Shown here: positions 1 to 64,000 of the stretch, one piece after another
Position numbering within the stretch: position 1 is the stretch's first letter
How the letters are laid out: each line of letters begins with the position of its first letter
NCBI GenBank assembly: GCA_000531095.1
Contig: HG799465.1
Span: 243,324 to 307,323, forward strand
Reading direction: 5' to 3'
From: Gemmata massiliana
GTDB taxonomy: Bacteria > Planctomycetota > Planctomycetia > Gemmatales > Gemmataceae
DNA: 64,000 nucleotides
Translations under genes and position numbers: made by a program
The notes under the pieces: generated by a model
Databases searched by the model: none
Seen by the model: only the letters and a program-made list of their open reading frames with translations
What the model was told of the DNA's origin: nothing

Positions 1-752
1 AGCGCCGACTCAGCGAACAACTGTTTCACGACCGGCAGGCCGCGGAGCGCGCCGAAGCGTTCCGCGCGGGCCGGGCCGACCTCCGGTTCGATACGGACTC
101 CTACCTCGATCACGAAACCTGGGTGCGCCCCGCGTTCGAGGCGCTCGGCCCGCTGCGTGGGAAGCACGCACTCGACTACGGGTGCGGGCACGGTATGGCT
201 GCCGTTGCGATGGCCCGCGCCGGCGCGACCGTGACTGCATTTGATCTGTCGCCTGGGTACGTGAACGAAGCCTGTGCCCGGGCCGTTGCGAACGGCGTGC
301 GCATCGAGTGCGTCGCTGCCGACGGCGAAGATCTTCCGTTCCCGGACGCCTCGTTCGACGCAGTTTGGGGCAACGCGATCCTGCACCACCTCGACCTAGC
401 TAAAGCCGGAACGGAGCTGCGTCGTGTCCTCAAACCGGGCGGAATCGCTGTGTTCTGTGAACCGTGGGGCGGGAACCCGCTCCTGGGTTTCGCACGTGGC
501 TCACTCCCGTACCCTGGCAAAGACCGCACGCCGGACGAACACCCGCTCACACACCGCGACCTGCAACCGCTACGCGACATCTTCCCGTCGGTCGAGGTCC
601 GCGGGTTTCAGCTACTCGGGATGGTGCGTAGGGTGTGGCGCAATCGCCACGCGCTGGGCCTCCTCGACACGGCCGACACACACTTACTTCGCGCTTTACC
701 CGCTTTGGGGAACTGGTGCCGCTACGCGGCCATCGTGTTACGGAACGCCTAG
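1..752 (+). CDS. class I SAM-dependent methyltransferase, 5' end outside window
   Basis: Rossmann-fold methyltransferase. Motif I DYGCGHG, a following acidic FDLSPGY strand, motif II/III region DGEDLPFPDASFDAVWGN and a LHHLDL / RVLKPGG segment give the Methyltransf_11 pattern of small-molecule methyltransferases. The reading frame is open back to base 3 with sensible coding sequence (LFHDRQAAERAEAF), so the GTG at 123 is unlikely to be the real start and the gene begins left of the window. The acceptor substrate cannot be told. Followed 81 bp later by an unrelated Gemmata-family gene on the same strand. Confidence 0.85.
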   Translation, partial: RRLSEQLFHDRQAAERAEAFRAGRADLRFDTDSYLDHETWVRPAFEALGPLRGKHALDYGCGHGMAAVAMARAGATVTAFDLSPGYVNEACARAVANGVRIECVAADGEDLPFPDASFDAVWGNAILHHLDLAKAGTELRRVLKPGGIAVFCEPWGGNPLLGFARGSLPYPGKDRTPDEHPLTHRDLQPLRDIFPSVEVRGFQLLGMVRRVWRNRHALGLLDTADTHLLRALPALGNWCRYAAIVLRNA

Positions 753-833
753 GTGGGGGTAGCGGTGTGCGGGCACGACCGCTTGCACCGGGCGCCGACC
801 ATTTACGCGAGGAACAGTTCCAGGGATAAGCCG

Positions 834-1502
834 ATGACCGAAGCGGAATGGCTGGCGTGCGAAGAACCAATGGAGATATTGGATGCCCTTGAACTTGAAG
901 TACACCTTCGCGCTAAAGCCCGGATTATGCGATCCTGGCGCCTCGTTCGCTGGTTCGCGCCAAAGGCATCACTAACGGACGACCGGCGCCCATTCTTCAC
1001 GCCGCGTCAACTCTATCTTCTAGCCTGTGCCGTAAATCGCGTGTTTTGGAAGGCGCACAACGGCGACGCGCTTTCTTCGTCCCTCGCTCTCGAGGAACGC
1101 TTTGCCGACGGGGAAATCACACTCGCAGAGTTGCTGGCCGACGACCCGGAACGCCAGTGGCACTGGCCGAATCCGCCGCACCTAATTTCCAACGTGTTTC
1201 GTCGTGGCCGCTGGCCCCCGGCATTTGAGGGGACCGGCCGCGTGTACTGCAATCTGACGCGCGACATTTTCGGGAACCCGTTCCGCCCGGCCGCGTTCTC
1301 CCCCGCGTGGCGCACCTCGACCGTTCTCGCACTTGCGTCTCAAATGTACATATCGCGGGATTTCGGCGCGATGCCGATCCTGGCTGACGCACTTCAGGAG
1401 GGCGGCTGCGACAACGCCGATGTGCTCAACCACTGTCGCGATGCCAACGCACCGCACGTGCGTGGGTGTTGGGTCGTTGATCTGGTTTTGGGGAAGGAGT
1501 AA
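834..1502 (+). CDS. Gemmata-type MTEAEW family protein, function unknown
   Basis: 222-residue protein of a family I recognise by layout, not by function: N-terminal MTEAEW, a central IFGNPFRP block followed by AWRTSTVLALASQMY, then MPILADALQEGGCDN and a C-terminal GCWVVDLVLGKE. The ATG at 834 was chosen over the longer frame from 753 because it begins with the family's MTEAEW and has AGGGAT just upstream. Three more members or remnants lie at 56.1, 57.9 and 58.7 kb. No signal peptide or membrane segment, so probably cytoplasmic. Between the ends the sequence is variable and hydrophilic. No catalytic motif is visible. Confidence 0.75.
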   Translation: MTEAEWLACEEPMEILDALELEVHLRAKARIMRSWRLVRWFAPKASLTDDRRPFFTPRQLYLLACAVNRVFWKAHNGDALSSSLALEERFADGEITLAELLADDPERQWHWPNPPHLISNVFRRGRWPPAFEGTGRVYCNLTRDIFGNPFRPAAFSPAWRTSTVLALASQMYISRDFGAMPILADALQEGGCDNADVLNHCRDANAPHVRGCWVVDLVLGKE

Positions 1503-1572
1503 CTGCGGAGATTTGATGTGTAACTGCCGCTCACAGCGCGAGCGGACGACACGTCGTGCGAGACCGACCGCA

Positions 1573-2274
1573 TTAGTGGCCGTGAGCCAGTGACTTACCT
1601 GTAATTTGTTCCATGATCCAGCGGTTCGCGTCCCCGAGCATGTCGGAGTGAACGCAGTGTGCGGTCGCGTAGCGGTTCATGCGCACGTCCGATCCCGCTC
1701 GCGTGAGCTGAGTCACAGCGCGCCGGGCTTCCGTAACCGGCACAACCGGGTTCGCGGTGCCGTGGCCGATCAGGATACGGAGCTGATTCGCGCGCACGCG
1801 GCCCTTCGGCAGTCGGCCGTTTAGTGCGACCACACCGGCCGCACAGGTACCCATCGATAGGCCCAGGCGGTACGCGGCGGTGGCGCCTTCACCGATCCCC
1901 ATGAGGAACACGCGGTCGGGATTAACGCTGAACTGGCTCGTCGCGTATGCGAGTGCGGCCTTCGTTCCCCGGTCCGGCTGCCCCTCGCCCCAACCGAACG
2001 CCGGGCGCCCGTCCGCGCGACAACCGAGATTGACCGGTCCGCGGAGACACAACACGATGTAATTGCGCCGACTGAGTTGAGGGACCAACCGAACCGAGTG
2101 CTCTTCGCACTCACCTTCGGCGTGGAACAACACCACGAGGGGGTATGCGTATTTCGGTTGGTAGTCGGTCGGTAAGTACACGCGGACCGGGCGATCCGTC
2201 GCCGGCGCCAGAACGGCCGAGCGGAACCCTTCGGTCGGGTGCTCAGCGGTGCGGTTTGGTTTGGTAGCCGGCAT
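1573..2274 (-). CDS. alpha/beta-hydrolase-fold protein lacking the catalytic serine
   Basis: About 233 residues with the architecture of a phospholipase/carboxylesterase-type hydrolase: RVYLPTDYQPKYAYPLVV opening strand, an FH motif, a nucleophile-elbow region and a C-terminal HSDML. The elbow reads FLMGIGEGATAAY where active enzymes have G-x-S-x-G; glycine replaces serine. The usual acidic position reads GHGTANPVVPV, with Asn instead of Asp. The fold is probably kept but classical Ser-Asp-His hydrolysis is not expected, so a binding or scaffold role is more likely. Start at 2274 (MPATKP) leaves out a low-complexity N-terminal extension in the longer frame. Transcribed toward the MTEAEW gene. 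Confidence 0.7.
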   Translation of the reverse strand: MPATKPNRTAEHPTEGFRSAVLAPATDRPVRVYLPTDYQPKYAYPLVVLFHAEGECEEHSVRLVPQLSRRNYIVLCLRGPVNLGCRADGRPAFGWGEGQPDRGTKAALAYATSQFSVNPDRVFLMGIGEGATAAYRLGLSMGTCAAGVVALNGRLPKGRVRANQLRILIGHGTANPVVPVTEARRAVTQLTRAGSDVRMNRYATAHCVHSDMLGDANRWIMEQITGKSLAHGH

Positions 2275-2705
2275 GGTCAGTCCAATGATCCGGTTGGGTG
2301 GCTCTGGCGGGCTTGGGACCGCCCGGGAGCCGAACACACCGCGGGTCCGAATTTGATGGACCCGCGAGTCGATTCGCGACAACTCTACGTTCGTTGCGGA
2401 GCACATTCAAGCGGCCCTCGCGGCCGAGTTGAGTCAAAATGGCGAGTTTTTCAGGTTCGCCGCGCGGTTGCTCCGGCTGCGCTATATGCAGTGGAATAGG
2501 GAATCTGGGTCAGGTCAACAGGCGGGTCAATGTAAGAAAGAAAATCCGTTCCGAAAGCTCCCGCGCAGCGCGGCGCATTCGCGCCACTCGCGCAGGATGG
2601 CGCATCCGCGCAGCGCGTTATAAACGTGCGCGTCCCGGGTTCGAGGGTTCAAACTCCGGGCAGATGCCACTCCTTTTTCTCTCACATTCTGAAACCCGCA
2701 CAGTC
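2275..2705. other. 431-bp gene-free interval
   Basis: Between the divergently placed start of the hydrolase-fold gene and the stop of cysC. G+C-rich stretch 2565-2625 contains repeated GCGCAG/GCGCAT words able to form small hairpins. A T-arm-like GGTTCAAACTCC lies near 2650, but no acceptor or D arm pairs with it. No convincing ORF. Confidence 0.5.
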
Positions 2706-3386
2706 TTACGCCTTCACCAGCCCTCTCTCTTCTAGGTACTTCAACACGAGCGCGACGCCCTGTTCTACCGGTTGCGCGGCCGCGTCGAAAACGAGTTCCG
2801 GCTTCACCGGCGGTTCGTAAGGATCGTCGATGCCCGTGAAGCCTACACTCTTACCGGCCCCGACCGCAGCGCGGGCCTGCTTGTACAGCCCCTTCGGGTC
2901 GCGCTGTTCGCAAACCTCGATCGGGGTGTTCACGTACACCTCGATGAACGGAATCGCCCCGGTCTTGTTCTGCTCGTGGGCTTTGCGGGCCGCGTCGCGG
3001 TCCTTGCGGTACGGACTGATGAAGCTCGTGAGCGCGAACAGCCCCGCGTCCGCGAACAGCTTCGCGACTTCCCCGATGCGGCGAACGTTTTCCTCGCGGT
3101 CGGCTGCTGAAAAGCCCAGGCCGAACCGCTGCGATTGTTCTTCGCCGTACCCGCGCGTTTCGGCCAGAACCTTCGGCCCGGCGTTCAACCCGAGTCGGAC
3201 GTTGTCGCCGTCGAGGGTGTACGCCGCGTGCCCGCGTTGAATGAGCACCTGTTCCAGCGCCATCGCCAGCGTGGACTTACCCGAACCCGACAACCCCGTG
3301 AACCACAACGTTGCGCCGGTCTGCCGCAGGAGCTTGGACCGCTCCTCACGGGTGACCGTGCCGCTGTGGAAGAAAATGTTGGACAT
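2706..3386 (-). CDS. cysC: adenylylsulfate kinase (APS kinase)
   Basis: Transfers phosphate from ATP to adenosine 5'-phosphosulfate, giving PAPS for sulfation or sulfate reduction. Walker [10 protein letters not shown] near residue 31, the APS-binding [10 protein letters not shown], the [12 protein letters not shown] helix and the [10 protein letters not shown] and [22 protein letters not shown] blocks are all present. Between [10 protein letters not shown] and [11 protein letters not shown] there is an extra segment of about 20 residues absent from compact bacterial CysC; I recall similar inserts in other planctomycetes. 226 residues, single-domain, with no CysN fusion. Neighbours give no sulfate-assimilation operon. 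Confidence 0.92.
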
Positions 3387-3524
3387 CGTGTTGCGTTCTC
3401 AGCCTTCCGCGTGCAGCTTTCAGCTATCAGTTGTGAACATTCGCGCCTCGCTATCCGGTACAAGTTACGGAGTCGGAAACGCGGAGTCAGCGCGAGGGCT
3501 TTCGCCCCAACACCTCAAAGCCGG

Positions 3525-4508
3525 TCACGGCCCCGCGACCCGGAACTCCGCGGGCTGGCTCTTTACCACTCGGCGCCCGGTCGCGTCGCTGAGTTTCACG
3601 GTGACGGTGTACACGCCCGGCACGGTCGGGGCGGCGAACCCGTAGCAAGCGTGGAAGTCGAACAGTGGTGACCGGGTGACGAGACTCTCCTCGAACCGCA
3701 CCACCGGCACGCGCTGGTCGGTCGATTGGAATTGCGGGACGAGGTTCTCTTTCGCGTCGCGGATTTCGACCTCGGCGCGAACGTGCACGCGGTACCCGTC
3801 GCTCGTAATTTGGTTGCTGAGGTTCCGCAATTCGAGGTACAGATTGATCCGATCATTGGGCTTGTAGTGCTCCGCCACCGGGCGCGGAGTGTACCGTCCG
3901 AACCCCTCTACTTTACTGCAGAACACGAATTTTTCGATCTTGAGAGCGGCGCGCGGTTCGAGCCGCGCGATGGCCCCTCGCAGTTGCTCCACGAGCGCCG
4001 CGGTGGTGACCTGGTCGTTCATCAGGTCGGCACTCGCGCCGCGTGCGAGAATCGGGAGCACCGCGAGCACGAAGTCTTGATTGTTCTTGTCCATCGTCCG
4101 GATGATTTCGATCGCCTGATCCGGGCGGTTTTCAACATAGGCCCGGACCGCGGCCAACAACGGCGGTTCGGGTGGCGCGGTGAATGGCGGGAACTGTTGG
4201 GGTTCTCCGCTCGCTGTTTGCACTCCCCCCGGTGGGTTCGTGACAATTGGGACCGTCTTCGTAGCCGTGGAATTGCCGCTGGGGGCCTTGGGTACGACCG
4301 CTCCGGGAACCTTCGGCAGAATCGCGAAATCCTTGCGCGGGGCGGTATTGGTAGTCGGTTCGGCTTCGACCGGCGCTTTCGCAGTAGTTTTGGTGGTCTG
4401 TTCGGGCGCAGGAGTAGGGGCACTCGGCGTACTGCTGATGTGCAGGCACGCCTGGAGAGAAATCGCGTAACATGCGACGAGCGCGAGAAGCGGCCGACGA
4501 CCGGGCAT
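3525..4508 (-). CDS. predicted lipoprotein with Pro-rich linker, function unknown
   Basis: 327 residues. N-terminal signal with lipobox-like SLQAC at about residue 21, then roughly 100 residues rich in Pro, Thr and Ala (a surface linker), then a globular half from about residue 115. The C-terminal part reads like a beta-rich domain (INLYLELRNLSNQ, VHVRAEVEIRDAKENL, VPGVYTVTVKLSDATGR), similar in style to planctomycete envelope proteins. Probably anchored in a membrane facing the periplasm. It lies 87 bp downstream of the prenyltransferase-repeat gene on the same strand, so co-expression is possible. I do not recognise a named family. Confidence 0.7.
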   Translation of the reverse strand: MPGRRPLLALVACYAISLQACLHISSTPSAPTPAPEQTTKTTAKAPVEAEPTTNTAPRKDFAILPKVPGAVVPKAPSGNSTATKTVPIVTNPPGGVQTASGEPQQFPPFTAPPEPPLLAAVRAYVENRPDQAIEIIRTMDKNNQDFVLAVLPILARGASADLMNDQVTTAALVEQLRGAIARLEPRAALKIEKFVFCSKVEGFGRYTPRPVAEHYKPNDRINLYLELRNLSNQITSDGYRVHVRAEVEIRDAKENLVPQFQSTDQRVPVVRFEESLVTRSPLFDFHACYGFAAPTVPGVYTVTVKLSDATGRRVVKSQPAEFRVAGP

Positions 4509-4595
4509 CCGTGACCCTCGAACCTGCCCGCGGGCAACGCGGGTCGGCTCTCATAACGTTGGCACCTCTCCGCGCCAAGACCTCTCAATGCTGCA

Positions 4596-5588
4596 CTACT
4601 TGAGCGGCCGACCGAGTAAGTACAGCCCGCACGCGGTGGTGATGGCGGGGTAGTTACTGTCGATGTTCGCGCGACTCGCCTGCCACGATCCGTCCATTTG
4701 TTGTTCCTTCAGTAGTTTCTCGGCCCCCTCGCGATACCAAACCCTAACTTGCTTGCCCGATTTGAACTCGGTCGAACCGAGCACGCGCCCGAGTTCGGCG
4801 GTGGTCATCCAGGAATAGGCGCAACTCTTCCCGTCACCGAACTTGCCCACCTTTTCACCGAGTAGTGCGGCCATGCCCTTCTCGAACGCCGGACCGGGGT
4901 CGGTGGCCTTCTTGTCGTACTTCACCGCCACCGCCAAACTGAGCAGCGCCGCCACTGTCATGCTGTGACTCGGCTTGTCGTCACCAACGTTGATGTACTT
5001 CCAACCGCCGTCTTTGTGCTGTGTGTCCGCGTAGAAGTCGCGGATCTTGGGCCAGATGTCTGCATCGACCTTCGCCCCGGCTTGCGCCGCGACGTGGAGG
5101 GCCATCACTGCGAAGTGTGTGTTGGAGTTGTCCGCGACCTCGGTAGCCGGATAACTCCAGCCGACCAATTTGCCCTGGCGTATGATCGCCTTTTCGAGCA
5201 ACCAGTCGGCGCCCGCCTGAATTTCCTTCGCGTACTTCGTCGCGTCGACCCGGGCGAGGGCCTGAGTGCGCAGGCTCACAACGTAAGTCTTGCTCGGTTT
5301 GAGCGCGAGCAGGTATTCAACCGCCTTGGCTACGGCCGGATCGTTTGCCGGGACGCCGGCTTCGATCAGACCCAGCACGACAAGAGCCGTGGTACCACCG
5401 TCCATCTCGAGGAGCGATTTGAAAAGCAATACGTCCCAACTGCCGTTGGGTTGCTGCGCGTCTTTTAAATATTTGATGGCCTTTTCGCGAGCGGGAGCGA
5501 CCTTCTTCTCGAACTCCGCGTCCCGCCCCTTGTCCAGAGGAACTGGGGCCGCAATCGCGATCGCGAGTGAAGCGATGAGTGCCGTCAT
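4596..5588 (-). CDS. exported prenyltransferase/squalene-cyclase-like repeat protein
   Basis: 330 residues with a cleavable-looking signal (MTALIASLAIAIAAP). Repeated QW-like motifs of the terpenoid cyclase/prenyltransferase alpha-barrel are visible: QQPNGSWD near 46, QHKDGGWKY near 190, QQMDGSW near 300, separated by helical TALVVLGLIEAG and AVMALHVAAQAG repeats. No DxDD or DDxD cyclase motif is seen, so this is the planctomycete type of alpha/alpha barrel of unknown role, not a terpene cyclase. A strong AGGAGG lies 7 bases before the ATG, fixing the start at 5588. Divergent from the M28 peptidase gene. Confidence 0.8.
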   Translation of the reverse strand: MTALIASLAIAIAAPVPLDKGRDAEFEKKVAPAREKAIKYLKDAQQPNGSWDVLLFKSLLEMDGGTTALVVLGLIEAGVPANDPAVAKAVEYLLALKPSKTYVVSLRTQALARVDATKYAKEIQAGADWLLEKAIIRQGKLVGWSYPATEVADNSNTHFAVMALHVAAQAGAKVDADIWPKIRDFYADTQHKDGGWKYINVGDDKPSHSMTVAALLSLAVAVKYDKKATDPGPAFEKGMAALLGEKVGKFGDGKSCAYSWMTTAELGRVLGSTEFKSGKQVRVWYREGAEKLLKEQQMDGSWQASRANIDSNYPAITTACGLYLLGRPLK

Positions 5589-5711
5589 ACGGTTCCTCCT
5601 CTAATTTTAATTTAAGACTTAACCCATTGTTTCCCGGCCCGTGCAGGGACACAATGGGCACTCCTCCCCATTTCGTCGGACTCGCATCAATATTTGTACT
5701 GGAGTTACCTC

Positions 5712-7388
5712 ATGGCACTGCGCGCCCCGTCTGCCCGCGCTTTGTTACCCGCCGTAATCGGTGGGTTGTGTTTCCTTCTCTTGAAGACCGACGCCCGGTC
5801 CGCGGCGCCGGTCGAAGAGGCGCCGGCCCCGCGCATGGCGGCGGCCGATGTGGACCAGGCGCTCATTTCGGAGATCAAAGCGCGCTCCGAGATCATGAAG
5901 AACCTCCAGTACCTCTCCGACCAGATCGGCGGCCGGTTGACCGGGTCCGCGAGCCTGGAAAGAGCGAACAAGTGGACCGCGGAGAAGATGAAGGAGTACG
6001 GCCTGGAGAACGTGCGCCTGGAACCGTGGGAGATCCCCTACGGCTGGCAGCGCGGCAAGGCCGAGATGAAGATCGTCGAACCCAACAACGGGCGCACGCT
6101 GATGATCGCGTCCTACGGCTGGGCGCCCGGCACGAAGGGCAAGGTGACCGGCGACGTGGTGATCCTCAAGGGCCGCAACAAGGCCGATCTCCAGGCGTAC
6201 AAGGGCAAGCTGAAGAACGCGATTGTTATGGTCTCGCCCCCTGCGAACGTGAAGCCGATCACCGACACCAGTTACGGCCCGGGGACCCCGCGGAAAGAGC
6301 CGTCCAAGGACGCTCCGAAGAAGGATGAGCCGAAGAAGGATGAGCCGAAGAAGGATGAGCCGAAGAAGGATGAGCCGAAGAAGGATGAGCCGAAGAAAGA
6401 CGAACTCAAGAAGGAAGAGCCGAAGAAGGACTCGGCTTCGACGACCGAAGACATCGGGGCCGGTTCGTGGATTCGCGACGAGCAACAGCCCGGTTTCGGG
6501 TTCGCCGGTGAGATGCGCGCGTTCGCGAAGGAAGAGGGCGCGGCGTGCGAAATCACCGATTCGGCCAAGCCGCACGGGTTGCTCGTGACCACCGGCGGGT
6601 GGCGCGGGGACCGGGCCGCGGCCGAGAGCGGCATGGCCCGCGTGTTCATGGCCCACGAGCACTACGCCCTCCTGTATCGGCTCGCGTCCCGCGAGAAGGA
6701 AACGACCCGCGTCGAAGTGGAGATCGAGAACAAGTTCATCCCCGGCCCGATCGTCGTTTACAACACGATCGGTGAGGTCCGCGGGAGCGAGAAGCCGGAC
6801 GAAATCGTGGTCGTCGGCGCGCACCTCGACTCGTGGGAACTGGGCAGCGGTACCACCGACAACGGCACCGGGAGCTGTGTCGTTCTCGAAACGGCCCGCA
6901 CGGTCGCGAAACTCGCCAAGGACGGTCAGCCGCCGAAGCGCACGATCCGGTTCTGCCTGTTTACCGGCGAGGAGCAGGGGCTGTACGGCTCGAAGAAGTA
7001 CGTCGAGAAGCACAAGGAAGACATGCCGAAGCACTCGGTGGCGCTGGTCCACGACACCGGTACCGGTAAGGTGCTCGGGTTCGGTACGCAGGGGCGCAAG
7101 AACATCATCCCGATCCTGGAACCGCAACTCGAATCGCTGAAGGCAATCGACGGCTGGAAGGGGCTCGACATCGCCGGCATGGGCGGCACCGACCACCTGC
7201 CGTTCGAGAGCGCCGGCGTGCCCGGGTTCGCGTGCAAGCAAGACATGGACGAATACCGGTTTACGCACCACACGCAGTCGGACACGTTCGACAAGGCGAA
7301 AGAGCCGAACTTGCTCCAGGGCGCCCAGGTGATGGCCGTGACCGCGGTTCGCGTCGCGAACCTGCCGGAACTGCTCCCGCGTAAGTAG
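5712..7388 (+). CDS. exported M28-family zinc aminopeptidase-like protein
   Basis: Secreted zinc peptidase, about 558 residues. A hydrophobic signal near residues 10-28 is followed by a PA-like region and the M28 catalytic domain. Metal and catalytic residues: His/Asp in VVGAHLDSWELG, Asp in TTDNGTGS, Glu-Glu in FTGEEQGLYGSK, Asp in LVHDTGTG, and His in FTHHTQSDTF. ATG 5712 has GGAG 7 bases upstream; the TTG at 5694 lacks one. An eightfold PKKDE-like repeat (residues about 202-241) interrupts the lid region and is lineage-specific. The transcript ends at a strong hairpin at 7417. Peptide specificity cannot be inferred. Confidence 0.9.
   Translation: MALRAPSARALLPAVIGGLCFLLLKTDARSAAPVEEAPAPRMAAADVDQALISEIKARSEIMKNLQYLSDQIGGRLTGSASLERANKWTAEKMKEYGLENVRLEPWEIPYGWQRGKAEMKIVEPNNGRTLMIASYGWAPGTKGKVTGDVVILKGRNKADLQAYKGKLKNAIVMVSPPANVKPITDTSYGPGTPRKEPSKDAPKKDEPKKDEPKKDEPKKDEPKKDEPKKDELKKEEPKKDSASTTEDIGAGSWIRDEQQPGFGFAGEMRAFAKEEGAACEITDSAKPHGLLVTTGGWRGDRAAAESGMARVFMAHEHYALLYRLASREKETTRVEVEIENKFIPGPIVVYNTIGEVRGSEKPDEIVVVGAHLDSWELGSGTTDNGTGSCVVLETARTVAKLAKDGQPPKRTIRFCLFTGEEQGLYGSKKYVEKHKEDMPKHSVALVHDTGTGKVLGFGTQGRKNIIPILEPQLESLKAIDGWKGLDIAGMGGTDHLPFESAGVPGFACKQDMDEYRFTHHTQSDTFDKAKEPNLLQGAQVMAVTAVRVANLPELLPRK
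6315..6434 (+). repeat. eight tandem 15-bp units coding for PKKDE repeats
   Basis: Five identical units CCGAAGAAGGATGAG from 6315 to 6389 followed by three diverged ones, all in frame inside the M28 peptidase gene. The encoded Lys/Glu/Asp/Pro stretch is a charged flexible linker. Identical units suggest recent slippage expansion, so the copy number should differ between strains. Confidence 0.95.
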
Positions 7389-7416
7389 TAGAACGCGAGT
7401 CGAGATCAACAAAAAA

Positions 7417-7449
7417 GAACCCGCGGGCACTTCCGGTGCCCGCGGGTTC
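7417..7449. terminator. bidirectional terminator hairpin between convergent genes
   Basis: A perfect 14-bp stem (7417-7430 with 7436-7449) around TTCCG, preceded by six A and followed by GTCATTT. It lies between the stop of the M28 gene (+) and the stop of the ECF sigma gene (-) and can serve both. Confidence 0.75.
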
Positions 7450-7468
7450 GTCATTTCAGAGGTGCGAT

Positions 7469-9235
7469 TCACATCGATGGTGTCGGGAGCAGGTCTTCGC
7501 CACCAACGGGGGAGGTGGCGGGCACATTCGGGGACGGCGGATCTTGTTGGCTCGGAATCGTGCTCGGGGGGATGTTCGAGGGCGGGATTCGGTCTGGGTT
7601 CCCGATCGGCGCCGGATTTCCTGCCGGAACCGGGTTCCCCGTGGGCACCGAGTTTCCCGTCGGCGCGGGGAACACCGGAGTGTTCGAGGACGGGATCAGA
7701 TCCTGGCCACCTGCGGGGATCGTCGGAGCGGGCAGAGTCGTCGACGGCGGGACGCTGTCCGGTGCCGGTGTCGACGGCCGTGCGGGGCGAACCGGCTGGC
7801 GCGACGGTGTAGGCGGGAAGGTCGTTCCGGGGCGGGCTACTGGAGGAGCGAAGCCCTCGGCGGGGGCGTAAGTGGCTGCCCCGCTGCCCGACATCGGGTA
7901 GTAGCCCGTCGGCGCCGGGAGTACGATCAGCAGCGTGTCCTGCTTGAAGAGCGCCAGTTCGCGCGGGTTCGGGAGCTTCCCGTCGTTGGTGATGAGTGCG
8001 TGAACGTCATTTTTGAGCGTTTCTTTCCACACTTTTTGCGCGAGCCGGTTGCCCTTCATGTCGAACACGGCGATGTCGGCCGGGTCGTGGGTTTTAGCGT
8101 GCACACCGGATTTGTGCTGATAGACCGTCACGTACCCCCCGTTGTCGGTCCTTTCAGCGACCGCACCGTATGAGGACACGCGCTGGCGCACGATCAGTTT
8201 GCCCTCTTCGAGCCGCACGACCGCTTGCGTCGGGAACGTGGCGTAGGGCACGTCGTCGTCCTCAACGCCCTTCGCCGCGATCTTCTTCGGCGCGGTCTTC
8301 GGCTGGGCGACGTCCGCTTCCCGGTCGTCGGGCACGAGCGCGACCGGGGGATCTTGGTCCTGCACGGGAACGCGGAGCTGTTGGGCCAGTGCGCCCCCGA
8401 CGCCGATCAGCCCGCAGGCCAGCAGGCCGATTCCGAATGCTTGTCGTAAACGATTTGCGAGCATGGTCTTCAGCACTCCGTCGGTGAGGGAGGAAACGGC
8501 CGGGGACACTCCCGGCGGGACGAGCCCACCGGGAACGAATCGCGCGGCCGCGTAAACGGTTGTGTGACGCAGGGTGTGCGGTACAACGGTCGCGAGTGAA
8601 TCGCGTCCCATGACCGCGCTAATCGCAGTTACGGACGCCGTCACGCCGCGCCGCGCGAGCCGGTCGGCTAGCACCTTGCGTGCGTGCGCCAAGCGGCTCG
8701 AGAGCGTTCCTTCGGGAATGCCCAGTTGCGCGGCCGCGGTGTGCCGGGGAAGGCCCTCGAGGTCGCACAGCACGACGGCCGTGCGGTACTTGTCAGGCAG
8801 TTTCGCTAATTCTTCGTCGATCACGCGGCGCAGGTCCGCGGTATCGTCCCGCGGATTCGGCGCGGCCGGTTCGGGTGCGGCAGACACGACGTGCTCCTCG
8901 GCCCGGCGGCGCGAGGCGCGGGCATCCAGCGCGGTGCGGCACGCGACGCCGTAAAGCCAGTTGGCGAGCAGCTCCGGCCGGGTCAAGTGGCTTGCCCGGC
9001 GAGCTAACACTAAGAACGCCGCCTGGAACGCATCCTCTGCGTCGTGCGGGCGCCCGGTTACCCGTCGGCACGCGGCCAGAACCATTGGCCCGTGCCGGCG
9101 CACGATCTCCGCGAACGCTTCCTCGTCGCGGGTGGCGACGAAGCGAGCGAGTAAATCGCGATCGGACACGTCGGACGTGCCGAGCACGACGCGGAGCAAC
9201 TGTTGGGTGAGCGGACGCGGTGACTCGATTGGCAT
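7469..9235 (-). CDS. ECF sigma-70 factor with transmembrane C-terminal extension
   Basis: 588 residues. Residues about 20-185 are a sigma-70 ECF factor: region 2 (FAEIVRRHGPMVLAACRRV, DAEDAFQAAFLVLARRA, LANWLYGVACRTALD) and region 4 (LPDKYRTAVVLCDLEGL, IPEGTLSSRLAHARKVLADRL). A hydrophobic segment near 265-285 (FGIGLLACGLIGVGGALA) probably crosses the membrane, and the last 300 residues form a small beta-like domain and a very Pro/Thr/Ser-rich tail. This matches the planctomycete pattern in which sigma factor and sensor/anti-sigma part sit in one polypeptide. No separate anti-sigma gene lies beside it. The tail composition is unlike cytoplasmic sigma factors. Confidence 0.85.
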   Translation of the reverse strand: MPIESPRPLTQQLLRVVLGTSDVSDRDLLARFVATRDEEAFAEIVRRHGPMVLAACRRVTGRPHDAEDAFQAAFLVLARRASHLTRPELLANWLYGVACRTALDARASRRRAEEHVVSAAPEPAAPNPRDDTADLRRVIDEELAKLPDKYRTAVVLCDLEGLPRHTAAAQLGIPEGTLSSRLAHARKVLADRLARRGVTASVTAISAVMGRDSLATVVPHTLRHTTVYAAARFVPGGLVPPGVSPAVSSLTDGVLKTMLANRLRQAFGIGLLACGLIGVGGALAQQLRVPVQDQDPPVALVPDDREADVAQPKTAPKKIAAKGVEDDDVPYATFPTQAVVRLEEGKLIVRQRVSSYGAVAERTDNGGYVTVYQHKSGVHAKTHDPADIAVFDMKGNRLAQKVWKETLKNDVHALITNDGKLPNPRELALFKQDTLLIVLPAPTGYYPMSGSGAATYAPAEGFAPPVARPGTTFPPTPSRQPVRPARPSTPAPDSVPPSTTLPAPTIPAGGQDLIPSSNTPVFPAPTGNSVPTGNPVPAGNPAPIGNPDRIPPSNIPPSTIPSQQDPPSPNVPATSPVGGEDLLPTPSM

Positions 9236-9466
9236 CAGGTCTCCCGGTAAACCGCGAACATCATGTACTGGGACGAACCGCCCCAGCGCGTCGATAAATT
9301 TTCGGAATAGATGATTTCACCACAAAAACACGGAAATCGACAGCCCACGTTGAGGTAATGTGTTGGAATCTTGGCACTTGTGGCAGGCACAGTGTTCGAG
9401 GTAGCGGGCCTCGTTATTCTGAGTCCGAAGTGGTCTTCGTCCTTTTACCGACGGGTTACCTCATCC

Positions 9467-10594
9467 ATGCCTACGGTTGCTGAGTGTGCGGCTCACCTCG
9501 ATCGATTCGCCCCGTGTGGTACGGCAGCGGATTGGGACAACGTTGGGTTGCTGTTGGGCGACCCGAGTTCGGCCGTTCAGCGCGTGATGACGTGCCTCAC
9601 GCTCACGCCCGACGTGGCCGAAGAAGCCGTCCGCGAGGGCGCGAACCTGATCGTTTCGCACCACCCGGTGCTGTTCCGCGGCGCGAAGAAGCTCACCACG
9701 GCCACGCCCGACGGCCAGGTCGTGGTACCGCTGTTACGAGCGGGGATCGCGGTGTACTCGCCGCACACCGCGTTCGATAACTGCGCGGGCGGGATCAATG
9801 ACGGCCTGTGTCAAAAGCTCGGCGTGGTGAACGCAACTCCGCTGCGCCCGCGCGAGGCCCGGCGCCAGTGCAAGCTCGTCGTTTTCGTACCAGAGACCGA
9901 TTTGTCGAAGGTGTCGGACGCACTCTTCGCGGCCGGTGCGGGCATCATCGGACAGTACAACGAGTGCAGCTTCCGGCTCGCGGGTACCGGCACCTTTTTC
10001 GGGACCGACTCGACCAATCCGACCGTCGGGCAGAAGGGGCGGCGCGAGGACGTGAGCGAATGGCGCCTGGAAGTGGTTGTGCCCGAGTCGCTCGTTTCAG
10101 GGGCGATCGCAGCCATGCGCAAGGCTCACAGTTACGAAGAGCCGGCGTTCGACGTGTACCCGCTGAAGCCCGGCACCAGTGGCGGCGAGGGGCGAATCGG
10201 CGAACTGGAGCAACCTACAACACTGGGCGAACTTGCGAAACGTGCGAAGACCTCGCTAAAGGCGTCCGCGTTGCAGGTGGTGGGCGATGTGAACCGCACG
10301 GTGCGAACTGTCGCGCTCGCGTGCGGGGCCGCGGGGGAGTTTTTATCCGACGCGATCAAGCGGAAGGCAGACGTGTTTCTCACGGGCGAAGTGCGGTTCC
10401 ACGACGCGCTAACCGCACGCGGTGCGAACGTCGCGCTCATTCTTCCGGGACACTACGCGACCGAGCGCCCGGCCGTCGAAGACCTGGCCGCGAAGCTCGC
10501 TTCCGACTGGGCCGGAGTGACCGCGTGGGCGAGCCGAGTCGAGCGTGATCCATTACAAATCGCGGAATTCGGAGCGCGGAACGCGGAGTCATAG
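9467..10594 (+). CDS. Nif3-like dinuclear metal centre hexameric protein
   Basis: NIF3/YbgI family. N-terminal DWDNVGLLLGDP, the metal-binding SHHPVLFRGAKKL and SPHTAFDNCAGGIND, a central PII-like insert (about residues 125-215: CKLVVFVPETDLSKVSDALFAAGAG... SYEEPAFDVYPL) and C-terminal ALACGAAGEFL, ADVFLTGEVRFHDAL and HYATERPAVEDL carry the expected His/Asp/Glu ligands. About 375 residues, the length of the long three-part form found in many bacteria. Start at 9467 (MPTVAECAAHLD) fits the family; the longer frame from 9371 adds non-homologous sequence. The role of the family is not settled; GTP cyclohydrolase-like and metal-handling roles have been suggested. Confidence 0.92.
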   Translation: MPTVAECAAHLDRFAPCGTAADWDNVGLLLGDPSSAVQRVMTCLTLTPDVAEEAVREGANLIVSHHPVLFRGAKKLTTATPDGQVVVPLLRAGIAVYSPHTAFDNCAGGINDGLCQKLGVVNATPLRPREARRQCKLVVFVPETDLSKVSDALFAAGAGIIGQYNECSFRLAGTGTFFGTDSTNPTVGQKGRREDVSEWRLEVVVPESLVSGAIAAMRKAHSYEEPAFDVYPLKPGTSGGEGRIGELEQPTTLGELAKRAKTSLKASALQVVGDVNRTVRTVALACGAAGEFLSDAIKRKADVFLTGEVRFHDALTARGANVALILPGHYATERPAVEDLAAKLASDWAGVTAWASRVERDPLQIAEFGARNAES

Positions 10595-10621
10595 CATCCA
10601 GGGGTTGAAACCCCTGGATGC
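10594..10621 (+). repeat. GGGGTTGAAACCCC hairpin just after the nif3-like gene
   Basis: Perfect 13-bp inverted repeat (10594-10606 with 10609-10621) starting at the last base of the stop codon. It may act as a terminator or mRNA stabiliser, though no T tract follows. A hairpin with the same GGGGTTGAA core occurs at 57027-57045, so this is probably a dispersed intergenic hairpin type. Confidence 0.7.
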
Positions 10622-10715
10622 GAGACGCTGCAATTCCGCGCTCTACATGGTTGACTTCGGTCACGCGCGACGTTATCACCCCGCGACCACGCAAGGACGC
10701 TGGGGGGGGATCAGA

Positions 10716-10943
10716 ATGAATCTGCGGCGCGTGTTAATGGCGGTGGCGCTGGTGTGCGGCTTGTGCGTGTGGGGGTTCGCGCGCTCAAACGTGGAACCGG
10801 CGTCCGCGCAGGGGGCCAATGCGGTCCCGAGCGAGACCGAAGAAGACGAAAACGGTAACCACGACGAGGCCGCGGCCCGGTACCGCACGAACCAGGCGCG
10901 GCACTGGCGCCAACTCGCGATCGGTACGGCCACGAACCACTGA
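10716..10943 (+). CDS. small exported protein, function unknown
   Basis: 75 residues. The N terminus MNLRRVLMAVALVCGLCVWGFARS is a clear Sec signal or membrane anchor with cleavage possible near ASAQ/GANA; the remainder is acidic (ETEEDENGNHDE) then basic, ending TATNH. No domain is recognised. ATG 10716 follows a G-rich GGGGGGGATCAGA stretch that could serve as ribosome site. The gene stands between nif3-like and helicase genes, with 67 bp to the helicase ATG. Confidence 0.55.
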   Translation: MNLRRVLMAVALVCGLCVWGFARSNVEPASAQGANAVPSETEEDENGNHDEAAARYRTNQARHWRQLAIGTATNH

Positions 10944-11010
10944 CCAACCACTCTTCGTGCGGCTGGTATCATGACGCGAGACAACTCCGCGTCACGAGCC
11001 GGTTCCGCAC

Positions 11011-13332
11011 ATGGCCCTGATTCACATTGATCCCGTTCCACCACGCTGCTCTCCCGGCGTGGTGCTTTCGTTTGTTTGCACGGGCGGGAAGCTCGATAGT
11101 AAGCACATCGGCAAGATCGCGTTCGTCGGCCGCGGGGCCACGGTCGAAGTGCCGGACGCGAAGGCCGCCGCACTCGTGAACGCCCTCGACGGGGCCACGC
11201 TCCAGGACAAACCGGTGCGGGTCCGCTTCGCGGGCAAGGCCGATTTCACCGACGCGAACCACCTCGCGAACCTCTCCAACCTCCTCGATCTCGAAGCGAA
11301 GGCCGAACAGGAAGAGGCCCGGCGTCGCGCGCAAGCCGAAGAGGGATCGCCCGTTGGGGACGGGACTACGCTCACCAAACTGGTGCTACGCGACTCCGAA
11401 TTCGGACTCGGCGGGCGGCTTCTGCTTACCTTCGGCCGCAAAACACTGAATGAAGCACTTCCGCCGTCGCGTCTCGGACCGGGTTCACCCGTCGTACTCA
11501 ACCAGACGAACGTGAACCGTCGGATGCCGTCGTATCGGGGCGTGATCTACGACCGCGACACCGCGACGATCGGCGTCGCCATCGACCCGCCCGACGACGA
11601 ACTTCCCGACGAGGCCGTTTGGCGCCTCGACCTGTCGCCGGACGAAGTTTCGCGCCTGCGCCAGCAAGACGCCCTCCGCCGAGCGGCCAGCGCGACCGGT
11701 GATCGGCTCGCCGAACTGCGCGACGTGCTGCTGGGGGAGGGGGAACAAAGACAACCTACCCCCCGCACCACCCTCCCTGAAGGGAAGGGGGAGGAAAGGC
11801 AACCTAACCCCCTAACCCCCTTCCCTAAAAAGGAAGGGGGAACAGAACCGAGTACAGAAAACACAAATCTGTCAGTGCCCGTATTAAGCCCCTCTCCCCT
11901 TGGGGGAGGGGTTGGGGAGGGGTTCTTCTCCCCCTTCCCTTCAGGTCTGGGGGTTAGGGGGTTAGGTTCTTCTCTGAACCCGCCCCAGCGTGCCGCGGTC
12001 GAATTCGCGTTGGCGGCGAAGGATTTCGCCATCATTCACGGTCCGCCGGGGACGGGCAAAACCACGACCGTTGTGGAGTTCATTCGCGAAGCCGTGGCAC
12101 GCGGGGATACCGTTCTGGCGTGCGCGCCGAGTAACCATGCGGTCGATAACCTGCTCGAAAAATTGCTCGCGGCGGGCGAACTCCCGGTCCGGCTCGGGCA
12201 CCCGGCCCGCGTGATGCCGGAACTGCGGGCGCGGGCCATCGACATACTCGCGGAGAAGCACCCCGACGCCCGGCAAGCGCGCAAAATCGCCCGCGATGCG
12301 TTCGCGCTGTTCCGGCAAGCCGATAAGTGGACGCGCGAGAAGCCGCAACCGGGGGAGAAGGCCGCGCTCCGGCGCGAAGCACGCGACATGCTCGGCGAGG
12401 CCCGCAAGCTCGAAGCGCTCGCGGTCGAGCGCGTGCTGGACGAGGCCAAAGTCGTTTGCGCCACGCTCACCGGTTTGGACAGTCAGCTTTTGGGCCAGCG
12501 CCGGTTCGATATCGCGGTGATTGACGAGGCGTGCCAGTCCACCGAGCCGGCCGCGTGGGTGCCGCTCCTGCGCGCGAACAAACTCATCCTCGCGGGGGAT
12601 CACTGCCAGCTTCCCCCGACGATCATTTCACCGGAGGCGGCCGAACGCGGGCTTTCGATCAGCCTCATGGAGCGGCTCGTGCGGCAGTTCGGGCCGGATG
12701 TATCGCGCCTGCTCACCGTGCAGCACCGGATGAACGCCGCGATTATGGGCTTCTCGAATCAGGAGTTCTACGACGGCAACTTGATTGCGCACGAGAGCGT
12801 CGCGGGGCACCGCTTGTGCGATTTGCCGAACGTGACCGCCGATCCACTCACCGAAACTCCGGTGCAATTCATCGATACGGCCGGCGCGAGTTATGACGAG
12901 GAACTCGAAGAGGACACCGGCAGCCGGCGCAACGTACAGGAAGCGGCCCTCGCGGTGAAGAAGGTCCGCGCGCTGCTCGCCGCGGGGGTAGAAGCGTCCC
13001 AAATCGGCATTATTACGCCGTATCGGGCACAAGTTCGATTATTGCGCGAACGTATCGGTGACGTGCCGGGTCTGGAGATCGATAGTGTGGACGGCTTCCA
13101 GGGGCGCGAGAAGGAAGCGATCGTCGTTTCGCTCGTGCGGTCCAACAACGAGGGCGAAATCGGCTTCCTGGCGGACACCCGGCGCACGAACGTCGCCCTC
13201 ACGCGCGCGCGGCGCAAGTTACTCGTCATCGGCGACAGCGCGACCCTCGCGAACGACCCGTTCTACCAGCGAATGCTCACGTACTTTGAAGAGATCGGCG
13301 CAATGAGTAGCGTGTGGGAAGAGACGGAGTAA
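11011..13332 (+). CDS. UPF1/IGHMBP2-like superfamily 1 helicase with inserted palindromic element
   Basis: ATP-dependent DNA/RNA helicase of the UPF1-like (SMUBP2) type, about 773 residues. Q-motif LNPPQRAAVEFAL, Walker A HGPPGTGKTTT, motif II VIDEACQSTEPA, motif III LILAGDHCQLPPT, motif IV/V SVDGFQGREKEAIVVSL and motif VI NVALTRARRKLLVIGD are complete, so the enzyme should be active. An N-terminal OB-like region precedes them. Between about residues 248 and 320 lies a Pro/Gly-rich stretch encoded by a palindromic repeat (11753-11968), in frame and immediately before the Q motif. Without it the length agrees with relatives. The nucleic-acid target is unknown. Confidence 0.92.
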   Translation: MALIHIDPVPPRCSPGVVLSFVCTGGKLDSKHIGKIAFVGRGATVEVPDAKAAALVNALDGATLQDKPVRVRFAGKADFTDANHLANLSNLLDLEAKAEQEEARRRAQAEEGSPVGDGTTLTKLVLRDSEFGLGGRLLLTFGRKTLNEALPPSRLGPGSPVVLNQTNVNRRMPSYRGVIYDRDTATIGVAIDPPDDELPDEAVWRLDLSPDEVSRLRQQDALRRAASATGDRLAELRDVLLGEGEQRQPTPRTTLPEGKGEERQPNPLTPFPKKEGGTEPSTENTNLSVPVLSPSPLGGGVGEGFFSPFPSGLGVRGLGSSLNPPQRAAVEFALAAKDFAIIHGPPGTGKTTTVVEFIREAVARGDTVLACAPSNHAVDNLLEKLLAAGELPVRLGHPARVMPELRARAIDILAEKHPDARQARKIARDAFALFRQADKWTREKPQPGEKAALRREARDMLGEARKLEALAVERVLDEAKVVCATLTGLDSQLLGQRRFDIAVIDEACQSTEPAAWVPLLRANKLILAGDHCQLPPTIISPEAAERGLSISLMERLVRQFGPDVSRLLTVQHRMNAAIMGFSNQEFYDGNLIAHESVAGHRLCDLPNVTADPLTETPVQFIDTAGASYDEELEEDTGSRRNVQEAALAVKKVRALLAAGVEASQIGIITPYRAQVRLLRERIGDVPGLEIDSVDGFQGREKEAIVVSLVRSNNEGEIGFLADTRRTNVALTRARRKLLVIGDSATLANDPFYQRMLTYFEEIGAMSSVWEETE
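11753..11968 (+). repeat. in-frame palindromic element, copy A (with partial copy A')
   Basis: Core 11801-11968 (168 bp) starts AACCTAACCCCCTAACCC and ends with the inverted complement GGGTTAGGGGGTTAGGTT. Inner arms GGAAGGGGGA (near 11831) and TCCCCCTTCC (near 11929) pair as well, and a second palindrome AGCCCCTCTCCCC / GGGGAGGGG sits in the middle. A shorter related half-copy (A', 11753-11793, AACCTACCCCCC type) directly precedes it. The whole is open in the helicase frame. Related copies are at 22207, 50554 and 54918. Confidence 0.9.
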
Positions 13333-13370
13333 CGCTCCTCGCGGCGCCGAAAAAACCAACGGGCAACGAC

Positions 13371-14153
13371 ATGCCGCAGCCAACGGACCGGGACATCGCA
13401 CACAGGTCGCTGTGCCTCGCAGAACCGCCGTACCTCAAGCACTTCGCACAGGGGCGGTTCCGCGAATGGCGTGGGGTCGCGCTCATCGCGAGCGTGTTGC
13501 CCGGTCCCGGGTTCAACTTCGCTTCTGTGCTGCACGGTAACGCACCGGCGCTGAACGAACTCCTCCCGGTCGCACGCGAATTCTTTGCGGGCTGCGAACA
13601 GGGGTGGGGGATTCTCGTCGAAGGTGACGCCGGGCACCCGATGGAAGCCGAGTTACTCGCACGCGGGTGGGCCGTGGCCGAGGACGAACCCGCCTACGTG
13701 CTAAGGGAAATTGACGCGCGCGCCGGCGGGGGGCCGGAGCTGGTCGTTCGCCACGCGCGAACCGAACGCGATGCCACGGCATACAGAACGATTACCGCGG
13801 CCGCGTTCCAGGCGCCGCCCGAGATGGCGGAACTCATGGTCCCGTCGCTCGAGTTCGCGCTCGATCCGGACATCGCGCTGTTCGTCGGTTCGGTTGACGG
13901 CGTCGACGTGACCGCGGCCGGTTATTCGCGGAACGGTACAACGGCGGTGCTGTGGGGTGTTGCGACGCTGGAAGAATACCGCGGTCAGCGCTACGGCGAA
14001 GCGGTGTCGCGTGCGGCCCTCGCTCACGCTGCCACGCGGGGCTGCACGAACGCGACTCTGCGGTCCGGTCCGAAAAGCATCCCGGTTTACGAGCGCATCG
14101 GCTTCCGGTACGTTTGCCAGCACCGAACCTATGCCGCACCCGCGGAAGCGTGA
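13371..14153 (+). CDS. GNAT-family N-acetyltransferase
   Basis: 260 residues. The C-terminal half is a GNAT fold: IALFVGSVDGVDVTAAGYSR strand pair, the acetyl-CoA loop VATLEEYRGQRYGEAVSR (R-G-x-x-x-G variant) and the final VYERIGFRYVCQHRTY. The N-terminal half (SLCLAEPPYLKHFAQGRFREW...) looks like a second, degenerate GNAT-like domain. Start at 13371 (MPQPTDRD) is preferred; upstream codons of the open frame overlap the end of the helicase gene and are not conserved-looking. Begins 38 bp after the helicase stop and ends 19 bp before the TIGR02996 gene, so a short transcription unit is likely. Substrate unknown. Confidence 0.82.
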   Translation: MPQPTDRDIAHRSLCLAEPPYLKHFAQGRFREWRGVALIASVLPGPGFNFASVLHGNAPALNELLPVAREFFAGCEQGWGILVEGDAGHPMEAELLARGWAVAEDEPAYVLREIDARAGGGPELVVRHARTERDATAYRTITAAAFQAPPEMAELMVPSLEFALDPDIALFVGSVDGVDVTAAGYSRNGTTAVLWGVATLEEYRGQRYGEAVSRAALAHAATRGCTNATLRSGPKSIPVYERIGFRYVCQHRTYAAPAEA

Positions 14154-14172
14154 CGCATCGGAGCGAGTCGCA

Positions 14173-14877
14173 ATGCACCCCGAAGCCGATGCGTTCCTCG
14201 ACGCGATCTTCGACCACCCCGACGACGATACGCCGCGCCTGGTGTACGCGGACTGGCTCGAAGAGCGCGGACACGAGAACTACGCACGATTTATCCGATT
14301 GCAGTGTACTGCGGCCCGCGAGAAGCCCTGGAGTGACGAGGCAAATCGACTGTGGGAAGAGATCGGTCGCGTGTGGAACCGGCTATACGATGATTGGTCG
14401 CTCGCGAGTTCACTCGAATTGATTTGGATAGACGCGGTTCACTTTGAACGAGGTTTCCTAAGAACAGATGTGATTCTTGGAGATCAGCAAATTGAGGAAA
14501 TCGCAAATTATTGGGCCGGGTTCTTGATAGGTGAAGTGTGCTTGTTGAATGTCAGCGATCTAGCTTGGTTGGCTGAGTCGTCCATATCGAAACAGCTTCG
14601 CAAGGTGTCTTTATCACGCGGTGCCGATTCGGAATGGCAAGATAGCGACGATCAGTGTTTGGACAAATTCGTTCACTCGGAGTTTACCCGGAAAATACGA
14701 GTTTTAGACCTGTCGCACGTGAGCATGCGACAGGCGATGATCAAAGCGTTACTCCTACCCGACGCACTTCGCGACTTGCGAGAACTGCGGATTTCGTTCC
14801 CAGAGAGAGCCGACTGCAATCCCGACGAAGCAACAAAGCAACTCGAAGCCTGCTTCGAGTTGGTAGCTCGTCACTGA
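14173..14877 (+). CDS. TIGR02996 domain protein
   Basis: 234 residues. The first 45 form the TIGR02996 'repeat-companion' domain: AFLDAIFDHPDDDTPRLVYADWLEERG. The rest is leucine-rich (IRVLDLSHVSMRQAM, LLPDALRDLRELRISF), resembling decayed leucine-rich repeats, the usual partner of this domain in Gemmata. From about 14430 to 14830 the DNA is clearly richer in A+T than its surroundings, so the C-terminal half may have come from elsewhere or be under weak selection. Function of the domain is unknown. Confidence 0.8.
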   Translation: MHPEADAFLDAIFDHPDDDTPRLVYADWLEERGHENYARFIRLQCTAAREKPWSDEANRLWEEIGRVWNRLYDDWSLASSLELIWIDAVHFERGFLRTDVILGDQQIEEIANYWAGFLIGEVCLLNVSDLAWLAESSISKQLRKVSLSRGADSEWQDSDDQCLDKFVHSEFTRKIRVLDLSHVSMRQAMIKALLLPDALRDLRELRISFPERADCNPDEATKQLEACFELVARH

Positions 14878-14888
14878 CTTACGCACCC

Positions 14889-15692
14889 TCACTTCGTCAG
14901 TTGCTCGCGCAGCCAGCCCGGTTTGTCCGTCGTGATGCTCTCCGCGCCCACCTCGATCATCTTTTTCGCCAGGTCCGCGTCGTTCACGGTCCACACGTAG
15001 AGCTTCAGGCCCGCGGCCTTGATCTTCGCGGCGAATGCTTTGTCCAGCACCGCGGGCGTCGCGGAGAGGTCGAGGCCGTCGGCCTTGATCTCCTTCGCCT
15101 TCGCGATCAGTTCGTCCGCGGTGCGCGGCTTGCCCTTCGTGTTCAGGCTCACGAGCCACAGTGCTTGCAGGTCCGGGCGGGCCTTCTTGGTGGCCGCGAT
15201 CACGTCCGCGTTGAAGCTGATGACGCACGTTTGTTCGGGCTTCAGCTTGCTCGCTTTGATGACGCGGTCCATTTCCGGCACTGCTTCGGGACCGCACTTC
15301 ACTTCAATGAACGCCCGCTTGCCGGCCGGGACGGTGGCGAGCATTTCGTCGAGGGTCGGCAGCTTCTCGCCCGCGAACTTCGCGCCCTTCCACTTGCCCG
15401 CGTCGAGCGTCCGCAGCTCTTCCAGCGTCGAATCGGCCACCTTCTTGTCTTCGCCCGCGGTGCGCTTGGTGGTCGCGTCGTGGATCACGACGAGTTTGCC
15501 GTCTTTCGTGAGATAAATGTCGAACTCGGAGGCGTCCGCTTTTTGCTCCCACGCGAGCTTGATCGCGGCCACCGTGTTCTCCGGCGCGTCGAACGACGCC
15601 CCGCGGTGCCCCACGATTTCCACTTTCGGTTCGGCGGCGTTAACAAATCCGGCGGCGATTATGGTCATGAGGGTGGCGAGCGTGCGGGTCAT
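14889..15692 (-). CDS. exported glycerophosphodiester phosphodiesterase
   Basis: Hydrolyses glycerophosphodiesters to glycerol 3-phosphate and an alcohol. GDPD signature: VGHRGASFDAPENT (His-Arg), ASEFDIYLTKDGKLVVIHDATT (Glu-x-Asp and His), FIEVKCG, and the C-terminal LYVWTVNDADLAKKMIEVGAESITTDKP. 267 residues, the normal length. The N terminus MTRTLATLMTIIAAGFVNAA is a signal peptide, so it acts outside the cytoplasm. Its stop lies 9 bp from the stop of the convergent TIGR02996 gene. The start is 124 bp from the divergent NtrC-type gene. Confidence 0.92.
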   Translation of the reverse strand: MTRTLATLMTIIAAGFVNAAEPKVEIVGHRGASFDAPENTVAAIKLAWEQKADASEFDIYLTKDGKLVVIHDATTKRTAGEDKKVADSTLEELRTLDAGKWKGAKFAGEKLPTLDEMLATVPAGKRAFIEVKCGPEAVPEMDRVIKASKLKPEQTCVISFNADVIAATKKARPDLQALWLVSLNTKGKPRTADELIAKAKEIKADGLDLSATPAVLDKAFAAKIKAAGLKLYVWTVNDADLAKKMIEVGAESITTDKPGWLREQLTK

Positions 15693-15816
15693 GGCGGCTC
15701 CGTTAGGTTCTGGGGCTGTCGGTCGTTGTACTAATGACCGGGACCGTAGATCGGCACCCGGCGAATCGTGTAAGATTGAAGAAATCGCCGCCTCGATACC
15801 GAACGCGCGGGACCAT

Positions 15817-17250
15817 ATGCCTCATTCCGTACTCATCATCGACGACGAGGAGCCGATTGCGTGGACGCTGCGGCGGGCGTTCGAGCGGGAAAAGCACCAC
15901 GTTTCGGTCGCGGCCACCGCGGAAGACGGGCTAATGAAGGCGCGCCAGAGCGCGCCCGACCTTGTTTTCCTCGACGTTCGGCTGCCCGGAATGGACGGCC
16001 TCACCGCACTCGGTGAGATCAAGAAAGTGGCCCCGAGCGCCGCGGTTGTGGTCATCACCGCGCACGGGAACCTGAACACCGCGGTGAAGGCCGTGGAGGG
16101 CGGCGCGTTCGACTACCTCGCGAAGCCGTTCGAGTTGGCCCAAGCGCTCGACGCCGCGAACCGCGCGCTGGTCGAACGCGACGCGCCCGGGAAGTCGGGT
16201 CTCTTGGGCTCCACGCTCGTCGAGGTGGATTCCAGCCCCGATGCGATTATCGGCCGCAGCCCGACCATGCAGACCGTGTTCAAACGGATCGCGATGGTCG
16301 CGCCGACGAATGCGTGCGTGCTCGTTACGGGTGAGAGCGGGACCGGTAAGGAACTCGTAGCCCGCGCGATCCACGCGAACAGCCCGCGCCGGCACAAGCC
16401 GCTGCTCGCCGCACACGTGGCCGCGTACAACACGAACCTGGTTGAGAGCGAACTGTTCGGGCACATCAAGGGCGCGTTTACGGGCGCGGAACGGGCACGC
16501 GACGGGCTGATGAAGCTCGCCGACGGTGGGACCGTGTTCCTCGACGAACTCGCGGACATCCCGTTACCGGTCCAGGCGAAGTTGCTCCGCGTGCTGGAGC
16601 GCCAAGAAGTGCAGCCCGTCGGCGGCAGTGAGTCGCAGGTCGTGGACGTGCGCGTCGTTTCGGCCACGCACGCGGACCTCTCCGCGGCCGTGCGCGAGGG
16701 GAAGTTCCGGCACGACCTCTTTTTCCGACTGAACGTTTATCCCATCCACCTCCCGCCGCTTCGCGACCGCGTGGACGACATCCCGCTGCTCGCGGAGCAC
16801 TTCCTTCGCAAGTTCGGCGTACCGAATCCCGGCAGTGCGGTCCCCGCGGAAACGCTCGCGTTCCTGAAATCGCGCCCCTGGCCGGGCAACGTGCGCGAAC
16901 TCCGTAACGCGCTCGAACACGCTGCGATCGAAGCACGCGGCGCGGCACTGCGGCCGGAACACTTCCCGGACCCGAGTACCGCGGCCGGGCCAGCATCTAC
17001 TCCCGAGCGCCTGCGATCGCTCGTCACCGAGTGGGTACGCGAACAGGTTCAGGCACTCGAAGGGCGCGAGCCGGCCGACCTGCACCAGACGCTGATCGAC
17101 GCCATCGAGCCGGCGGTGCTCGACGAGGTGCTGCGCCAGGTGGACGGTAACCGACTCGTCGCCGCGCGGTGGCTCGGTCTGGCTCGTGCGACCGTGCGCA
17201 AGCTCATCCGCAAGTACCACCCGGACACCGCCGAACCGGACGAAGATTGA
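15817..17250 (+). CDS. NtrC-type sigma-54-dependent response regulator
   Basis: 477 residues. Receiver domain 1-120 with acidic pocket IDDEE, phospho-acceptor Asp in FLDVRLPGMDG and Lys in YLAKPF. AAA+ domain about 145-375 with Walker A GESGTGKE, sigma-54 contact loop GAFTGAE, Walker B GGTVFLDELADI and arginine-finger region FRLNVYPIHLPPLRDR. A Fis-type HTH ends the protein (NRLVAARWLGLARATVRKLI). It should activate sigma-54 promoters after phosphorylation. No kinase gene is adjacent, so its partner is elsewhere. ATG 15817 begins the receiver; the longer frame overlaps the GDPD gene. Confidence 0.93.
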   Translation: MPHSVLIIDDEEPIAWTLRRAFEREKHHVSVAATAEDGLMKARQSAPDLVFLDVRLPGMDGLTALGEIKKVAPSAAVVVITAHGNLNTAVKAVEGGAFDYLAKPFELAQALDAANRALVERDAPGKSGLLGSTLVEVDSSPDAIIGRSPTMQTVFKRIAMVAPTNACVLVTGESGTGKELVARAIHANSPRRHKPLLAAHVAAYNTNLVESELFGHIKGAFTGAERARDGLMKLADGGTVFLDELADIPLPVQAKLLRVLERQEVQPVGGSESQVVDVRVVSATHADLSAAVREGKFRHDLFFRLNVYPIHLPPLRDRVDDIPLLAEHFLRKFGVPNPGSAVPAETLAFLKSRPWPGNVRELRNALEHAAIEARGAALRPEHFPDPSTAAGPASTPERLRSLVTEWVREQVQALEGREPADLHQTLIDAIEPAVLDEVLRQVDGNRLVAARWLGLARATVRKLIRKYHPDTAEPDED

Positions 17251-17313
17251 GTGTCGCGGGCGCAGTAGACCTGCCGCTATACTGGCTCCGTTCATCCACT
17301 CACGGAGCCGTCC

Positions 17314-19366
17314 ATGCGCCGCCTCATTCCCCTCGTCGTGTTATTTGTTGCCGTCGGGAGGTTGGCCGCCGCGCCGCCCGAGCGCACGCACGACATCGTT
17401 CCCGCCGACTACGCGACCGTCAACACGATCAACGAGATCGCGGTCTCGCCCGACGGTAAGCAGGTCGCTTACGCGCTCGCGACGTGGGACAAAAAGAGCG
17501 ACCGGCGCGCCTCGGAACTGTGGGTCGTGGACACGGATGGAAAGGGAAAGCCGACGCAACTCACCAGCGACCGCGCCAACGACCGGCACCTGAAATGGGC
17601 AGGCGACGGCAAGGCGATTTACGTCGTCGCGAATCGCGGTAAGGACGCCAAGTCTCAGGTGTGGAAGGTGCCGGTCGATGGTAAGCCCGAGGCCGTCACC
17701 GACGTGAAGGCGGGGATCATCAATTTCGACTATGCCCCGAAGACCGACACCGTGTACTTCACCACCGACGCGAGTGCGACCGACAAGGACGATTTCAGCG
17801 CGCTCCGCGAGAAGTTCGGGAAGGTCGATTACGGGCACGGCACGCGCGCGGTGAGCGAGCTGTTCTCTGTGAATAAGCCGGGCGCGGAACCGGAGAAGGT
17901 GCTGGCCGATAACCGCTACATCCGCGAGTTCGCGGTGACGGACGACGGCAAGCGGATCGTGATGGTGAGCGCGTTCGACGACACGATCGTGAAATCCGAG
18001 GGCGAGTCGCGCGTGGACGTGTGGGAGGGCGGGAAGATCACCACCCCGCCGACGGACATCTACCGCGCGAAGGCTTCGAGCCCCTATGCGTGGCTCGAAG
18101 GACTGACCTGGAACCCGGCCGGCACGCGCTACGCCTTCTGCGCGATTCACGATGCGTACCCGACCGAACTCATCATCGGCGAAGAGAAGGACGGAAAGTG
18201 GACCACGATCCGGGCGAACCGCAACCAAGTCGCTGCACCTTCGGTGCGGGAACAACAGGTTCACGTGCGGGGGTACGGCAGCCCGTTGCAGTGGATCAGC
18301 GACGGTTCGCTCTCGTACCTCCACGAGTACGGGGGGTACAACACCGCTCGTACTTACGTGCTGAAGGACGAGGCCACGCACGCCCCGTCTGCACAATTCC
18401 CCGAGAAGCAGGTCGTGTACGCGGTCCACTACAGGCCCGAGCCGCGCGTGCGGGCCGTACTGGTCGGGGACGGGACCAGTTTCCCCGTCTTGAAGGTCCG
18501 CTCCGCAACGACCCGCAAGTTTGAAACGCTCGTGGACCCGAACCCGCACACCGCGTCCTGGAAGCTCCCGAGCGTCGAGCACGTCACCTGGAAGGCGCCG
18601 GACGGCGCGAGTATCGGCGGGCCGCTCGAACTGCCCCACGGGTACAAGAAGGGCGACAAGCCGCTGCCGCTGGTGGTCGCGATCCACGGCGGGGCCGACC
18701 ACGTCGAGCTGCAACGACCTGCGCTTCGACGCGCACAACGGTCGGCTGTACTTCGCCGCGAAGGGGTACGCGGTGCTGTGTCCGAACTACCGCGGGTCCA
18801 CCGGCTACGGCGACAAGTTCGTGACGGACCTGATCGGCAACGAGAACGACCTCGACGTGAAGGACATTGTCGCGGGGATTCAGCACCTCATCAAAGAAGG
18901 CATCGCGGACCCGGAGCGCGTCGCGGTGATGGGCTGGAGCAACGGCGGGTACCTCACGAACTGCCTCATCACGATGAAGAACCCGCCGGTGAAGATCAAG
19001 GCCGCATCGAGCGGAGCGGGCATTCTGGACACGGTCGCGGAGTGGGGCTTTAACGACGAGCCGGCGTACCCGATCGTGTTCAAGAAGGGGCTGCCGTGGG
19101 AACAGGCGGATATGTACAAGAAGACCTCGCCGACCTACGGCATCGGCAACGTGACGACGCCGACGCTGATCCACGTCGGCGGTAACGACGACCGGTGCCC
19201 GCCGGGGCACAGCCGGATGCTGTACCGGGCGCTGAAGGAGTACAAGAAGGTGCCGACGGAACTGTGCGTGTACCCGGGGCAACCGCACGGGCTGGGCACG
19301 CTCTCGTTCCGCACCGCGAAGATGGAATGGGATCTCGCGTGGTTCGAGAAGTACCTGAAGAAGTGA
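17314..19366 (+). CDS. S9-family (prolyl oligopeptidase-type) exported peptidase, frameshifted
   Basis: Signal peptide (MRRLIPLVVLFVAVG), beta-propeller region to about residue 430, then the alpha/beta-hydrolase domain: VVAIHGGP, MGWSNGGYLT (nucleophile Ser), GGNDDRCPP (Asp) and GQPHGLG (His). The frame breaks at GGGG 18691-18694: frame 1 gives HGGADHVEL, while removing one G restores HGGPTTSSCNDLRFD and runs on to the stop at 19366. With that correction it is about 683 residues, normal for the family, with a full triad. The single G may be a sequencing error or a real inactivating mutation. Dipeptidyl-aminopeptidase-like specificity is only a guess. Confidence 0.85.
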
Positions 19367-19418
19367 GATGTTACCGCAGTTACTCCGCCGTTCGTGATTG
19401 TGCGGCGGAGCGACTTAC

Positions 19419-20132
19419 TCACTCCCTCATGGACCAGGTGAGCGCGAAGTAATCGTTCACGTATGTCGCCACGAGGCCGTGGTTGTTGTCGCCGCCGTCG
19501 ATGTACTGGGCGGCCAGGAACGGGTAGTCCGCTTCGGGCGACGGGAGCGGCGGCGCTTCGCGGAGTTGGTGCAGGTGCCCCAACCAGCTCTGCCAGAACC
19601 GCCCGCGCGTGATCGGGAAGCACGAATCGATCGCGGCGATTTCGCGCGACCGGAACGGGTCTTCGCGGAGATCGGTGAGCACCGTTTGGGCGACGAAATC
19701 GAACGGAGAACCGAAATCGCCCGCGCGCCCGCGGTACAAGTTGAGTCGGAGACTTGGGGTCGGGTCCAGGTGGTCGCGCGGCCCGAAGATTTTCGCTTGG
19801 GTGAGAGCCAGCAACGAGCGCGGGCCGTTGAGCGTGTACTGGTTCACGTCCGCGATCGTGCAGACGCGGCACATCGCGTCGAGCCACCGGTCGGAGATCC
19901 GCGTGCGCCGGCTTCGTGAGGACGGGCGCCCGCGAACCCAGCGGTTCCAAACTTTGTCAAGTCCCGCGAACTCCGGTTCGGTGCCGTCCATGTCGAGCAA
20001 CCGCGTGTGAGTGCGCACGAACTCCTCGCGCGGGTCGCCTTGGTCCGCGAGCCAGTCCGCGAACACGAGCAACCGCGTGCGGTCGGCACGGTCGCTCGCG
20101 ATGCCCGTCAGGAATGCGTCTTCGTCGGACAT
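19419..20132 (-). CDS. TIGR02996 domain protein
   Basis: 237 residues. TIGR02996 at the N terminus: DAFLTGIASDRADRTRLLVFADWLADQGD. The remainder has no leucine-rich pattern; it contains WNRWVRGRPSSRSRRTR, RLNLYRGRAGDFG and a C-terminal QYIDGGDNNHGLVATYVNDYFALTW that looks globular. It starts 4 bp before the stop of the upstream PEP-hydrolase-like gene region on the same strand (stop 20137), so the two are likely co-transcribed. Role unknown. Confidence 0.8.
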   Translation of the reverse strand: MSDEDAFLTGIASDRADRTRLLVFADWLADQGDPREEFVRTHTRLLDMDGTEPEFAGLDKVWNRWVRGRPSSRSRRTRISDRWLDAMCRVCTIADVNQYTLNGPRSLLALTQAKIFGPRDHLDPTPSLRLNLYRGRAGDFGSPFDFVAQTVLTDLREDPFRSREIAAIDSCFPITRGRFWQSWLGHLHQLREAPPLPSPEADYPFLAAQYIDGGDNNHGLVATYVNDYFALTWSMRE

Positions 20133-20136
20133 TGCT

Positions 20137-20964
20137 TCATGCCAGTTTCAGCGATTTGAACTGCTTCACGCACCCCGTGATCGCGACTTCGGTCGGCAGG
20201 CGCTCGATGCTCGACGCGCCGAAGAAGCCAACAATACCTGTCGTGTGGTCGAGGACGTAGCGCACGTCGTCGGGTTCGGAAATCGGCCCGCCGTGGCACA
20301 GCACCAGGATCTCCGGGTTCACGGCCTTCGCCGCGTTCGCGAGTTCCTGCACGCGCTTCGCGGACTCTTCGAGCGAAAGGGCCGTCTTCGCGCCGATTGC
20401 CCCTTTTGTGGTCAGCCCCATGTGCGGGATGAGAACGTCTGCACCGGCGCGCGCCATTTGCTCCGCTTCCTCGGGCGTGAAAACGTAGGGGCAGGTGAGT
20501 AGGTCGAGGTCGCGTGCGGCCTTAATCATGTCTACTTCGAGCGCGTAACCCATGCCGGTTTCTTCCAGCCCGACGCGAAGAGTGCCGTCGAACAGGCCTA
20601 CCGTGGGAAAATTCTGCACGCCGCTGAACCCGGCGTCCTTTACGTCGAGGAGGAAGCGCTTCATCACGCGGAACGGGTCGGTACCGCAAACTCCCGCGAG
20701 GACCGGCGTGCGCTGCACGATCGGCAGCACCTCGCGGGCCATGTCCATGACGATCTGGTTCGCGTCGCCGTAGGGGAGCAGTCCGGCGAGCGACCCGCGC
20801 CCCGCCATGCGGAACCGGCCCGAGTTGTAAATGATGATGAGATCGATCCCGCCCATCTCGGCGCACTTGGCCGAGAGACCGGTACCGGCCCCGCCGCCGA
20901 CGATCGGAACACCGGCCGCGACTTGGGCGCGGAACCGCGCGAGAATATCGGAACGCGATTGCAT
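20137..20964 (-). CDS. PEP-hydrolase-like TIM-barrel protein (Tm-1 C-terminal type)
   Basis: 275 residues matching the phosphoenolpyruvate hydrolase-like family (PF09370). Conserved blocks include [96 protein letters not shown] and CHGGPIS. In tomato Tm-1 and in fungi this barrel is fused to the Tm-1-like ATP-binding domain; here that partner is a separate gene at 21681, transcribed divergently. Substrate not known. ATG 20964 opens the conserved N terminus. No signal peptide. Confidence 0.88.
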
Positions 20965-21106
20965 TGAGGAGTGGGGGTTCGGGAAGAGGTAAGGCCCGAA
21001 TGACAGGATACGGACGGGATGAGATGCGGACGATTACGAAGCTGAGGCACGAACGCTTCGCGCTACCGGTGTTCTGCCGGCTTCGGAGCTACGAAAACCA
21101 AGCCGG

Positions 21107-21164
21107 ATCTCGGTTCCTGGTTCTGATCCGCGTGATCTGCGTTTATCCGCGGTTCTGCTCTTTG
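21107..21164. repeat. dispersed CGCGGATnACGCAGAT-type element, single arm
   Basis: Right-arm sequence TCTGATCCGCGTGATCTGCG followed by TTTATCCGCGGTTCTG. Related arms occur at 23804, 25509-25655, 35525-35700 and 52853-52936. It overlaps the 3' end of the gene at 21143, whose Glu/Lys/Gln-rich C terminus is coded by the adjacent pyrimidine-rich tract. Confidence 0.7.
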
Positions 21165-21586
21165 TCTTCTGTCTTCTGCTCTTCGCTTTCTGTGTTCTGT
21201 TTTCTGTCCTCTGCCTTCTGACTCTCGGCTTCCAGAGCCATTTTCGCTTCGGCCTGGGCGAGTAGTTCGTTCAGGAGCTTTTCGGCCTCATCTTGGGACT
21301 GCTCGGTCTGCGGGCCAGTTTGCTGCGATGTGGCCGGACGATTTCCGCGAACGCGCCAGATAACGAGTTCGCTCACCGCGACGAACCCGAACCCCCAAAG
21401 CGCCATCGTGAACGGGATGCGGGAGCGAAGGGACGTGTTGATTTCTTCGTCCGGGTCGGCACTGCTGCGGGTGGCACTACCGGTGAGCCACAGGCCGGCG
21501 AGTTCGGCGAACATCATTCCGATGAGCGCGAGAGTTCCTGCGGTTAGCCCACCGTGTAATAGGATGCGCCGCAATACCGGGTGCAT
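21143..21586 (-). CDS. small two-helix membrane protein, function unknown
   Basis: 147 residues. Two membrane segments are visible: LTAGTLALIGMMFAELAGLWL near 14-34 and FTMALWGFGFVAVSELVIW near 60-78. A cytoplasmic tail follows, predicted coiled coil (AEKLLNELLAQAEAKMALEAESQ) then a low-complexity run of Glu, Lys and Gln. That run is encoded by the CTTCTGTCTTCTG-like pyrimidine tract next to a dispersed repeat, so the true C terminus may have been extended by repeat DNA. Lies between the divergent halves of the Tm-1-like pair. Confidence 0.55.
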   Translation of the reverse strand: MHPVLRRILLHGGLTAGTLALIGMMFAELAGLWLTGSATRSSADPDEEINTSLRSRIPFTMALWGFGFVAVSELVIWRVRGNRPATSQQTGPQTEQSQDEAEKLLNELLAQAEAKMALEAESQKAEDRKQNTESEEQKTEDKEQNRG

Positions 21587-21680
21587 TTTCGCCGCCCTCG
21601 TCGCCGGGTACTCGTTACATGTAACATATCACGCGATTTAAACTTAACCGGTCAGACGCGGAATCACGGGAGGGCGTTCC

Positions 21681-23023
21681 ATGTCCGTACTGCTTATCGG
21701 CACCCTGGACACTAAGGGAACCGAGTTCGCATACGTTCGCGATCAACTTCGGGCGGCTGGTGTTTCTGTGCTCGTGGCCGACGCCGGCGTGTTGGCCCCG
21801 CCCGCGTTTGCCTCGGATATTTCGCGAGAAACGATCTTTGCCGCAGCCGGGACGACGCACGCACAGGTCAAGGCTGCCGCGGACCGAGGAAAGGCGGTTG
21901 AACTGGCTGCGAAAGGAGTTGCGAAGCTCGCCGCTGACTTACACAAGCAGGGGAAGCTCTCCGGCGTGCTCGGGTTGGGTGGGTCTGCGGGTACGACGAT
22001 CGCCACCGCCGCGATGCGGGCGCTCCCGGTGGGAGTGCCGAAGCTGATGGTCAGCACGCTCGCGAGCGGGCAGGTCCAGCACTACGTCGGCACGCGCGAC
22101 GTGATGATGATGTACTCCGTTGTGGATATCGCTGGGCTGAATCGCATTAGTCGCGCAGTGCTCAACAACGCGGCGGGAGCGATGGCGGGGATGGTGGGCG
22201 GGAAGCAACCTAACCCCTAACCCCCTTCCCTAAGAAGGAAGGGGGAACAGAGGCATCGGCGGTTTTAAGCCCCTCTCCCCGCTCCGGCCCGCGAGAAGCT
22301 CCGCTGACAGGGCCGGAGAGCAAGCTGGGAGGAGTTGGGGAGGGGTTACAGCCTTCCCCCGATAAACCGGTCGTTGCTGCCACGATGTTCGGCGTGACCA
22401 CCCCGTGCGTAGAAGCGGCGCGGAAGGTGCTCGAATCGGCGGGGTACGAGGTGCTCGTGTTCCACGCGACCGGTACCGGCGGGCGCACGATGGAGGGGCT
22501 GATTCGCGACGGCCTCATCGCGGGCGTGCTCGACATCACCACGACGGAGTTGGCAGACGAACTGGTGGGCGGCGTGCTCTCCGCGGGTCCGGACCGTCTG
22601 ACGGCGGCGGCGATCGCGGGGGTACCACAAGTCGTCTCGCTCGGCGCGCTGGATATGGTGAACTTCGGCCCGCGGGACACCGTGCCCGAGCGGTACAAGG
22701 AGCGACTGTTCTACCAGCACAACCCGACCGTCACACTGATGCGCACTACGCCCGAAGAAATGGACCGCTTGGGGAAGGACATCGCGGAGCGAACGAGCGC
22801 GTCGAGCAGCCCGACGTGCGTGCTGGTGCCGCTCCGAGGGGTGTCCGCGATCGACGCCGAGGGGAAGCCGTTCTGGTGGCCTGACGCGGACGCGGCCCTC
22901 TTCCAGAGCCTGCGCAACTGGATCGCGCCCTACGTGGAACTGATCGAACTCGATCAACACATCAACGACCCGGCCTTCGCGGAAGCCTGTGCGCGGAAAC
23001 TGTTAGCAATGATGGGAGAGTGA
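21681..23023 (+). CDS. Tm-1-like ATP-binding (UPF0261) protein, interrupted by element copy B
   Basis: UPF0261/Tm-1-like family (PF06792). First part to 22206: LLIGTLDTKGTEFAYVRDQL, GVLGLGGSAGTTIATAAMRALP, MVSTLASGQVQHYVGTRDVMMMYSVVDIAGLNRISR. Second part from about 22350: DKPVVAATMFGVTTPCVEAAR, FHATGTGGRTMEGLI, DITTTELADELVGG and a final PAFAEACARKLL. Together about 400 residues plus the insert. The palindromic element separates the halves; a stop TAA arises at 22218. Adding one C to the CCCC run 22214-22217 (copy A has five) makes the whole reading frame continuous through the element. Partner of the PEP-hydrolase-like gene at 20137. Whether the protein is made depends on that base. Confidence 0.85.
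22207..22347 (+). repeat. palindromic element, copy B, inside the Tm-1-like gene
   Basis: 141 bp. Starts AACCTAACCCCTAACCCC, continues TTCCCTAAGAAGGAAGGGGG, then GCATCGGCGGTTTTAAGCCC, and ends AGGAGTTGGGGAGGGGTT after an inner palindrome CTCCGGCCC / GGGCCGGAG. The first 70 bases match the reverse complement of copy D (55017 back to about 54945) at most positions, including the non-palindromic middle, which shows common descent and insertion in both orientations. One C shorter than copy A in its first C run. Confidence 0.9.
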
Positions 23024-23044
23024 GCGCCCAGGGTTGGCGGAGCG

Positions 23045-23281
23045 CTGTCGAGCGGGTTCATATACCCGGCCACGACCCTCGACGGGTTCGGCCGGTATGT
23101 GGTGGCCTGGCGCCCGTCGAACGTGCGGGACGGTTCGTTCTGCCGGGAGGTGCTGGAGGAGGCGTTGAGCCGGCCCCTGGTGGTGTTCAACACGGACCAG
23201 GGGGCAGTTCAGGGTCGGGCGCCTGGAGCGGTGAGCGTGGACGGTGATCCCGGGGTCACGGACGCCCCCGGGTGGGAGTAG
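23045..23281 (+). mobile_element. remnant of an IS3-family transposase (OrfB integrase core)
   Basis: Frame 3k+2 reads SGFIYPATTLDGFGRYVVAW, then RPSNVRDGSFCREVLEEAL and VVFNTDQG, the DDE integrase block of IS3-group OrfB around the second catalytic Asp (FNTDQG). After about 70 residues the frame ends at a stop (23279-23281) and no N-terminal part, OrfA or terminal repeats are found. A dead fragment lying 22 bp after the Tm-1-like gene. Confidence 0.75.
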
Positions 23282-24064
23282 GAAGGACAATTTTTGGTCT
23301 AAACAATGAGGGGCACCCCAGAACTAAGGGGGCGAACAGTGCTCAACCATCGCACTCTTGCAACCTGATGATCGAGGTCGACTACAGTAGACAATTTAAA
23401 CGGCGGCGGACCAGCGACATCTATCGACCGCACCTCCGAATCTATCCTTCTGTCCACTGTCGTATAATTGAGTGTATCGAAGCCGCGCAGACGTTCTGAT
23501 GCCGACAAGACGAAGACGTTTTGGGAGGGGGAGTGTCAGCCTGTTGTTAGCCGCGCACGGGGGTGAAATGGAGGTTTTGGAGCGGTGTGTTAGCCGATGT
23601 TAGCATTCTGCACAAGCACCCAGTGGAGCTAAATCGCGTCAACGTATTGTGAACGCAACACTTAAGGCTCAACGCCGCGAACAAAATCTGCCGCGGGGGC
23701 CGAAAACGTTAGCATTTGTCACTCCGCACTGATCCGCAGAGCGATAGGTACGTGATGCCGCGCTGAATGCGAGTAAGTGTCCAGTGTTGAGAAGCAGAAG
23801 GATGAACCGCGGACAACGCAAATTACGCGGATCAGACAATGAGAGCGATTGGCGGTTATGTAAGGGAAGCGACATGGCGCAACCCTGGCAATGTTGGGTG
23901 TGAAGCTGAGAACCTTTGCAGCAGTTAGTGCTGGTTTCGACGGGGCGGTTGCGGGTACAACTGATGGACCTGCCGAGCACTATCGCCCCTGCTCTTTTAG
24001 TACGGTTCCGAGAGCGTCGCTCCTGCCAAATTCCGAGCGCACGCGATCGCAACGAGGCGCTGTG
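23282..24064. other. 783-bp gene-free interval with repeat debris
   Basis: Less G+C-rich than the genes around it. It holds one arm of the CGCGGAT dispersed repeat near 23804-23836 and three ATGTTAGC/GTTAGCAT words (23585-23720), which reappear near 63367 and 63460 close to the IS4 remnant. Mostly decayed mobile DNA and the promoter region of the DUF1501 gene. No supported ORF. Confidence 0.5.
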
Positions 24065-25498
24065 ATGAGTCACCGTTTCCCACACGTTCCCGCACTCGCC
24101 TCGCGACGCGACTTCCTCACCGCGGCCGGGGGCGGGTTCGGCGCTCTTGCGCTGTCCGCGCTCGCGGCCGCGGAGTCGTCACCCGCAACGCACACACCGG
24201 CTGATCCGCTCGCGCCGAAAAAGTCGCACTTCGAGGCGAAAGCGAAGTCCGTGATCTTCCTGTTTATGGAAGGCGGGCCGTCGCACGTCGACCTCTTTGA
24301 CCCGAAGCCGGAACTGACCAAACAACACGGCAAACCGCTGCCCGCGAGCTTCGGCAAAGTGCTCACGCCAATGGGTACGGGCGGGAACAACCTGCTCGCC
24401 AGCAAGCGCAAGTTCGCCAAACACGGCAAGAGCGGGTTGGATGTGAGCGACTGGTTGCCGCACATGGCCAGGTGCGCGGACGACCTCACGCTCCTCCGTG
24501 CGTGCTGGGCCGACGGGCTTAACCACGTCGGCAGCGTGTGCCAGATGAACACCGGCTCCATCCTCGCGGGGCGCCCGAGCCTCGGTTCGTGGGCGCTGTA
24601 CGGCCTCGGGAGCGTGAACCGCAATCTGCCCGGGTTCGTGGTGTTCACCGAGGGCGGACCGGAACCACTCGGCGGCGCGCGGAACTACGGCACCGGCTAC
24701 ATGCCCGCGACCTACCAGGGCACGCTGTTCCGCAACGGGCCGAACCCGATCCTGAACCTGAACCCGCCTGCGGGTGTTGGTGGGGAGCGTCAAAAGGACA
24801 AACTCGCACTCATCGGCGAACTGAACACCATCCACCGCCGCGAGCGCGCGAGCGACACGGAACTGGCCGCGCGCCAGGCCGCTTACGAACTCGCGTTCCG
24901 CATGCAGGCCAGCGCCCCCGATGTCGTTGATCTGTCGAAGGAGAGCGAGAAAACGAAGGAGATGTACGGGCTGAATCGCAAGGAGACGGCCGAGTTCGGT
25001 CACCGGTGCCTACTCGCCCGGCGCCTCGTCGAGCGCGGCGTGCGGTTCGTGCAGGTGTATTGCGGCGCGGGGAGCCAGTGGGACGCCCACTCGGACATTG
25101 AGGGCAACCACACGAAGATGTGCGGCCGCGCGGACCAGCCATCCGCGGCGCTCATCCGCGACCTCAAACAGCGCGGGATGCTCGACGACACGCTGGTGAT
25201 TTGGGGCGGCGAATTCGGGCGCACACCGATGAGCGAGGGCGCGAGCGGGCGCGACCACAACCCCTACGGTTTCTCAATGGTGATGGCGGGCGGCGGCGTG
25301 AAGGGCGGGTGCGTTCACGGGACGACGGACGAGTTCGGACTCTACGGCGTCGACGGCCGCGTTCACGTCCACGACTTCCACGCGACGATCCTGCACCTGC
25401 TCGGTTTCGATCATACGAAACTGACGTTCTTCCACAACGGAAAAGACGAGCGGCTCACCGACGTGAAGGGCAAAGTGATCCAGGAGATTCTGGCGTAG
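24065..25498 (+). CDS. DUF1501 family protein with Tat signal
   Basis: 477 residues. Twin-arginine signal SRRDFLTAAGGGFGALALSAL, then a sulfatase-like DUF1501 domain: VIFLFMEGGPSHVDLFDPKP, LLRACWADGLNHVGSVCQMNTGS, VYCGAGSQWDAHSDIEGNH, VIWGGEFGRTPMSEGASGRDHNPYGFS and VHDFHATILHLLGFDH. The Asp/His pattern suggests a metal-dependent alkaline-phosphatase-superfamily fold. In planctomycetes these genes usually sit beside a DUF1553 cytochrome-like gene; no such partner is here. ATG 24065 is chosen because the Tat motif follows directly; the long upstream frame lacks homology. Exported; substrate unknown. Confidence 0.9.
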   Translation: MSHRFPHVPALASRRDFLTAAGGGFGALALSALAAAESSPATHTPADPLAPKKSHFEAKAKSVIFLFMEGGPSHVDLFDPKPELTKQHGKPLPASFGKVLTPMGTGGNNLLASKRKFAKHGKSGLDVSDWLPHMARCADDLTLLRACWADGLNHVGSVCQMNTGSILAGRPSLGSWALYGLGSVNRNLPGFVVFTEGGPEPLGGARNYGTGYMPATYQGTLFRNGPNPILNLNPPAGVGGERQKDKLALIGELNTIHRRERASDTELAARQAAYELAFRMQASAPDVVDLSKESEKTKEMYGLNRKETAEFGHRCLLARRLVERGVRFVQVYCGAGSQWDAHSDIEGNHTKMCGRADQPSAALIRDLKQRGMLDDTLVIWGGEFGRTPMSEGASGRDHNPYGFSMVMAGGGVKGGCVHGTTDEFGLYGVDGRVHVHDFHATILHLLGFDHTKLTFFHNGKDERLTDVKGKVIQEILA

Positions 25499-25508
25499 GT
25501 TACAGCAA

Positions 25509-25655
25509 GGAACCGCGGGTCACGCGGATGAACGCAGATAAAACCAGCGCGGAACGGACGGTATAATTACGCAAAATGCTAAGATATTACAAATATAGGA
25601 CTTGCAACTTTCTTCTGTCCTGATCTGCGTTCATTCGCGTAATCTGCGGTTCTTC
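25509..25655. repeat. inverted pair of CGCGGAT-type repeat arms flanking an A+T core
   Basis: Left arm GGAACCGCGGGTCACGCGG from 25509 with CGCAGAT following; right arm TGATCTGCGTTCATTCGCG with TAATCTGCGGTTC ending near 25652. Between them is a 60-bp A+T-rich core (ATAATTACGCAAAATGC...). The arms are inverted relative to each other, giving a MITE-like layout after the DUF1501 gene. Confidence 0.7.
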
Positions 25656-25666
25656 TCTGGTACCGC

Positions 25667-25792
25667 TCACTTCTTCGGTTGTGTCGTCGGCCGGTCGTAG
25701 TCGCTGTTCTTGCCGCGTTCACGGGAACCACCGCACCCGATCGCGCCGACGCAGAGTGCGAAAAGCAGTCCGAATATTAAGGAACGTTTCAC
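25667..25792 (-). CDS. 41-residue predicted lipoprotein
   Basis: GTG start at 25792 with AAGGAG seven bases upstream. Signal VKRSLIFGLLFALCVGAIGC with lipobox AIGC at residues 17-20, then GGSRERGKNSDYDRPTTQPKK, a 20-residue polar tail. The longer frame to 26029 has no supporting start. It belongs to the tiny 'signal plus charged tail' lipoproteins common in this group. A related 33-residue one lies 185 bp upstream. Function unknown. Confidence 0.65.
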   Translation of the reverse strand: MKRSLIFGLLFALCVGAIGCGGSRERGKNSDYDRPTTQPKK

Positions 25793-25906
25793 GGTTAACT
25801 CCTTCACGATCAGCGATTTGCGATTTCGGGCAGCGTCGGCGATACGGCCACTAACCAGAATCCGATGCCGTGCCGAATCCGCTGTGGGCATGCTATGAAA
25901 ACGACA

Positions 25907-25935
25907 AAGGGTCGACCGATCAACGGTCGACCCTT
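25907..25935 (-). terminator. rho-independent-type hairpin downstream of the 33-residue lipoprotein
   Basis: Perfect 12-bp stem AAGGGTCGACCG / CGGTCGACCCTT (25907-25918 with 25924-25935). In the minus direction it follows the stop at 25977 by about 40 bases and is trailed by TGTCGTTTTC. Confidence 0.7.
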
Positions 25936-25976
25936 GTTCCACGCGAACGTGGTGCCCGCCATAAGCGGGCATCGAA

Positions 25977-26078
25977 TTACTTGCCCGAAGCCGGCTTGGT
26001 CGTGGCGGTAGCGCCGCCGCAGCCAACAACGGTGGAGACGGTCAGGGCGACGACGAGGGCGGCGATAACCTTCTTCAT
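25977..26078 (-). CDS. 33-residue predicted lipoprotein
   Basis: Too short for usual ORF cut-offs. ATG 26078 is preceded by GAGGAG six bases upstream. The protein is MKKVIAALVVALTVSTVVGC followed by GGATATTKPASGK: basic start, hydrophobic core, lipobox VVGC, and a short Thr/Lys tail. Own terminator at 25907. Good signals at both ends make it a real gene despite its size. Function unknown; abundant small lipoproteins of this kind may be envelope components. Confidence 0.7.
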   Translation of the reverse strand: MKKVIAALVVALTVSTVVGCGGATATTKPASGK

Positions 26079-26570
26079 GGGATACTCCTCGGAACGGTGA
26101 CGTACAGGTGGAACAACAGAGAGGTTCCTCGCGTCGCCCGGACGTCCCGGGGTTGCGGCCTTCTGTTTTGTTGGGGTTTAAACAAACCCACCACATGCTT
26201 CAGGCAAATTCGGTCTGACGTAGTGCGTAACTCGTTTCCGAATTACGGGTTCCGGTGCCATCATTGCCGATTCATGCGATCAATCCGTTTCACCCACGCC
26301 CACATAGATACGAAGCCGGGAAGGATATTCCCGAAAAATTTTCACCTCTCGAAATTTTCCTCCCTATTGTGATCCCGCTCCCCGGTTCTCGTCTGTGCTG
26401 AAAGCCGAAACGGGAGTGGAACTTCGGTGGTCCGGGATTCGTGAAATATCGAGTCCCGAAATCCGAAACTTTGGAACGCGAAACTTGTGGCGGCGTGAGA
26501 ACAGCGCGGCGCGCGAACAAAGTTCGGGAATAAACCCCGTGGTTCGGGTTCGTAAGGGTGAGGGTCGGGT
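26079..26570. other. 492-bp gene-free interval upstream of an ECF sigma gene
   Basis: Contains A+T-rich runs near 26325-26370 (GAAAAATTTTCACC, CGAAATTTTCC) in an otherwise G+C-rich region, a plausible promoter zone for the divergent lipoprotein and sigma-factor genes. No ORF supported. Confidence 0.45.
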
Positions 26571-27122
26571 ATGGCGTCTTCCGGCGGGCTACCCCAGTTA
26601 ATCGACGCCCATTATGAAGCCCTCTACCGGTACGCCTACCGACTGAGCGGGTCCGCGGCGGACGCCGAGGATCTGACGCAAGAAACGTTCGGGAAGGCAC
26701 TCGCCCGGTTGCCCCAGCTCCGCGAACTGGACCGCGCTCGAGCGTGGCTGTTCCGGATCTTGCGGAACCTGTATTTGCACAAAGTGCGGGACCAGAAGCG
26801 GCACAAAGTCGTCCCGCTCGATGCTGTGGGCGACCTGCCCCAGCAAACCGGCGACGACTCGGTGCCGGAAATTGACCCGGTGAAGCTCCAGCACGTGCTG
26901 GACGAATTGGATGAGACGTTTCGCACGCCCATCATCCTGTTCTATTTTGAAGAGTTCAGTTACCGCGACATTGCCGAGCAAATGGAGTTGCCGATCGGAA
27001 CCGTGATGTCGCGTTTGGCCCGGGGCAAGGCGTACCTCAGAACCCGCCTCAGCCCGGCCGACGAAGCGGACCGCGAACGGACCGCGCCCGCTCCGAAGAA
27101 GGTGACCGATGGACTGCCGTGA
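26571..27122 (+). CDS. ECF-type RNA polymerase sigma factor
   Basis: 183 residues. Region 2: LIDAHYEALYRYAYRLSGS, DAEDLTQETFGKALARL, RAWLFRILRNLYLHKVRD. Region 4: LDETFRTPIILFYFEEFSYRDIAEQMELPIGTVMSRLARGKAYLR. No C-terminal extension, unlike the sigma factor at 7469. The gene overlaps the next one by 14 bases, typical of a sigma/anti-sigma pair. Likely autoregulated and held inactive by the product of 27109. Confidence 0.92.
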   Translation: MASSGGLPQLIDAHYEALYRYAYRLSGSAADAEDLTQETFGKALARLPQLRELDRARAWLFRILRNLYLHKVRDQKRHKVVPLDAVGDLPQQTGDDSVPEIDPVKLQHVLDELDETFRTPIILFYFEEFSYRDIAEQMELPIGTVMSRLARGKAYLRTRLSPADEADRERTAPAPKKVTDGLP

Positions 27123-27876
27123 CGCACAATTTTACCTCCGACTCCGCCGCCACGCGACCGACGAACTCGGTCCGGACGTGACCGGCCCGCTCGACGACCA
27201 CCTGGCAACGTGCCCGGCGTGCGCCGCGAACGGCCGCGTGATCGCGTCGTTCGACCGCGCCGTTGTGCGGGCCATGATCGCGGTGCCGGTCCCGAGCGGG
27301 CTTCGTAGCCAGTTACTGGCCCGCGTCGCCGAGAAACGGGGCGCGGACCTGCGCCGGAAGGCGTACCGGGCCGTGGCCGCTCTCGCCGCATCGGTCCTGT
27401 TTGTGGGCATCGCGTTCGGGGTATTCACCAACACGCGCCCCAAAGTCGACGCCGACGCTCTCGTTCAAAGGGCCGACGAGCAACTGAGCGATCCCGAGCG
27501 CTCGACACGCGAGTGGCTCACCGCCCAGAAGCTCCCGGACCGGCTCCCGGACGAATGGGGGCTGGACTATTACCTCGTGATGCACCGCGGGCACGAGATG
27601 ATTAACAGCGAGTACGTGCCGGTGTACGTACCGGTGATCGTGTTCCGGAGTTCGGACCCGCGCGACCCCACCGCGTTCGCGAAAGTGTATTTGTTCCCCA
27701 ACAACGGCCGGTTCGACCTCAAGAACGTCCAGGACGCCCAGGCCTCGCTCACCACGGCCCGGGTCGTTGTCGGGCAGGGTGATCTGCGCGGCGTGACCTA
27801 CGTGATTGTCCACACCGGTGGCCCCCACGACGGACTCAAGCAGTTCCGCAGAAACCTCAACGGCCCTGGGGTCTGA
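27109..27876 (+). CDS. membrane anti-sigma factor with zinc-finger domain
   Basis: 255 residues. N-terminal putative-zinc-finger anti-sigma domain (DDHLATCPACAAN; H-x3-C-x2-C), one membrane helix (VAALAASVLFVGIAFGVF, about 86-103), and a periplasmic domain of about 150 residues with VPVYVPVIVFRSSD and GDLRGVTYVIVHTGGPHD. Start overlaps the sigma gene, implying translational coupling. It should bind the ECF factor in the cytoplasm and release it on an envelope signal. Ends before a strong terminator at 27897. Confidence 0.85.
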   Translation: MDCRDAQFYLRLRRHATDELGPDVTGPLDDHLATCPACAANGRVIASFDRAVVRAMIAVPVPSGLRSQLLARVAEKRGADLRRKAYRAVAALAASVLFVGIAFGVFTNTRPKVDADALVQRADEQLSDPERSTREWLTAQKLPDRLPDEWGLDYYLVMHRGHEMINSEYVPVYVPVIVFRSSDPRDPTAFAKVYLFPNNGRFDLKNVQDAQASLTTARVVVGQGDLRGVTYVIVHTGGPHDGLKQFRRNLNGPGV

Positions 27877-27896
27877 ACGTCCGCCCTCTGCTTTCC

Positions 27897-27933
27897 ACCG
27901 CGCCCCGGTCGCCAGACCGGGGCGCGGTCATTT
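27897..27933 (+). terminator. terminator after the sigma/anti-sigma operon
   Basis: Perfect 14-bp stem ACCGCGCCCCGGTC / GACCGGGGCGCGGT around GCCA, then CATTTG. It lies 20 bp after the anti-sigma stop and 65 bp before the selenoprotein ATG, so the latter has its own promoter. Confidence 0.75.
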
Positions 27934-27993
27934 GCTGCGTACAATTCCCGTGTCGGTGACGCGCCGACGCTCCACGTCTCATTGAGGTGCATC

Positions 27994-28233
27994 ATGAACA
28001 TCGAACTGAGGTACTGCTCGCTCTGAGGGTACGAGCCCAAAGCCGTCAGTTTGACGGCCACGCTGTTGAGCAATTTGAAGCAGAAGATTAAGGGGCTGAC
28101 CCTCGTCCCCGCGGGCGGCGGGTGCTTTGAGGTGATGCTCGACGGCGAGTTGATTTACTCGAAACTCAAAACCGGCCAGTTCCCCGACGAACAGACCGTT
28201 CTCGAATCCGTCCGGGGCAAATTGAAGAAATAG
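27994..28233 (+). CDS. SelW-like (Rdx family) selenoprotein, UGA at 28024 read as selenocysteine
   Basis: Reading through one in-frame TGA gives a 79-residue thioredoxin-like Rdx protein: MNIELRYCSLUGYEPKA, then LLSNLKQKIKGL, AGGGCFEVMLDGELIYSKL, KTGQFPDEQTV. The Y-C-x-x-U-G-Y active site and the GGG-FEV-DGELIYSK-TGxFP blocks are exactly the SelW pattern; cysteine homologues have Cys at the same place. ATG 27994 has GAGG six bases upstream. A SECIS-like hairpin follows the TGA. No other stop interrupts the frame. ORF finders start at TTG 28051 and lose the active site. Role by family: small redox protein, probably acting on glutathione or thiol partners. Requires Sec machinery elsewhere. Confidence 0.85.
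28042..28058 (+). promoter_or_regulatory. bacterial SECIS-like hairpin
   Basis: Perfect 7-bp stem GCCGTCA / TGACGGC with a GTT loop, inside the coding sequence. The loop begins 22 bases after the UGA at 28024-28026 and its first base is G, both within what is known of bacterial SECIS elements recognised by SelB. There is no unpaired U bulge as in E. coli fdhF, but bacterial elements vary. Confidence 0.7.
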
Positions 28234-28276
28234 CCTCGATCGTTCGTCACAACTCCCAGCAACGGCTCGAAATCCG

Positions 28277-28296
28277 TGCGCCAAAGGACTGGCGCA
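28277..28296 (+). terminator. weak terminator-like hairpin after the selenoprotein gene
   Basis: 7-bp stem TGCGCCA / TGGCGCA around AAGGAC, followed by TTGCGTTTCTTCC. Positioned 43 bases after the stop. The T tract is interrupted, so termination strength is uncertain. Confidence 0.4.
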
Positions 28297-28358
28297 TTGC
28301 GTTTCTTCCGCATCACGGTGATAATTTCGTCGGTCCCACCCCTCTCATGGAGACCGCT

Positions 28359-30014
28359 ATGCCCCGCCGGTCACTTGTTGTGCCGTTCGGCATTCTGTTC
28401 ACGTGTCTCGTGCTCGTTCCGGCCTGCAAGAAAAAGCCGGCTCCTACTGCGGCCCCCCCGGAGCCGAGTGCTCCCACGAGCACCGTCAGTTCCGATTACC
28501 TGCTGTTCGCCCACCTGAACGTGAAAGACATCCGCGACGGTGCCATCTTCACCGAGGTGAAGCAAGCGTTCGCAAAGGCAGGCGGCGGGTCCGATTGGGA
28601 CCAACTCGAAGGTCGAATCGGTCGCGAGACCGGGGTCAAACCGACCGATGTCGACGCGGTGACTGTCTGCGTGACCGAGGCTCCGGCGCGAGGGGAGCCG
28701 AACTTCGTCCTGATCGTCGCGGCCAACAAGCCGATACCCAAAACCTCTGCTTTCGGGCTGAACCCGCAAGCGAAGCCCGACGCCCGCGGCTTCTACCAGA
28801 TGCCGGGCGGGGGACTCATTCACTTCCCGAACGACAAGACGGCGGTTCTACTCAGCCCGGCACTCGTTCCGCAGTATCTGGAAGGGTACGCCAAGAACCA
28901 AACTAGCGGTTGGCCGCTTACCCCGGACCTCACGCGATCCGCCGCGGGGCACACGGCATTCGTAGTCGCTCGGTTGGACAAGTTGCCAGCCGAAGCGCGA
29001 AACGGCAACGAATTTAAAGATTTCGCACCATTCCTGACCGCTCGTACTGTCACCGTGACGGCCGACTTGAAGGGTAAGGAACTGAGCACTACGGCCCGCG
29101 TCACGTTCCCGGACGCGACCGCGGCCGGCCGAGCCAAAGAAAAGGGCCAAGAGCTAATCAAAATGGCGACCAGCGAGGTCGAGAAGCTCATGACGAGCAA
29201 ATCCGACTTCGCGGCCGTGCTACCCGCTGTTAAGGAAGCTCACCGCGCACTCCAGGCGGCCAGGGTCGAAGTGTCCGGGTCGGACCTGACCCTCGCGGCC
29301 GGCTACAAGGTCGACTTCGACCTTGGGCAAATGGTCACCGAGGCCGTGAAGAAGGTCCGGGGTTCGGCCGAAAAAATAACGACCACCAACAACTTCAAGC
29401 AGATCGGAATCGCCCTGCACAGCTACCACGACGCAAACGGCCAGGTTCCCGTACATGGAGTCGGGCCAAAGGGCGCGCTGCTCACAACGTCGCTCTTCGA
29501 TAAGACGAATAAGAAACCGCAGCCGCTCTTGAGTTGGCGCGTCGCGATTCTGCCGTACCTCGAACAGGACAACCTCTACCGACAGTTCAAGCTCGACGAA
29601 CCGTGGGACAGCGAGCACAACAAGAAACTCATCGACAAGATGCCCAAAGTGTTCGCACCGGTCGGTAAACCGGGCAAGCCGGGCTACACCCACACGCAGA
29701 TGGTCGTTGGCCCGAACGCTCTACAACTGCCGTCCGTCCGTATCCCCACCTCGTTCCCGGACGGCACGTCGAACACAATTGCGGCTATCGAGGCGGCCGA
29801 ACCGGTCATCTGGACCAAGCCGGACGACGTGATGTTGCCGGGCGCCGCACTGCCGAAGGATCTCAAGAAGAAGTTCGGCGGATTGCAGCCGGGTGGGTTC
29901 ACCGTTGTGATGTGGGACGGCTCGGCCCGATTCATCCCCGATACGGTCAGCGAACGAACCCTCGGCCTGCTTCTCAATCCAAAGGACGATCAGGTGATTC
30001 CGTCCGACTGGTGA
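28359..30014 (+). CDS. lipoprotein with C-terminal DUF1559 domain
   Basis: About 551 residues. Signal with lipobox LVPAC near residue 23, a Pro-rich linker, a long N-terminal domain (YLLFAHLNVKDIRDG ... ARLDKLPAEARNG), then DUF1559 from about residue 345: TTNNFKQIGIALHSYHDANG, LLSWRVAILPYLEQDNLYRQF, FPDGTSNTIAAIEA, VVMWDGSARFIPDTVSERTL. Usual DUF1559 proteins begin with a type IV pilin-like N-methylation helix; here a lipid anchor and another domain replace it. ATG 28359 has GGAGA 7 bases upstream, better than ATG 28347. Expected on the membrane surface; function unknown. Confidence 0.85.
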   Translation: MPRRSLVVPFGILFTCLVLVPACKKKPAPTAAPPEPSAPTSTVSSDYLLFAHLNVKDIRDGAIFTEVKQAFAKAGGGSDWDQLEGRIGRETGVKPTDVDAVTVCVTEAPARGEPNFVLIVAANKPIPKTSAFGLNPQAKPDARGFYQMPGGGLIHFPNDKTAVLLSPALVPQYLEGYAKNQTSGWPLTPDLTRSAAGHTAFVVARLDKLPAEARNGNEFKDFAPFLTARTVTVTADLKGKELSTTARVTFPDATAAGRAKEKGQELIKMATSEVEKLMTSKSDFAAVLPAVKEAHRALQAARVEVSGSDLTLAAGYKVDFDLGQMVTEAVKKVRGSAEKITTTNNFKQIGIALHSYHDANGQVPVHGVGPKGALLTTSLFDKTNKKPQPLLSWRVAILPYLEQDNLYRQFKLDEPWDSEHNKKLIDKMPKVFAPVGKPGKPGYTHTQMVVGPNALQLPSVRIPTSFPDGTSNTIAAIEAAEPVIWTKPDDVMLPGAALPKDLKKKFGGLQPGGFTVVMWDGSARFIPDTVSERTLGLLLNPKDDQVIPSDW

Positions 30015-30029
30015 AGCGTACAAAACACG

Positions 30030-30058
30030 AGCGGCCCGCCAAAAGGCGGGCCGCTTTC
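30030..30058. terminator. bidirectional terminator
   Basis: Perfect 11-bp stem AGCGGCCCGCC / GGCGGGCCGCT with AAAA loop, followed by TTTCGT on the plus strand. It separates the convergent DUF1559 and response-regulator genes. Confidence 0.8.
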
Positions 30059-30074
30059 GTACTCGAATCGCAAG

Positions 30075-30794
30075 TTACGCCCGCTGGACGGACTGGAACA
30101 GTTCACTCATCTTCATGCCCAGTGCCAGACAGATCCGGTACAGGGTTTCGATCGAGGCCGAGTTCTTGCCCAGTTCGATCTGGCTCAGGTACCCGAGCGA
30201 GACTCCGGTGCGGTCGCTCATGTTGGAGAGCGTCAGTGCCAGTGCCTTTCGGCGCTCGCGGATCGCCGCGCCGAGCGCCTCTTTGAGCGCGTCCTCGGTC
30301 ATCCGGAGGAGCCCCTGGCTCTCCAGGCACCGGTACACGATCTCGCGGAGCTGCTCGATCTGGAACGGCTTGGTCAGGTAGTCGCAGGTCTTCGCCCGGA
30401 GGCAGTTGATCGCGCTGTCCACCGACGGGTAGCCGGTGACGACGACGATGTTCGCGTCCGGTTGGTGGTCGCGGATCCAGCCGAACACCTGTTCCGCTTC
30501 GAGCCCCGGGAGCACGTAGTCCAGCACGATCAGGTGGTACCGCCGGCCCGACGAGAGCGCGGACTCCACCATCATCGGGTCGGACACGACCTCGGTCACG
30601 AAGTCGCGGTTGTTGAGCGCGGCCTGGATGACGGCGCACGTGTGCGGGTCGTCGTCCAGGATGAGAATGTGGATGTCACCCGAGGACTGAAGTTCCCGCG
30701 ACGCGGGCATCGCTTGTGGTTTCGGCGGCGGCGTCATGATCGGGTACAACGGTTTGGGTGTCTGGGTCAAACGGTCCTCAATGTCGTAAGGCAC
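30075..30794 (-). CDS. response regulator with XRE-type helix-turn-helix output
   Basis: 239 residues. A Pro-rich N-terminal lead (1-38) precedes a receiver domain with ILILDDDPHT, phospho-acceptor Asp in LIVLDYVLPG, the TGYPSVDSA switch and YLTKPF. The output (about 165-235) is a Cro/CI-type HTH: LSNMSDRTGVSLGYLSQIELGKNSASIETLYRICLALGM. Receiver plus XRE HTH is uncommon; most regulators carry winged-helix, LuxR or Fis outputs. Lies 5 bp downstream of the histidine-kinase gene, so they form one operon and very likely a signalling pair. Target promoters unknown. Confidence 0.88.
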   Translation of the reverse strand: MPYDIEDRLTQTPKPLYPIMTPPPKPQAMPASRELQSSGDIHILILDDDPHTCAVIQAALNNRDFVTEVVSDPMMVESALSSGRRYHLIVLDYVLPGLEAEQVFGWIRDHQPDANIVVVTGYPSVDSAINCLRAKTCDYLTKPFQIEQLREIVYRCLESQGLLRMTEDALKEALGAAIRERRKALALTLSNMSDRTGVSLGYLSQIELGKNSASIETLYRICLALGMKMSELFQSVQRA

Positions 30795-30799
30795 GGTGG

Positions 30800-32032
30800 C
30801 TAACCTCCGACCGCGTTAGCGGTGACAGATCCGGACACGGCCGGGGGTCGGGCGGCCGCCAGCGGCAGCACGACCCGCACCTGAGTGCCGGTTCCGGGTG
30901 ATGGTACGGGTTCGAGTTGAATTCCCCCGCGGTGCGAACACAGCACCCGGTAAACGATGGCCAGTCCTAGCCCACGGTGGCGCACTTTAGTGGTAAAGAA
31001 CGGTTCCACGAACAGCCGCCGCCGCACCTCCGGCTTGATCCCCGGGCCGGTGTCCGAAACGGTGATTTGGAGGTACCCGCCGACCCCGACGCGCCCCAGG
31101 TACCCCCGGGCGTCCGCGTCGCTCAGTTCGACCGGCCGGGCGGAAACCCGCACCACACCACCCGATGGGCACGCTTCGACGGCGTTTTCCAGCAGGTGCC
31201 CGAGCACGATCTGGAGCGGACCGGCCTCGACCGCGGCAGGCGGCAGGTTCGGTGCGAAGTCTTTTTCGATCCGGATCCCGTTCTGAGCCGCGATCTTCAA
31301 CCGCGTTTCTTCTTTTGCCAGTGCCAGGCTCACGGTGCCCGGGTTCGGCTTCACCTGTCCGCTGCGGCTCAGGTGGTGCAGTTGCTGGGTAAATTGAATC
31401 CCGCGCTGCCCGACTTTGCCGATCTCGGCTACGAAACTTGCGGGTTGCGAACCGGGCTGCAGCAACGGGAGCGTGAGGTCCGAGAACCCGATGATCCCTT
31501 GGAGCAAGTTGTCGAAATCGTGCGCCATGCGCCCGGCGATGACGGCGACGTCACCGAGCCGTTGGTACAGGCGCTCGGGATCGATCACGGGACCGATGAG
31601 GGACGAAAGCGCGGGAGCGCGTTCGACGGTCTTGGCCACGAGAGCGAGGTAGGCCCGCTCTCCGTCGGCCCAGGGCTGCCCGGCGGTCTTCTCGGCCCAC
31701 AGCACCCCGATCGGGCGCCCGGCCGGTTGGACGGCCGCGAACACGCGCCCCGTCGTTCCGGGAACCGAGTACAGGACCGTGGACTCGCCGCTCTTGAGCC
31801 GGCGCAAGGCATCGGGTACTTCGGGCGGGGCCGGAACGTCGATCTCTAGTCCGGCCTGAACTGTTTTCGTTACTGAGGCGCTGTCACTGGCCCACACGAA
31901 CCCGCACGCACGCCACCCGCACGCACGTGCCCAGCCGGACAAGAGTGCATCGAACGCGGCCGGCTCGGTGGTTTCTTGCCACCAGTTCGGGACATAAGCG
32001 AGTGCAGCAGTTAGCGTTCCGGGTGTGGACAT
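30800..32032 (-). CDS. GAF-domain sensor histidine kinase, probably soluble
   Basis: 410 residues without membrane segments. A GAF-like sensor occupies about 15-150 (FVWASDSASVTK, VFAAVQPAGRPIGVLWAEK, GERAYLALVAKTVERA). The phospho-acceptor is in AGRMAHDFDNLLQGIIG (NtrB-type H box with Asp where Asn is usual). The ATPase has N box HLLENAVEACPSGG, G1 VSDTGPGI, F box FVEPFFTTK and G2 GLGLAIVYRVL. It should phosphorylate the receiver-XRE protein encoded 5 bp downstream. A 447-bp gene-free region lies upstream. Confidence 0.88.
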   Translation of the reverse strand: MSTPGTLTAALAYVPNWWQETTEPAAFDALLSGWARACGWRACGFVWASDSASVTKTVQAGLEIDVPAPPEVPDALRRLKSGESTVLYSVPGTTGRVFAAVQPAGRPIGVLWAEKTAGQPWADGERAYLALVAKTVERAPALSSLIGPVIDPERLYQRLGDVAVIAGRMAHDFDNLLQGIIGFSDLTLPLLQPGSQPASFVAEIGKVGQRGIQFTQQLHHLSRSGQVKPNPGTVSLALAKEETRLKIAAQNGIRIEKDFAPNLPPAAVEAGPLQIVLGHLLENAVEACPSGGVVRVSARPVELSDADARGYLGRVGVGGYLQITVSDTGPGIKPEVRRRLFVEPFFTTKVRHRGLGLAIVYRVLCSHRGGIQLEPVPSPGTGTQVRVVLPLAAARPPAVSGSVTANAVGG

Positions 32033-32414
32033 CTACGGCTCTCCGGACCGTCGGCATGAACGAGTTCGGCCGGGTTTGGTGCGACCTGAATTCAGGGAAT
32101 TCATCCTGTATCTAGAACGGGCGTGAACGAAGTCAACCGGGTTATATCGCTTCAGCCGAATCGACGGATCACGCGGGGAGATAGGACCGATACAGAGACA
32201 CTAACAACAGTATGCTACTAACTGAGTTAGCGATCCGGAGCCGGGATGCGAATTACAAAATTAACAGCAAACTGCGAGCCGAAAGTGATTGCTAATTTTG
32301 TCGTTCCCGGAGCGAAAAATGCAAACAGGCTTGGGAAATCACTTCATACAAGAAGAACGCTGGGAACTGTCTACCTGTGCGGTCACTACCGCTGATGTAC
32401 CCTGAAAAAGTAAC
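32033..32414. other. gene-free interval upstream of the kinase operon
   Basis: About 380 bp with lower G+C (ACAGTATGCTACTAACTGAG, TGCTAATTTTGTCGTTCC). Promoter region for the minus-strand kinase operon on one side; the terminator of the HEAT-repeat gene lies just beyond it. No ORF supported. Confidence 0.45.
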
Positions 32415-32445
32415 GCCGGATGGGAGCCAAAGTCTCCCACCCGGC
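32415..32445 (-). terminator. rho-independent terminator of the HEAT-repeat gene
   Basis: 12-bp stem with one mismatch (GCCGGATGGGAG with CTCCCACCCGGC) around CCAAAGT. In the minus direction it lies 35 bases after the stop at 32480 and is followed by GTTACTTTTTC, a classic T tract. Confidence 0.8.
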
Positions 32446-32479
32446 TCCGATTTCCAGGATCGTCGCGGTAATCCCGGCG

Positions 32480-33691
32480 CTACTGTTTCTTTTCGGGGTC
32501 TTTCTTTGGCTCCGGTTTCTTCTCGATCTTCCGAATCGCGATCCCGGCCGCTTCACGAACCTTCACTTGTGGGTCCGCGAGACGCAATCGCAGCGCAACA
32601 ATCGTTTCCAGTGCCTCGGCTTTCACTCCCTTGTCGGGTGACATGAGATCAACGCCGAGGTGATCGTACCCCAACGCGGCGATCTCTTCGACGAGTGCAA
32701 GACGCACCTCGAAATCGGGCTGTTTGGACGGGTCGAGTAACGGGCGCAGCTCCTTGAGCCGGGCTTTCACTCCCGTCGGCCCGAGGGCCGACCCAAACGC
32801 TCGCACCGCGTCCACGCGGATGTCCTTCGTTTTGTCGGTCGTCGCTAGTTTGAATAAATCCTCTACGGCTGGGGCCGCGGCCGCCCCGAATGTCCCGAGG
32901 GTTCGTGCGGCACCTCGGCGCACCTCGTCCTCGGCGTCGGTAAGAGCGACAGTCAGCGCTTTAACGATCGGGTCGGACTTCTCCGCGAGTAACCCGATCG
33001 AAGCGAGTAGTTCGCGCCGGATATCGAGATCCTTTTCCGCACTGAGCATCGCGGCCATCGTTTCAGCGACGGTGGTCCCGGCTTCGGGAGTGACCCGCCC
33101 GAGTGCGTAAACCGCAGCAACACGAACCGACTTGGTAGTGTCTTTGAGTAACGGAATTAGTTCCGGAGCGGCCGATTTCGCCATCGCTCCGGCGAGTGCA
33201 AGGGCTTCTGCGGCGGCGATCCGAACCGCCGGCTCGGGATCTTTGAGCGCGGGCGTCAGAGATTCGACCCCGGCCGCGCACACGACAGGAAACTTGACCA
33301 TCGCGGCGATGATCTCTTTGCGAACCTTCGATTCCTTCTCTGTTTTGAGCACGTCGATCAGCGCCGGGGCGCCGTACTGTTTCATGTCCTCTTCGCGGAG
33401 CCCCGCGATCACGATCGCAGCTTGGGCGCGAACGGCCGCGCTCTTGTCGCTCCGGAGTACCGTGGTGACGTACTCGATCGCGCCCGTTCGGCGCTCCATG
33501 ATCCAGATTTTGCCCAGCGCATCGATCGCCAACGAGCGCTGCCGAACGGACTGCCCGGTCTGGGCAATGCTCGCCCACTCGCTGAACTTCTTGCCCTCGT
33601 AAACCGGGTCTTTGTCGTCCGCACTTATCTTGCTACCCGCCAGTACGACGAGCGCACACGCACTAACGACCCGTATGGTGGTAGCGAACAT
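32480..33691 (-). CDS. exported HEAT-repeat protein
   Basis: 403 residues. Signal peptide MFATTIRVVSACALVVLAGSKISA, then at least seven HEAT/PBS-lyase-type helical repeats, for example LTPALKDPEPAVRIAAAEALALAGA, LIPLLKDTTKSVRVAAVYALGRV and LTVALTDAEDEVRRGAARTLGTF, ending in a Lys/Pro/Glu tail. Such alpha-solenoids bind proteins; no catalytic residues. Start at 33691 is set by the signal peptide; the longer frame from 33757 adds a non-signal segment. Single-gene transcription unit with its own terminator. The partner is unknown. Confidence 0.85.
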   Translation of the reverse strand: MFATTIRVVSACALVVLAGSKISADDKDPVYEGKKFSEWASIAQTGQSVRQRSLAIDALGKIWIMERRTGAIEYVTTVLRSDKSAAVRAQAAIVIAGLREEDMKQYGAPALIDVLKTEKESKVRKEIIAAMVKFPVVCAAGVESLTPALKDPEPAVRIAAAEALALAGAMAKSAAPELIPLLKDTTKSVRVAAVYALGRVTPEAGTTVAETMAAMLSAEKDLDIRRELLASIGLLAEKSDPIVKALTVALTDAEDEVRRGAARTLGTFGAAAAPAVEDLFKLATTDKTKDIRVDAVRAFGSALGPTGVKARLKELRPLLDPSKQPDFEVRLALVEEIAALGYDHLGVDLMSPDKGVKAEALETIVALRLRLADPQVKVREAAGIAIRKIEKKPEPKKDPEKKQ

Positions 33692-33828
33692 GCTGTGGTC
33701 CCCGGAGCGACTGTTCAGCCAATCCCGATGATATGACGGACGTGACGAGCTGGTCAAACAGTTTCACCGCGTGGCCATTGCGTGCCCGGAACGAGAATCG
33801 CGATGCAATGAACCCGCACCAAAACTTC

Positions 33829-33860
33829 GTGTGTGGTGACTAACCGAAGTCACCACACAC
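33829..33860 (-). terminator. hairpin after the zinc-ribbon membrane protein gene
   Basis: Perfect 12-bp stem GTGTGTGGTGAC / GTCACCACACAC around TAACCGAA. Downstream of the minus-strand stop at 33875 and followed in that direction by GAAGTTTTGG. Confidence 0.7.
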
Positions 33861-33874
33861 GAACGAGTACGGCG

Positions 33875-35086
33875 TTACGCACCGTCTTCGACGGTGCGTA
33901 TAAAATCGCGGGCCGCCACACGGACCCCACGAACCGCTCGCCAGTACGCGCCCACCAGGATCAGCCAACCGATTAGCAGCGCGGCCTGCTCGTACATTAA
34001 CCGGTCTTCGACCGGCTGAATTTGCGGTTGCAGGTGGATCTTGTACTGATCTAACCCGAACAGCACCAGTACGGGGATCAGAGCGCAGAGAAAACCGAAG
34101 AACCCGACCGCACGAGCGACACTCGGCCGCTTCAGCGCCAATCCGCTCGCCGTCAGAGCCGTGAGGAACCAGAACTCCGCGAGCGGTGTGCAAAGCAAGA
34201 ACGCCGTCCGCGCGTACTTCGCTTCCTCGGCAAACGATGCCTTCTCGCACACGGCGTAACCGAGAAGCGATACGAACGACACCAGCGCGAGCAACCCGCT
34301 CAAGGCAAACAACCCGCGCGAGCCGCTGTTCCGCGGGCCACCGCTGCTAACGAGCCGGCCAATGGTCAACAGGAAGCCGGCCATGAAAACCGGCACCCCA
34401 TACGCCAATATGTTGATTTCCTCAGTCTTCGAGAGCGGGATCGCGTCCGGTCCGCCGGAGTTGATGTACCCGTCGATCCGGACCCACCCCTCGCCCTTCG
34501 GCAGTTCGCCAACGGCCCGAGTGTACACCGCTTTGCCGAAGCCGACGAACCCGAGCAGGGCGACGAAAAGCAGCGCGAATTGCACCCAGAACAACCCGCG
34601 CCGAACGGCGGCCCACTTCTTCGCGAGTACTTGGTCGGGCGTTTTTTCCGTACTCGTTGCACTCGGTTTCGGCTCGGGTCTCGCGGGTTTGGGGCGCGGT
34701 TTGGCCCCGCGATCACGAGTGGGAAGCGGTTTCGGTTCGGGTTCCTGATCCGGTTCCGGCTCCGGGGGCGGAGCGGGAGGATGAGACGAACTAAAGGCCC
34801 GCGCCGGTGCGGTCGGAACGGGAGCGGTCGGTACCGACGCGGCCGGAACCGCGCCCCAATCTTCGGGCGGTGCAACCGGGGCCGGGCGCAGCGGGGACGC
34901 TGCGCGCGACGGCGGTGGGGCGACGGGTGGGAGCGGAGCGGTCGGGGCACCAGCCGAAGCCGATTCTTCGGACGTGGGCACCGGCACAGCCGCCTGACAG
35001 TACGGGCACTTTACCCGCTTTCCAGCGGATTCGTCCCGCGCCCGGAACCGTTTCCCGCACGACGGGCAACCCAACGTAATCGGCAT
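33875..35086 (-). CDS. zinc-ribbon membrane protein with Pro-rich linker
   Basis: 403 residues. N-terminal zinc ribbon ITLGCPSCGKRFRARDESAGKR with CPYC (two C-x2-C pairs), a 120-residue Pro/Ala/Glu linker, then a membrane domain with five to six hydrophobic segments (FWVQFALLFVALLGFVGFG, AYGVPVFMAGFLLTIGRL, GLFALSGLLALVSFVSLLGYA, AVGFFGFLCALIPVLVLFGL, ALLIGWLILVGAYWRAV). MJ0042-like zinc ribbons at the start of membrane proteins are common in planctomycetes. ATG 35086 is directly before the ribbon. Function unknown. Confidence 0.75.
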   Translation of the reverse strand: MPITLGCPSCGKRFRARDESAGKRVKCPYCQAAVPVPTSEESASAGAPTAPLPPVAPPPSRAASPLRPAPVAPPEDWGAVPAASVPTAPVPTAPARAFSSSHPPAPPPEPEPDQEPEPKPLPTRDRGAKPRPKPARPEPKPSATSTEKTPDQVLAKKWAAVRRGLFWVQFALLFVALLGFVGFGKAVYTRAVGELPKGEGWVRIDGYINSGGPDAIPLSKTEEINILAYGVPVFMAGFLLTIGRLVSSGGPRNSGSRGLFALSGLLALVSFVSLLGYAVCEKASFAEEAKYARTAFLLCTPLAEFWFLTALTASGLALKRPSVARAVGFFGFLCALIPVLVLFGLDQYKIHLQPQIQPVEDRLMYEQAALLIGWLILVGAYWRAVRGVRVAARDFIRTVEDGA

Positions 35087-35247
35087 GGCGACGAACTCCC
35101 GGCTAACAGCAAGTCTGTGGTGCGCGCCCCAACAGGTACGTCTGTGTCGACATGGTAAGCCCGAACGCAGCACGGAAAAACCCCGGGCGCGGGAAAAATC
35201 GTCTGCGGAGGTTCCGCAAAATGCGACCGTACCGCACCGCCGAGTAC

Positions 35248-35508
35248 CTAGAAACGTGGGGCGGGCCGCTTCCAATCCGCGTCGTAGGGAATTGAGAAGA
35301 GTTGTTGAAGCAGTTCGGCCTTGTTCGGCGCCTCACCCATGAGAACCTCGACGGCCTTTCGCAATTTCACGGCCCGCGGGTCCGTCGCAGCCGCACCGGA
35401 GCCGTCCCCGCGCCCGATGCGGTCGAAGATCGCGGCCGTTTCGAGCAATTTGCTACGCGCATCAAGGAAGAACTGGTCCAGCGCGGTCGCGGCGGGAAGC
35501 GGAGTCAT
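35248..35508 (-). CDS. conserved small cytoplasmic protein, function unknown
   Basis: 86 residues: LDQFFLDARSKLLETAAIFDRI, a Gly/Ser loop, DPRAVKLRKAVEVLMGE, APNKAELLQQLFSIPYDADW. I recall close relatives across planctomycetes, all unnamed. Mostly helical, no signal peptide. ATG 35508 is used; the longer frame runs into repeat DNA. Confidence 0.65.
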   Translation of the reverse strand: MTPLPAATALDQFFLDARSKLLETAAIFDRIGRGDGSGAAATDPRAVKLRKAVEVLMGEAPNKAELLQQLFSIPYDADWKRPAPRF

Positions 35509-35524
35509 GGCTAATTCCTGGCAG

Positions 35525-35700
35525 CGAAGAAGCACGAATACAGAAAAAGCCACGGATGAACACAGATGAGACGGAATCAACCAAAACTGCAAAAGGGGAG
35601 TAGTCGGCGGCGTGCAAGCTCAACGAATCTCTCGCCCCATTTCGATCGATACTTTCCTGGTTTTGATCCGTGTTATCAGCGTTTATCCGTGGCTACTCTT
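35525..35700. repeat. inverted pair of CGGAT-type repeat arms
   Basis: Left arm AAAAGCCACGGATGAACACAG near 35537-35570; right arm TTTTGATCCGTGTTATCAGCG and TTTATCCGTGGC near 35658-35693. The arms are inverted copies of the same consensus as the other CGCGGAT elements but with CACGGAT. The right arm reaches the 3' end of larE. Confidence 0.65.
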
Positions 35701-36568
35701 CCGTGCGGAATTTCACTTTGAGTTCCAGTGGCACCAGTTCGTTGAGGCTGCCGGAGCGGAAGCCTTCGAGGTCGAGTGTGACGAACTTGAAGCCCAGCGC
35801 GCGGAACGACCGCGTGAGTTCCGTTCGCACGGGTTCGGACACGAGTCGCGTCAATTCGCTCAGTGGCACTTCAACGCGCGCCAGGTCGCCCTCGTGGTAC
35901 CGCACGCGGCACTCGCGTAGCCCGAGGGCGCGCAGGTACGTTTCCGCGTCCTCGACGCGCTTCGTGCGCTCCGGCGTGACCGCGACGCCCGGCGCCATCC
36001 GGCTCGACAAGCACGGCGCTGCGGGCTTATCCCAGGTAGGAAGATCCCAGTGCTTCGCGAGAGCACGAACGTCGGCCTTGGTAAACCCGGCTTCTTGTAA
36101 CGGATGGCGCACGAAGTGTTCGGTCGCTGCAATCAACCCCGGTCGATAATCGCCGAGGTCGTCGAGGTTCGCGCCGCTCACCATAACGGGCACTTCGAGT
36201 TCCGGCAGCAGTGATTCGACCGTGGTGTACAGCTCCGTTTTACAGTGGTAACAGCGGGTGCCGTCGTTCTTCGTGTAATCGGGATTGCGGAACTCGTCCG
36301 TTCGCACCACCACGTGACGAATTCCAATCAGCTTCGCAAGTTCCCGGGCGTCGGCAAGTTCGGTCCGGGCCACACTCGCGCTGTCCGCTGTCACGGCAAC
36401 GGCACGAGCGCCGAGCGCCAGGAACGCGGCCTTTGCGACAACCGTGCTATCGATTCCCCCACTGAACGCGACCGCGACGCCCTCGAACCCTCGCAGAACA
36501 GCTAACAAGCGGTCGCGCTTTGCTACGAGTTCCGCGTTCAGGTCGGGTGTTTGAGCTGCTGTCCCCAT
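35693..36568 (-). CDS. larE: LarE-like ATP-dependent sulfur transferase
   Basis: 291 residues. PP-loop ATPase signature VAFSGGIDSTVVAKAA, then VTADSASVARTELADA, IRHVVVRTDEF and the conserved GTRCYHCKTELY, SGANLDDLGDYRPGL, PLQEAGFTKADVRALAKHWDLP, KPAAPCLSSRMAPG blocks. LarE sulfurates the nickel-pincer cofactor precursor of lactate racemase and related enzymes. Three cysteines (CYHC and PCLSS) could be the cluster-bound type that acts catalytically instead of giving up its own sulfur; this is inferred. No larB or larC is in the window, so cofactor genes must be elsewhere or the protein has another job. Confidence 0.88.
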   Translation of the reverse strand: MGTAAQTPDLNAELVAKRDRLLAVLRGFEGVAVAFSGGIDSTVVAKAAFLALGARAVAVTADSASVARTELADARELAKLIGIRHVVVRTDEFRNPDYTKNDGTRCYHCKTELYTTVESLLPELEVPVMVSGANLDDLGDYRPGLIAATEHFVRHPLQEAGFTKADVRALAKHWDLPTWDKPAAPCLSSRMAPGVAVTPERTKRVEDAETYLRALGLRECRVRYHEGDLARVEVPLSELTRLVSEPVRTELTRSFRALGFKFVTLDLEGFRSGSLNELVPLELKVKFRTEE

Positions 36569-36596
36569 GCTTTCAGTATATCCGCGAAGCGAAAAT

Positions 36597-36926
36597 TCAG
36601 GAATTCTTCGCCTCGTCCGTTCGTTCCGTGCCGTCCTTCGTGAAGTCGAACGCCGGATTCGGCCCCTCATCCTGGTTCGCGGTCACCCCCGACTGAAACG
36701 GCCGGCGCACGGGAGTCGTTGCCTGCTGGTGCGCGAGCGCGCCGGCGTACCACTTCGCGAGATTCACCCCGCCCAGCACGATGGCCAGTAGCGCGCCGAA
36801 CGTCAGGCGCGTGAGATCGTTCAGTTCGGCGGCCGTTTCGGGCGCGAGGGCGCGGAACGCGAGCAATCCGATCCCGGTGCAGGTCATGAACAGGCCGAAC
36901 GTGAGTCTCATGTGCCGCACCGTCAT
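36597..36926 (-). CDS. small membrane protein, function unknown
   Basis: 109 residues with two hydrophobic segments (MRLTFGLFMTCTGIGLLAFRAL and LTFGALLAIVLGGVNLAKWYAGAL) and a polar C-terminal tail. GGGAG lies seven bases before ATG 36926; ATG 36911 is an alternative. Located 28 bp upstream of larE on the same strand. No named family. Confidence 0.6.
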   Translation of the reverse strand: MTVRHMRLTFGLFMTCTGIGLLAFRALAPETAAELNDLTRLTFGALLAIVLGGVNLAKWYAGALAHQQATTPVRRPFQSGVTANQDEGPNPAFDFTKDGTERTDEAKNS

Positions 36927-37022
36927 CGCCGCGCTCCCGTAGGTTCTCCCATCTTATTCCCGCTGACCTGTTGCGAACCACTACACCGGTGCTCAAAATC
37001 AAGCATCTCACGGGGCTTCTCA

Positions 37023-38123
37023 ATGGCAAAGTATCGTGTCGCGGTGATCGGTCGAACCGGTAAAGGAGCCTACGGCCACGGCCTCGATACTGTTTGGCTG
37101 AAGTGCGACAAAGCGGAAATTATTGCGGTTGCAGACGAGAACGAAACCGGGCGCGCGGCTGCAGCCAAGCGCCTGAACGCAAAAAGTGCCTACGCCGACT
37201 TTCGGCGGATGCTCGAAAAGGAAAAGCCACAAATCGTGAGCGTGGCCGACCGATGGCCGGACTGCCACCGCGACATGGTGATCGCGTGCGCCGAACACGG
37301 TGCGAGCATCTTCCTGGAAAAGCCCGTCGCCCAAACACTTCAACAGGCCGATGAAATGGTCACTGCGTGCGACAGGCACCACGTCAAATGCGCGGTAGCC
37401 CACCAGACCGCCTACAGCCCGCGTGTGAAGGTGGTGAAAGACCTAATCGGCGGAGGGAAAATTGGCTCGGTCCTGGAGTTACGGGGGCACGGCAAGGAAG
37501 ACAAGCGCGGCGGGGGCGAAGACCTGATGGTCCTCGGCACGCACACCTTCGATTTGATGCGTCATCTCGCGGGGGATGCGAAGTGGTGTTTCGCCCGCAT
37601 TCAGCAGGCGGGGCGCAAAGCCGTATCCGGCGACGTGCGACAGGGCGGCGAACAAATCGGTCCGATTCAGGGCGACCACATCACGGCTACCTACGGTTTT
37701 GCAGGTACCACCACCGGCAACTTCGTGACGCACATCGCGAAAGACGGTGCGAGCACCCGGTACTGGCTCGAAGTACGGGGAACGAAAGGGACGATTCACA
37801 TGGGTTTTGGCATACTCCCGGCTGCGTTTCTATGCGAAGACCCGAGCGGGATGTTCGGCAAAAACAAAGCCACGTGGGTCGAGATCACATCGGCCGGTCT
37901 GGGCAAACCCGAGCCACTAAACGCGAAGGAACTCGACAACGGCAACATCTTGATCGCAAACGACTTGATCGAAGCCATCGAAAAGGATCGTGCCCCACTC
38001 GACAGTCTGAGTGACGGCCGCGCCGCGCTGGAAATGATTATGGCCGTGTACGAGTCACATCGCCTGGAAAGGTCGGTCGATTTGCCGCTGAAGAACCGCA
38101 AACACCCGCTCGCGGCCATGTAA
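37023..38123 (+). CDS. Gfo/Idh/MocA-family oxidoreductase
   Basis: 366 residues. N-terminal Rossmann domain begins YRVAVIGRTGKGAYGHGLD (a looser glycine motif than G-x-G-x-x-G), followed by IIAVADENETGRAAAAKRL, the EKPVA signature in IFLEKPVAQTLQQADEM and a C-terminal alpha/beta sheet domain with GEDLMVLGTHTFDLMRHLAGD. Probably NAD(P)-dependent, acting on a sugar or inositol-like substrate; no Tat signal, so cytoplasmic, unlike many planctomycete homologues. ATG 37023 begins the domain. Stands alone 120 bp before lpxK. Confidence 0.87.
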   Translation: MAKYRVAVIGRTGKGAYGHGLDTVWLKCDKAEIIAVADENETGRAAAAKRLNAKSAYADFRRMLEKEKPQIVSVADRWPDCHRDMVIACAEHGASIFLEKPVAQTLQQADEMVTACDRHHVKCAVAHQTAYSPRVKVVKDLIGGGKIGSVLELRGHGKEDKRGGGEDLMVLGTHTFDLMRHLAGDAKWCFARIQQAGRKAVSGDVRQGGEQIGPIQGDHITATYGFAGTTTGNFVTHIAKDGASTRYWLEVRGTKGTIHMGFGILPAAFLCEDPSGMFGKNKATWVEITSAGLGKPEPLNAKELDNGNILIANDLIEAIEKDRAPLDSLSDGRAALEMIMAVYESHRLERSVDLPLKNRKHPLAAM

Positions 38124-38243
38124 CCAAGCCTTTTCCACGGAAGCACGGAGCCCAGGAGCCAATTCTCGTCCCCGCTTCGAGTTGACACGCCCGGTTCGCC
38201 GCTGCTAGAGTCCGCTGCCCCGAAGCGCGGAAGGAGTGAGCGG

Positions 38244-39311
38244 ATTAACCCGGAGTCGTGGAACGCACTGATTCGTGGGGAGCGGCGCGGACCGCTCGCA
38301 ATGATCGCGCGCGCCGGGCTCCGGGTCGCGAGTTGGCCCTACGGTCTCGCCATGCGAGCGCGGAACCGGGTGTTTGATCGCGACTGGAAGCGCTCGCATA
38401 CCGCCGCAGTGCCAGTCGTAAGTGTCGGGAACCTCACGCTCGGGGGAACCGGTAAGACCCCGTGCGTGGAATGGGTCGCTCGTTTTTTTCGCGAACGCGA
38501 CCAACAAGTCGCGATCCTCAGCCGCGGGTACGGGACCGAAACCGGGCGCAACGACGAAGCAATGGTACTGGAGGAAAATTTACCAGACGTACCGCACCTG
38601 CAGGGGATCGATCGTGTGGCGCTCGCGGAAACCGCGGTGGAAGAACTCGAAGCAGAACTCCTCGTACTCGACGACGGGTTCCAGCACCGGCGACTGCACC
38701 GCGACCTCGATATCGTGCTGATCGACGCGACGCGCCCGCCGACGCGCGACTACCAGTTCCCGCGCGGTACGCTGCGCGAGCCGGCAAGCGGACTGCGTCG
38801 GGCCGGGGCGATTTTGCTCACGCGCTGCGATCAGGTACCCGAAGCCGAAGTCGAAGCGATTCGCGCGTGGGTCACGGAACGGTTCCCCGATGTACCGGTC
38901 GCGACGACCGAGCACCGGCCGACGGGACTGGTGGGCTGCAACGAGGCAAATGAAGAAGTCCACGAACTGGTCGAATCGCTCGGTGGCAAGACTGTAGGCG
39001 GGTTCTGCGGGATCGGGAATCCGGCCGCATTCCGACGCACGCTCGAATCGCTGGGAGCGCGGATCGCGGATTTCCGCACCTTCCCCGACCATCACGCTTA
39101 CACGCGGGAAGATGTGGACGATCTCAACCGCTGGGCGGCAAGTTTGCCCTCCGATGCGGTCACCGTGACAACGCAGAAAGATTGGGTGAAGCTCCGAGTA
39201 CCCACACTTGGTGGGCGCCCCCTATGGGCCGTGCGCATCGGGCTCCACTTCCGTGACGGAGAAGCGACCTTCGCGGAAGTGCTGGAGCGGGTCGTAGCAC
39301 CCGCGGAGTGA
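38244..39311 (+). CDS. lpxK: tetraacyldisaccharide 4'-kinase, likely ATT start
   Basis: Phosphorylates the 4' position of the lipid A precursor at the inner membrane. P-loop [91 protein letters not shown] and TTQKDWVKL are all LpxK blocks. The first ATG is at 38301, but the frame carries family-like N-terminal sequence upstream ([19 protein letters not shown]), and AAGGAG sits exactly seven bases before an ATT at 38244; no ATG, GTG or TTG lies there. I take the rare ATT as start, with 38301 as the conservative choice. First gene of the LPS core region. Confidence 0.9.
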
Positions 39312-39417
39312 TCGAGGTCCATAGAGGCCGGAATGATTCCCCGGTTGCACGGGGTTGGATCGGTGGCGCGAGCAGGACGCCCGCGCTCCTCAGAAGAATG
39401 ACAACGGATTGTCAACA

Positions 39418-40908
39418 ATGACCGACCTGACCGAACTCGTGCAGAACCTCGGCGCGCCCCGCGTCCTCGTCGTGGGCGACGTGATGCTCGACCGCTACGT
39501 GTGGGGCAACGCCGAGCGGATCAGCCAAGAAGCTCCCGTCATCCTGCTCCGCGCCGACAAGCGCGAAGAGCGCCTCGGTGGTGCGAGCAGCGTCGCCACA
39601 ATGCTCCAAGCTCTCGGGGCACGCACGAGCGTGATCGGCGCCGTTGGCACCGACGGTGACGGGTTCCACGCCCGCCGCATTCTCACCGACCTGGGCATTG
39701 ATGCGGACGGCGTTGTTGCCGATCCCGACCGCCCCACCACCGTTAAAGAGCGCTACATCGGGCGCGCACAAGCCAAGCACCCGCAGCAGATGATTCGAGT
39801 GGATTACGAGAGCCGCGAACCCGTCTCCGACGCGGTAGAGCGCCAACTGGCCGACACGCTCGTTGCCAAGATCCGCGAAGCCGACATCGTGCTCGTGAGC
39901 GACTACGACAAGGGCGTTTGCACCCCGGGCCTGCTCCGCGTTGCGATCGAGGTCGCGAAGGCGCGCGGCATTCGCGTGATTGCTGATCCCACACGCGGCG
40001 GCGATTACGCGAAGTATCGCGGGTGTTCGAGCATGACGCCGAACCGCCTCGAAGCGGGCCTCGCGACCAACCGAAACATCCGCACACACGCCGAAGCTCT
40101 GACCGCCGCCGCACAGTTGCGCGACACGCTGAGCCTCGAAGCTGGAATCGTCACGCTCGACAAGGACGGCATGGCGCTCGCGCACACCGACGGACGTAGC
40201 GCGATCTTCCCGACGCGACCCCGCCAGGTGTACGACATCACCGGTGCCGGCGACATGGTGATGGCGACACTCGGGCTCGCGCTCGCGGCCGGTGCCGACT
40301 ACGACTCGGCCATTCGTCTGGCGAACATCGCGGGGGGGCTCGAAGTCGAGAAGATCGGCGTCGCCACCGTCACGCGCGACGAGATCCTCGCGGACCTGCT
40401 CCACGCACCGTTCCGAGCCACGGAGCGCGTCCCCGGTGCCGCAAAGGTCGCGGCCCTTCCGCAACTCCTCACCGAGCTCGACTCCCGGCGCCGGAACGGG
40501 CAGAAGATCGCGTTCACCAACGGGTGCTTCGACGTGCTCCACGCGGGGCACGTGCAGTACCTCGCGGAAGCCCGGAGGCAAGCCGATTGCCTCGTCGTGG
40601 CACTCAACAGCGACACGAGCGTGAAGCAACTCAAGGGGCCGACGCGCCCCCTCAACCCGGAAGTCGCCCGCGCGCTCGTACTCGCGGGGCTTCAGGACGT
40701 GGATTTCGTGACCATCTTCAGCGACAAGACGCCGATCTCGGTTATCGAGGCCGTCCGCCCGGACGTGCTGGTGAAGGGCGCGGACTACCACAAGTCGGAC
40801 GTAGTTGGTGCGGACTTCGTGGAGAGCTACGGCGGGCGCGTCCACCTGGCCGACCTCCGCGCCGGGTTCTCCACAACGAACCTCATCGAGCGCATGAAAG
40901 CGGCGTAA
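39418..40908 (+). CDS. hldE: bifunctional heptose 7-phosphate kinase / heptose 1-phosphate adenylyltransferase
   Basis: 496 residues. Residues 1-320 form a ribokinase-type sugar kinase (VLVVGDVMLDRYVWG, ERLGGASSVATML, YDITGAGDMVMATL). Residues 350-496 form a cytidylyltransferase-like domain (IAFTNGCFDVLHAGHVQYL, LNSDTSVKQLKGPTRP, VKGADYHKSDVVGADFV). Together they make ADP-D-glycero-D-manno-heptose with a phosphatase between the steps; the epimerase HldD is at 52971. ATG 39418 begins the kinase. Likely transcribed with waaF, 43 bp downstream. Confidence 0.95.
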   Translation: MTDLTELVQNLGAPRVLVVGDVMLDRYVWGNAERISQEAPVILLRADKREERLGGASSVATMLQALGARTSVIGAVGTDGDGFHARRILTDLGIDADGVVADPDRPTTVKERYIGRAQAKHPQQMIRVDYESREPVSDAVERQLADTLVAKIREADIVLVSDYDKGVCTPGLLRVAIEVAKARGIRVIADPTRGGDYAKYRGCSSMTPNRLEAGLATNRNIRTHAEALTAAAQLRDTLSLEAGIVTLDKDGMALAHTDGRSAIFPTRPRQVYDITGAGDMVMATLGLALAAGADYDSAIRLANIAGGLEVEKIGVATVTRDEILADLLHAPFRATERVPGAAKVAALPQLLTELDSRRRNGQKIAFTNGCFDVLHAGHVQYLAEARRQADCLVVALNSDTSVKQLKGPTRPLNPEVARALVLAGLQDVDFVTIFSDKTPISVIEAVRPDVLVKGADYHKSDVVGADFVESYGGRVHLADLRAGFSTTNLIERMKAA

Positions 40909-40951
40909 CCCTTCCTGGACGCGCTGCGGCGCCAAGTGGCCGGTTTGACTC

Positions 40952-42019
40952 ATGCACCGAATTGCGCTCTTTCTCCCGAACTGGATCGGCGACGTGGTGA
41001 TGGCCACGCCCGCGATCCGCGCCGTGCGCGCGGCGTTCCCCGCGGCCGAACTGGTGGCAGTCTGCAAGCCCTATGTCGCAGACGTACTCGCGGGCGCGCC
41101 CTGGTTCGGGCGCACGATCCTCGCGGACAAGCGCGGCCCGCGTTCGCAGCGCCTGTTCGGTGTCGCGCGCCAACTGCGCGAAGCACACGTTGATACCGCC
41201 CTGCTCTTCCCCAACTCGTTCCGCACAGCACTTATTGCCTACTTGGGCGGAAGCACGCGCATCGTCGGGTTCGCGCGGTACGCACGCGGGCGAATGCTGA
41301 CCGACAAGCTCTACGCCAAGACCGACGATCGCGGCCGGTTCGTGCCGTCACCCGCGCTCGATGACTACAACCGGCTCGCAGCAGCACTGGGAGCCGCCCC
41401 CGATCACCGGATGGAACTGTTCACCACACCCGCCGACGACACGGCGGCGGAAGCCGTGTGGAAACAATTCGGCCTTGCTCGTTACGCGCGAGTAGTGGCA
41501 CTCAATCCCGGTGCGGCGTTCGGCGCGGCGAAGCACTGGGGAGAGGATCATTTTGCGGAACTCGCCCGCGCGCTCACGTCGCGTTTCGGGTGCGGGGCGC
41601 TCGTGCTGTGCGGCCCCGGCGAGCGCGAAATGGCCCGAAAAATTGCGGAGGAGAGCCGCTCGCCGCACGTGTTCGCACTCAGCGACGCCGCACTGTCACT
41701 CGGGTTAACGAAAGCGCTAGTGAAGCGCGCCGACCTACTCGTAACCACCGACAGCGGCCCGCGGCACTTCGCGGCCGCGTTCAACCGACCGGTCGTGTCA
41801 CTGTTCGGTCCCACGCACATCGAGTGGACGGAGACGTACTTCGCGAAGGAAATTTGCCTCCAGAAGAAGCTCGCGTGCGGTCCGTGCCAGCAGCGCGTCT
41901 GCCCCCTGGGGCACCACCGCTGTATGCGTGAATTGACACCCGCAGAAGTCTTGCGAGCGGCCGAACAGCTCCTGACGCGAGTGCCCCTCGCAACGCGGGA
42001 GGTGCCGCGTGCCGCTTGA
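40952..42019 (+). CDS. waaF: glycosyltransferase family 9, heptosyltransferase II-like
   Basis: 355 residues, GT-B fold. LPNWIGDVVMATPAIRAVR at the start, LLFPNSFRTALIAYLGG, ALNPGAAFGAAKHWGEDHFAELA and the nucleotide-sugar site VTTDSGPRHFAAAFNRPVVSLFGPTHIEWTE are typical of WaaF. Expected to add heptose to the inner core at the cytoplasmic face of the inner membrane, using the ADP-heptose from HldE/HldD. Its end overlaps the next kinase gene by 11 bases. Confidence 0.92.
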   Translation: MHRIALFLPNWIGDVVMATPAIRAVRAAFPAAELVAVCKPYVADVLAGAPWFGRTILADKRGPRSQRLFGVARQLREAHVDTALLFPNSFRTALIAYLGGSTRIVGFARYARGRMLTDKLYAKTDDRGRFVPSPALDDYNRLAAALGAAPDHRMELFTTPADDTAAEAVWKQFGLARYARVVALNPGAAFGAAKHWGEDHFAELARALTSRFGCGALVLCGPGEREMARKIAEESRSPHVFALSDAALSLGLTKALVKRADLLVTTDSGPRHFAAAFNRPVVSLFGPTHIEWTETYFAKEICLQKKLACGPCQQRVCPLGHHRCMRELTPAEVLRAAEQLLTRVPLATREVPRAA

Positions 42020-43495
42020 CACAACGACCGCCCCCAGAACGAGCATCCGCGAACCGCAAGTCGTGTTCGCGCCGAATCCCGACACAACCGGCACGCTGAC
42101 GATCAACCCCGTGTTCGCAGAGTTGTTCGCCCGTGTCAGGTTGGTGTCTGCGGCGGGTTTTTTCGAGCTGCCCGGCGAGGTAGTGAGCGGGCACGCGGAC
42201 CGGCACGTGATGCGTGTGGAAGTGCCGGGGGCGCCCCGTGCATTTTATCTCAAACGACAGCACGTCGTGGGCTGGCGCGAGAAGTTGCGGAACAGGCGCG
42301 CGGGGTTCGGGTGGGCGTCGCGTTGTGCGCGCGAAGCCGAGTTACTGAAACAACTCGAAGCCGCGAAGTTGCCCGCACCGCGGTGGGCCGCAGCGGGCAC
42401 GCACGGCAACCGCGCGTTCCTGCTGGTGGAAGAAGTTCCGGGGGCGGTGGACCTCCGGCGCGTGCTGAGTGACAACACGCTCTCGCGTGCCCAACGGCGC
42501 GCGCTCGCCACGCGACTCGGTGAAACAGTCGCGGCGGTTCACGCGGCCGGGTTCAGTTCGCCGGACCTCACCGCGAAGCACGTCCTCGTGAACCCGGATA
42601 CGCTCGCGATTACGTTCCTGGACTGGCAATCCGCAGAACGCAGCGCGTCCGCGAGCGAACCTGAGCGAACAAACGCGCTGGGCGCGTTGCACGCTTCACT
42701 TGCGGAAACGCTGTCACCGCCCCCGGAGCGGGTTCGCGTGTTGCGAGCGTATCGCGCATCGTCTTTACCCGCTCAGCAAAACGCCGAACGCATGCCATTG
42801 AACGCGCTCGTGCTTCGCGCCGCAGCGCGGCACGCGAAGCGTCGATCCATTCGCGATCAGCTGCAACCCGAAGGCGCCTCGCAGAAACAACGGCTCGTGT
42901 GGCTCGCGGGCGAAGCGGTGTGCGCCATCCCGGAAATCGCTGTGGAATGGCCCAAGCCCGCGGTCGCCCCGCCGTTCTACAGCCCCGGCGCGAACGACTC
43001 GATCACTCTCCGCGTCTTTGGGGCGCGACGCGACGCTCGTGCGCGGCTACACATCCGCCCCGTTGGCCGCTTCCGCGCGTGGGCGCGAGCCACCCGTGGC
43101 GCTCGCCCGGTGTGACGATCGGCCGCGTGCTGTTCCACCTTCAGCGGTACGGCGTGCCCGGTCCGCGTTTACTCGCGTTTGGTCAGCGGCTCACGAGTGC
43201 GATCGGGGCCGAGTGGTTCGCGCTGTACGAAAGCCCGCCCGGAGTGCCCTTGCAGAAATGGCGGCACACGGCATCTTCCGCCGCGCGCCGGGCGGTCCTT
43301 GATCGCGTCACCGACTGCTTGGCCAAGTTGCACGCCGCCGGGTGCGTGCTGACTGATCCGCAAGCGGCGTTCGCGGTGTGTGACGGAGCCGTGTGTGTGG
43401 CCGATCCGCGTGCGGTACGCATCGCGCGCCGCGTGAGTGCTTCGGTCCGCCGGCGGGACATCCGCGACGCAGCTCGATTGTTAGGAGCGGAATGA
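42009..43495 (+). CDS. WaaP/InaA-like lipopolysaccharide kinase, two frameshifts
   Basis: Protein-kinase-like LPS core kinase. RHVMRVEVPGAPRAFYLKRQH, FLLVEEVPGAVDLRRVL, VHAAGFSSPDLTAKHVLVNP and ITFLDWQSAER form a first kinase-like domain; AEWFALYESPPGVPLQKW and LAKLHAAGCVLTDPQAAFAV form a second, shorter one. The ORF breaks at GGGG 43020-43023 (frame 0 to 1, into DATLVRGYTSAPLAA) and at CCC 43106-43108 (frame 1 to 2, into GVTIGRVLFHLQRYG). Dropping one base at each gives a continuous protein of about 495 residues whose stop overlaps the next ATG (ATGA). Intact neighbours suggest sequencing errors over decay. Confidence 0.78.
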
Positions 43496-44454
43496 ACGCG
43501 CACCCGCGAAATCTCAACTCCGATCCGTCGCGGTTCCCGCCGGCCGTGGGCGATCCGGTGTCGTCGTGGTGGCGCCGGATCCGGCGCGGCGTGCGGCTGA
43601 TTCGGCGCCAGGCCGATTGGGAGCGGTTCGCGGGCGAGAACTGGCCGGACCGCGTTATGCAGGTGCCGCTCACCGATCGCGAGTACCAGAAGCAAGGCCG
43701 GTCGATCGGGCGCAAGGTCTTCACCGAGGGCCGCGACAAGCTCAGCGTGTACCTCAAGCGCCACTACCGGCTGCCGTGGCTCCACGGGGTTCTGGCCACG
43801 CTGATGCCCGGGCGCGCGTGGTCCCCGGGGCTCCAGGAGTGGCAGCGCCTGTGCTGGGCGAAGGAGCACGGGTTCCCCGTTCCGCGCCCGGTCGCAGCGG
43901 GACAGTTCGTCGGGCCGTGGGGCAAGTTGCAGGGGTTTCTCGCGGTCGAAGAACTGCACGGGATGCTCCCGCTGCACGAAGCCGTTCCGCGTGCGGCCAG
44001 GGCGCTGGATGCGCGATCCTTCGCGCGATGGAAACGCGGGCTAACGGCCGAACTCGCGCGACTCGCGCGCGAACTCCACCTGCGCAAGGTGTTTCACAAA
44101 GACCTCTACTTCTGCCACTTCTACATCCCGGAAGCGCTCACGCGGACGGTACCTTCCGACTGGACGAACCGCGCCGTGATGATCGACCTGCACCGGCTCT
44201 CGCGGCACCCGGTTACGGCCGTCTGGTGGCAGGTGAAGGACGTGGCCCAACTGCTGTTCTCCTCCGACGTGGAGGGCGTGACGGCGCGCGACCGCGTGCG
44301 GTTCTGGAAGCTGTACCGGCGCAACTGGCCCGGTGGGAAGTGCCCGGGCGAGTGGCTGCGCCCGCTCGTGAAGTGGAAGTGGAACCTGTACCGTCGGCAC
44401 AACGAAAAGAAGCCGTCGGCCGTGCCCTACGACCGGCAACGGAGCGCCGCTTAG
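43492..44454 (+). CDS. WaaP/KdkA-like lipopolysaccharide core kinase
   Basis: 320 residues. LSVYLKRHYRLPWLHG carries the nucleotide-binding Lys, AVEELHGMLPLHEAVP the hinge region, LHLRKVFHKDLYFCHFYI the catalytic His-x-Asp and VMIDLHRLSR the metal-binding Asp of the InaA/WaaP fold. Likely phosphorylates heptose or Kdo of the inner core using ATP. ATG overlaps the preceding stop and its own stop abuts the next ATG with no gap, so the three genes are translationally coupled. Substrate sugar not certain. Confidence 0.88.
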   Translation: MNAHPRNLNSDPSRFPPAVGDPVSSWWRRIRRGVRLIRRQADWERFAGENWPDRVMQVPLTDREYQKQGRSIGRKVFTEGRDKLSVYLKRHYRLPWLHGVLATLMPGRAWSPGLQEWQRLCWAKEHGFPVPRPVAAGQFVGPWGKLQGFLAVEELHGMLPLHEAVPRAARALDARSFARWKRGLTAELARLARELHLRKVFHKDLYFCHFYIPEALTRTVPSDWTNRAVMIDLHRLSRHPVTAVWWQVKDVAQLLFSSDVEGVTARDRVRFWKLYRRNWPGGKCPGEWLRPLVKWKWNLYRRHNEKKPSAVPYDRQRSAA

Positions 44455-45624
44455 ATGGACATCGCACTGTGTTACGAGAGCGTGCTCCCGGCACGCGGCG
44501 GGGCGGAAACCTACCTCGGCGACCTCGCGCGCCGGCTCGCGCGCGACGGGCACGCGGTTCACCTCTATGCGGCGCGCTGGGACGCGAACGCGCTGCCGCC
44601 CGCGACGCACTTCCACCGCATTGATGTGCCGAGCGGCCCGCGGTTCCTCCGCCCGTGGCGGTTCGGGGCCGCGTGCGAAGAAGCACTGAAGCACAACCAG
44701 CACGATGTGAGCATCGGGTTCGACAAAACGTGGGGCCAGGACGTTCTCTACCCGCAAGGCGGGTTACACGCCGCGAGCGCGGCCCACAACCTGCTGAAAT
44801 TCCCTAACGCACTTTCGCGCGGAATTGCCGCATTGGGTAAGTGGCTCGACCCGGCCGCCTGGTCGTTCGCGCGGCTCGAGCGCAAGCAGTACCTGGGGCC
44901 GAACCAGCCACTTGTGATCGTGAATAGCTTCATGGTGCAACGACACTTCGAGCAGTTCTACGGCGTGCCGCCCGAGTCCGTGCGCGTGGTGCGCAGCGCC
45001 ATCGACCCGATGCGGTTCGCGGCCGAAGACCGGCTCAAGCGCCGGCACGAGGAGCGCGGGCGGTGGATGGTGTTCCCGGAAGAGACGGTCGGGCTGTTCG
45101 TCGCGATGAACTACCGGCTGAAGGGCCTCTCCCCGCTCCTGAAAGCACTCGCGCTCGTCCCGCGCGACAAGCCGTTCCGATTAGCAGTGGTCGGGAACCC
45201 GAAGTTCAAGCGGTACCAGCGGGAAGCGGAGAAGCTCGGCGTCGCGGACCGCGTGGTGTTCCTGGGGCACCGCGACGACCCGAAGAACTGCTACTTCGCC
45301 GCAGATTTCCTCGTTCACCCGACGTTCTACGATCCGTGCTCGCTTGTCGCGCTCGAAGCACTCGCGTGCGGGCTGCCGGTCATCACGTCGCGGTACAACG
45401 GCGCGAGCGAACTGCTCACTCCGCCGAACGACGGTGCGGTTATCAACGATCCACACAATGCGAAGGATCTGGCCGCTGCGATGCACCGGTTCACGGACCA
45501 TTCTTACCGCGCAGAAGCATCGAGTGCCGCACGACAAACGGGCACGAAATGGACTTTCGAGCACCACTACCAGGCGCTGCTCAACGTGTTCGGTGAAGTG
45601 CGCAAAATCAAGAAAGCCGCATAA
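44455..45624 (+). CDS. GT4 family glycosyltransferase (WaaG-like)
   Basis: 389 residues, GT-B fold. N-terminal half: ALCYESVLPARGGAETYLGDLARRLARDGHAVHLYAAR and SIGFDKTWGQDVLYPQGG; C-terminal half: GLFVAMNYRLKGLSPLLKAL, RLAVVGNPKFKRYQREAEKLG, RVVFLGHRDDPKNCYFAADF and the E-x7-E motif in DPCSLVALEALACGLPVITS. Close in layout to WaaG, the glucosyltransferase I of LPS core. Directly follows the core kinase and ends at a strong terminator, so it closes the first LPS operon. Confidence 0.9.
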   Translation: MDIALCYESVLPARGGAETYLGDLARRLARDGHAVHLYAARWDANALPPATHFHRIDVPSGPRFLRPWRFGAACEEALKHNQHDVSIGFDKTWGQDVLYPQGGLHAASAAHNLLKFPNALSRGIAALGKWLDPAAWSFARLERKQYLGPNQPLVIVNSFMVQRHFEQFYGVPPESVRVVRSAIDPMRFAAEDRLKRRHEERGRWMVFPEETVGLFVAMNYRLKGLSPLLKALALVPRDKPFRLAVVGNPKFKRYQREAEKLGVADRVVFLGHRDDPKNCYFAADFLVHPTFYDPCSLVALEALACGLPVITSRYNGASELLTPPNDGAVINDPHNAKDLAAAMHRFTDHSYRAEASSAARQTGTKWTFEHHYQALLNVFGEVRKIKKAA

Positions 45625-45657
45625 AGTGAGCCCCGCCCACGAGGGCGGGGCTCACTT
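45624..45657. terminator. bidirectional terminator after the LPS operon
   Basis: Perfect 15-bp stem AAGTGAGCCCCGCCC / GGGCGGGGCTCACTT with ACGA loop, beginning at the stop codon. It separates the LPS operon (+) from the STN-domain gene (-). Confidence 0.8.
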
Positions 45658-45689
45658 GCCTACAAGGGCAGGTGGGGTTGTGTCGCGGA

Positions 45690-47012
45690 TCACCTTTTGT
45701 TGAACGTGCGCCCCAACGAGTAGTGAACTTCGGCCGAAGCGCGCACAACGATAGACTTGGTCAGGTAGTCGTATGTGATCGAACCGGGACCGTGGGTTTC
45801 ACCGTTCCACGAGAGCGGATCGATCGACTTCCGAATCGCCGCCACGATCGCATCGGCATTGGCAGCCGTTTGCTGCGCGTTCAGAATCGGCCCCCACTGG
45901 AGATCTCCGAACGGCCCGACTCCCTGGATCAAGTCACCGAGATAGTACACGCGAGTGGTGAGGAGGCTCCGCGATCGCTCCACGGTGACGATCTGAATCG
46001 CCTCGTCCTTCACCACGAACGTCAGCCCTTGCGATGCGAGGATCGATCTCAGTACGGTGCGCCCGGAGAGCCCGTTCGCCTGGAGGGTTGCGCCCTTCTT
46101 GAGATCGAGTTCGAGGTCCGCAACCGACTTCTTGTCGATCAACAGATCCTGCCCGAGCATGTTCGAGAGGTCTTGCAGCGCTTCCTCAAGTGGCCGTTCG
46201 CGGAAATCCACCTTGATAGGTTTGTCGAGCGCATCGATGATCTGCTTTTCTTTCGCAGTCAGTTGAATGGTGCTGTTCTTCAACCGCCGCTCGCTAATTT
46301 CCGTCCAGTTCTTTGGGAATTCGACGTCGTTAATTGCCGGGAAAGACGACCGAGTGATGCTTTGCTGATTCTTCACCCACCGATCACGCAATTCCATCTG
46401 GATGGCGATCGCGTCTTCGAGGCGAGTTTTCATTCCGCCGTTCTGACCAAGAGCCATAACGGACGGGTTTTTCGGGTACAGTTTTGTCAGGCGCGCGATC
46501 TCGGCTTGTGCCTCGGCAGTCCGGCCCGCGTTGTCCGCTTGTTGCACCGTTTGGAGCCCCGCAACTACATCCTTGCGCTCGGCAACGGCCTTCTCTTCAA
46601 GGACTTTTTGGGCGGCCAACACCTCCGGGCTTTTCGGGTCAAGTTTCATGCCGGGATTAGCCGGGTTTGCAACCGGCTTCCCTTCAAGCTCAGCGACCTT
46701 CGCGTCTATTGAGTTCGAGAGCCAGGCTCGGGTCGCTTCGCTGATGGACGCGGGCAAGTTCTGCTTCGCATTTTTCAGAATTTCGATCGCTTTCGGTCGG
46801 TTGGAACGTGCCATCTCCTGCTTGGCGGCTGCCCACGCACTCCCAACAACGCTCACCGCTTCTTTCTCAGCGAATTGCTGTTTAGCCTTTGCGAGTTCGG
46901 TCAGATCAGGAGGCGGAGCGGCCGGGCGCGGCGGCTGTGCGGCGTTAGCTGCCGCAAACAGGTTGGTGCCCGTAACGACAGCCCCTAGCCAGCGATACCC
47001 TTTGAAGCCCAT
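45690..47012 (-). CDS. exported protein with secretin/TonB N-terminal (STN) domain
   Basis: 440 residues. N-terminal signal (GYRWLGAVVTGTNLFAAANAA), a helical middle rich in Ala, Lys, Gln and Glu (tetratricopeptide-like, AEAQAEIARLTKLYPKNPSV), and an STN-like domain: IKVDFRERPLEEALQDLSNMLGQDLLIDKKSV, LSGRTVLRSILASQGLTFVVKDEAIQIV. The C-terminal YYLGDLIQGVG and AIRKSIDPLSWNGETHGPGSITYDYLTKSIVVRASAEVH resembles the N1/N3 part of secretins, but no pore-forming secretin barrel follows. A planctomycete secretin-accessory-like protein; partner not in window. Confidence 0.75.
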   Translation of the reverse strand: MGFKGYRWLGAVVTGTNLFAAANAAQPPRPAAPPPDLTELAKAKQQFAEKEAVSVVGSAWAAAKQEMARSNRPKAIEILKNAKQNLPASISEATRAWLSNSIDAKVAELEGKPVANPANPGMKLDPKSPEVLAAQKVLEEKAVAERKDVVAGLQTVQQADNAGRTAEAQAEIARLTKLYPKNPSVMALGQNGGMKTRLEDAIAIQMELRDRWVKNQQSITRSSFPAINDVEFPKNWTEISERRLKNSTIQLTAKEKQIIDALDKPIKVDFRERPLEEALQDLSNMLGQDLLIDKKSVADLELDLKKGATLQANGLSGRTVLRSILASQGLTFVVKDEAIQIVTVERSRSLLTTRVYYLGDLIQGVGPFGDLQWGPILNAQQTAANADAIVAAIRKSIDPLSWNGETHGPGSITYDYLTKSIVVRASAEVHYSLGRTFNKR

Positions 47013-47209
47013 CGTGCCGGCCCTCCCAAAGTTCTGAACGCGAACCGACCATTGCATCTCTAAACGTAACCGCATTATCCGGCGTTTGCCAAGTCTCCGA
47101 ATTCCTTTCCAGTCCCCGGTTTGCCCATTCGCGCGGCGCAATCGCGCTGTGCGGTCGGCGTTGACCAGATTCCCCCCACGGGGTATTTGCCATGCTGCGG
47201 AGGGTTGTT

Positions 47210-47932
47210 ATGCGCCGTCGGCGACCGATGTTTCTGGCACTCACGATCTTGGCTGCGTTTGCAGGTCTGGCGAGCGGTGCGCTCGTCGTCACTGTGAAAC
47301 GCGACCCGGCGTTTTACGCGACTGCAGCGAAAAAAACGGCCGATTGGGACTCGCACGAGCGATCCACCAAGTTCCTCACTCGCGTCCTCGATCTGCAAAA
47401 CGACATCCGTGCCAAGGCCGAATGGGGCGACACGTTCACGACGGAAGAGCTGAACTGCTTCTTCACGGAGAACATGGGGGCAAAAGACGGCCTTTCCGAA
47501 CTGCTCCCCAAAGGGTTCCACTCGCCGCGAATCGCAATTGAGGGCGATCACCTCAAACTCGGGTTGCGGTACGGTGAGGGCTTCTGGAGTTCAGTTGTTT
47601 GGATGGACCTGAAGGTGTGGCTCGTAGCGGATCAGGTGAACGTCGCCGCGGTGGAAGTGTGCGCCCTCCAAGCCGGAGGGCTGCCGTTCGGTTCGCAATC
47701 GATCCTCGACAAAATCGGGGACGTGGCGCGCGAATCGAGCATTGACGTCACGTGGTATCGCAACAAGAGCAATCCGGTGGGGTTGTTCCGATTCTTCTCG
47801 AAACAACCGCGCCCGACTTCGCAAGTGCTCACACTGGACGTAAAGGACGGGAAACTCATCGTCGCGGGGCGGTCGTTCCTCGACCCGGCCCCCGCTCTAC
47901 CTACGGGCGTCAACCCGCCGCCGACGCCGTGA
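47210..47932 (+). CDS. membrane-anchored protein, function unknown
   Basis: 240 residues. Basic start MRRRRPMF and a single hydrophobic helix (LALTILAAFAGLASGALVVTV) anchor it; the rest is a periplasm-like domain with EWGDTFTTEELNCFFTENMG, SPRIAIEGDHLKLGLRYGEGFWSSVVWMDLKVWLV and a final LTLDVKDGKLIVAGRSF. GGAGG lies six bases before ATG 47210, so this is preferred over ATG 47192. I recall unnamed relatives in planctomycetes. The 3' end overlaps the convergent LigD-like gene by 23 bp. Confidence 0.7.
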   Translation: MRRRRPMFLALTILAAFAGLASGALVVTVKRDPAFYATAAKKTADWDSHERSTKFLTRVLDLQNDIRAKAEWGDTFTTEELNCFFTENMGAKDGLSELLPKGFHSPRIAIEGDHLKLGLRYGEGFWSSVVWMDLKVWLVADQVNVAAVEVCALQAGGLPFGSQSILDKIGDVARESSIDVTWYRNKSNPVGLFRFFSKQPRPTSQVLTLDVKDGKLIVAGRSFLDPAPALPTGVNPPPTP

Positions 47933-48263
47933 GTCGAAACACCCACGATTTTCCCTCGCGCCGAATCACGACCGAACCGGTGAACTTCGTACCCCGGATT
48001 TCAAGTTCCATGCGGTCCGGTCCATCGGCGGCCCAAACGCAAGTGCCAGCATCCCAACGCAACACGTGCCCGCGCCCGCCCGAGACCGGTCCCTCGTAAT
48101 CGAGGTACAGGAGCCGGTGTGGGAAGTTTGATTCCGCAGGAACATCCGCCCCGGAAACGGGTTCGGCTAGTAGTCGCCAAGCACGGAGTGTGTCGCCGGC
48201 TTCGACCAGGAAATCCCAGTGAGGCTCGGGCCAGTCGTGGGTCAGAACGACGAACCGTACCAC
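47910..48263 (-). CDS. stand-alone LigD 3'-phosphoesterase-like domain
   Basis: About 117 residues. RFVVLTHDWPEPHWDFLVEAGDTLRAWRL, RLLYLDYEGPVSGGRGHVLRWDAGTC and MELEIRGTKFTGSVVIRREGKSWVF match the LigD N-terminal (PF13298) fold, which in full LigD trims 3' phosphates and ribonucleotides during end joining. No ligase or Ku gene is near, so it acts alone or in another pathway. The GTG at 48263 starts the conserved region; 48332 gives a longer product without homology. The catalytic His of 'THDW' is present, while other metal ligands are less clear. Confidence 0.7.
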   Translation of the reverse strand: MVRFVVLTHDWPEPHWDFLVEAGDTLRAWRLLAEPVSGADVPAESNFPHRLLYLDYEGPVSGGRGHVLRWDAGTCVWAADGPDRMELEIRGTKFTGSVVIRREGKSWVFRLTASAAG

Positions 48264-48337
48264 AGAATGGCCTACGACGGGTTTGGCGAGCTTGATAGAA
48301 TGCGACGCTGGAACGGCACTGCACCGAGACACACATC

Positions 48338-48834
48338 ATGGCGAAGGGCGATAAAAAGACAAGAAGGCCGAGGCTGATGGCACCGTGAACGTGTGCCGGA
48401 ACCGGCGCGCGCTGCACGAATACGAAATCTCCGACCGGATCGAGTGCGGCATCGTGCTCGTAGGCACCGAGGTGAAAAGTCTCCGCGACGGGCACGCAAA
48501 CCTCGAAGATTCCTACGCCCGCATTGATAACGACGAGGTGTTCCTGATCGGCGCCGAGATTCCCGAGTACCTGTACGGGAACCGGGCGAACCACAAGCCG
48601 AAGCGCACGCGAAAACTGCTGCTCCACCGGCGCGAAATCAACAAGTTCGCGGGTAAAGCGTCCGAGAAAGGGCTGACGCTCGTCCCACTCCGCTTGTATT
48701 TCAAGGACGGTAAGGCGAAAGTAGAGATCGCGGTCGCGAAGGGTAAGCAGGCACACGACAAGCGCGAGTCGATGAAGTCAGCCGACGCCAAGCGCGACAT
48801 CGATCGCGCGCTGGCTTCGCGGCGTAAAAGGTAG
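48338..48834 (+). CDS. smpB: SsrA-binding protein, frameshift in the A run near the start
   Basis: SmpB binds tmRNA and brings it to stalled ribosomes. VCRNRRALHEYEISDRIECGIVLVGTEVKSLRDGHANLEDSYARI, EIPEYLYGNRANHKPKRTRKLLLHRREINK and LVPLRLYFKDGKAKVEIAVAKGKQAHDKRE cover the family. The expected start is ATG 48338 (MAKGDKK...), but the A run 48353-48357 has five A; six would join it to DKKAEADGTVNVCRNRR. As given, translation from 48338 ends early and only GTG 48385 is usable. smpB is nearly always intact, so a one-base sequencing gap is likely. Confidence 0.92.
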
Positions 48835-48847
48835 TCGGAACCGTGAA

Positions 48848-48907
48848 CCCCACCCACAAGGGTGGTGGGTGCTAGGCGGTGCCCCACAAGGACAGCGGGC
48901 ACCACAG
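48848..48907. repeat. small intergenic hairpins
   Basis: CCCACCCACAAGGGTGGTGGG followed by GGTGCCC ... GGGCACC, two adjacent stem-loops between smpB and the GT4 gene. Similar CCCACAAG hairpins occur near 57071. Possible terminator for smpB. Confidence 0.5.
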
Positions 48908-48923
48908 ACCAGGGAGGGTCGCG

Positions 48924-49937
48924 GTGCGGTTGGTCGCGCTGGTGGAATCCGAATCACACGTGTGTTGCCGGTACCGGCTCACCGCGTTTCACAGCGCGCT
49001 TGCAGCAACCGGCCACACCCTCGATTTCCAACCCCTTCCACAATCACTGTTTGGTCGCGCGGCCCTTGGTCGTGATCTCGCGTCCTACGACGCGGTCGTT
49101 CTCCAGCGTAAGTTGCTTCCGCGGTGGGTCATCTCTTTGTTGCGCCGGCGGGTTCGACGTCTGATCTTCGATTTCGACGACGCAGTTTGGCTCCGCGATT
49201 CTTACTCCACAAAGGGCTTTAACGATCCCAAACGAGCCGCGCGCTTCCGAGCCACGATCCAAGCGTGCGATTTGGTGGTCGCGGGAAATGCGTACCTCGC
49301 AGAAGAAGCTCGGAAGTTCGTGCCAGCGAACCGCATCACCGTGATCCCGACCTGTGTGGATGTCACGAAGTACCACGTCCGGGAGCGCACCAGCCACGAT
49401 TCCGCCCTTCGGCTCGTGTGGGTGGGATCGGCGAGTACGCTGCAAGGACTGGAACGGTTCGGCCCCACTCTCAGTGCAATCGGGCGCGCGGTACCAGGCG
49501 CACGATTAAAACTCATCTGCGACCGATTTACCGAATTCCCCGACTTACCAGTCGAGCGTTGCACCTGGGTCGAAGCGACCGAAGCCGCGGAAATCGCGTC
49601 AGCGGACATCGGCATCGGCTGGGTACCCGACGATCCGTGGAGCCGTGGAAAGTGCGCGCTAAAAGTGCTCCAGTATCAAGCCGCGGGCCTACCAGTGGTT
49701 GCGAACCCGGTCGGTGTGCAAGCCGACTTCGTGCGCGACGGTGAAACGGGCTTCCGCGCGAACTCAACCGGTCAGTGGGTCCGTGCAATTCAAGCGCTGG
49801 CCGCAGATGTCGGGATGCGAAAAAGGCTGGGCGAAACGGCTCGGTGCGACGTGGAAACGCATTACAGCGTCGAAGCGGGCGCCCGTTTGTGGATCGGGTC
49901 GTTGGCTCGTTTTGGAACCACACGGATGGCCGGATAA
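48924..49937 (+). CDS. GT4-like glycosyltransferase
   Basis: 337 residues. RLVALVESESHVCCRYRLTAF, DAVVLQRKLLPRWVI, RRLIFDFDDAVWLRDSY and, in the C-terminal half, LRLVWVGSASTLQGLERFGPTL, CTWVEATEAAEIASADIGIGW and KCALKVLQYQAAGLPVVANPVGVQADFVRDGETGF are GT-B features with the E-x7-E region replaced by a K-x-LQY-type helix. GTG 48924 is preceded by GGAGGG at the right distance; frames further upstream lie in hairpins. Probably acts on the LPS core or another glycan; 29 bp before the tandem kinase gene. Confidence 0.85.
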   Translation: MRLVALVESESHVCCRYRLTAFHSALAATGHTLDFQPLPQSLFGRAALGRDLASYDAVVLQRKLLPRWVISLLRRRVRRLIFDFDDAVWLRDSYSTKGFNDPKRAARFRATIQACDLVVAGNAYLAEEARKFVPANRITVIPTCVDVTKYHVRERTSHDSALRLVWVGSASTLQGLERFGPTLSAIGRAVPGARLKLICDRFTEFPDLPVERCTWVEATEAAEIASADIGIGWVPDDPWSRGKCALKVLQYQAAGLPVVANPVGVQADFVRDGETGFRANSTGQWVRAIQALAADVGMRKRLGETARCDVETHYSVEAGARLWIGSLARFGTTRMAG

Positions 49938-49966
49938 AGCCGATCGCGAATCGGCAAAGGTGCCTC

Positions 49967-51803
49967 ATGTTCGGTGACGTGCTCCGCAAATTCGGCTCTC
50001 TGGTCGCAGGCGCGACCGGGCCGATCGTGCGCGCACGCGACCGCATCTGGCACCTGTCCTCCGAAGGCGAAGCCCTCTTCGGCTCGGCGGGACCGGCCCT
50101 TGATGCCTGGATCGCCGACGGTTCGGCTGAAGTGGTAAAAAGTGGTCCGCACCGCACGGTGTACCGCGTCGCACTCGCATCCGGCACGGTGTACGTAAAG
50201 CACTGCCGCATCAATGGCCCGCGAGCGTGGGCGCGCGAAGTGATGCGGTCCCCCAAAGCGCGGCTCGAATTCGAGAACGCCACGCGCCTGCGTGCGATTG
50301 GTATTGGCGCGGCAATTCCACTCGCATGGGGCACGTCGGACACGCGCTGGCCGGGGCAAAGCTTTCTCATTACACGCGACCTCGCCCCCGCAATTGCCTT
50401 CCCTGACTTCGTGGAGAAGCGCCCACTCGTTCCGTGCGAACGCCGTAAACTGGCGCACGCTTTAGGTGCGTTCCTGGCTCAGCTCCACGACAACGGCGTC
50501 TCGCACCCAGACCCACACCCCGGAAATCTGCTTGTGGAGGGGGGGCAAAAACGACCTACCCCCCATCCCCCTCCCTGAAGGGAAGGGGGAGCAGACACGT
50601 AAAGTCTCGGAGATTGGGACCAAGCACTGCGACGGTTCTTTCTCCTCCTTCCCTTCAGGGAGGGGGGATGGGGGGGTAGGTTGCCTCTACTCCACGCCCC
50701 AATTTAGCCTCCTCGACGTCCATGCGGTCCGGTTCGGCACCCCGTTGTCGTGGGCGGAGAGCCGCGCGAATTTGATCCGCTTCAACCGCTGGTTCCAACT
50801 GCGTGCGAGCCAAACGGACCGGCTCCGGTTCTGGCGCAGCTACTGCGAGGGACGCAAAACGCTCCCCAATCTCGGCTCAAAGGAAGCAAAAGAGCTGGAG
50901 CGCGAAACACTTGCTTCCAATCGCCGGTTCTGGGTGACGCGCACGACGCGGTACCGTGGAACGCACCGCACCATTCGCAAAGTGCGAGCAGGTCGAGTAC
51001 GGGGGCTAGCCGTGCGCGACCTGCCAAGCGACTTCCTCCGCGTGCTTCTGGCTGCTCCCAACGACCTGTTCACGAAATCTGGTACGCGATTGCTCAAGCA
51101 GTGCGTGAGTTCCACGGTCGCAGAACTGGAGATGCCCACTCCCAGTGGCCCGCGAACCGTCATTCTGAAGCGCGTCAACGTGCGAAGCGCCCTCGATCCG
51201 CTGAAAAACCTGTTCCGCTCGTCGGCAGTTCGCCGGTCGTGGTTGTTCGGTCACGGGCTGTGCGAGCGATGGCTCCCGACCCCGCGCCCGCTCGCCATGT
51301 TTCACGTCTACCGCGGCGGATTTCTCCCCGCGGAAGGCTATTTGCTTACCGAAAAGGTGCCACACGCGATCGGCCTGCCCGAAGCCGTGAAAGCGTGTCG
51401 CGATGCCCGCGTATTGCGTGCGTGGGGTGGAAAACTGGCCCGCGTAGTGCGCACTATGCACGACCGCGGCGTTTCGCACCGCGATCTGAAGGCACCCAAC
51501 GTGATGCTCCAGAACGCGGCGACCGATCCCGCGAACGCGACGCCCGTGCTCATCGACCTCGTTGGCGTTCGGGCCAGTTTGAATGCGGCGCCATTCGCCC
51601 GACGAGCTAAAGAACTCGCCCGATTGAACGCGAGCTTTCTTGCAACGTCACACGTCACGCGCACGGAAAGGCTACGGTTCCTGCGGGCGTACCTGAGCGT
51701 TGGGGAAAGACAGTTAGGCTGGAAAACGTGGTGGAATGCGGTATCTGCGGCGACCGCCGCGAAGGTGGCGAAAAACCACCGGAGCGGGCGCGTGCTCGGA
51801 TAA
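49967..51803 (+). CDS. tandem WaaP/InaA-type kinase protein, interrupted by element copy C
   Basis: Two kinase-like domains in one gene. First (about 1-190): VKSGPHRTVYRVALASGTVYVKHCR, ITRDLAPAIAFPDF and LHDNGVSHPDPHPGNLLVE. Second: RTVILKRVNVRSALDPLKNLFRSS, LTEKVPHAIGLPEAV, MHDRGVSHRDLKAPNVMLQ and VLIDLVGVRAS. The element 50554-50681 lies between HPGNLLVE and the continuing FSLLDVHAVRFG of domain one. Frame 2 upstream must become frame 0 downstream, so one extra base lies in the G7 run 50539-50545 or the element's C runs. Corrected, about 610 residues. Likely an LPS core kinase; the second domain keeps HRD and is the better catalytic candidate. Confidence 0.8.
50554..50681. repeat. palindromic element, copy C, inside the tandem kinase gene
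   Basis: 128 bp with long terminal inverted repeats: ACCTACCCCCCATCCCCC and its complement GGGATGGGGGGGTAGGT, then CTCCCTGAAGGGAAGG on the left and TTCCCTTCAGGGAGG on the right. The middle (about 50 bp, GCAGACACGTAAAGTCTCGG) is unlike copies A, B and D. The ends match the half-copy A' at 11753, so this is a second subfamily of the same element type. Confidence 0.88.
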
Positions 51804-51904
51804 TCGATATTGCCCGCGAAATGTGAAGAGTTGCGCGTCTCATAACCGAAGATAGTCCGGTTGTGCTCAACGCGCAGCGCTGACTGTTCCCGTGTCGCGG
51901 GGCG

Positions 51905-52840
51905 ATGTGTATGCCGTTTTCGCCGCGCTCCTCTCCGGTTGTTCGCTTCGCGGCCCTCGCAGCACTCTTCAGTGCGCTGACGGGTTGTGATGCACTGCGA
52001 ACCAACCCGATGGCCGCGCCCCCGCGCTCCGAAGAGCCGCCACCACCTTCTTCCGCGCCCGCAACGAGTACGCCGGTTTCGACCGCTCCGCCTGGCAAGA
52101 AGCACACACGCGGCTCTTACTACGTCCTCTATCACGACTTCGAGATCGATAAGACCGACCCGTTGTTCGCCGAACTCGATGCCCTCCCGGAACAGGTCTT
52201 CAGCGAACTCAAGTTGCCACCCAGCAACAGCATCGTGCAGGTCTTCCTCTTCGATACGCAGGAACGGTACGAGCGATACATGCGCGCAAAATACCGGAAC
52301 CTGCCGCCGCGCCGGGCGTATTTCATCGCGGAACCGCGCACCGGTGGAACGGACGAGCTGAAGATCTTTACCTGGCTGGGCGACCACCTCTCCACCGATT
52401 TGCGGCACGAACTCACGCACGCCCTTCTGCGCAGCGTGCTGAAAGAGGTTCCGCTGTGGCTCGATGAAGGGTTGGCAGGGTTCTTCGAGTTGCCGCCACA
52501 TCAGGATGGCGTGAACCCCCAGCACTTGGATACACTGCGGCGCGGGCCGTTTCAGCCCGACCTCGCGCGGCTCGAAAAGCTGAAAGACGTCGTGGAAATG
52601 CAGAAACCGGAGTACCGCGAGGCGTGGGCCTGGGTCCACCTGATGCTGCGGACTGGTCCCGGGGCTAAGAAAGTGCTGCACGACTACCTCCAGGCACTCC
52701 GCACCGATCCGAACCCCGGTCCGCTGCTCCCGAAGCTGAGCGAGGCCGTACCCGAACCAGAACAGGCGCTCGCCGACCACCTCACAACCGTTGAGGTACC
52801 AAAATCGCGACCGCGGAGTCGGGTAAACGCGCAGAAGTAG
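51905..52840 (+). CDS. lipoprotein metallopeptidase-like protein (DUF1570 type)
   Basis: 311 residues. Lipoprotein signal with ALTGCDALR at about residue 28, a Pro/Ser/Thr linker, then a domain with the zinc motif H-E-x-x-H in STDLRHELTHALLRS and a downstream Glu in LWLDEGLAGFFEL, the gluzincin pattern. DTQERYERYMRAKYRNLPPRRAYFIAEP precedes it, as in the DUF1570 family. Probably attached to a membrane and active outside the cytoplasm; peptide substrate unknown. Followed by a palindromic repeat and hldD. Confidence 0.82.
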   Translation: MCMPFSPRSSPVVRFAALAALFSALTGCDALRTNPMAAPPRSEEPPPPSSAPATSTPVSTAPPGKKHTRGSYYVLYHDFEIDKTDPLFAELDALPEQVFSELKLPPSNSIVQVFLFDTQERYERYMRAKYRNLPPRRAYFIAEPRTGGTDELKIFTWLGDHLSTDLRHELTHALLRSVLKEVPLWLDEGLAGFFELPPHQDGVNPQHLDTLRRGPFQPDLARLEKLKDVVEMQKPEYREAWAWVHLMLRTGPGAKKVLHDYLQALRTDPNPGPLLPKLSEAVPEPEQALADHLTTVEVPKSRPRSRVNAQK

Positions 52841-52852
52841 GAAGACGGAAGC

Positions 52853-52936
52853 ACCGCGGATTACGCAGAAATCGCAGATTAAGACAGAAAACGTGAATCT
52901 TCGGTTCTGATCTGCGTTATCTGCGTAATCCGCGGT
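52853..52936. repeat. full-length CGCGGATTACGCAG palindromic element
   Basis: Left arm ACCGCGGATTACGCAG (52853-52868) is perfectly complementary to the right arm CTGCGTAATCCGCGGT (52921-52936); imperfect pairing continues inward (AAATCGCAGATTAAGAC with TTCTGATCTGCG). 84 bp in all, the cleanest member of the CGCGGAT family in the window, located between two plus-strand genes. Confidence 0.85.
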
Positions 52937-52970
52937 TCTTCTCTGTAAGCACCACGGAAGGAACCGCACC

Positions 52971-53954
52971 ATGATCGCCGTCACCGGCGCGGCCGGGTTC
53001 ATCGGATCGAACCTCGCCCACCGACTCGCAGCCGAAGGGCACTCGCTTCTCCTGGTCGATCACGAACTTACGCCCGCAAAAGCAGAAAACTTCGTCGGGC
53101 TGCCGCGGTTCGCGTTCAGCCGCCACGATCACTTCCTGGACGACCTCGCGGCCGAGCGCATCGAACCGGATGCGATCTTCCACCTCGGTGCGTGCAGCTC
53201 CACCACCGAAACGAGTTGGGACTACCTCTTCCGCAACAACGTGGAGTACACGCGGCACTTGTGGGAATGGTGTGCCCAGAAGCGGAAGCCGCTGCTTTAC
53301 GCTTCGAGTGCCGCGACTTACGGCGACGGCTCGCTCGGTTTCGACGACCACACTTCGCCGGGCGAACTGCGCCCACTGAACCTCTACGGCAAGAGCAAGA
53401 ACGATTTCGATATCTGGGCACTCGCTGAAGTTGCGGCCAACCGACCTACTCCCCCGAAGTGGGCCGGGCTGAAGTTCTTCAACGTGTACGGCCCGCGCGA
53501 ATCGCACAAGGGGCGCATGGCGAGCGTCGTTTACCAGACGCACAAACAGATCAAAGCGACCGGCGAAATGAAGCTGTTTCGCTCCACCGATCCGCAGTTC
53601 AGCGACGGCGGCCAGCGCCGCGACTTCGTGTTCGTCGGCGATTGCGTCAACCACCTTCTCTGGTTGTGGCGCAACGAAGCCCCCTGTGGCGTTTATAATT
53701 CTGGTAGCGGCGAGGCCCGCACGTTCCACGATCTCGCACGCGGGGTGTTCACCGCACTCGGGTTACAGCCGCGCATCAGCTTCATCGACATGCCCCGCGA
53801 CCTGGCCGGGAAGTACCAGAACTTCACCCGAGCCGAGACGCAGAAGCTGCGGGGCGCCGGGTGCGACGTCCCCGCGACCGCGCTCGAAGAGGGCGTCCGC
53901 GAGACGGTGCAGTGGCTGGAACGCGGTTCGGCGCCGGCTCTCCGTGCGGCGTGA
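52971..53954 (+). CDS. hldD: ADP-L-glycero-D-manno-heptose 6-epimerase
   Basis: 327 residues, extended SDR fold. NAD(P)-binding IAVTGAAGFIGSNLAHRL, FHLGACSSTTETSWDYLFRNN, catalytic SSAATYGDGS and Y-x3-K in LNLYGKSKNDFD, LKFFNVYGPRESHKGRMASVV and FVFVGDCVNHLLWLW are HldD hallmarks. It converts ADP-D-glycero- to ADP-L-glycero-D-manno-heptose, the donor for WaaF. Separated from hldE by 12 kb of other LPS genes but clearly the same pathway. Confidence 0.95.
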   Translation: MIAVTGAAGFIGSNLAHRLAAEGHSLLLVDHELTPAKAENFVGLPRFAFSRHDHFLDDLAAERIEPDAIFHLGACSSTTETSWDYLFRNNVEYTRHLWEWCAQKRKPLLYASSAATYGDGSLGFDDHTSPGELRPLNLYGKSKNDFDIWALAEVAANRPTPPKWAGLKFFNVYGPRESHKGRMASVVYQTHKQIKATGEMKLFRSTDPQFSDGGQRRDFVFVGDCVNHLLWLWRNEAPCGVYNSGSGEARTFHDLARGVFTALGLQPRISFIDMPRDLAGKYQNFTRAETQKLRGAGCDVPATALEEGVRETVQWLERGSAPALRAA

Positions 53955-54022
53955 AATCGTGCGGGACGGTCGGAATCCGCTAACCTGACAGTAGTCTCGC
54001 CTATCTCCGCCCGTGCCGTCCG

Positions 54023-54775
54023 ATGAACTTCCTGATTACCGCTGGCAACACGCAGACCCCAATCGACCGGGTTCGGTGCATCACTAACACGTTCGCGGGG
54101 CGCACGGGGACGCCCATTGCTCGCACCGCGTGGGGCCGCGGACACACGGTCACGTTCGTGACCTCGAACCCGGACGCGCTGCTCGAATTCGGCCTCAACC
54201 CTCGCTCCCCCGGCGAGCGATTCTCGGTACTCTCGTACCAAACGTTCGATGAACTGACCTCGATTTTGCATAACCAACTTCGCGTCGCCGCGTTCGACGT
54301 GGTATGCCACTCTGCTACGGTCAGTGATTTCCTCGCCGCGGGAACGTTTACACCCAACGCGGGGACGTTCTTCAACGCTCGTACCGGCGAGTGGGAGTCG
54401 AGCACCAAAACACCGACCCTCACCGAGCAACAAGCCGGTAAAATCCGGAGTGCGGAACCCGAACTCTGGGTGCGGCTCGTGCGGGCACCGAAGCTCGTCG
54501 ACCGCATCCGACACCCGTGGGGGTTTACCGGGGTACTGGTGAAGTTCGAGCTCGAGGTTGATCTGACCGAGCAGGAACTCGTGGATGCCGCGGAAGCGTC
54601 GCGCACTCAATCCGGGGCCGACGTCATCGTGGCGAACACGCTCGACGGCGCGGCACACTGGGCGTACCTCGGACCGATCGCCGGTCGGTACGAGCGGGCC
54701 ACGCGGCGCGAGATCCCGGACCGTTTGGTGCTGGCACTCGAAGACCTCTATCTGAAACGGACGCGCGATGGCTAA
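54023..54775 (+). CDS. coaB: phosphopantothenate-cysteine ligase (CoaB-type DFP domain)
   Basis: 250 residues. FLITAGNTQTPIDRVRCITN, GRGHTVTFVTSNPDALL, VVCHSATVSDFLA, VKFELEVDLTEQELVDAAEAS, ADVIVANTLDGAAHWAYLG form the DFP ligase fold. Condenses 4'-phosphopantothenate with cysteine in coenzyme A synthesis. In most bacteria CoaB is the C-terminal half of a CoaBC fusion; here it is a separate gene placed before coaC and overlapping it by 8 bases. The ITAGNTQTPID loop departs from the usual TAGGTREPID. Confidence 0.85.
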   Translation: MNFLITAGNTQTPIDRVRCITNTFAGRTGTPIARTAWGRGHTVTFVTSNPDALLEFGLNPRSPGERFSVLSYQTFDELTSILHNQLRVAAFDVVCHSATVSDFLAAGTFTPNAGTFFNARTGEWESSTKTPTLTEQQAGKIRSAEPELWVRLVRAPKLVDRIRHPWGFTGVLVKFELEVDLTEQELVDAAEASRTQSGADVIVANTLDGAAHWAYLGPIAGRYERATRREIPDRLVLALEDLYLKRTRDG

Positions 54776-55508
54776 CGTACTTCTCGGAGCGACCGGCAGC
54801 GTGGCCGCGGTGCGGGTGCCGGCCCTCTTCGATTCGCTCACCGCCGCCGGGCACGCCGTGAAGGTCGTCGCAACCACCGCGGCCACATACTTCTTCGATC
54901 CCAAAGCGATCGGACAGAACCTCCCCCAAACTCCTCCCCTTAAACGAGATGGGCTTAAAACCAGCGATGGTTCTACTCCCCCTTCCTTCCTAGGGAAGGG
55001 GGTTGGGGGGTTAGGTTTCGTCTTTCTCGACGAAGACGAGTGGCCCGGGCGCGACGCGGGCGAACTCTACCAGCGCGGCGACTCGGTGCTGCACATCGAA
55101 CTCCGCAAGTGGGCGGACATCTTCGCCGTCGCGCCCCTTGATGCGAACACGCTCGCGAAACTGGCCGTCGGGCTGTGCGACAACTGTCTGACGTGCGTGT
55201 GGCGCGCGTGGGACGTCACGCGACCGGTGGTCCTCGCACCCGCGATGAACACGCTCATGTGGCAGAACCCCTTTACCCGGCGGCACCTGCGATCGATCGC
55301 CGCCGATGCTGGCGCGGGCCACATTCCCGCTCACCTGGGCGACGAGCCGCTCATTCAGCAAATCAACGACCGTAGCCCGACGCTCCGCGTGGTGGCGCCA
55401 GTCTCGAAGCAGCTCGCGTGCGGCGATGTCGGCGTCGGCGCGCTGGCGGACGTCAGCGAGATCACGAACGCGATCCAGCACATGCTCGGGCGCGCACAAG
55501 CCGCGTAA
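54768..55508 (+). CDS. coaC: phosphopantothenoylcysteine decarboxylase (CoaC flavoprotein) with in-frame element copy D
   Basis: 246 residues. LLGATGSVAAVRVPALFDSL, KVVATTAATYFF, LHIELRKWADIFAVAPLDANTLAKLAVGLCDNCLTCVWRAWD and VLAPAMNTLMWQNPFTRRHL are the FMN-binding and active-site blocks (PxMNxxMW) of CoaC. Between FFDPKAIGQ and VFLDEDEW, about 33 residues (NLPQTPPLKRDG..., ...PPSFLGKGVGGLGF) come from palindromic element D, translated in frame. They fall in a loop before the conserved DEDEW and need not harm function. Decarboxylates the CoaB product. Frame intact throughout. Confidence 0.88.
   Translation: MANVLLGATGSVAAVRVPALFDSLTAAGHAVKVVATTAATYFFDPKAIGQNLPQTPPLKRDGLKTSDGSTPPSFLGKGVGGLGFVFLDEDEWPGRDAGELYQRGDSVLHIELRKWADIFAVAPLDANTLAKLAVGLCDNCLTCVWRAWDVTRPVVLAPAMNTLMWQNPFTRRHLRSIAADAGAGHIPAHLGDEPLIQQINDRSPTLRVVAPVSKQLACGDVGVGALADVSEITNAIQHMLGRAQAA
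54918..55017 (-). repeat. palindromic element, copy D, inside coaC (reverse orientation to B)
   Basis: 100 bp. Reverse complement starts AACCTAACCCCCCAACCCCC, TTCCCTAGGAAGGAAGGGGG, CATCGCTGGTTTTAAGCCC and ends GGAGTTTGGGGGAGGTT, matching copy B nearly base for base over its first 70 positions. Open in the coaC frame. Confidence 0.9.
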
Positions 55509-55588
55509 CTTGACTCCCCTCGTACCATTCCCCGCCCGCGGTGACGTTCACCAGAGGCGGGTGATGAACAACGTGTGAAGGAACTCGT

Positions 55589-55951
55589 ATGAAGACGCTC
55601 CTGGCCGCCGCGTTCGGGCTGGCTGTGTTCGCCCTCGCGGGCACCGCGCGGGCCGACGACACGGCCAAACTGCTCGGCAAATGGGAAATCACGAAGTCCA
55701 CCGGCGATTCCCCGGTCGGCGCGATCGTGGAGTTCGCCAAGGAAGGCAAAGTGACCGTGACCATCAACAACGACGGCAAGGACTTAAAGCTCGACGGCAC
55801 GTACAAACTCGACGGCAAAAAACTCGCGGTGAAGTTGACCCTGAACGAGCAGGAAATCAAGCACGACCTCACGGTCACCTTCAAGGGCGACGACGGCCTG
55901 GAACTCGAAGACGCGGACAAGAAGGTCGATACCCTCAAGAAGAAAAAGTAA
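55589..55951 (+). CDS. TIGR03066-type exported protein (Gemmata paralogous family)
   Basis: 120 residues. Signal MKTLLAAAFGLAVFALAGTARA, then a beta-rich lipocalin-like domain: DTAKLLGKWEITKSTGDSPVGAIVEFAKEGKVTVTI, GTYKLDGKKLAVKLT, DDGLELEDADKKVDTLKKK. LLGKWE and the series of short strands fit the Gemmata family I know as TIGR03066. Probably periplasmic; ligand unknown. Ends 22 bp before a terminator. Confidence 0.85.
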   Translation: MKTLLAAAFGLAVFALAGTARADDTAKLLGKWEITKSTGDSPVGAIVEFAKEGKVTVTINNDGKDLKLDGTYKLDGKKLAVKLTLNEQEIKHDLTVTFKGDDGLELEDADKKVDTLKKKK

Positions 55952-55972
55952 CCTCGCCCTGCGACCTTCCTG

Positions 55973-56000
55973 AGTGCCCGACCGCTGATGGTCGGGCACT
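55973..56000 (+). terminator. terminator after the TIGR03066 gene
   Basis: Perfect 11-bp stem AGTGCCCGACC / GGTCGGGCACT around GCTGAT, followed by TATC. Confidence 0.7.
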
Positions 56001-56068
56001 TATCACTTCCGGCTACGCTTGAGCACACCGAAGTCACTCATCAGCACGCCCCATCCACCGGCGTCGCT

Positions 56069-56272
56069 ACTGATCCCTCTTGGTTCACTTCAACCGTTCT
56101 TGCACTTGCCGACGGCATTTACGAAGACCACGCTTTTGGTCGCGTGCCCATCTCGGCCAACACACTTCAGGACGCCAGATGCTTGCAGGAAGACGTCCTG
56201 CCCCACTATCGCCAACCGGGTGAACACGTCCGGGGCTATTGGGGCGTTGACTTGATCTTGGGGAAGAGTTGA
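56069..56272 (+). pseudogene. C-terminal remnant of an MTEAEW-family gene
   Basis: Frame reads TDPSWFTSTVLALADGIYED, HAFGRVPISANTLQDA and ends GYWGVDLILGKS. This matches the last 65 residues of the proteins at 834 and 57893 (AWRTSTVLALA, MPILADALQ, CWVVDLVLGKE). The N-terminal two thirds are missing and there is no start or ribosome site in the right place, so it is a decayed fragment. Confidence 0.75.
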
Positions 56273-56279
56273 GCCGCGC

Positions 56280-56759
56280 TCACTCCGGCTGCTTCTTCCG
56301 CTCGTGGATGCGTTCGAGCAGGTTGTCCCAGGTGACCGCGGAGCGCGGGGCCGGGGTGCGGGTGCTCGCGGAAAGCGGGTTCGGCTTGGCGTGCGGGGTG
56401 AAGATGCGCTCCTCGCCCATGCGGTCCCACATCATGCGCGCAAAGGGCGTCGGTTCGATCGGCTCGTCCAGGTGCCAGCGCCCGGTTTTGGTGGGGCGCA
56501 CGAACTTGCCCGCTCTAAGCCGGCGCAGGGTGCGGTGCGCTTCGCCCTCGCGTGAAAACTGCGGGAACACCGCCCGTACCGTGAGCGCTATGCCCGTGTG
56601 GTTCATGATGACGCGCAGCACGTCGCGCTCCTCTTTCCGGAGTTGCTTCGCGAGGGCGCGCATCTCGGACAGGAGCCACCCGAAATTCGCTTTGAGATCC
56701 CGGGCCGTGCAGCGGATCATCACCGCATCGACGTCAATGTCTACTTGCGACGCTTTCAT
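56280..56759 (-). CDS. uncharacterised protein, paralogue of 57128-57670
   Basis: 159 residues. VDIDVDAVMIRCTARDLKANFGWLL, KEERDVLRVIMNHTGIALTVRAVFPQFSREGEAHRTLRRLRAGKF, IEPTPFARMMWDRMGEERIF. The middle looks like a winged-helix or similar small helical domain; the paralogue shares ERDVLR-IM, ALTV--VFP-F, EAH-TLR-LR, PFAR--WDR-GE. No catalytic motif or signal peptide. ATG 56759 fits the paralogue's start. Family not recognised. Confidence 0.6.
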   Translation of the reverse strand: MKASQVDIDVDAVMIRCTARDLKANFGWLLSEMRALAKQLRKEERDVLRVIMNHTGIALTVRAVFPQFSREGEAHRTLRRLRAGKFVRPTKTGRWHLDEPIEPTPFARMMWDRMGEERIFTPHAKPNPLSASTRTPAPRSAVTWDNLLERIHERKKQPE

Positions 56760-56984
56760 CCGGTTCTCCGTGCCGGTGCCGACTCGCGCGAACGCGCCGA
56801 GCAGGGCGAGTACAAATTCGTGTGATGGGCGTAGTGGCGATGGGCGTTGAGTGTGCCACACACCTTAGTTGAGGATTTGACGTGAAGCAAATACGTGCGC
56901 GGTGTGAACGTGCGGATTGAGAGCGCGGATGTGATCGCGCATGAATTCGACACCGGCTTCGTGCCGGAGTAGAGATGTGTTCTG

Positions 56985-57116
56985 GTGAACCCCGCCCGCG
57001 AGGGCGGTGGGTAGCACCACAGGACACCCGGGGTTGAACCCCGGGATTTCTGGGCACACGCCGCGAACCGAACCCCACCCACAAGCGGTGGGTGGGGTTC
57101 GGTTCGCGGCGTGTGC
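56985..57116. repeat. array of palindromic hairpins
   Basis: Three adjacent stem-loops: CCCCGCCCGCGAGGGCGG near 56990, CCCGGGGTTGAACCCCGGG at 57027-57045, and a perfect 29-bp stem (57054-57082 with 57088-57116, loop AAGCG). The last lies 11 bases beyond the stop of the minus-strand gene at 57128 and would terminate it, but its length is far greater than a terminator needs. Confidence 0.85.
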
Positions 57117-57127
57117 AGTGGGCGAAC

Positions 57128-57670
57128 TCACCCCTTGGTGTCTTCGTCGTTCAGGAAGTCCAGCACGTCGCCCTCGTCCCACTGCGCGCCCGCGCGCTTG
57201 CCCCTTCGGGCGGGCGCCGGTTCCGGTTCCTGCTCCTCGGCCGGGTCGTCCGCACCGGGGAGCGCGAGGTCGACGTCGTCCTCGTCCAGCGCGGGCGGGT
57301 CGCCGAACACGCCCGCTTCGCCGAGCCGGTCCCACACGACGCGCGCGAACGGGCGGATCTCGATGTGCTCGTGCGGATCCCAACAGTCCCGGCCCGCGGG
57401 TCGGATGAATTGCGCGGTGCGCAACTTACGGAGCGTCGTGTGCGCTTCGGAACCCCGTGCGAAATCCGGGAACACCTCGGCTACCGTGAGCGCCCCGCTG
57501 TCGTGCGCCATGATCTGCCGGAGCACGTCCCGTTCGTCCGGGCGGATGAACGGGGCCGCGGACCGCATTTCGCGGAGCAGGCCCGCGAGCACGGTCGCGA
57601 TCTCGTCGGTCGAGCAGCTCATCGTGACCGAGCCCAGGTCGAGGTCGATTTCGGATTGGGTCAGATTCAT
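57128..57670 (-). CDS. uncharacterised protein with acidic tail, paralogue of 56280-56759
   Basis: 180 residues. Shares with its neighbour the block RPDERDVLRQIMAHDSGALTV, VFPDFARGSEAHTTLRKLRTAQFIRP, HIEIRPFARVVWDRLGEAGVF. Its C-terminal 55 residues are acidic with a basic patch (ALDEDDVDLALPGADD, PARRGKRAGAQWDEGDVLDF). GGAGGACC lies before ATG 57670. Tandem duplication with later divergence is the simplest history. Function unknown. Confidence 0.62.
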   Translation of the reverse strand: MNLTQSEIDLDLGSVTMSCSTDEIATVLAGLLREMRSAAPFIRPDERDVLRQIMAHDSGALTVAEVFPDFARGSEAHTTLRKLRTAQFIRPAGRDCWDPHEHIEIRPFARVVWDRLGEAGVFGDPPALDEDDVDLALPGADDPAEEQEPEPAPARRGKRAGAQWDEGDVLDFLNDEDTKG

Positions 57671-57892
57671 CCGGTCCTCCCAGTGTCGCTGGACCCGCGG
57701 AACGCACGACCGAACGCGGTCGCGCTCGCGAGTTGGTGAATGGAGTGGCGACGGGGGCGATTGCGGGGCGATAGATGGGCGGAGCGACGGGCAACGTAAC
57801 GATGGGCGAGTTAATATTAGTCTAACCAAAAGGCGGGGCCGACGCAAGTAGTTCCCCGAACCGAAATTGCACGCGGCCGGTCGACCGCCAGT

Positions 57893-58666
57893 TCATTCCT
57901 TACCGAGCACCAGATCGAGCGCCCAGCACCCGAGGACGTGTGAAACTGGAGGTGGGGCGGACGAGCTGTCGGTGTGCTCCCGGGGCACGAGGGCCGGGTC
58001 ACGCAGGTGGCCCAGCAGGTCGTCGTTGTTGCACCCCGCGTCCTGGAGGGCGTCCGCGAGGATCGGCATCCGGTCGAACGCGCGGTCGGTGTAAATACCG
58101 TCCGCGAGGAGCATTACGTCCGACGTGCGCCACACGGGGTTGAACGCGACTGGGCGGAACGGGTTCCCGAAGATTTCGCGCACGAGAGCGGCTTGGGCCA
58201 CTGTTTCATCAGCCTTGTATTCGTGCCCCTCATCGTCGAGGGCGTGAATGCTCTTAATCATCTCGTGAAGGTAGGCTTGGGCCGCGTAGTTGGCGGCGCT
58301 GGTCGCGAACGAGTCGGGCGGCTGGTCCGGGCGCGGGATCTTTGCGGCTTCGACGCACGCGCTCGCGTGGACGTGAGCGATGTACGGTTCCAGCCCGTTG
58401 TGCTGGCGGTAATCGGTGTAGAGATCGCCGACCGTTGTTGCGGCTTCTTTGCGGGCGGCTTCCAGTTTCTTGTCGGTAGTCAGTCCGTCGGCGTACAACT
58501 CCGCGACTTCGACGGCGGTCGCCGCGTGGGTGTCTTCCACCCAGTGCCAGTGCCGCCGACAGCACGCGCACGCGAACAGCCGGCGCTTCCGGTTCCCGGT
58601 CCGGCTGTCGAGCAGCGCGAGCAACTGCCGGGGACTGGTCCCGCGAACCCAATCGGCTTCGGTCAT
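57893..58666 (-). CDS. Gemmata-type MTEADW family protein
   Basis: 257 residues, the most complete member here. MTEADWVRGTSPRQLLALLDS, RKRRLFACACCRRHWHWVED (a Cys/His cluster that may bind metal), LVREIFGNPFRPVAFNPVWRTSDVMLLADGIY, MPILADALQDAGCNNDDLLGHLRD and GCWALDLVLGKE. The CACC-RRHW cluster is absent from the member at 834. Last gene of a minus-strand run from 61920, starting 20 bp after the preceding stop. Function unknown. Confidence 0.72.
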   Translation of the reverse strand: MTEADWVRGTSPRQLLALLDSRTGNRKRRLFACACCRRHWHWVEDTHAATAVEVAELYADGLTTDKKLEAARKEAATTVGDLYTDYRQHNGLEPYIAHVHASACVEAAKIPRPDQPPDSFATSAANYAAQAYLHEMIKSIHALDDEGHEYKADETVAQAALVREIFGNPFRPVAFNPVWRTSDVMLLADGIYTDRAFDRMPILADALQDAGCNNDDLLGHLRDPALVPREHTDSSSAPPPVSHVLGCWALDLVLGKE

Positions 58667-58686
58667 CGTCTTTCGCGCGGCCACGA

Positions 58687-59394
58687 TCACTCCTTGCCGA
58701 GTATCAAGTCGAGCGCCCAGCGCCCGCGCACGTGTGTTGCGTTCGGATCGCGCAGGTGATTGAGGAGTTCGTCGCTGTCGCACCACGCTTCTTGGAGCGC
58801 GTCCGCGAGAACCGGCAGCCCGCTAAAATCTCCGGTTTCATCGAGGTTCTTTGCGAGAAGCATCACATCTGGTGTGAGCCAGTCCGCGAACAGAGGGATG
58901 TATGTGTCTTCTGGGTATCCTCTACTCTCCCATTCCATGCCGGGAGCTAGGTGTTCGAGCCATTGCGAGTCGGTGACGCCGATGTGGAATGTTGCTTGGG
59001 ACGCTCTGCTCTCCACCGGAGTGCGGTGCCATCCTCGCTCACTGACAAAATAATCATCGACCGTAGTCGCGACGCAGCGGTCGACGATCCCCACACAAGA
59101 GACAAATCGCCCGGCGTTTCTCCAGTTCCATTCTCCGTCTTCGTAAGCGTAGCGACCTGCAAGAGCCTGGCCGAGCGGAGAACTCTGGGCGAAGTCTGGG
59201 GCCAATTCCGTCAGGATGTCTGTTTCGTCCGTAGGGCAGCGAACCGATGTCCTCCCATCGACCGTGTCCCAGAGGAAATGGAGAACTAACGTGGGGGAAG
59301 GGCAAAGACCGGCTTCGTCGTAGAGTTCCGTGACACGACAAGTTAAATACTTGTCGCGAATTGATAGAACTTGCAAACGATATAAGTCGGGCAT
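58687..59394 (-). CDS. protein with MTEAEW-family C-terminal domain and different N terminus
   Basis: 235 residues. The C-terminal 60 (LTPDVMLLAKNLDETGDFSG, LPVLADALQEAWCDSDELLNHLRD, GRWALDLILGKE) is the MTEAEW-family ending, but the first 170 (LYRLQVLSIRDKYLTCRVTELYDEAG, FLWDTVDGRTSVRCP) are unrelated to the other members. So the family ending acts as a portable module. ATG 59394 has GAGGGGG upstream. Gap of 15 bp to the LLM oxidoreductase stop. Confidence 0.68.
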   Translation of the reverse strand: MPDLYRLQVLSIRDKYLTCRVTELYDEAGLCPSPTLVLHFLWDTVDGRTSVRCPTDETDILTELAPDFAQSSPLGQALAGRYAYEDGEWNWRNAGRFVSCVGIVDRCVATTVDDYFVSERGWHRTPVESRASQATFHIGVTDSQWLEHLAPGMEWESRGYPEDTYIPLFADWLTPDVMLLAKNLDETGDFSGLPVLADALQEAWCDSDELLNHLRDPNATHVRGRWALDLILGKE

Positions 59395-59409
59395 CACCGC
59401 CCCCTCCAC

Positions 59410-60438
59410 TCACCGGCTCGGTCGAATTACCTCCTCCGCGAACCGCTCCATTTCCTCCAATTGCGGGCTGCATTGCAAGAGCAGTAGGTTCACGCCCGCG
59501 GACTCGAACGCCTTCACGCGGTCGAGGACTTGCTGCGGGGTGCCGATGAGCCCGCTGCGGAGCCCGCGGTTGGACACGGAGTAGTCTTCGAGCGACACGC
59601 GCTGTTCGAGCTGCGTGCCCGCGAGCCACTGCTGGTAGTTGTGGTACCCCGCGGCCGATTGCTTCACGTCCGTGATGCGGTTCAGCTCGTTCTTCGCTTC
59701 GGCTTCGGTGCCCCGCACGATGCTGTACCCGGCCACGCCATAAATCATCGGCCCCAGGCCGAAACCCTCGCGGCGCCGGCGCATGTCCGCGATCTTCTCG
59801 GCGATGCGCTCGGGCGGGTCGCCGTGCATCACGTAGGCGTCGCAGGTTTTTGCGATCAGGTTCTTCGCGGTTTCCGATTCACCCCCGGCGTAAATCACCG
59901 GGCGCGGCTTGCTCGCGGGCTTCGGCTGGAGCACGTTGTCCTGCACGCGGTAGTACTTCCCCTCGAAACTGAAGTGGTCCTGCTTCCACACGCCGTCGAG
60001 CACGGAGAGCCATTCGGCGGTCCGGGCGTAGCGGTCGTCGTGCTGCTCGAAGTGGACGCCGTACTTGGTGGCCTCGTCCTTCCACCAGCTCGAAACGACG
60101 TTCAGCGACAGGCGCCCGCCCCCGCCGATGTGGTCGATGTTCGCGGCCTGTTTCGCCAGGAGCGCGGGGCTGTGGAACGTGGGGCGCACCGCGACCATCA
60201 GTTCCAGCTTGGACGTGACCGCGGTGAGCGCCGCGGCCGTGCTCCATGCGTCGAGGGACGGGGCTTCTTCCCCCTTGATGTCGTTGAGGTTTAGTTCCGC
60301 GACGAGCGAGAGGTCGAACCCGATCTGCTCGCTGCGGATCGCGAGCCGCTTGCTGTACTCCCACGTGGGCGCCATGTTCTCGTCGTCGACGTTGCGCAGC
60401 CACCCACCGAACACGGGCATCCAGTAACCGTAGCGCAT
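59410..60438 (-). CDS. LLM-class flavin-dependent oxidoreductase (SsuD/SfnG-like)
   Basis: 342 residues, bacterial-luciferase TIM barrel. RYGYWMPVFGGWLRN, RSEQIGFDLSLVAELNLND, VTSKLELMVAVRPTFHSPALLAKQAANIDHIGGGRL-like core and NVVSSWWKDEATKYGV are the FMN-site blocks of alkanesulfonate/dimethylsulfone monooxygenases. Expected to use reduced FMN and oxygen; no flavin reductase is adjacent. Lies 10 bp after the SUKH-like gene in a run led by an ATP-grasp ligase, so its substrate may be a ligase product and not a sulfonate. ATG 60438 has AAGGACT upstream. Confidence 0.87.
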   Translation of the reverse strand: MRYGYWMPVFGGWLRNVDDENMAPTWEYSKRLAIRSEQIGFDLSLVAELNLNDIKGEEAPSLDAWSTAAALTAVTSKLELMVAVRPTFHSPALLAKQAANIDHIGGGGRLSLNVVSSWWKDEATKYGVHFEQHDDRYARTAEWLSVLDGVWKQDHFSFEGKYYRVQDNVLQPKPASKPRPVIYAGGESETAKNLIAKTCDAYVMHGDPPERIAEKIADMRRRREGFGLGPMIYGVAGYSIVRGTEAEAKNELNRITDVKQSAAGYHNYQQWLAGTQLEQRVSLEDYSVSNRGLRSGLIGTPQQVLDRVKAFESAGVNLLLLQCSPQLEEMERFAEEVIRPSR

Positions 60439-60448
60439 GTGACAGTCC

Positions 60449-60928
60449 TTACTTTGGTTCCGTCTGGTTCCCGTATCGGTCCCGGGCGTGGTAGTAGTCA
60501 TAAGGCGGGTCATCGTCCGTCAGTATCGCGGCCAGTTCATCCAGTGAGGCGGCGAACGGGAAAAACACTTCGCGCACGCTGGCTACGTGCCACATCGTCT
60601 CGTGGCAGATGTACCCCGCAGCGCCCAAATGTTCGCGAACGTCGATGGCGACGGGATCACCGTTCGGGCACCCGCCGACAATCAAAAGCCCGTCACGAAT
60701 TGCGATTGGTACGAAGTCTTTGTCGTTTGCTCCCAGTATCCCCTTTTCGGAATAGAAATTGAGCGCTCTGACCCCGCCCGCTTTTCCGAGGACGTAGCGG
60801 CTCACAACAGCGACGGCCTGTTCGGACAGGCCGTGGGAGCGGAGCCAATCGAGGAATACTGAACTGGGCTTACCCGGTTTGCCGCCGTATGTGCGATTGA
60901 GGTCCAGGAAGCGGGTGTCATTGTGCAT
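60449..60928 (-). CDS. SUKH (SMI1/KNR4)-like protein
   Basis: 159 residues. FVPIAIRDGLLIVGGCPNGDPVAIDV, then GAAGYICHETMW and REVFFPFAASLDELAAIL fit the SUKH fold, where 'GD-hA-D' and the terminal F--SF-E-L helix are typical. Many SUKH proteins are immunity factors of polymorphic toxins, others have housekeeping roles; no toxin gene is next to it. It sits inside a tight operon (41 bp after the ATP-grasp gene, 10 bp before the LLM gene). Confidence 0.7.
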   Translation of the reverse strand: MHNDTRFLDLNRTYGGKPGKPSSVFLDWLRSHGLSEQAVAVVSRYVLGKAGGVRALNFYSEKGILGANDKDFVPIAIRDGLLIVGGCPNGDPVAIDVREHLGAAGYICHETMWHVASVREVFFPFAASLDELAAILTDDDPPYDYYHARDRYGNQTEPK

Positions 60929-60969
60929 GCTGTGTCCGAATCGGCTGGGTGGGCACATGCTGGGGGCAT

Positions 60970-61920
60970 TTACTTCGCCCGCGCCACCAGATAATCGACG
61001 AGCCGGGCGAACGGGTCAAATCCGACCACGTTGACCGCGTCGGCCACGAAGTTGGAGAGCGCGTTGACATCGTAATAGACGATTTTGCCGTCGCGATCAT
61101 CAACCATGTACTCGATCCCGCCGACGTCGATCCCGGCCGTCTGCATGATCTTCTCGCACGCCGCGATCACCTCGGGCGGCGGCGTGTAGCCCTCTACCTT
61201 CAGCCCGGTTTTCGGCGCGTCAATGGGGCACGCGGCGCGGACCAGTTCGACGCCGTCCGCGCGCTGGCAGATGTCCGCGGGGCACAGGTTGAACGATTCG
61301 CCGGTGGTGTAAACCTTGATCGCGTAGAGGAATTTTCCGCCGAGCGTTTCGACGCGGGTGATGTGCCCGCCGCGTGCCGGCACGAACTCCTGCACGAGCG
61401 CGGTGTGGTCCACGCCGAAATCGAGCTGGTTCGCTTCGACCGCCGCCGCGAGAACGTCGCGCGACGCGAACTTCACGATCCCCGCGCCGCTCCCGCCAAT
61501 GTTGGCCTTCACCACCACCGGGAAGCGCAAGCCCTCGCTCGCCTCCACCGCCTTCGACGGGTGATTAATCACGCGCGAGTGCGGGTACGGCAGCCCGAGC
61601 GATTCGAGCAGCGTGAGCTGCCGCGCCTTGGAAATCTCGGTGGAAAAGCCGTTCAGCCCGTTCACGACCGGCACGCCGAGGCGCTCCAGGTGGGCCATAA
61701 ACCCGACCGTGAAGAACATCCCCTGTACCCCGCCGCGCAGGTACGCGGACGGGCTCATGCGGTTGAACACGAGCGCGTAGGGCGACGACTGCTCGCCCGG
61801 GTCGTAGACGTGCGCGCGCGGGTCGAGCCGGACGAACGGGATGTCCCGGCGCTCCAGTTCCGTGAACAGCGGCCGGAACCAGTCGGGGTGCTCGTGGTAG
61901 ATGGCGAACGGCTTCCGCAT
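60970..61920 (-). CDS. RimK-like ATP-grasp ligase
   Basis: 316 residues. N-terminal domain FAIYHEHPDWFRPLFTELERRDIPF, then the ATP-grasp core: STEISKARQLTLLESLGLPYP, FPVVVKANIGGSGAGIVKF (nucleotide Lys and glycine loop), ALVQEFVPARGGHITRVE, and the metal ligands in GGIEYMVDDRDGKIVYYDVNALSNF. Forms an amide or ester bond through an acyl-phosphate; donor and acceptor unknown. First gene of a five-gene minus-strand operon with a SUKH-like protein, an LLM oxidoreductase and two Gemmata-type proteins. Long gene-free region upstream holds the promoter. Confidence 0.85.
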   Translation of the reverse strand: MRKPFAIYHEHPDWFRPLFTELERRDIPFVRLDPRAHVYDPGEQSSPYALVFNRMSPSAYLRGGVQGMFFTVGFMAHLERLGVPVVNGLNGFSTEISKARQLTLLESLGLPYPHSRVINHPSKAVEASEGLRFPVVVKANIGGSGAGIVKFASRDVLAAAVEANQLDFGVDHTALVQEFVPARGGHITRVETLGGKFLYAIKVYTTGESFNLCPADICQRADGVELVRAACPIDAPKTGLKVEGYTPPPEVIAACEKIMQTAGIDVGGIEYMVDDRDGKIVYYDVNALSNFVADAVNVVGFDPFARLVDYLVARAK

Positions 61921-62052
61921 GTCGGACCCTCAAGGGATGCCAACGATTGTAGCCGCGACAGTCCCTCGCGTCACGCGGGTGCAATTTTCAATGTGGATAA
62001 AAATTCACTTATATTATTGTAAGCACTGAATCGATAGCGTAAAATACGGGGT
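61921..62052. other. promoter region of the ATP-grasp operon
   Basis: A+T-rich stretch at 61981-62045 (AATGTGGATAAAAATTCAC, TATATTATTGTAAGC) in an otherwise G+C-rich zone. On the minus strand TTTATCC and TATAAG-like words could serve as promoter elements; exact boxes cannot be fixed by eye. No ORF. Confidence 0.4.
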
Positions 62053-62206
62053 ATGCGGTCGCTCCTGGGTACACGGTCGGCGCGGGTCGGCTGGCGAAGC
62101 AACGTCCGCACCATGCGGGTGGCGGTTTCAGAACGGGGGACACGCGCCGGCACGGTGTAGGTCGCCAATCGGCCCGCGTCGACCGTGCGCCCAGGAGCGA
62201 CCGCAT
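62053..62206. repeat. 154-bp imperfect palindrome
   Basis: Left arm ATGCGGTCGCTCCTGGG (62053 on) matches the complement of the right arm CCCAGGAGCGACCGCAT (ending 62206). Over the outer 26 bases 24 pair; the next 18 (62079-62096 with 62163-62180) pair at 14. A smaller hairpin CCGCA...TGCGG is inside. It lies between the ATP-grasp promoter and the gene at 62355 and is unlike the other palindromes in the window. Confidence 0.8.
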
Positions 62207-62354
62207 TCCAAGAGATTGGCGAACGGCCGGTGTAAGCCGGTCGGTGAGAGGCTCCTCCTGCGTATCACCGCAAAGCACGAGCGAACGACCCGTATCGGCC
62301 GATCAGTATGCTGAATAGTTTCTGCCAAGTGCGAAAGTGATGGAGGTGAAAACG

Positions 62355-62711
62355 ATGTACGGCGTCCCCAGTGAGTTAGACCTGAACTTTCTTCACGGCT
62401 CCGAGTTGATTCAGGTTCGCTTGGGCGTGCATCAGGTGCAGTTCATCTTTCACCCGGTCGGGGCTATCAATGTGGATGGCAAGTGGGAGCATCTGGGAGC
62501 GGATGGTTCGGTATTGGATCAGAGCGAGCCAGCTCCCCGAACCCGGCCTTTCCAGCTCCATCGACTGCTGGGACAGCGCGTCACGCAAACGCAAGTTACC
62601 CCGCCGACTTCCATTGCCGTGCGGTTCGAGAGTGGAGATACGCTGCGGATATTCGATAGCTCGAAGGAGTACGAGTCATTCACCATTCAGCCCGGTGACA
62701 TCGTGGTCTGA
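62355..62711 (+). CDS. conserved small protein, function unknown
   Basis: 118 residues: LDLNFLHGSELIQVRLGVHQVQFIFHP, GAINVDGKWEHLGADGSVLDQSE, LHRLLGQRVTQTQVTPPTSIAVRFESGDTLRIFDSSKEYESFTIQPGD. A beta-rich single domain; I recall similar unnamed proteins (possibly DUF6188-like) widely in bacteria. GGAGG lies 9 bases before ATG 62355, so shorter than the open frame. No signal peptide. Confidence 0.65.
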   Translation: MYGVPSELDLNFLHGSELIQVRLGVHQVQFIFHPVGAINVDGKWEHLGADGSVLDQSEPAPRTRPFQLHRLLGQRVTQTQVTPPTSIAVRFESGDTLRIFDSSKEYESFTIQPGDIVV

Positions 62712-62821
62712 ACCGGTTCAATCGCTTGAGAGCGCTGTTGCAGCACTGTGAGCAGGGCGTCGGTATCATTTCTTCATTGAGCAGGAGCCGTTAGGAACCA
62801 TCGCACACGGGAGGACGGGTC

Positions 62822-63283
62822 GTGCCAGGTGGAACATACTTGTACCGGTGCGACCACTGCCCACTCATCCTCGAAGTCGGCGGGGGAACCGCCTGGAGAG
62901 AGGACGGGACCGTCATTCAGGAGGACGTTTGGGTCGCGTGCGGGACGTGCGGCACCATGCACCGACTGACCGCGCGCGACGGTACCTGCCAGGTGACCGC
63001 CTTCCCGGGTCCGGTTCGAGGGATGCGGACCGTGACTATTCTCGACGCATGGGGCGACCCGGCCGAGACCTCCGAGTTCGCAGTGGAGGGGGAGCTGCGT
63101 CAGGCCGGGGAGCATGCCGGTGGTATCGCGAACCTCGGCCAGCTCCCGTGCGACCACTGCGGACAGATCGGGCGGATGGTGACGGTAGCAGATTTGCGGG
63201 CTCCCGATGGCCGGTACCGCGAAGTGGATTGTCCGGTGTGTGCCCACCCGCTGGACGGGTTCGGCCTCACGGACTGGATATGA
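62822..63283 (+). CDS. zinc-ribbon protein with four CxxC pairs
   Basis: 153 residues. C-x2-C pairs in LYRCDHCPLILEVGG, VACGTCGTMHRL, LPCDHCGQIGRM and DCPVCAHPLDG: two zinc ribbons, one per half. GTG 62822 is preceded by GGAGGACGG. Probably cytoplasmic; may bind nucleic acid or another protein. Unrecognised beyond the ribbons. Confidence 0.65.
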   Translation: MPGGTYLYRCDHCPLILEVGGGTAWREDGTVIQEDVWVACGTCGTMHRLTARDGTCQVTAFPGPVRGMRTVTILDAWGDPAETSEFAVEGELRQAGEHAGGIANLGQLPCDHCGQIGRMVTVADLRAPDGRYREVDCPVCAHPLDGFGLTDWI

Positions 63284-63842
63284 CCGCCTGAGTGGTGCCG
63301 ATTCTTCATTCGGCGCGAGGTATTCAGGGGCAACGAGTGGGCGGCTTTCCGAAAACGTGAGCAAATGTTAGCATGGAACGCTTTGGTATTGGAATTTCCA
63401 GGCGTTTATCGCGAAGCACGGCCACAAAAGGCGGCAAAAATGGAAGCGGATGTTAGCCGCGCGGGGCAAAAAACGTCGAGATTGTAGCAACTCACCGCCA
63501 GGAAGCGGGCGTTACGCGGCGCTCGCGAACGGTCGCTGCGCGAACGTGTGAAGCTCCCATACCGCATCGAGCGCGGCGAAGAACCGCTCGCGCGTGTGGA
63601 CCGCGGGGACTTGTGCCGCCCGCGTGCCCAGAGCCTTCCGCCAACCGGGTGCCGCGAGCCGTTCGCGAACCACTGCGGCCGTGCCACTCGGGTCGGTTCG
63701 CATGTCGATCGAGATGGCCGCGGCGCAGCGAGCAACTCGTCGTACCGGTCGAGCAGGCTGGTGACGGTGCGCGGGCCGAGTTGCACCGCGCGGCGGGGCG
63801 TCGAAAACGATCAATCATAAAGGCAATATTCAGAATGAATAA
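63284..63842. other. 559-bp region without an intact gene
   Basis: ATGTTAGC words at 63366 and 63460 recur from 23.6 kb. On the minus strand 63512-63780 has codon use like coding DNA (ISIDMRTDPSGTAAVVRERL, LAAPGWRKALGTRAAQ, TRERFFAALDAVWEL) as if the C terminus of a transferase-like protein, but its N-terminal part runs into non-coding sequence. Probably a truncated gene beside IS debris. Confidence 0.4.
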
Positions 63843-64000
63843 CTGACGTGTGCTACGAAAGTGGGTGTGTTGCAGGAGTTCGCCATCGCGTACAACTTGG
63901 CCCACGTGGTGATGTGCGAGGCCGGGCACCGTCAGGGCGTGAGCCCGGAGCGGATCAGCTTCGCGGGCGCACTGCGGTGGCTCTCGTCCGCGCCGCCCGG
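63843..64000 (+). mobile_element. C-terminal fragment of an IS4-family transposase, cut by the window edge
   Basis: Open frame to the edge: LTCATKVGVLQEFAIAYNLA, HVVMCEAGHRQGV, SPERISFAGALRWLSSAPP. The pattern V-GVL-E-A-YNL-----M--A--QGV-P-RISF--ALRWL is the end of the IS4-type DDE transposase after the catalytic Glu. A stop (63840-63842) lies directly upstream, so the fragment lacks its catalytic core within the window. Confidence 0.7.

Follow-up and report, generated by a model that had tools for sequence, protein, structure and literature searches.

The selW-like gene and its surroundings

Within the window (the whole 64-kb stretch of Gemmata massiliana DNA analysed here), a short reading frame opens with ATG at 27994, closes with TAG at 28231-28233 and is interrupted by a TGA at its eleventh codon (Table 1). 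With this TGA read as selenocysteine (Sec), the product is MNIELRYCSLUGYEPKAVSLTATLLSNLKQKIKGLTLVPAGGGCFEVMLDGELIYSKLKTGQFPDEQTVLESVRGKLKK. It matches the Pfam family Rdx (PF10262) at 70 bits (cut-off 22.6, E 2e-19) over residues 3-74, which correspond to positions 2-73 of a profile of 74, i.e. nearly the whole profile. The internal TGA lies in the context YCSL-U-GYEP and completes a CxxU redox motif, C8-S-L-U11, near the N-terminus. The original prediction had described an in-frame UGA selenoprotein overlooked by ORF calling, with the CxxU active site of the SelW/Rdx family and one clean stop, and the frame, the motif and the nearly full-length profile match all agree with this description. 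It had also stated that standard callers would start at TTG 28051 and lose the redox site. Indeed, the only ORF that a UGA-blind list holds in this frame is that one; it begins at the last base of the putative SECIS loop and is devoid of the redox site.

Rdx occurs once in the host genome, with one TGA inside, according to a six-frame search. The selW-like gene is flanked on one side by a sigma-70-type gene and the gene that follows it (26571-27876), and on the other side by a gene for a DUF1559 protein (28347-30014). The gene after the sigma-70-type gene occupies an anti-sigma-like position, and its sole match, to DUF3379, is under the cut-off. In an Rfam search of positions 20000-36000 (E up to 10), all seven matches fell far short of the gathering score of their family, and a tRNA scan of the 64-kb window detected no tRNA.

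Table 1. Features of the selW-like locus (window coordinates) and of the selenocysteine-related loci elsewhere in the host genome (contig coordinates).
Feature	Position	Strand	Details and basis
selW-like (Rdx family) selenoprotein gene	27994..28233	+	79 residues with TGA read as Sec; PF10262 70 bits; in-frame TGA conserved
Sec codon of the CxxU site (in-frame TGA, codon 11)	28024..28026	+	sequence, frame, homologue alignment
Shine-Dalgarno-like GAGGTG	27984..27989	+	4 nt 5' of ATG; by eye
Truncated ORF, TTG start	28051..28233	+	60 aa; from UGA-blind ORF list
Bacterial SECIS hairpin	28042..28058	+	arms 28042-28048 and 28052-28058; loop GTT 28049-28051; covariation, codon constraint
AhpC/TSA-like (peroxiredoxin-like) selenoprotein candidate, L133	C1:1380610-1381035	-	UxxC (RHLAUIPC); SECIS-like hairpin
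selA	C6:268817-270166		549 bits, cut-off 267.9
selD	C14:19010-19924		383 bits, cut-off 125
selC (tRNA-Sec), anticodon TCA	C9:29478-29571		72 bits, cut-off 47; ARAGORN call tRNA-SeC
selB, two frames	C3:432847-435031		GTPase, domain 2, SelB beta-barrel and winged-helix matches
selB repeat insert	G000:C3:433348-433654 (L022:7349-7655)		single N in C-run

Conservation of the internal UGA codon

Rdx matches are present in 76 of the 95 genomes of the host's taxonomic family and in 143 of 392 sampled genomes of the phylum. Among the matches listed for the family, 85 of 89 contain an in-frame TGA (82 with one and three with two); the other four are a Gly codon (G023) and a Cys codon (G463) at the Sec site and two partial matches (G464, G494). 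The locus with Gly (GGT; L103, G023:C172:17783-17995) belongs to a genome with selA, selB, selD and tRNA-Sec. For closer comparison we assembled a non-random sample of 81 loci, made up of the gene itself, 60 loci from the family and phylum searches and 20 chosen by hand. These yielded 83 matches, which were reduced to 76 by removing two spurious second domains and merging records identical over 80 nt; 70 of the retained records have the UGA, 65 of them distinct over 36 nt, and six do not. The 39 named loci come from Gemmataceae and other planctomycetes, together with MAGs labelled Verrucomicrobia, Acidobacteria, Poribacteria and Anaerolineales and one record labelled Klebsiella.

In the extracted homologous proteins, the CxxU motif is accompanied by conserved residues both before and after the UGA. 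It could be argued that the codon at 28024 is really TGC or TGT and was misread in sequencing, or that it reflects a recent nonsense mutation or a pseudogene, given that five homologous loci do carry TGC or TGT and that an N in selB makes another spot of the assembly doubtful. However, a TGA occupies this codon in numerous separate genomes across the family and phylum, which refutes sequencing error and nonsense mutation as a general explanation. The covarying hairpin described below further speaks against both. Moreover, pN/pS 3' of the TGA is 0.15-0.24 between the host genome (G000) and three relatives (G008, G012, G002), which argues against a pseudogene or an error; for the ten codons 5' of the TGA the changes are too few for judgement. 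We therefore consider an artefact or a decayed gene very improbable.

The next in-frame stop comes 63-77 codons past the UGA in all 70 UGA-containing genes, where their homologues end, and this terminal stop is itself TGA in 39 of the 70. UGA is thus not simply a sense codon in these organisms, and the internal UGA must be marked out by its context. An altered meaning of UGA (Trp, for example) or non-specific readthrough would account for an internal UGA that is apparently read in selW, but it sits poorly with these 39 terminal TGA codons, with the alignment of the UGA to a redox Cys and with the presence of a SECIS hairpin and Sec genes. We regard this possibility as extremely unlikely.

A SECIS-like hairpin downstream of the UGA

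As originally predicted, a 7-bp hairpin with a GTT triloop starts 15 nt past the UGA and has its loop at 22 nt. Alone, the hairpin has a folding energy of -9.9 kcal/mol, and it is also present when the 36 nt following the UGA are folded to their minimum free energy (MFE; -16.6 kcal/mol). This 36-nt fold is more stable than expected (z -3.78; one of 200 shuffled sequences did as well). When 66 nt starting at 28015 are folded instead, z is just -1.45 and 18 of 200 shuffled sequences do as well. The bacterial SECIS model, as given in the accessible text of PMC13188914, allows an apical loop of 3-9 nt on an upper stem of 4-16 bp, requires G at loop position 1 or 2, and sets a distance of 16-37 nt from UGA to apical loop and an MFE of at most -7.5 kcal/mol. 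The selW hairpin lies within all four of these constraints (3-nt loop and 7 bp; loop G; 22 nt; -9.9 or -16.6 kcal/mol).

By itself, the hairpin is weak evidence for a SECIS. Among the 1454 TGA triplets that the two strands of the window contain, only one, inevitably that of selW, is followed by a hairpin of exactly this geometry (7 pairs, triloop, same spacing, G-U allowed); less strictly defined 7-bp hairpins with a G in the loop follow 92, which counts against the significance of the selW hairpin. Chance is excluded by the Rdx protein match taken together with conservation, namely that of the UGA and the loop G, hairpin covariation and codon constraint. In an alignment of the 65 distinct UGA genes (A1), 89.2% of the cells are paired and two-sided changes are seen in five of the seven pairs. 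On each of five measures, all 500 shuffles scored lower, and slid controls were 22-49% paired. The two outer pairs are weaker (formed in 40 and 50 of the 65 sequences), and the loop G is invariant (65/65). Codon choice over the loop is similarly restricted: where a Ser codon covers the loop it is AGT in 47 of 51 cases, while AGT accounts for 11 of 271 Ser codons in the rest of these genes; where a Gly codon does so it is GGT in 18 of 18, compared with 39 of 370 Gly codons outside the loop (neither comparison is corrected for relatedness). The six non-UGA homologues, five with Cys (TGC or TGT) and one with Gly, form two to four of the seven pairs, although this control is not clean, because at least four of the five Cys homologues resemble a different Rdx subfamily.

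A second UGA-containing gene

The original prediction had proposed looking for other UGA proteins in the same genome, and such a gene exists: one of the 29 AhpC/TSA matches in the host genome contains a TGA, here in a UxxC motif. It is followed by a similar SECIS-like hairpin of 7 bp with a GGT loop lying 21 nt past the UGA. Within the genus, nine of the other 18 genomes have a TGA-containing copy of this peroxiredoxin-like gene that scores above 200 bits. Among 30 homologous loci, 26 have TGA, three have a Cys codon and one is without the motif. Six or seven of the seven pairs can form in 24 of the 26 TGA loci (four and three in the remaining two), and loop position 1 is G in all 26. The three Cys loci form seven, four and two pairs. 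The one with the full 7-bp hairpin (TGT; L145, G016:C1:1979762-1980187) counts against a clean link between UGA and hairpin; it perhaps reflects a recent Sec-to-Cys change that left a relic SECIS. The selW-like and AhpC/TSA-like genes are unrelated, and their hairpins share the same stem and loop size with different stem sequences. Two such genes make a good independent case that this lineage decodes Sec.

We also built a covariance model (R1) on a second alignment (A2) of 34 sequences, 18 selW and 16 peroxiredoxin-like, picked by hand from a random 50 of 90. Its 95% of paired cells is inflated, since the picks favoured clean stems, and we relied on A1 instead. In a search of the host genome in which 150 of 2410 first-look candidates were scored, R1 recovered selW at E 1e-4 and, at E 0.02, the peroxiredoxin-like gene, as was bound to happen with a model that contains both sequences. 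Two further matches were rejected. The first (E 1.2) has no TGA near the site. The second (E 2.6; L169, G000:C3:578172-578212) follows a TGA, with the translation QAVGLAEE and then a repeat element and with no recognised protein; it is probably a chance match or a remnant. Searches of the host genome for formate dehydrogenase alpha (nine matches, none over the cut-off) and for CMD/AhpD (five matches) revealed no copy with TGA inside.

Selenocysteine machinery and the split selB gene

The host genome (9.27 Mb in 22 contigs, 96.5% complete) was examined for the four Sec genes named in the original prediction. Of these, selA, selD and a tRNA-Sec with anticodon TCA are present as expected; selB is also present, yet in two frames. 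The tRNA-Sec model matches 14 of 14 control genomes at E 0.001, five of them over the cut-off, and we therefore give weight only to the high score combined with the ARAGORN call. Together with the second UGA gene, selA, selD and tRNA-Sec uphold the proposed use of selenocysteine by this planctomycete, the two-frame state of selB being the one reservation.

Across relatives, the distribution of Sec genes and of UGA-containing selW is mostly, though not fully, consistent. Among the 23 genomes with a UGA selW in the set G000-G036, no tRNA-Sec above 52 bits was found in G003, G020, G021 and G034, in a search whose stricter filters lose some weak matches, and no selA over the cut-off in G018 and G034. 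All five of these genomes are drafts, assembled into 280 to 1430 contigs. Some relatives retain Sec genes and have no selW (e.g. G004, G005, G009, G013). Two genomes (G028, G030), too few to count, are without selA and Rdx, and neither selB nor selD passes the cut-off in them. In four relatives (G019, G027, G034, G036) selW directly adjoins selD, an arrangement suggesting that selW is expressed together with genes of selenium metabolism. Two of these selD matches, those of G034 and G036, contain a TGA themselves.

In the host assembly, selB consists of frames of 211 and 546 aa, neither of which alone exceeds the family cut-off. The break lies between the GTPase domain and domain II, inside a low-complexity repeat insert of about 300 bp. 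This insert holds the sole N of its 16-kb stretch, in C-rich repeat sequence. In five relatives (G001, G006, G008, G012, G016) selB is one frame, with in-frame inserts of differing sequence at the same place. The pN/pS values of the two halves are 0.028 and 0.084 between the host and G008, and 0.065 and 0.131 between the host and G012. The corresponding values between the intact genes of G008 and G012 are similar (0.069 and 0.127), and no relaxation is therefore seen in either half. We consider an assembly error the most likely cause of the split. A real interruption, with Sec decoded by a two-piece factor or after a frame change in the C-rich insert, seems unlikely; if true, it would mean that a repeat insertion had made a Sec elongation factor split or recoded.

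In the window itself, positions 11753-11980 carry an inverted repeat, CTAACCCCCTAAC ... GTTAGGGGGTTAG, and the motif of one arm recurs in the selB insert. By eye, a P-loop is encoded 3' of this inverted repeat, which may thus lie within a gene.

The split of selB could alternatively mean that the selW-like gene is a Sec gene by descent only, whose decoding now fails through a broken SelB so that just a 10-residue peptide is made. Against this stand the position of the break near an N in a C-rich repeat, the pN/pS of the selB halves resembling that of an intact pair, the SelB domains found on both halves and the retention of both UGA genes and of selA, selD and selC. A failure of decoding thus appears improbable.

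We regard it as almost certain that the stop codon at 28024 is read as selenocysteine, and we think it very likely that 27994-28233 is a functional selW-like selenoprotein gene in which Sec is inserted through the hairpin and SelB. Translation would begin at ATG 27994, and the hairpin just 3' of the UGA would bind SelB carrying Sec-tRNA(UCA), leading to insertion of Sec in place of termination. The product would be an Rdx-family protein of small size that acts in thiol/selenol redox chemistry through its CxxU site. Given its sequence similarity to solved Rdx structures, it would adopt a thioredoxin-like fold. Redox activity of this protein and a functional SelB in this strain are, like the fold and Sec insertion itself, inferred.

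Comparison with known selenoproteins

The closest parallels are the CxxU SelW-like selenoproteins of ocean bacteria, which, in the accessible text of PMC1088965 and PMC2398784, belong to the same family and share the CxxU motif and a downstream SECIS with a loop G. These sets, from the Sargasso Sea and the Global Ocean Sampling, differ in host, and the string 'planctomyc' does not occur in the main text of PMC2398784. SelW-like proteins and SelD are given there as the most widespread in the ocean survey, and SelW-like also forms a row in the bacterial selenoprotein table in the accessible part of PMC1794560. Full Sec-insertion gene sets were reported, per the main text of PMC4807772 (2016), in Gemmata obscuriglobus and Isosphaera pallida, which are likewise planctomycetes. 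SelW is absent from that main text, which refers to the supplement for the selenoprotein candidates of strains P1 and P2. The main text of a survey of bacterial selenium use (PMC5029168) contains neither 'planctomyc' nor 'SelW', and among the open-licence papers listed in our literature searches none dealt with this gene in Gemmata.

The same domain is recognisable by sequence in the solved Rdx proteins 2ljk (C17orf37), 2fa8 (Atu0228), 3dex (SAV_2001), 2obk, 2p0g, 2oka, 2ojl and 2npb (Selenoprotein W), with E from 3.8e-9 to 0.019. In the alignments to 2ljk, 2fa8 and 3dex, Cys stands where the selW-like gene has Sec. As CxxU SelW-like selenoproteins in bacteria and Sec genes in Gemmata are already known, the gene described here is ordinary in kind; it corrects the annotation and opens no new mechanism. 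Nevertheless, Rdx is encoded by 76 of the 95 genomes of the family, a sizeable set of planctomycetes, and a UGA-blind caller would truncate the protein, with loss of its redox site, in 85 of the 89 matches listed. The Sec genes reported in Gemmata gain at least two likely substrates.
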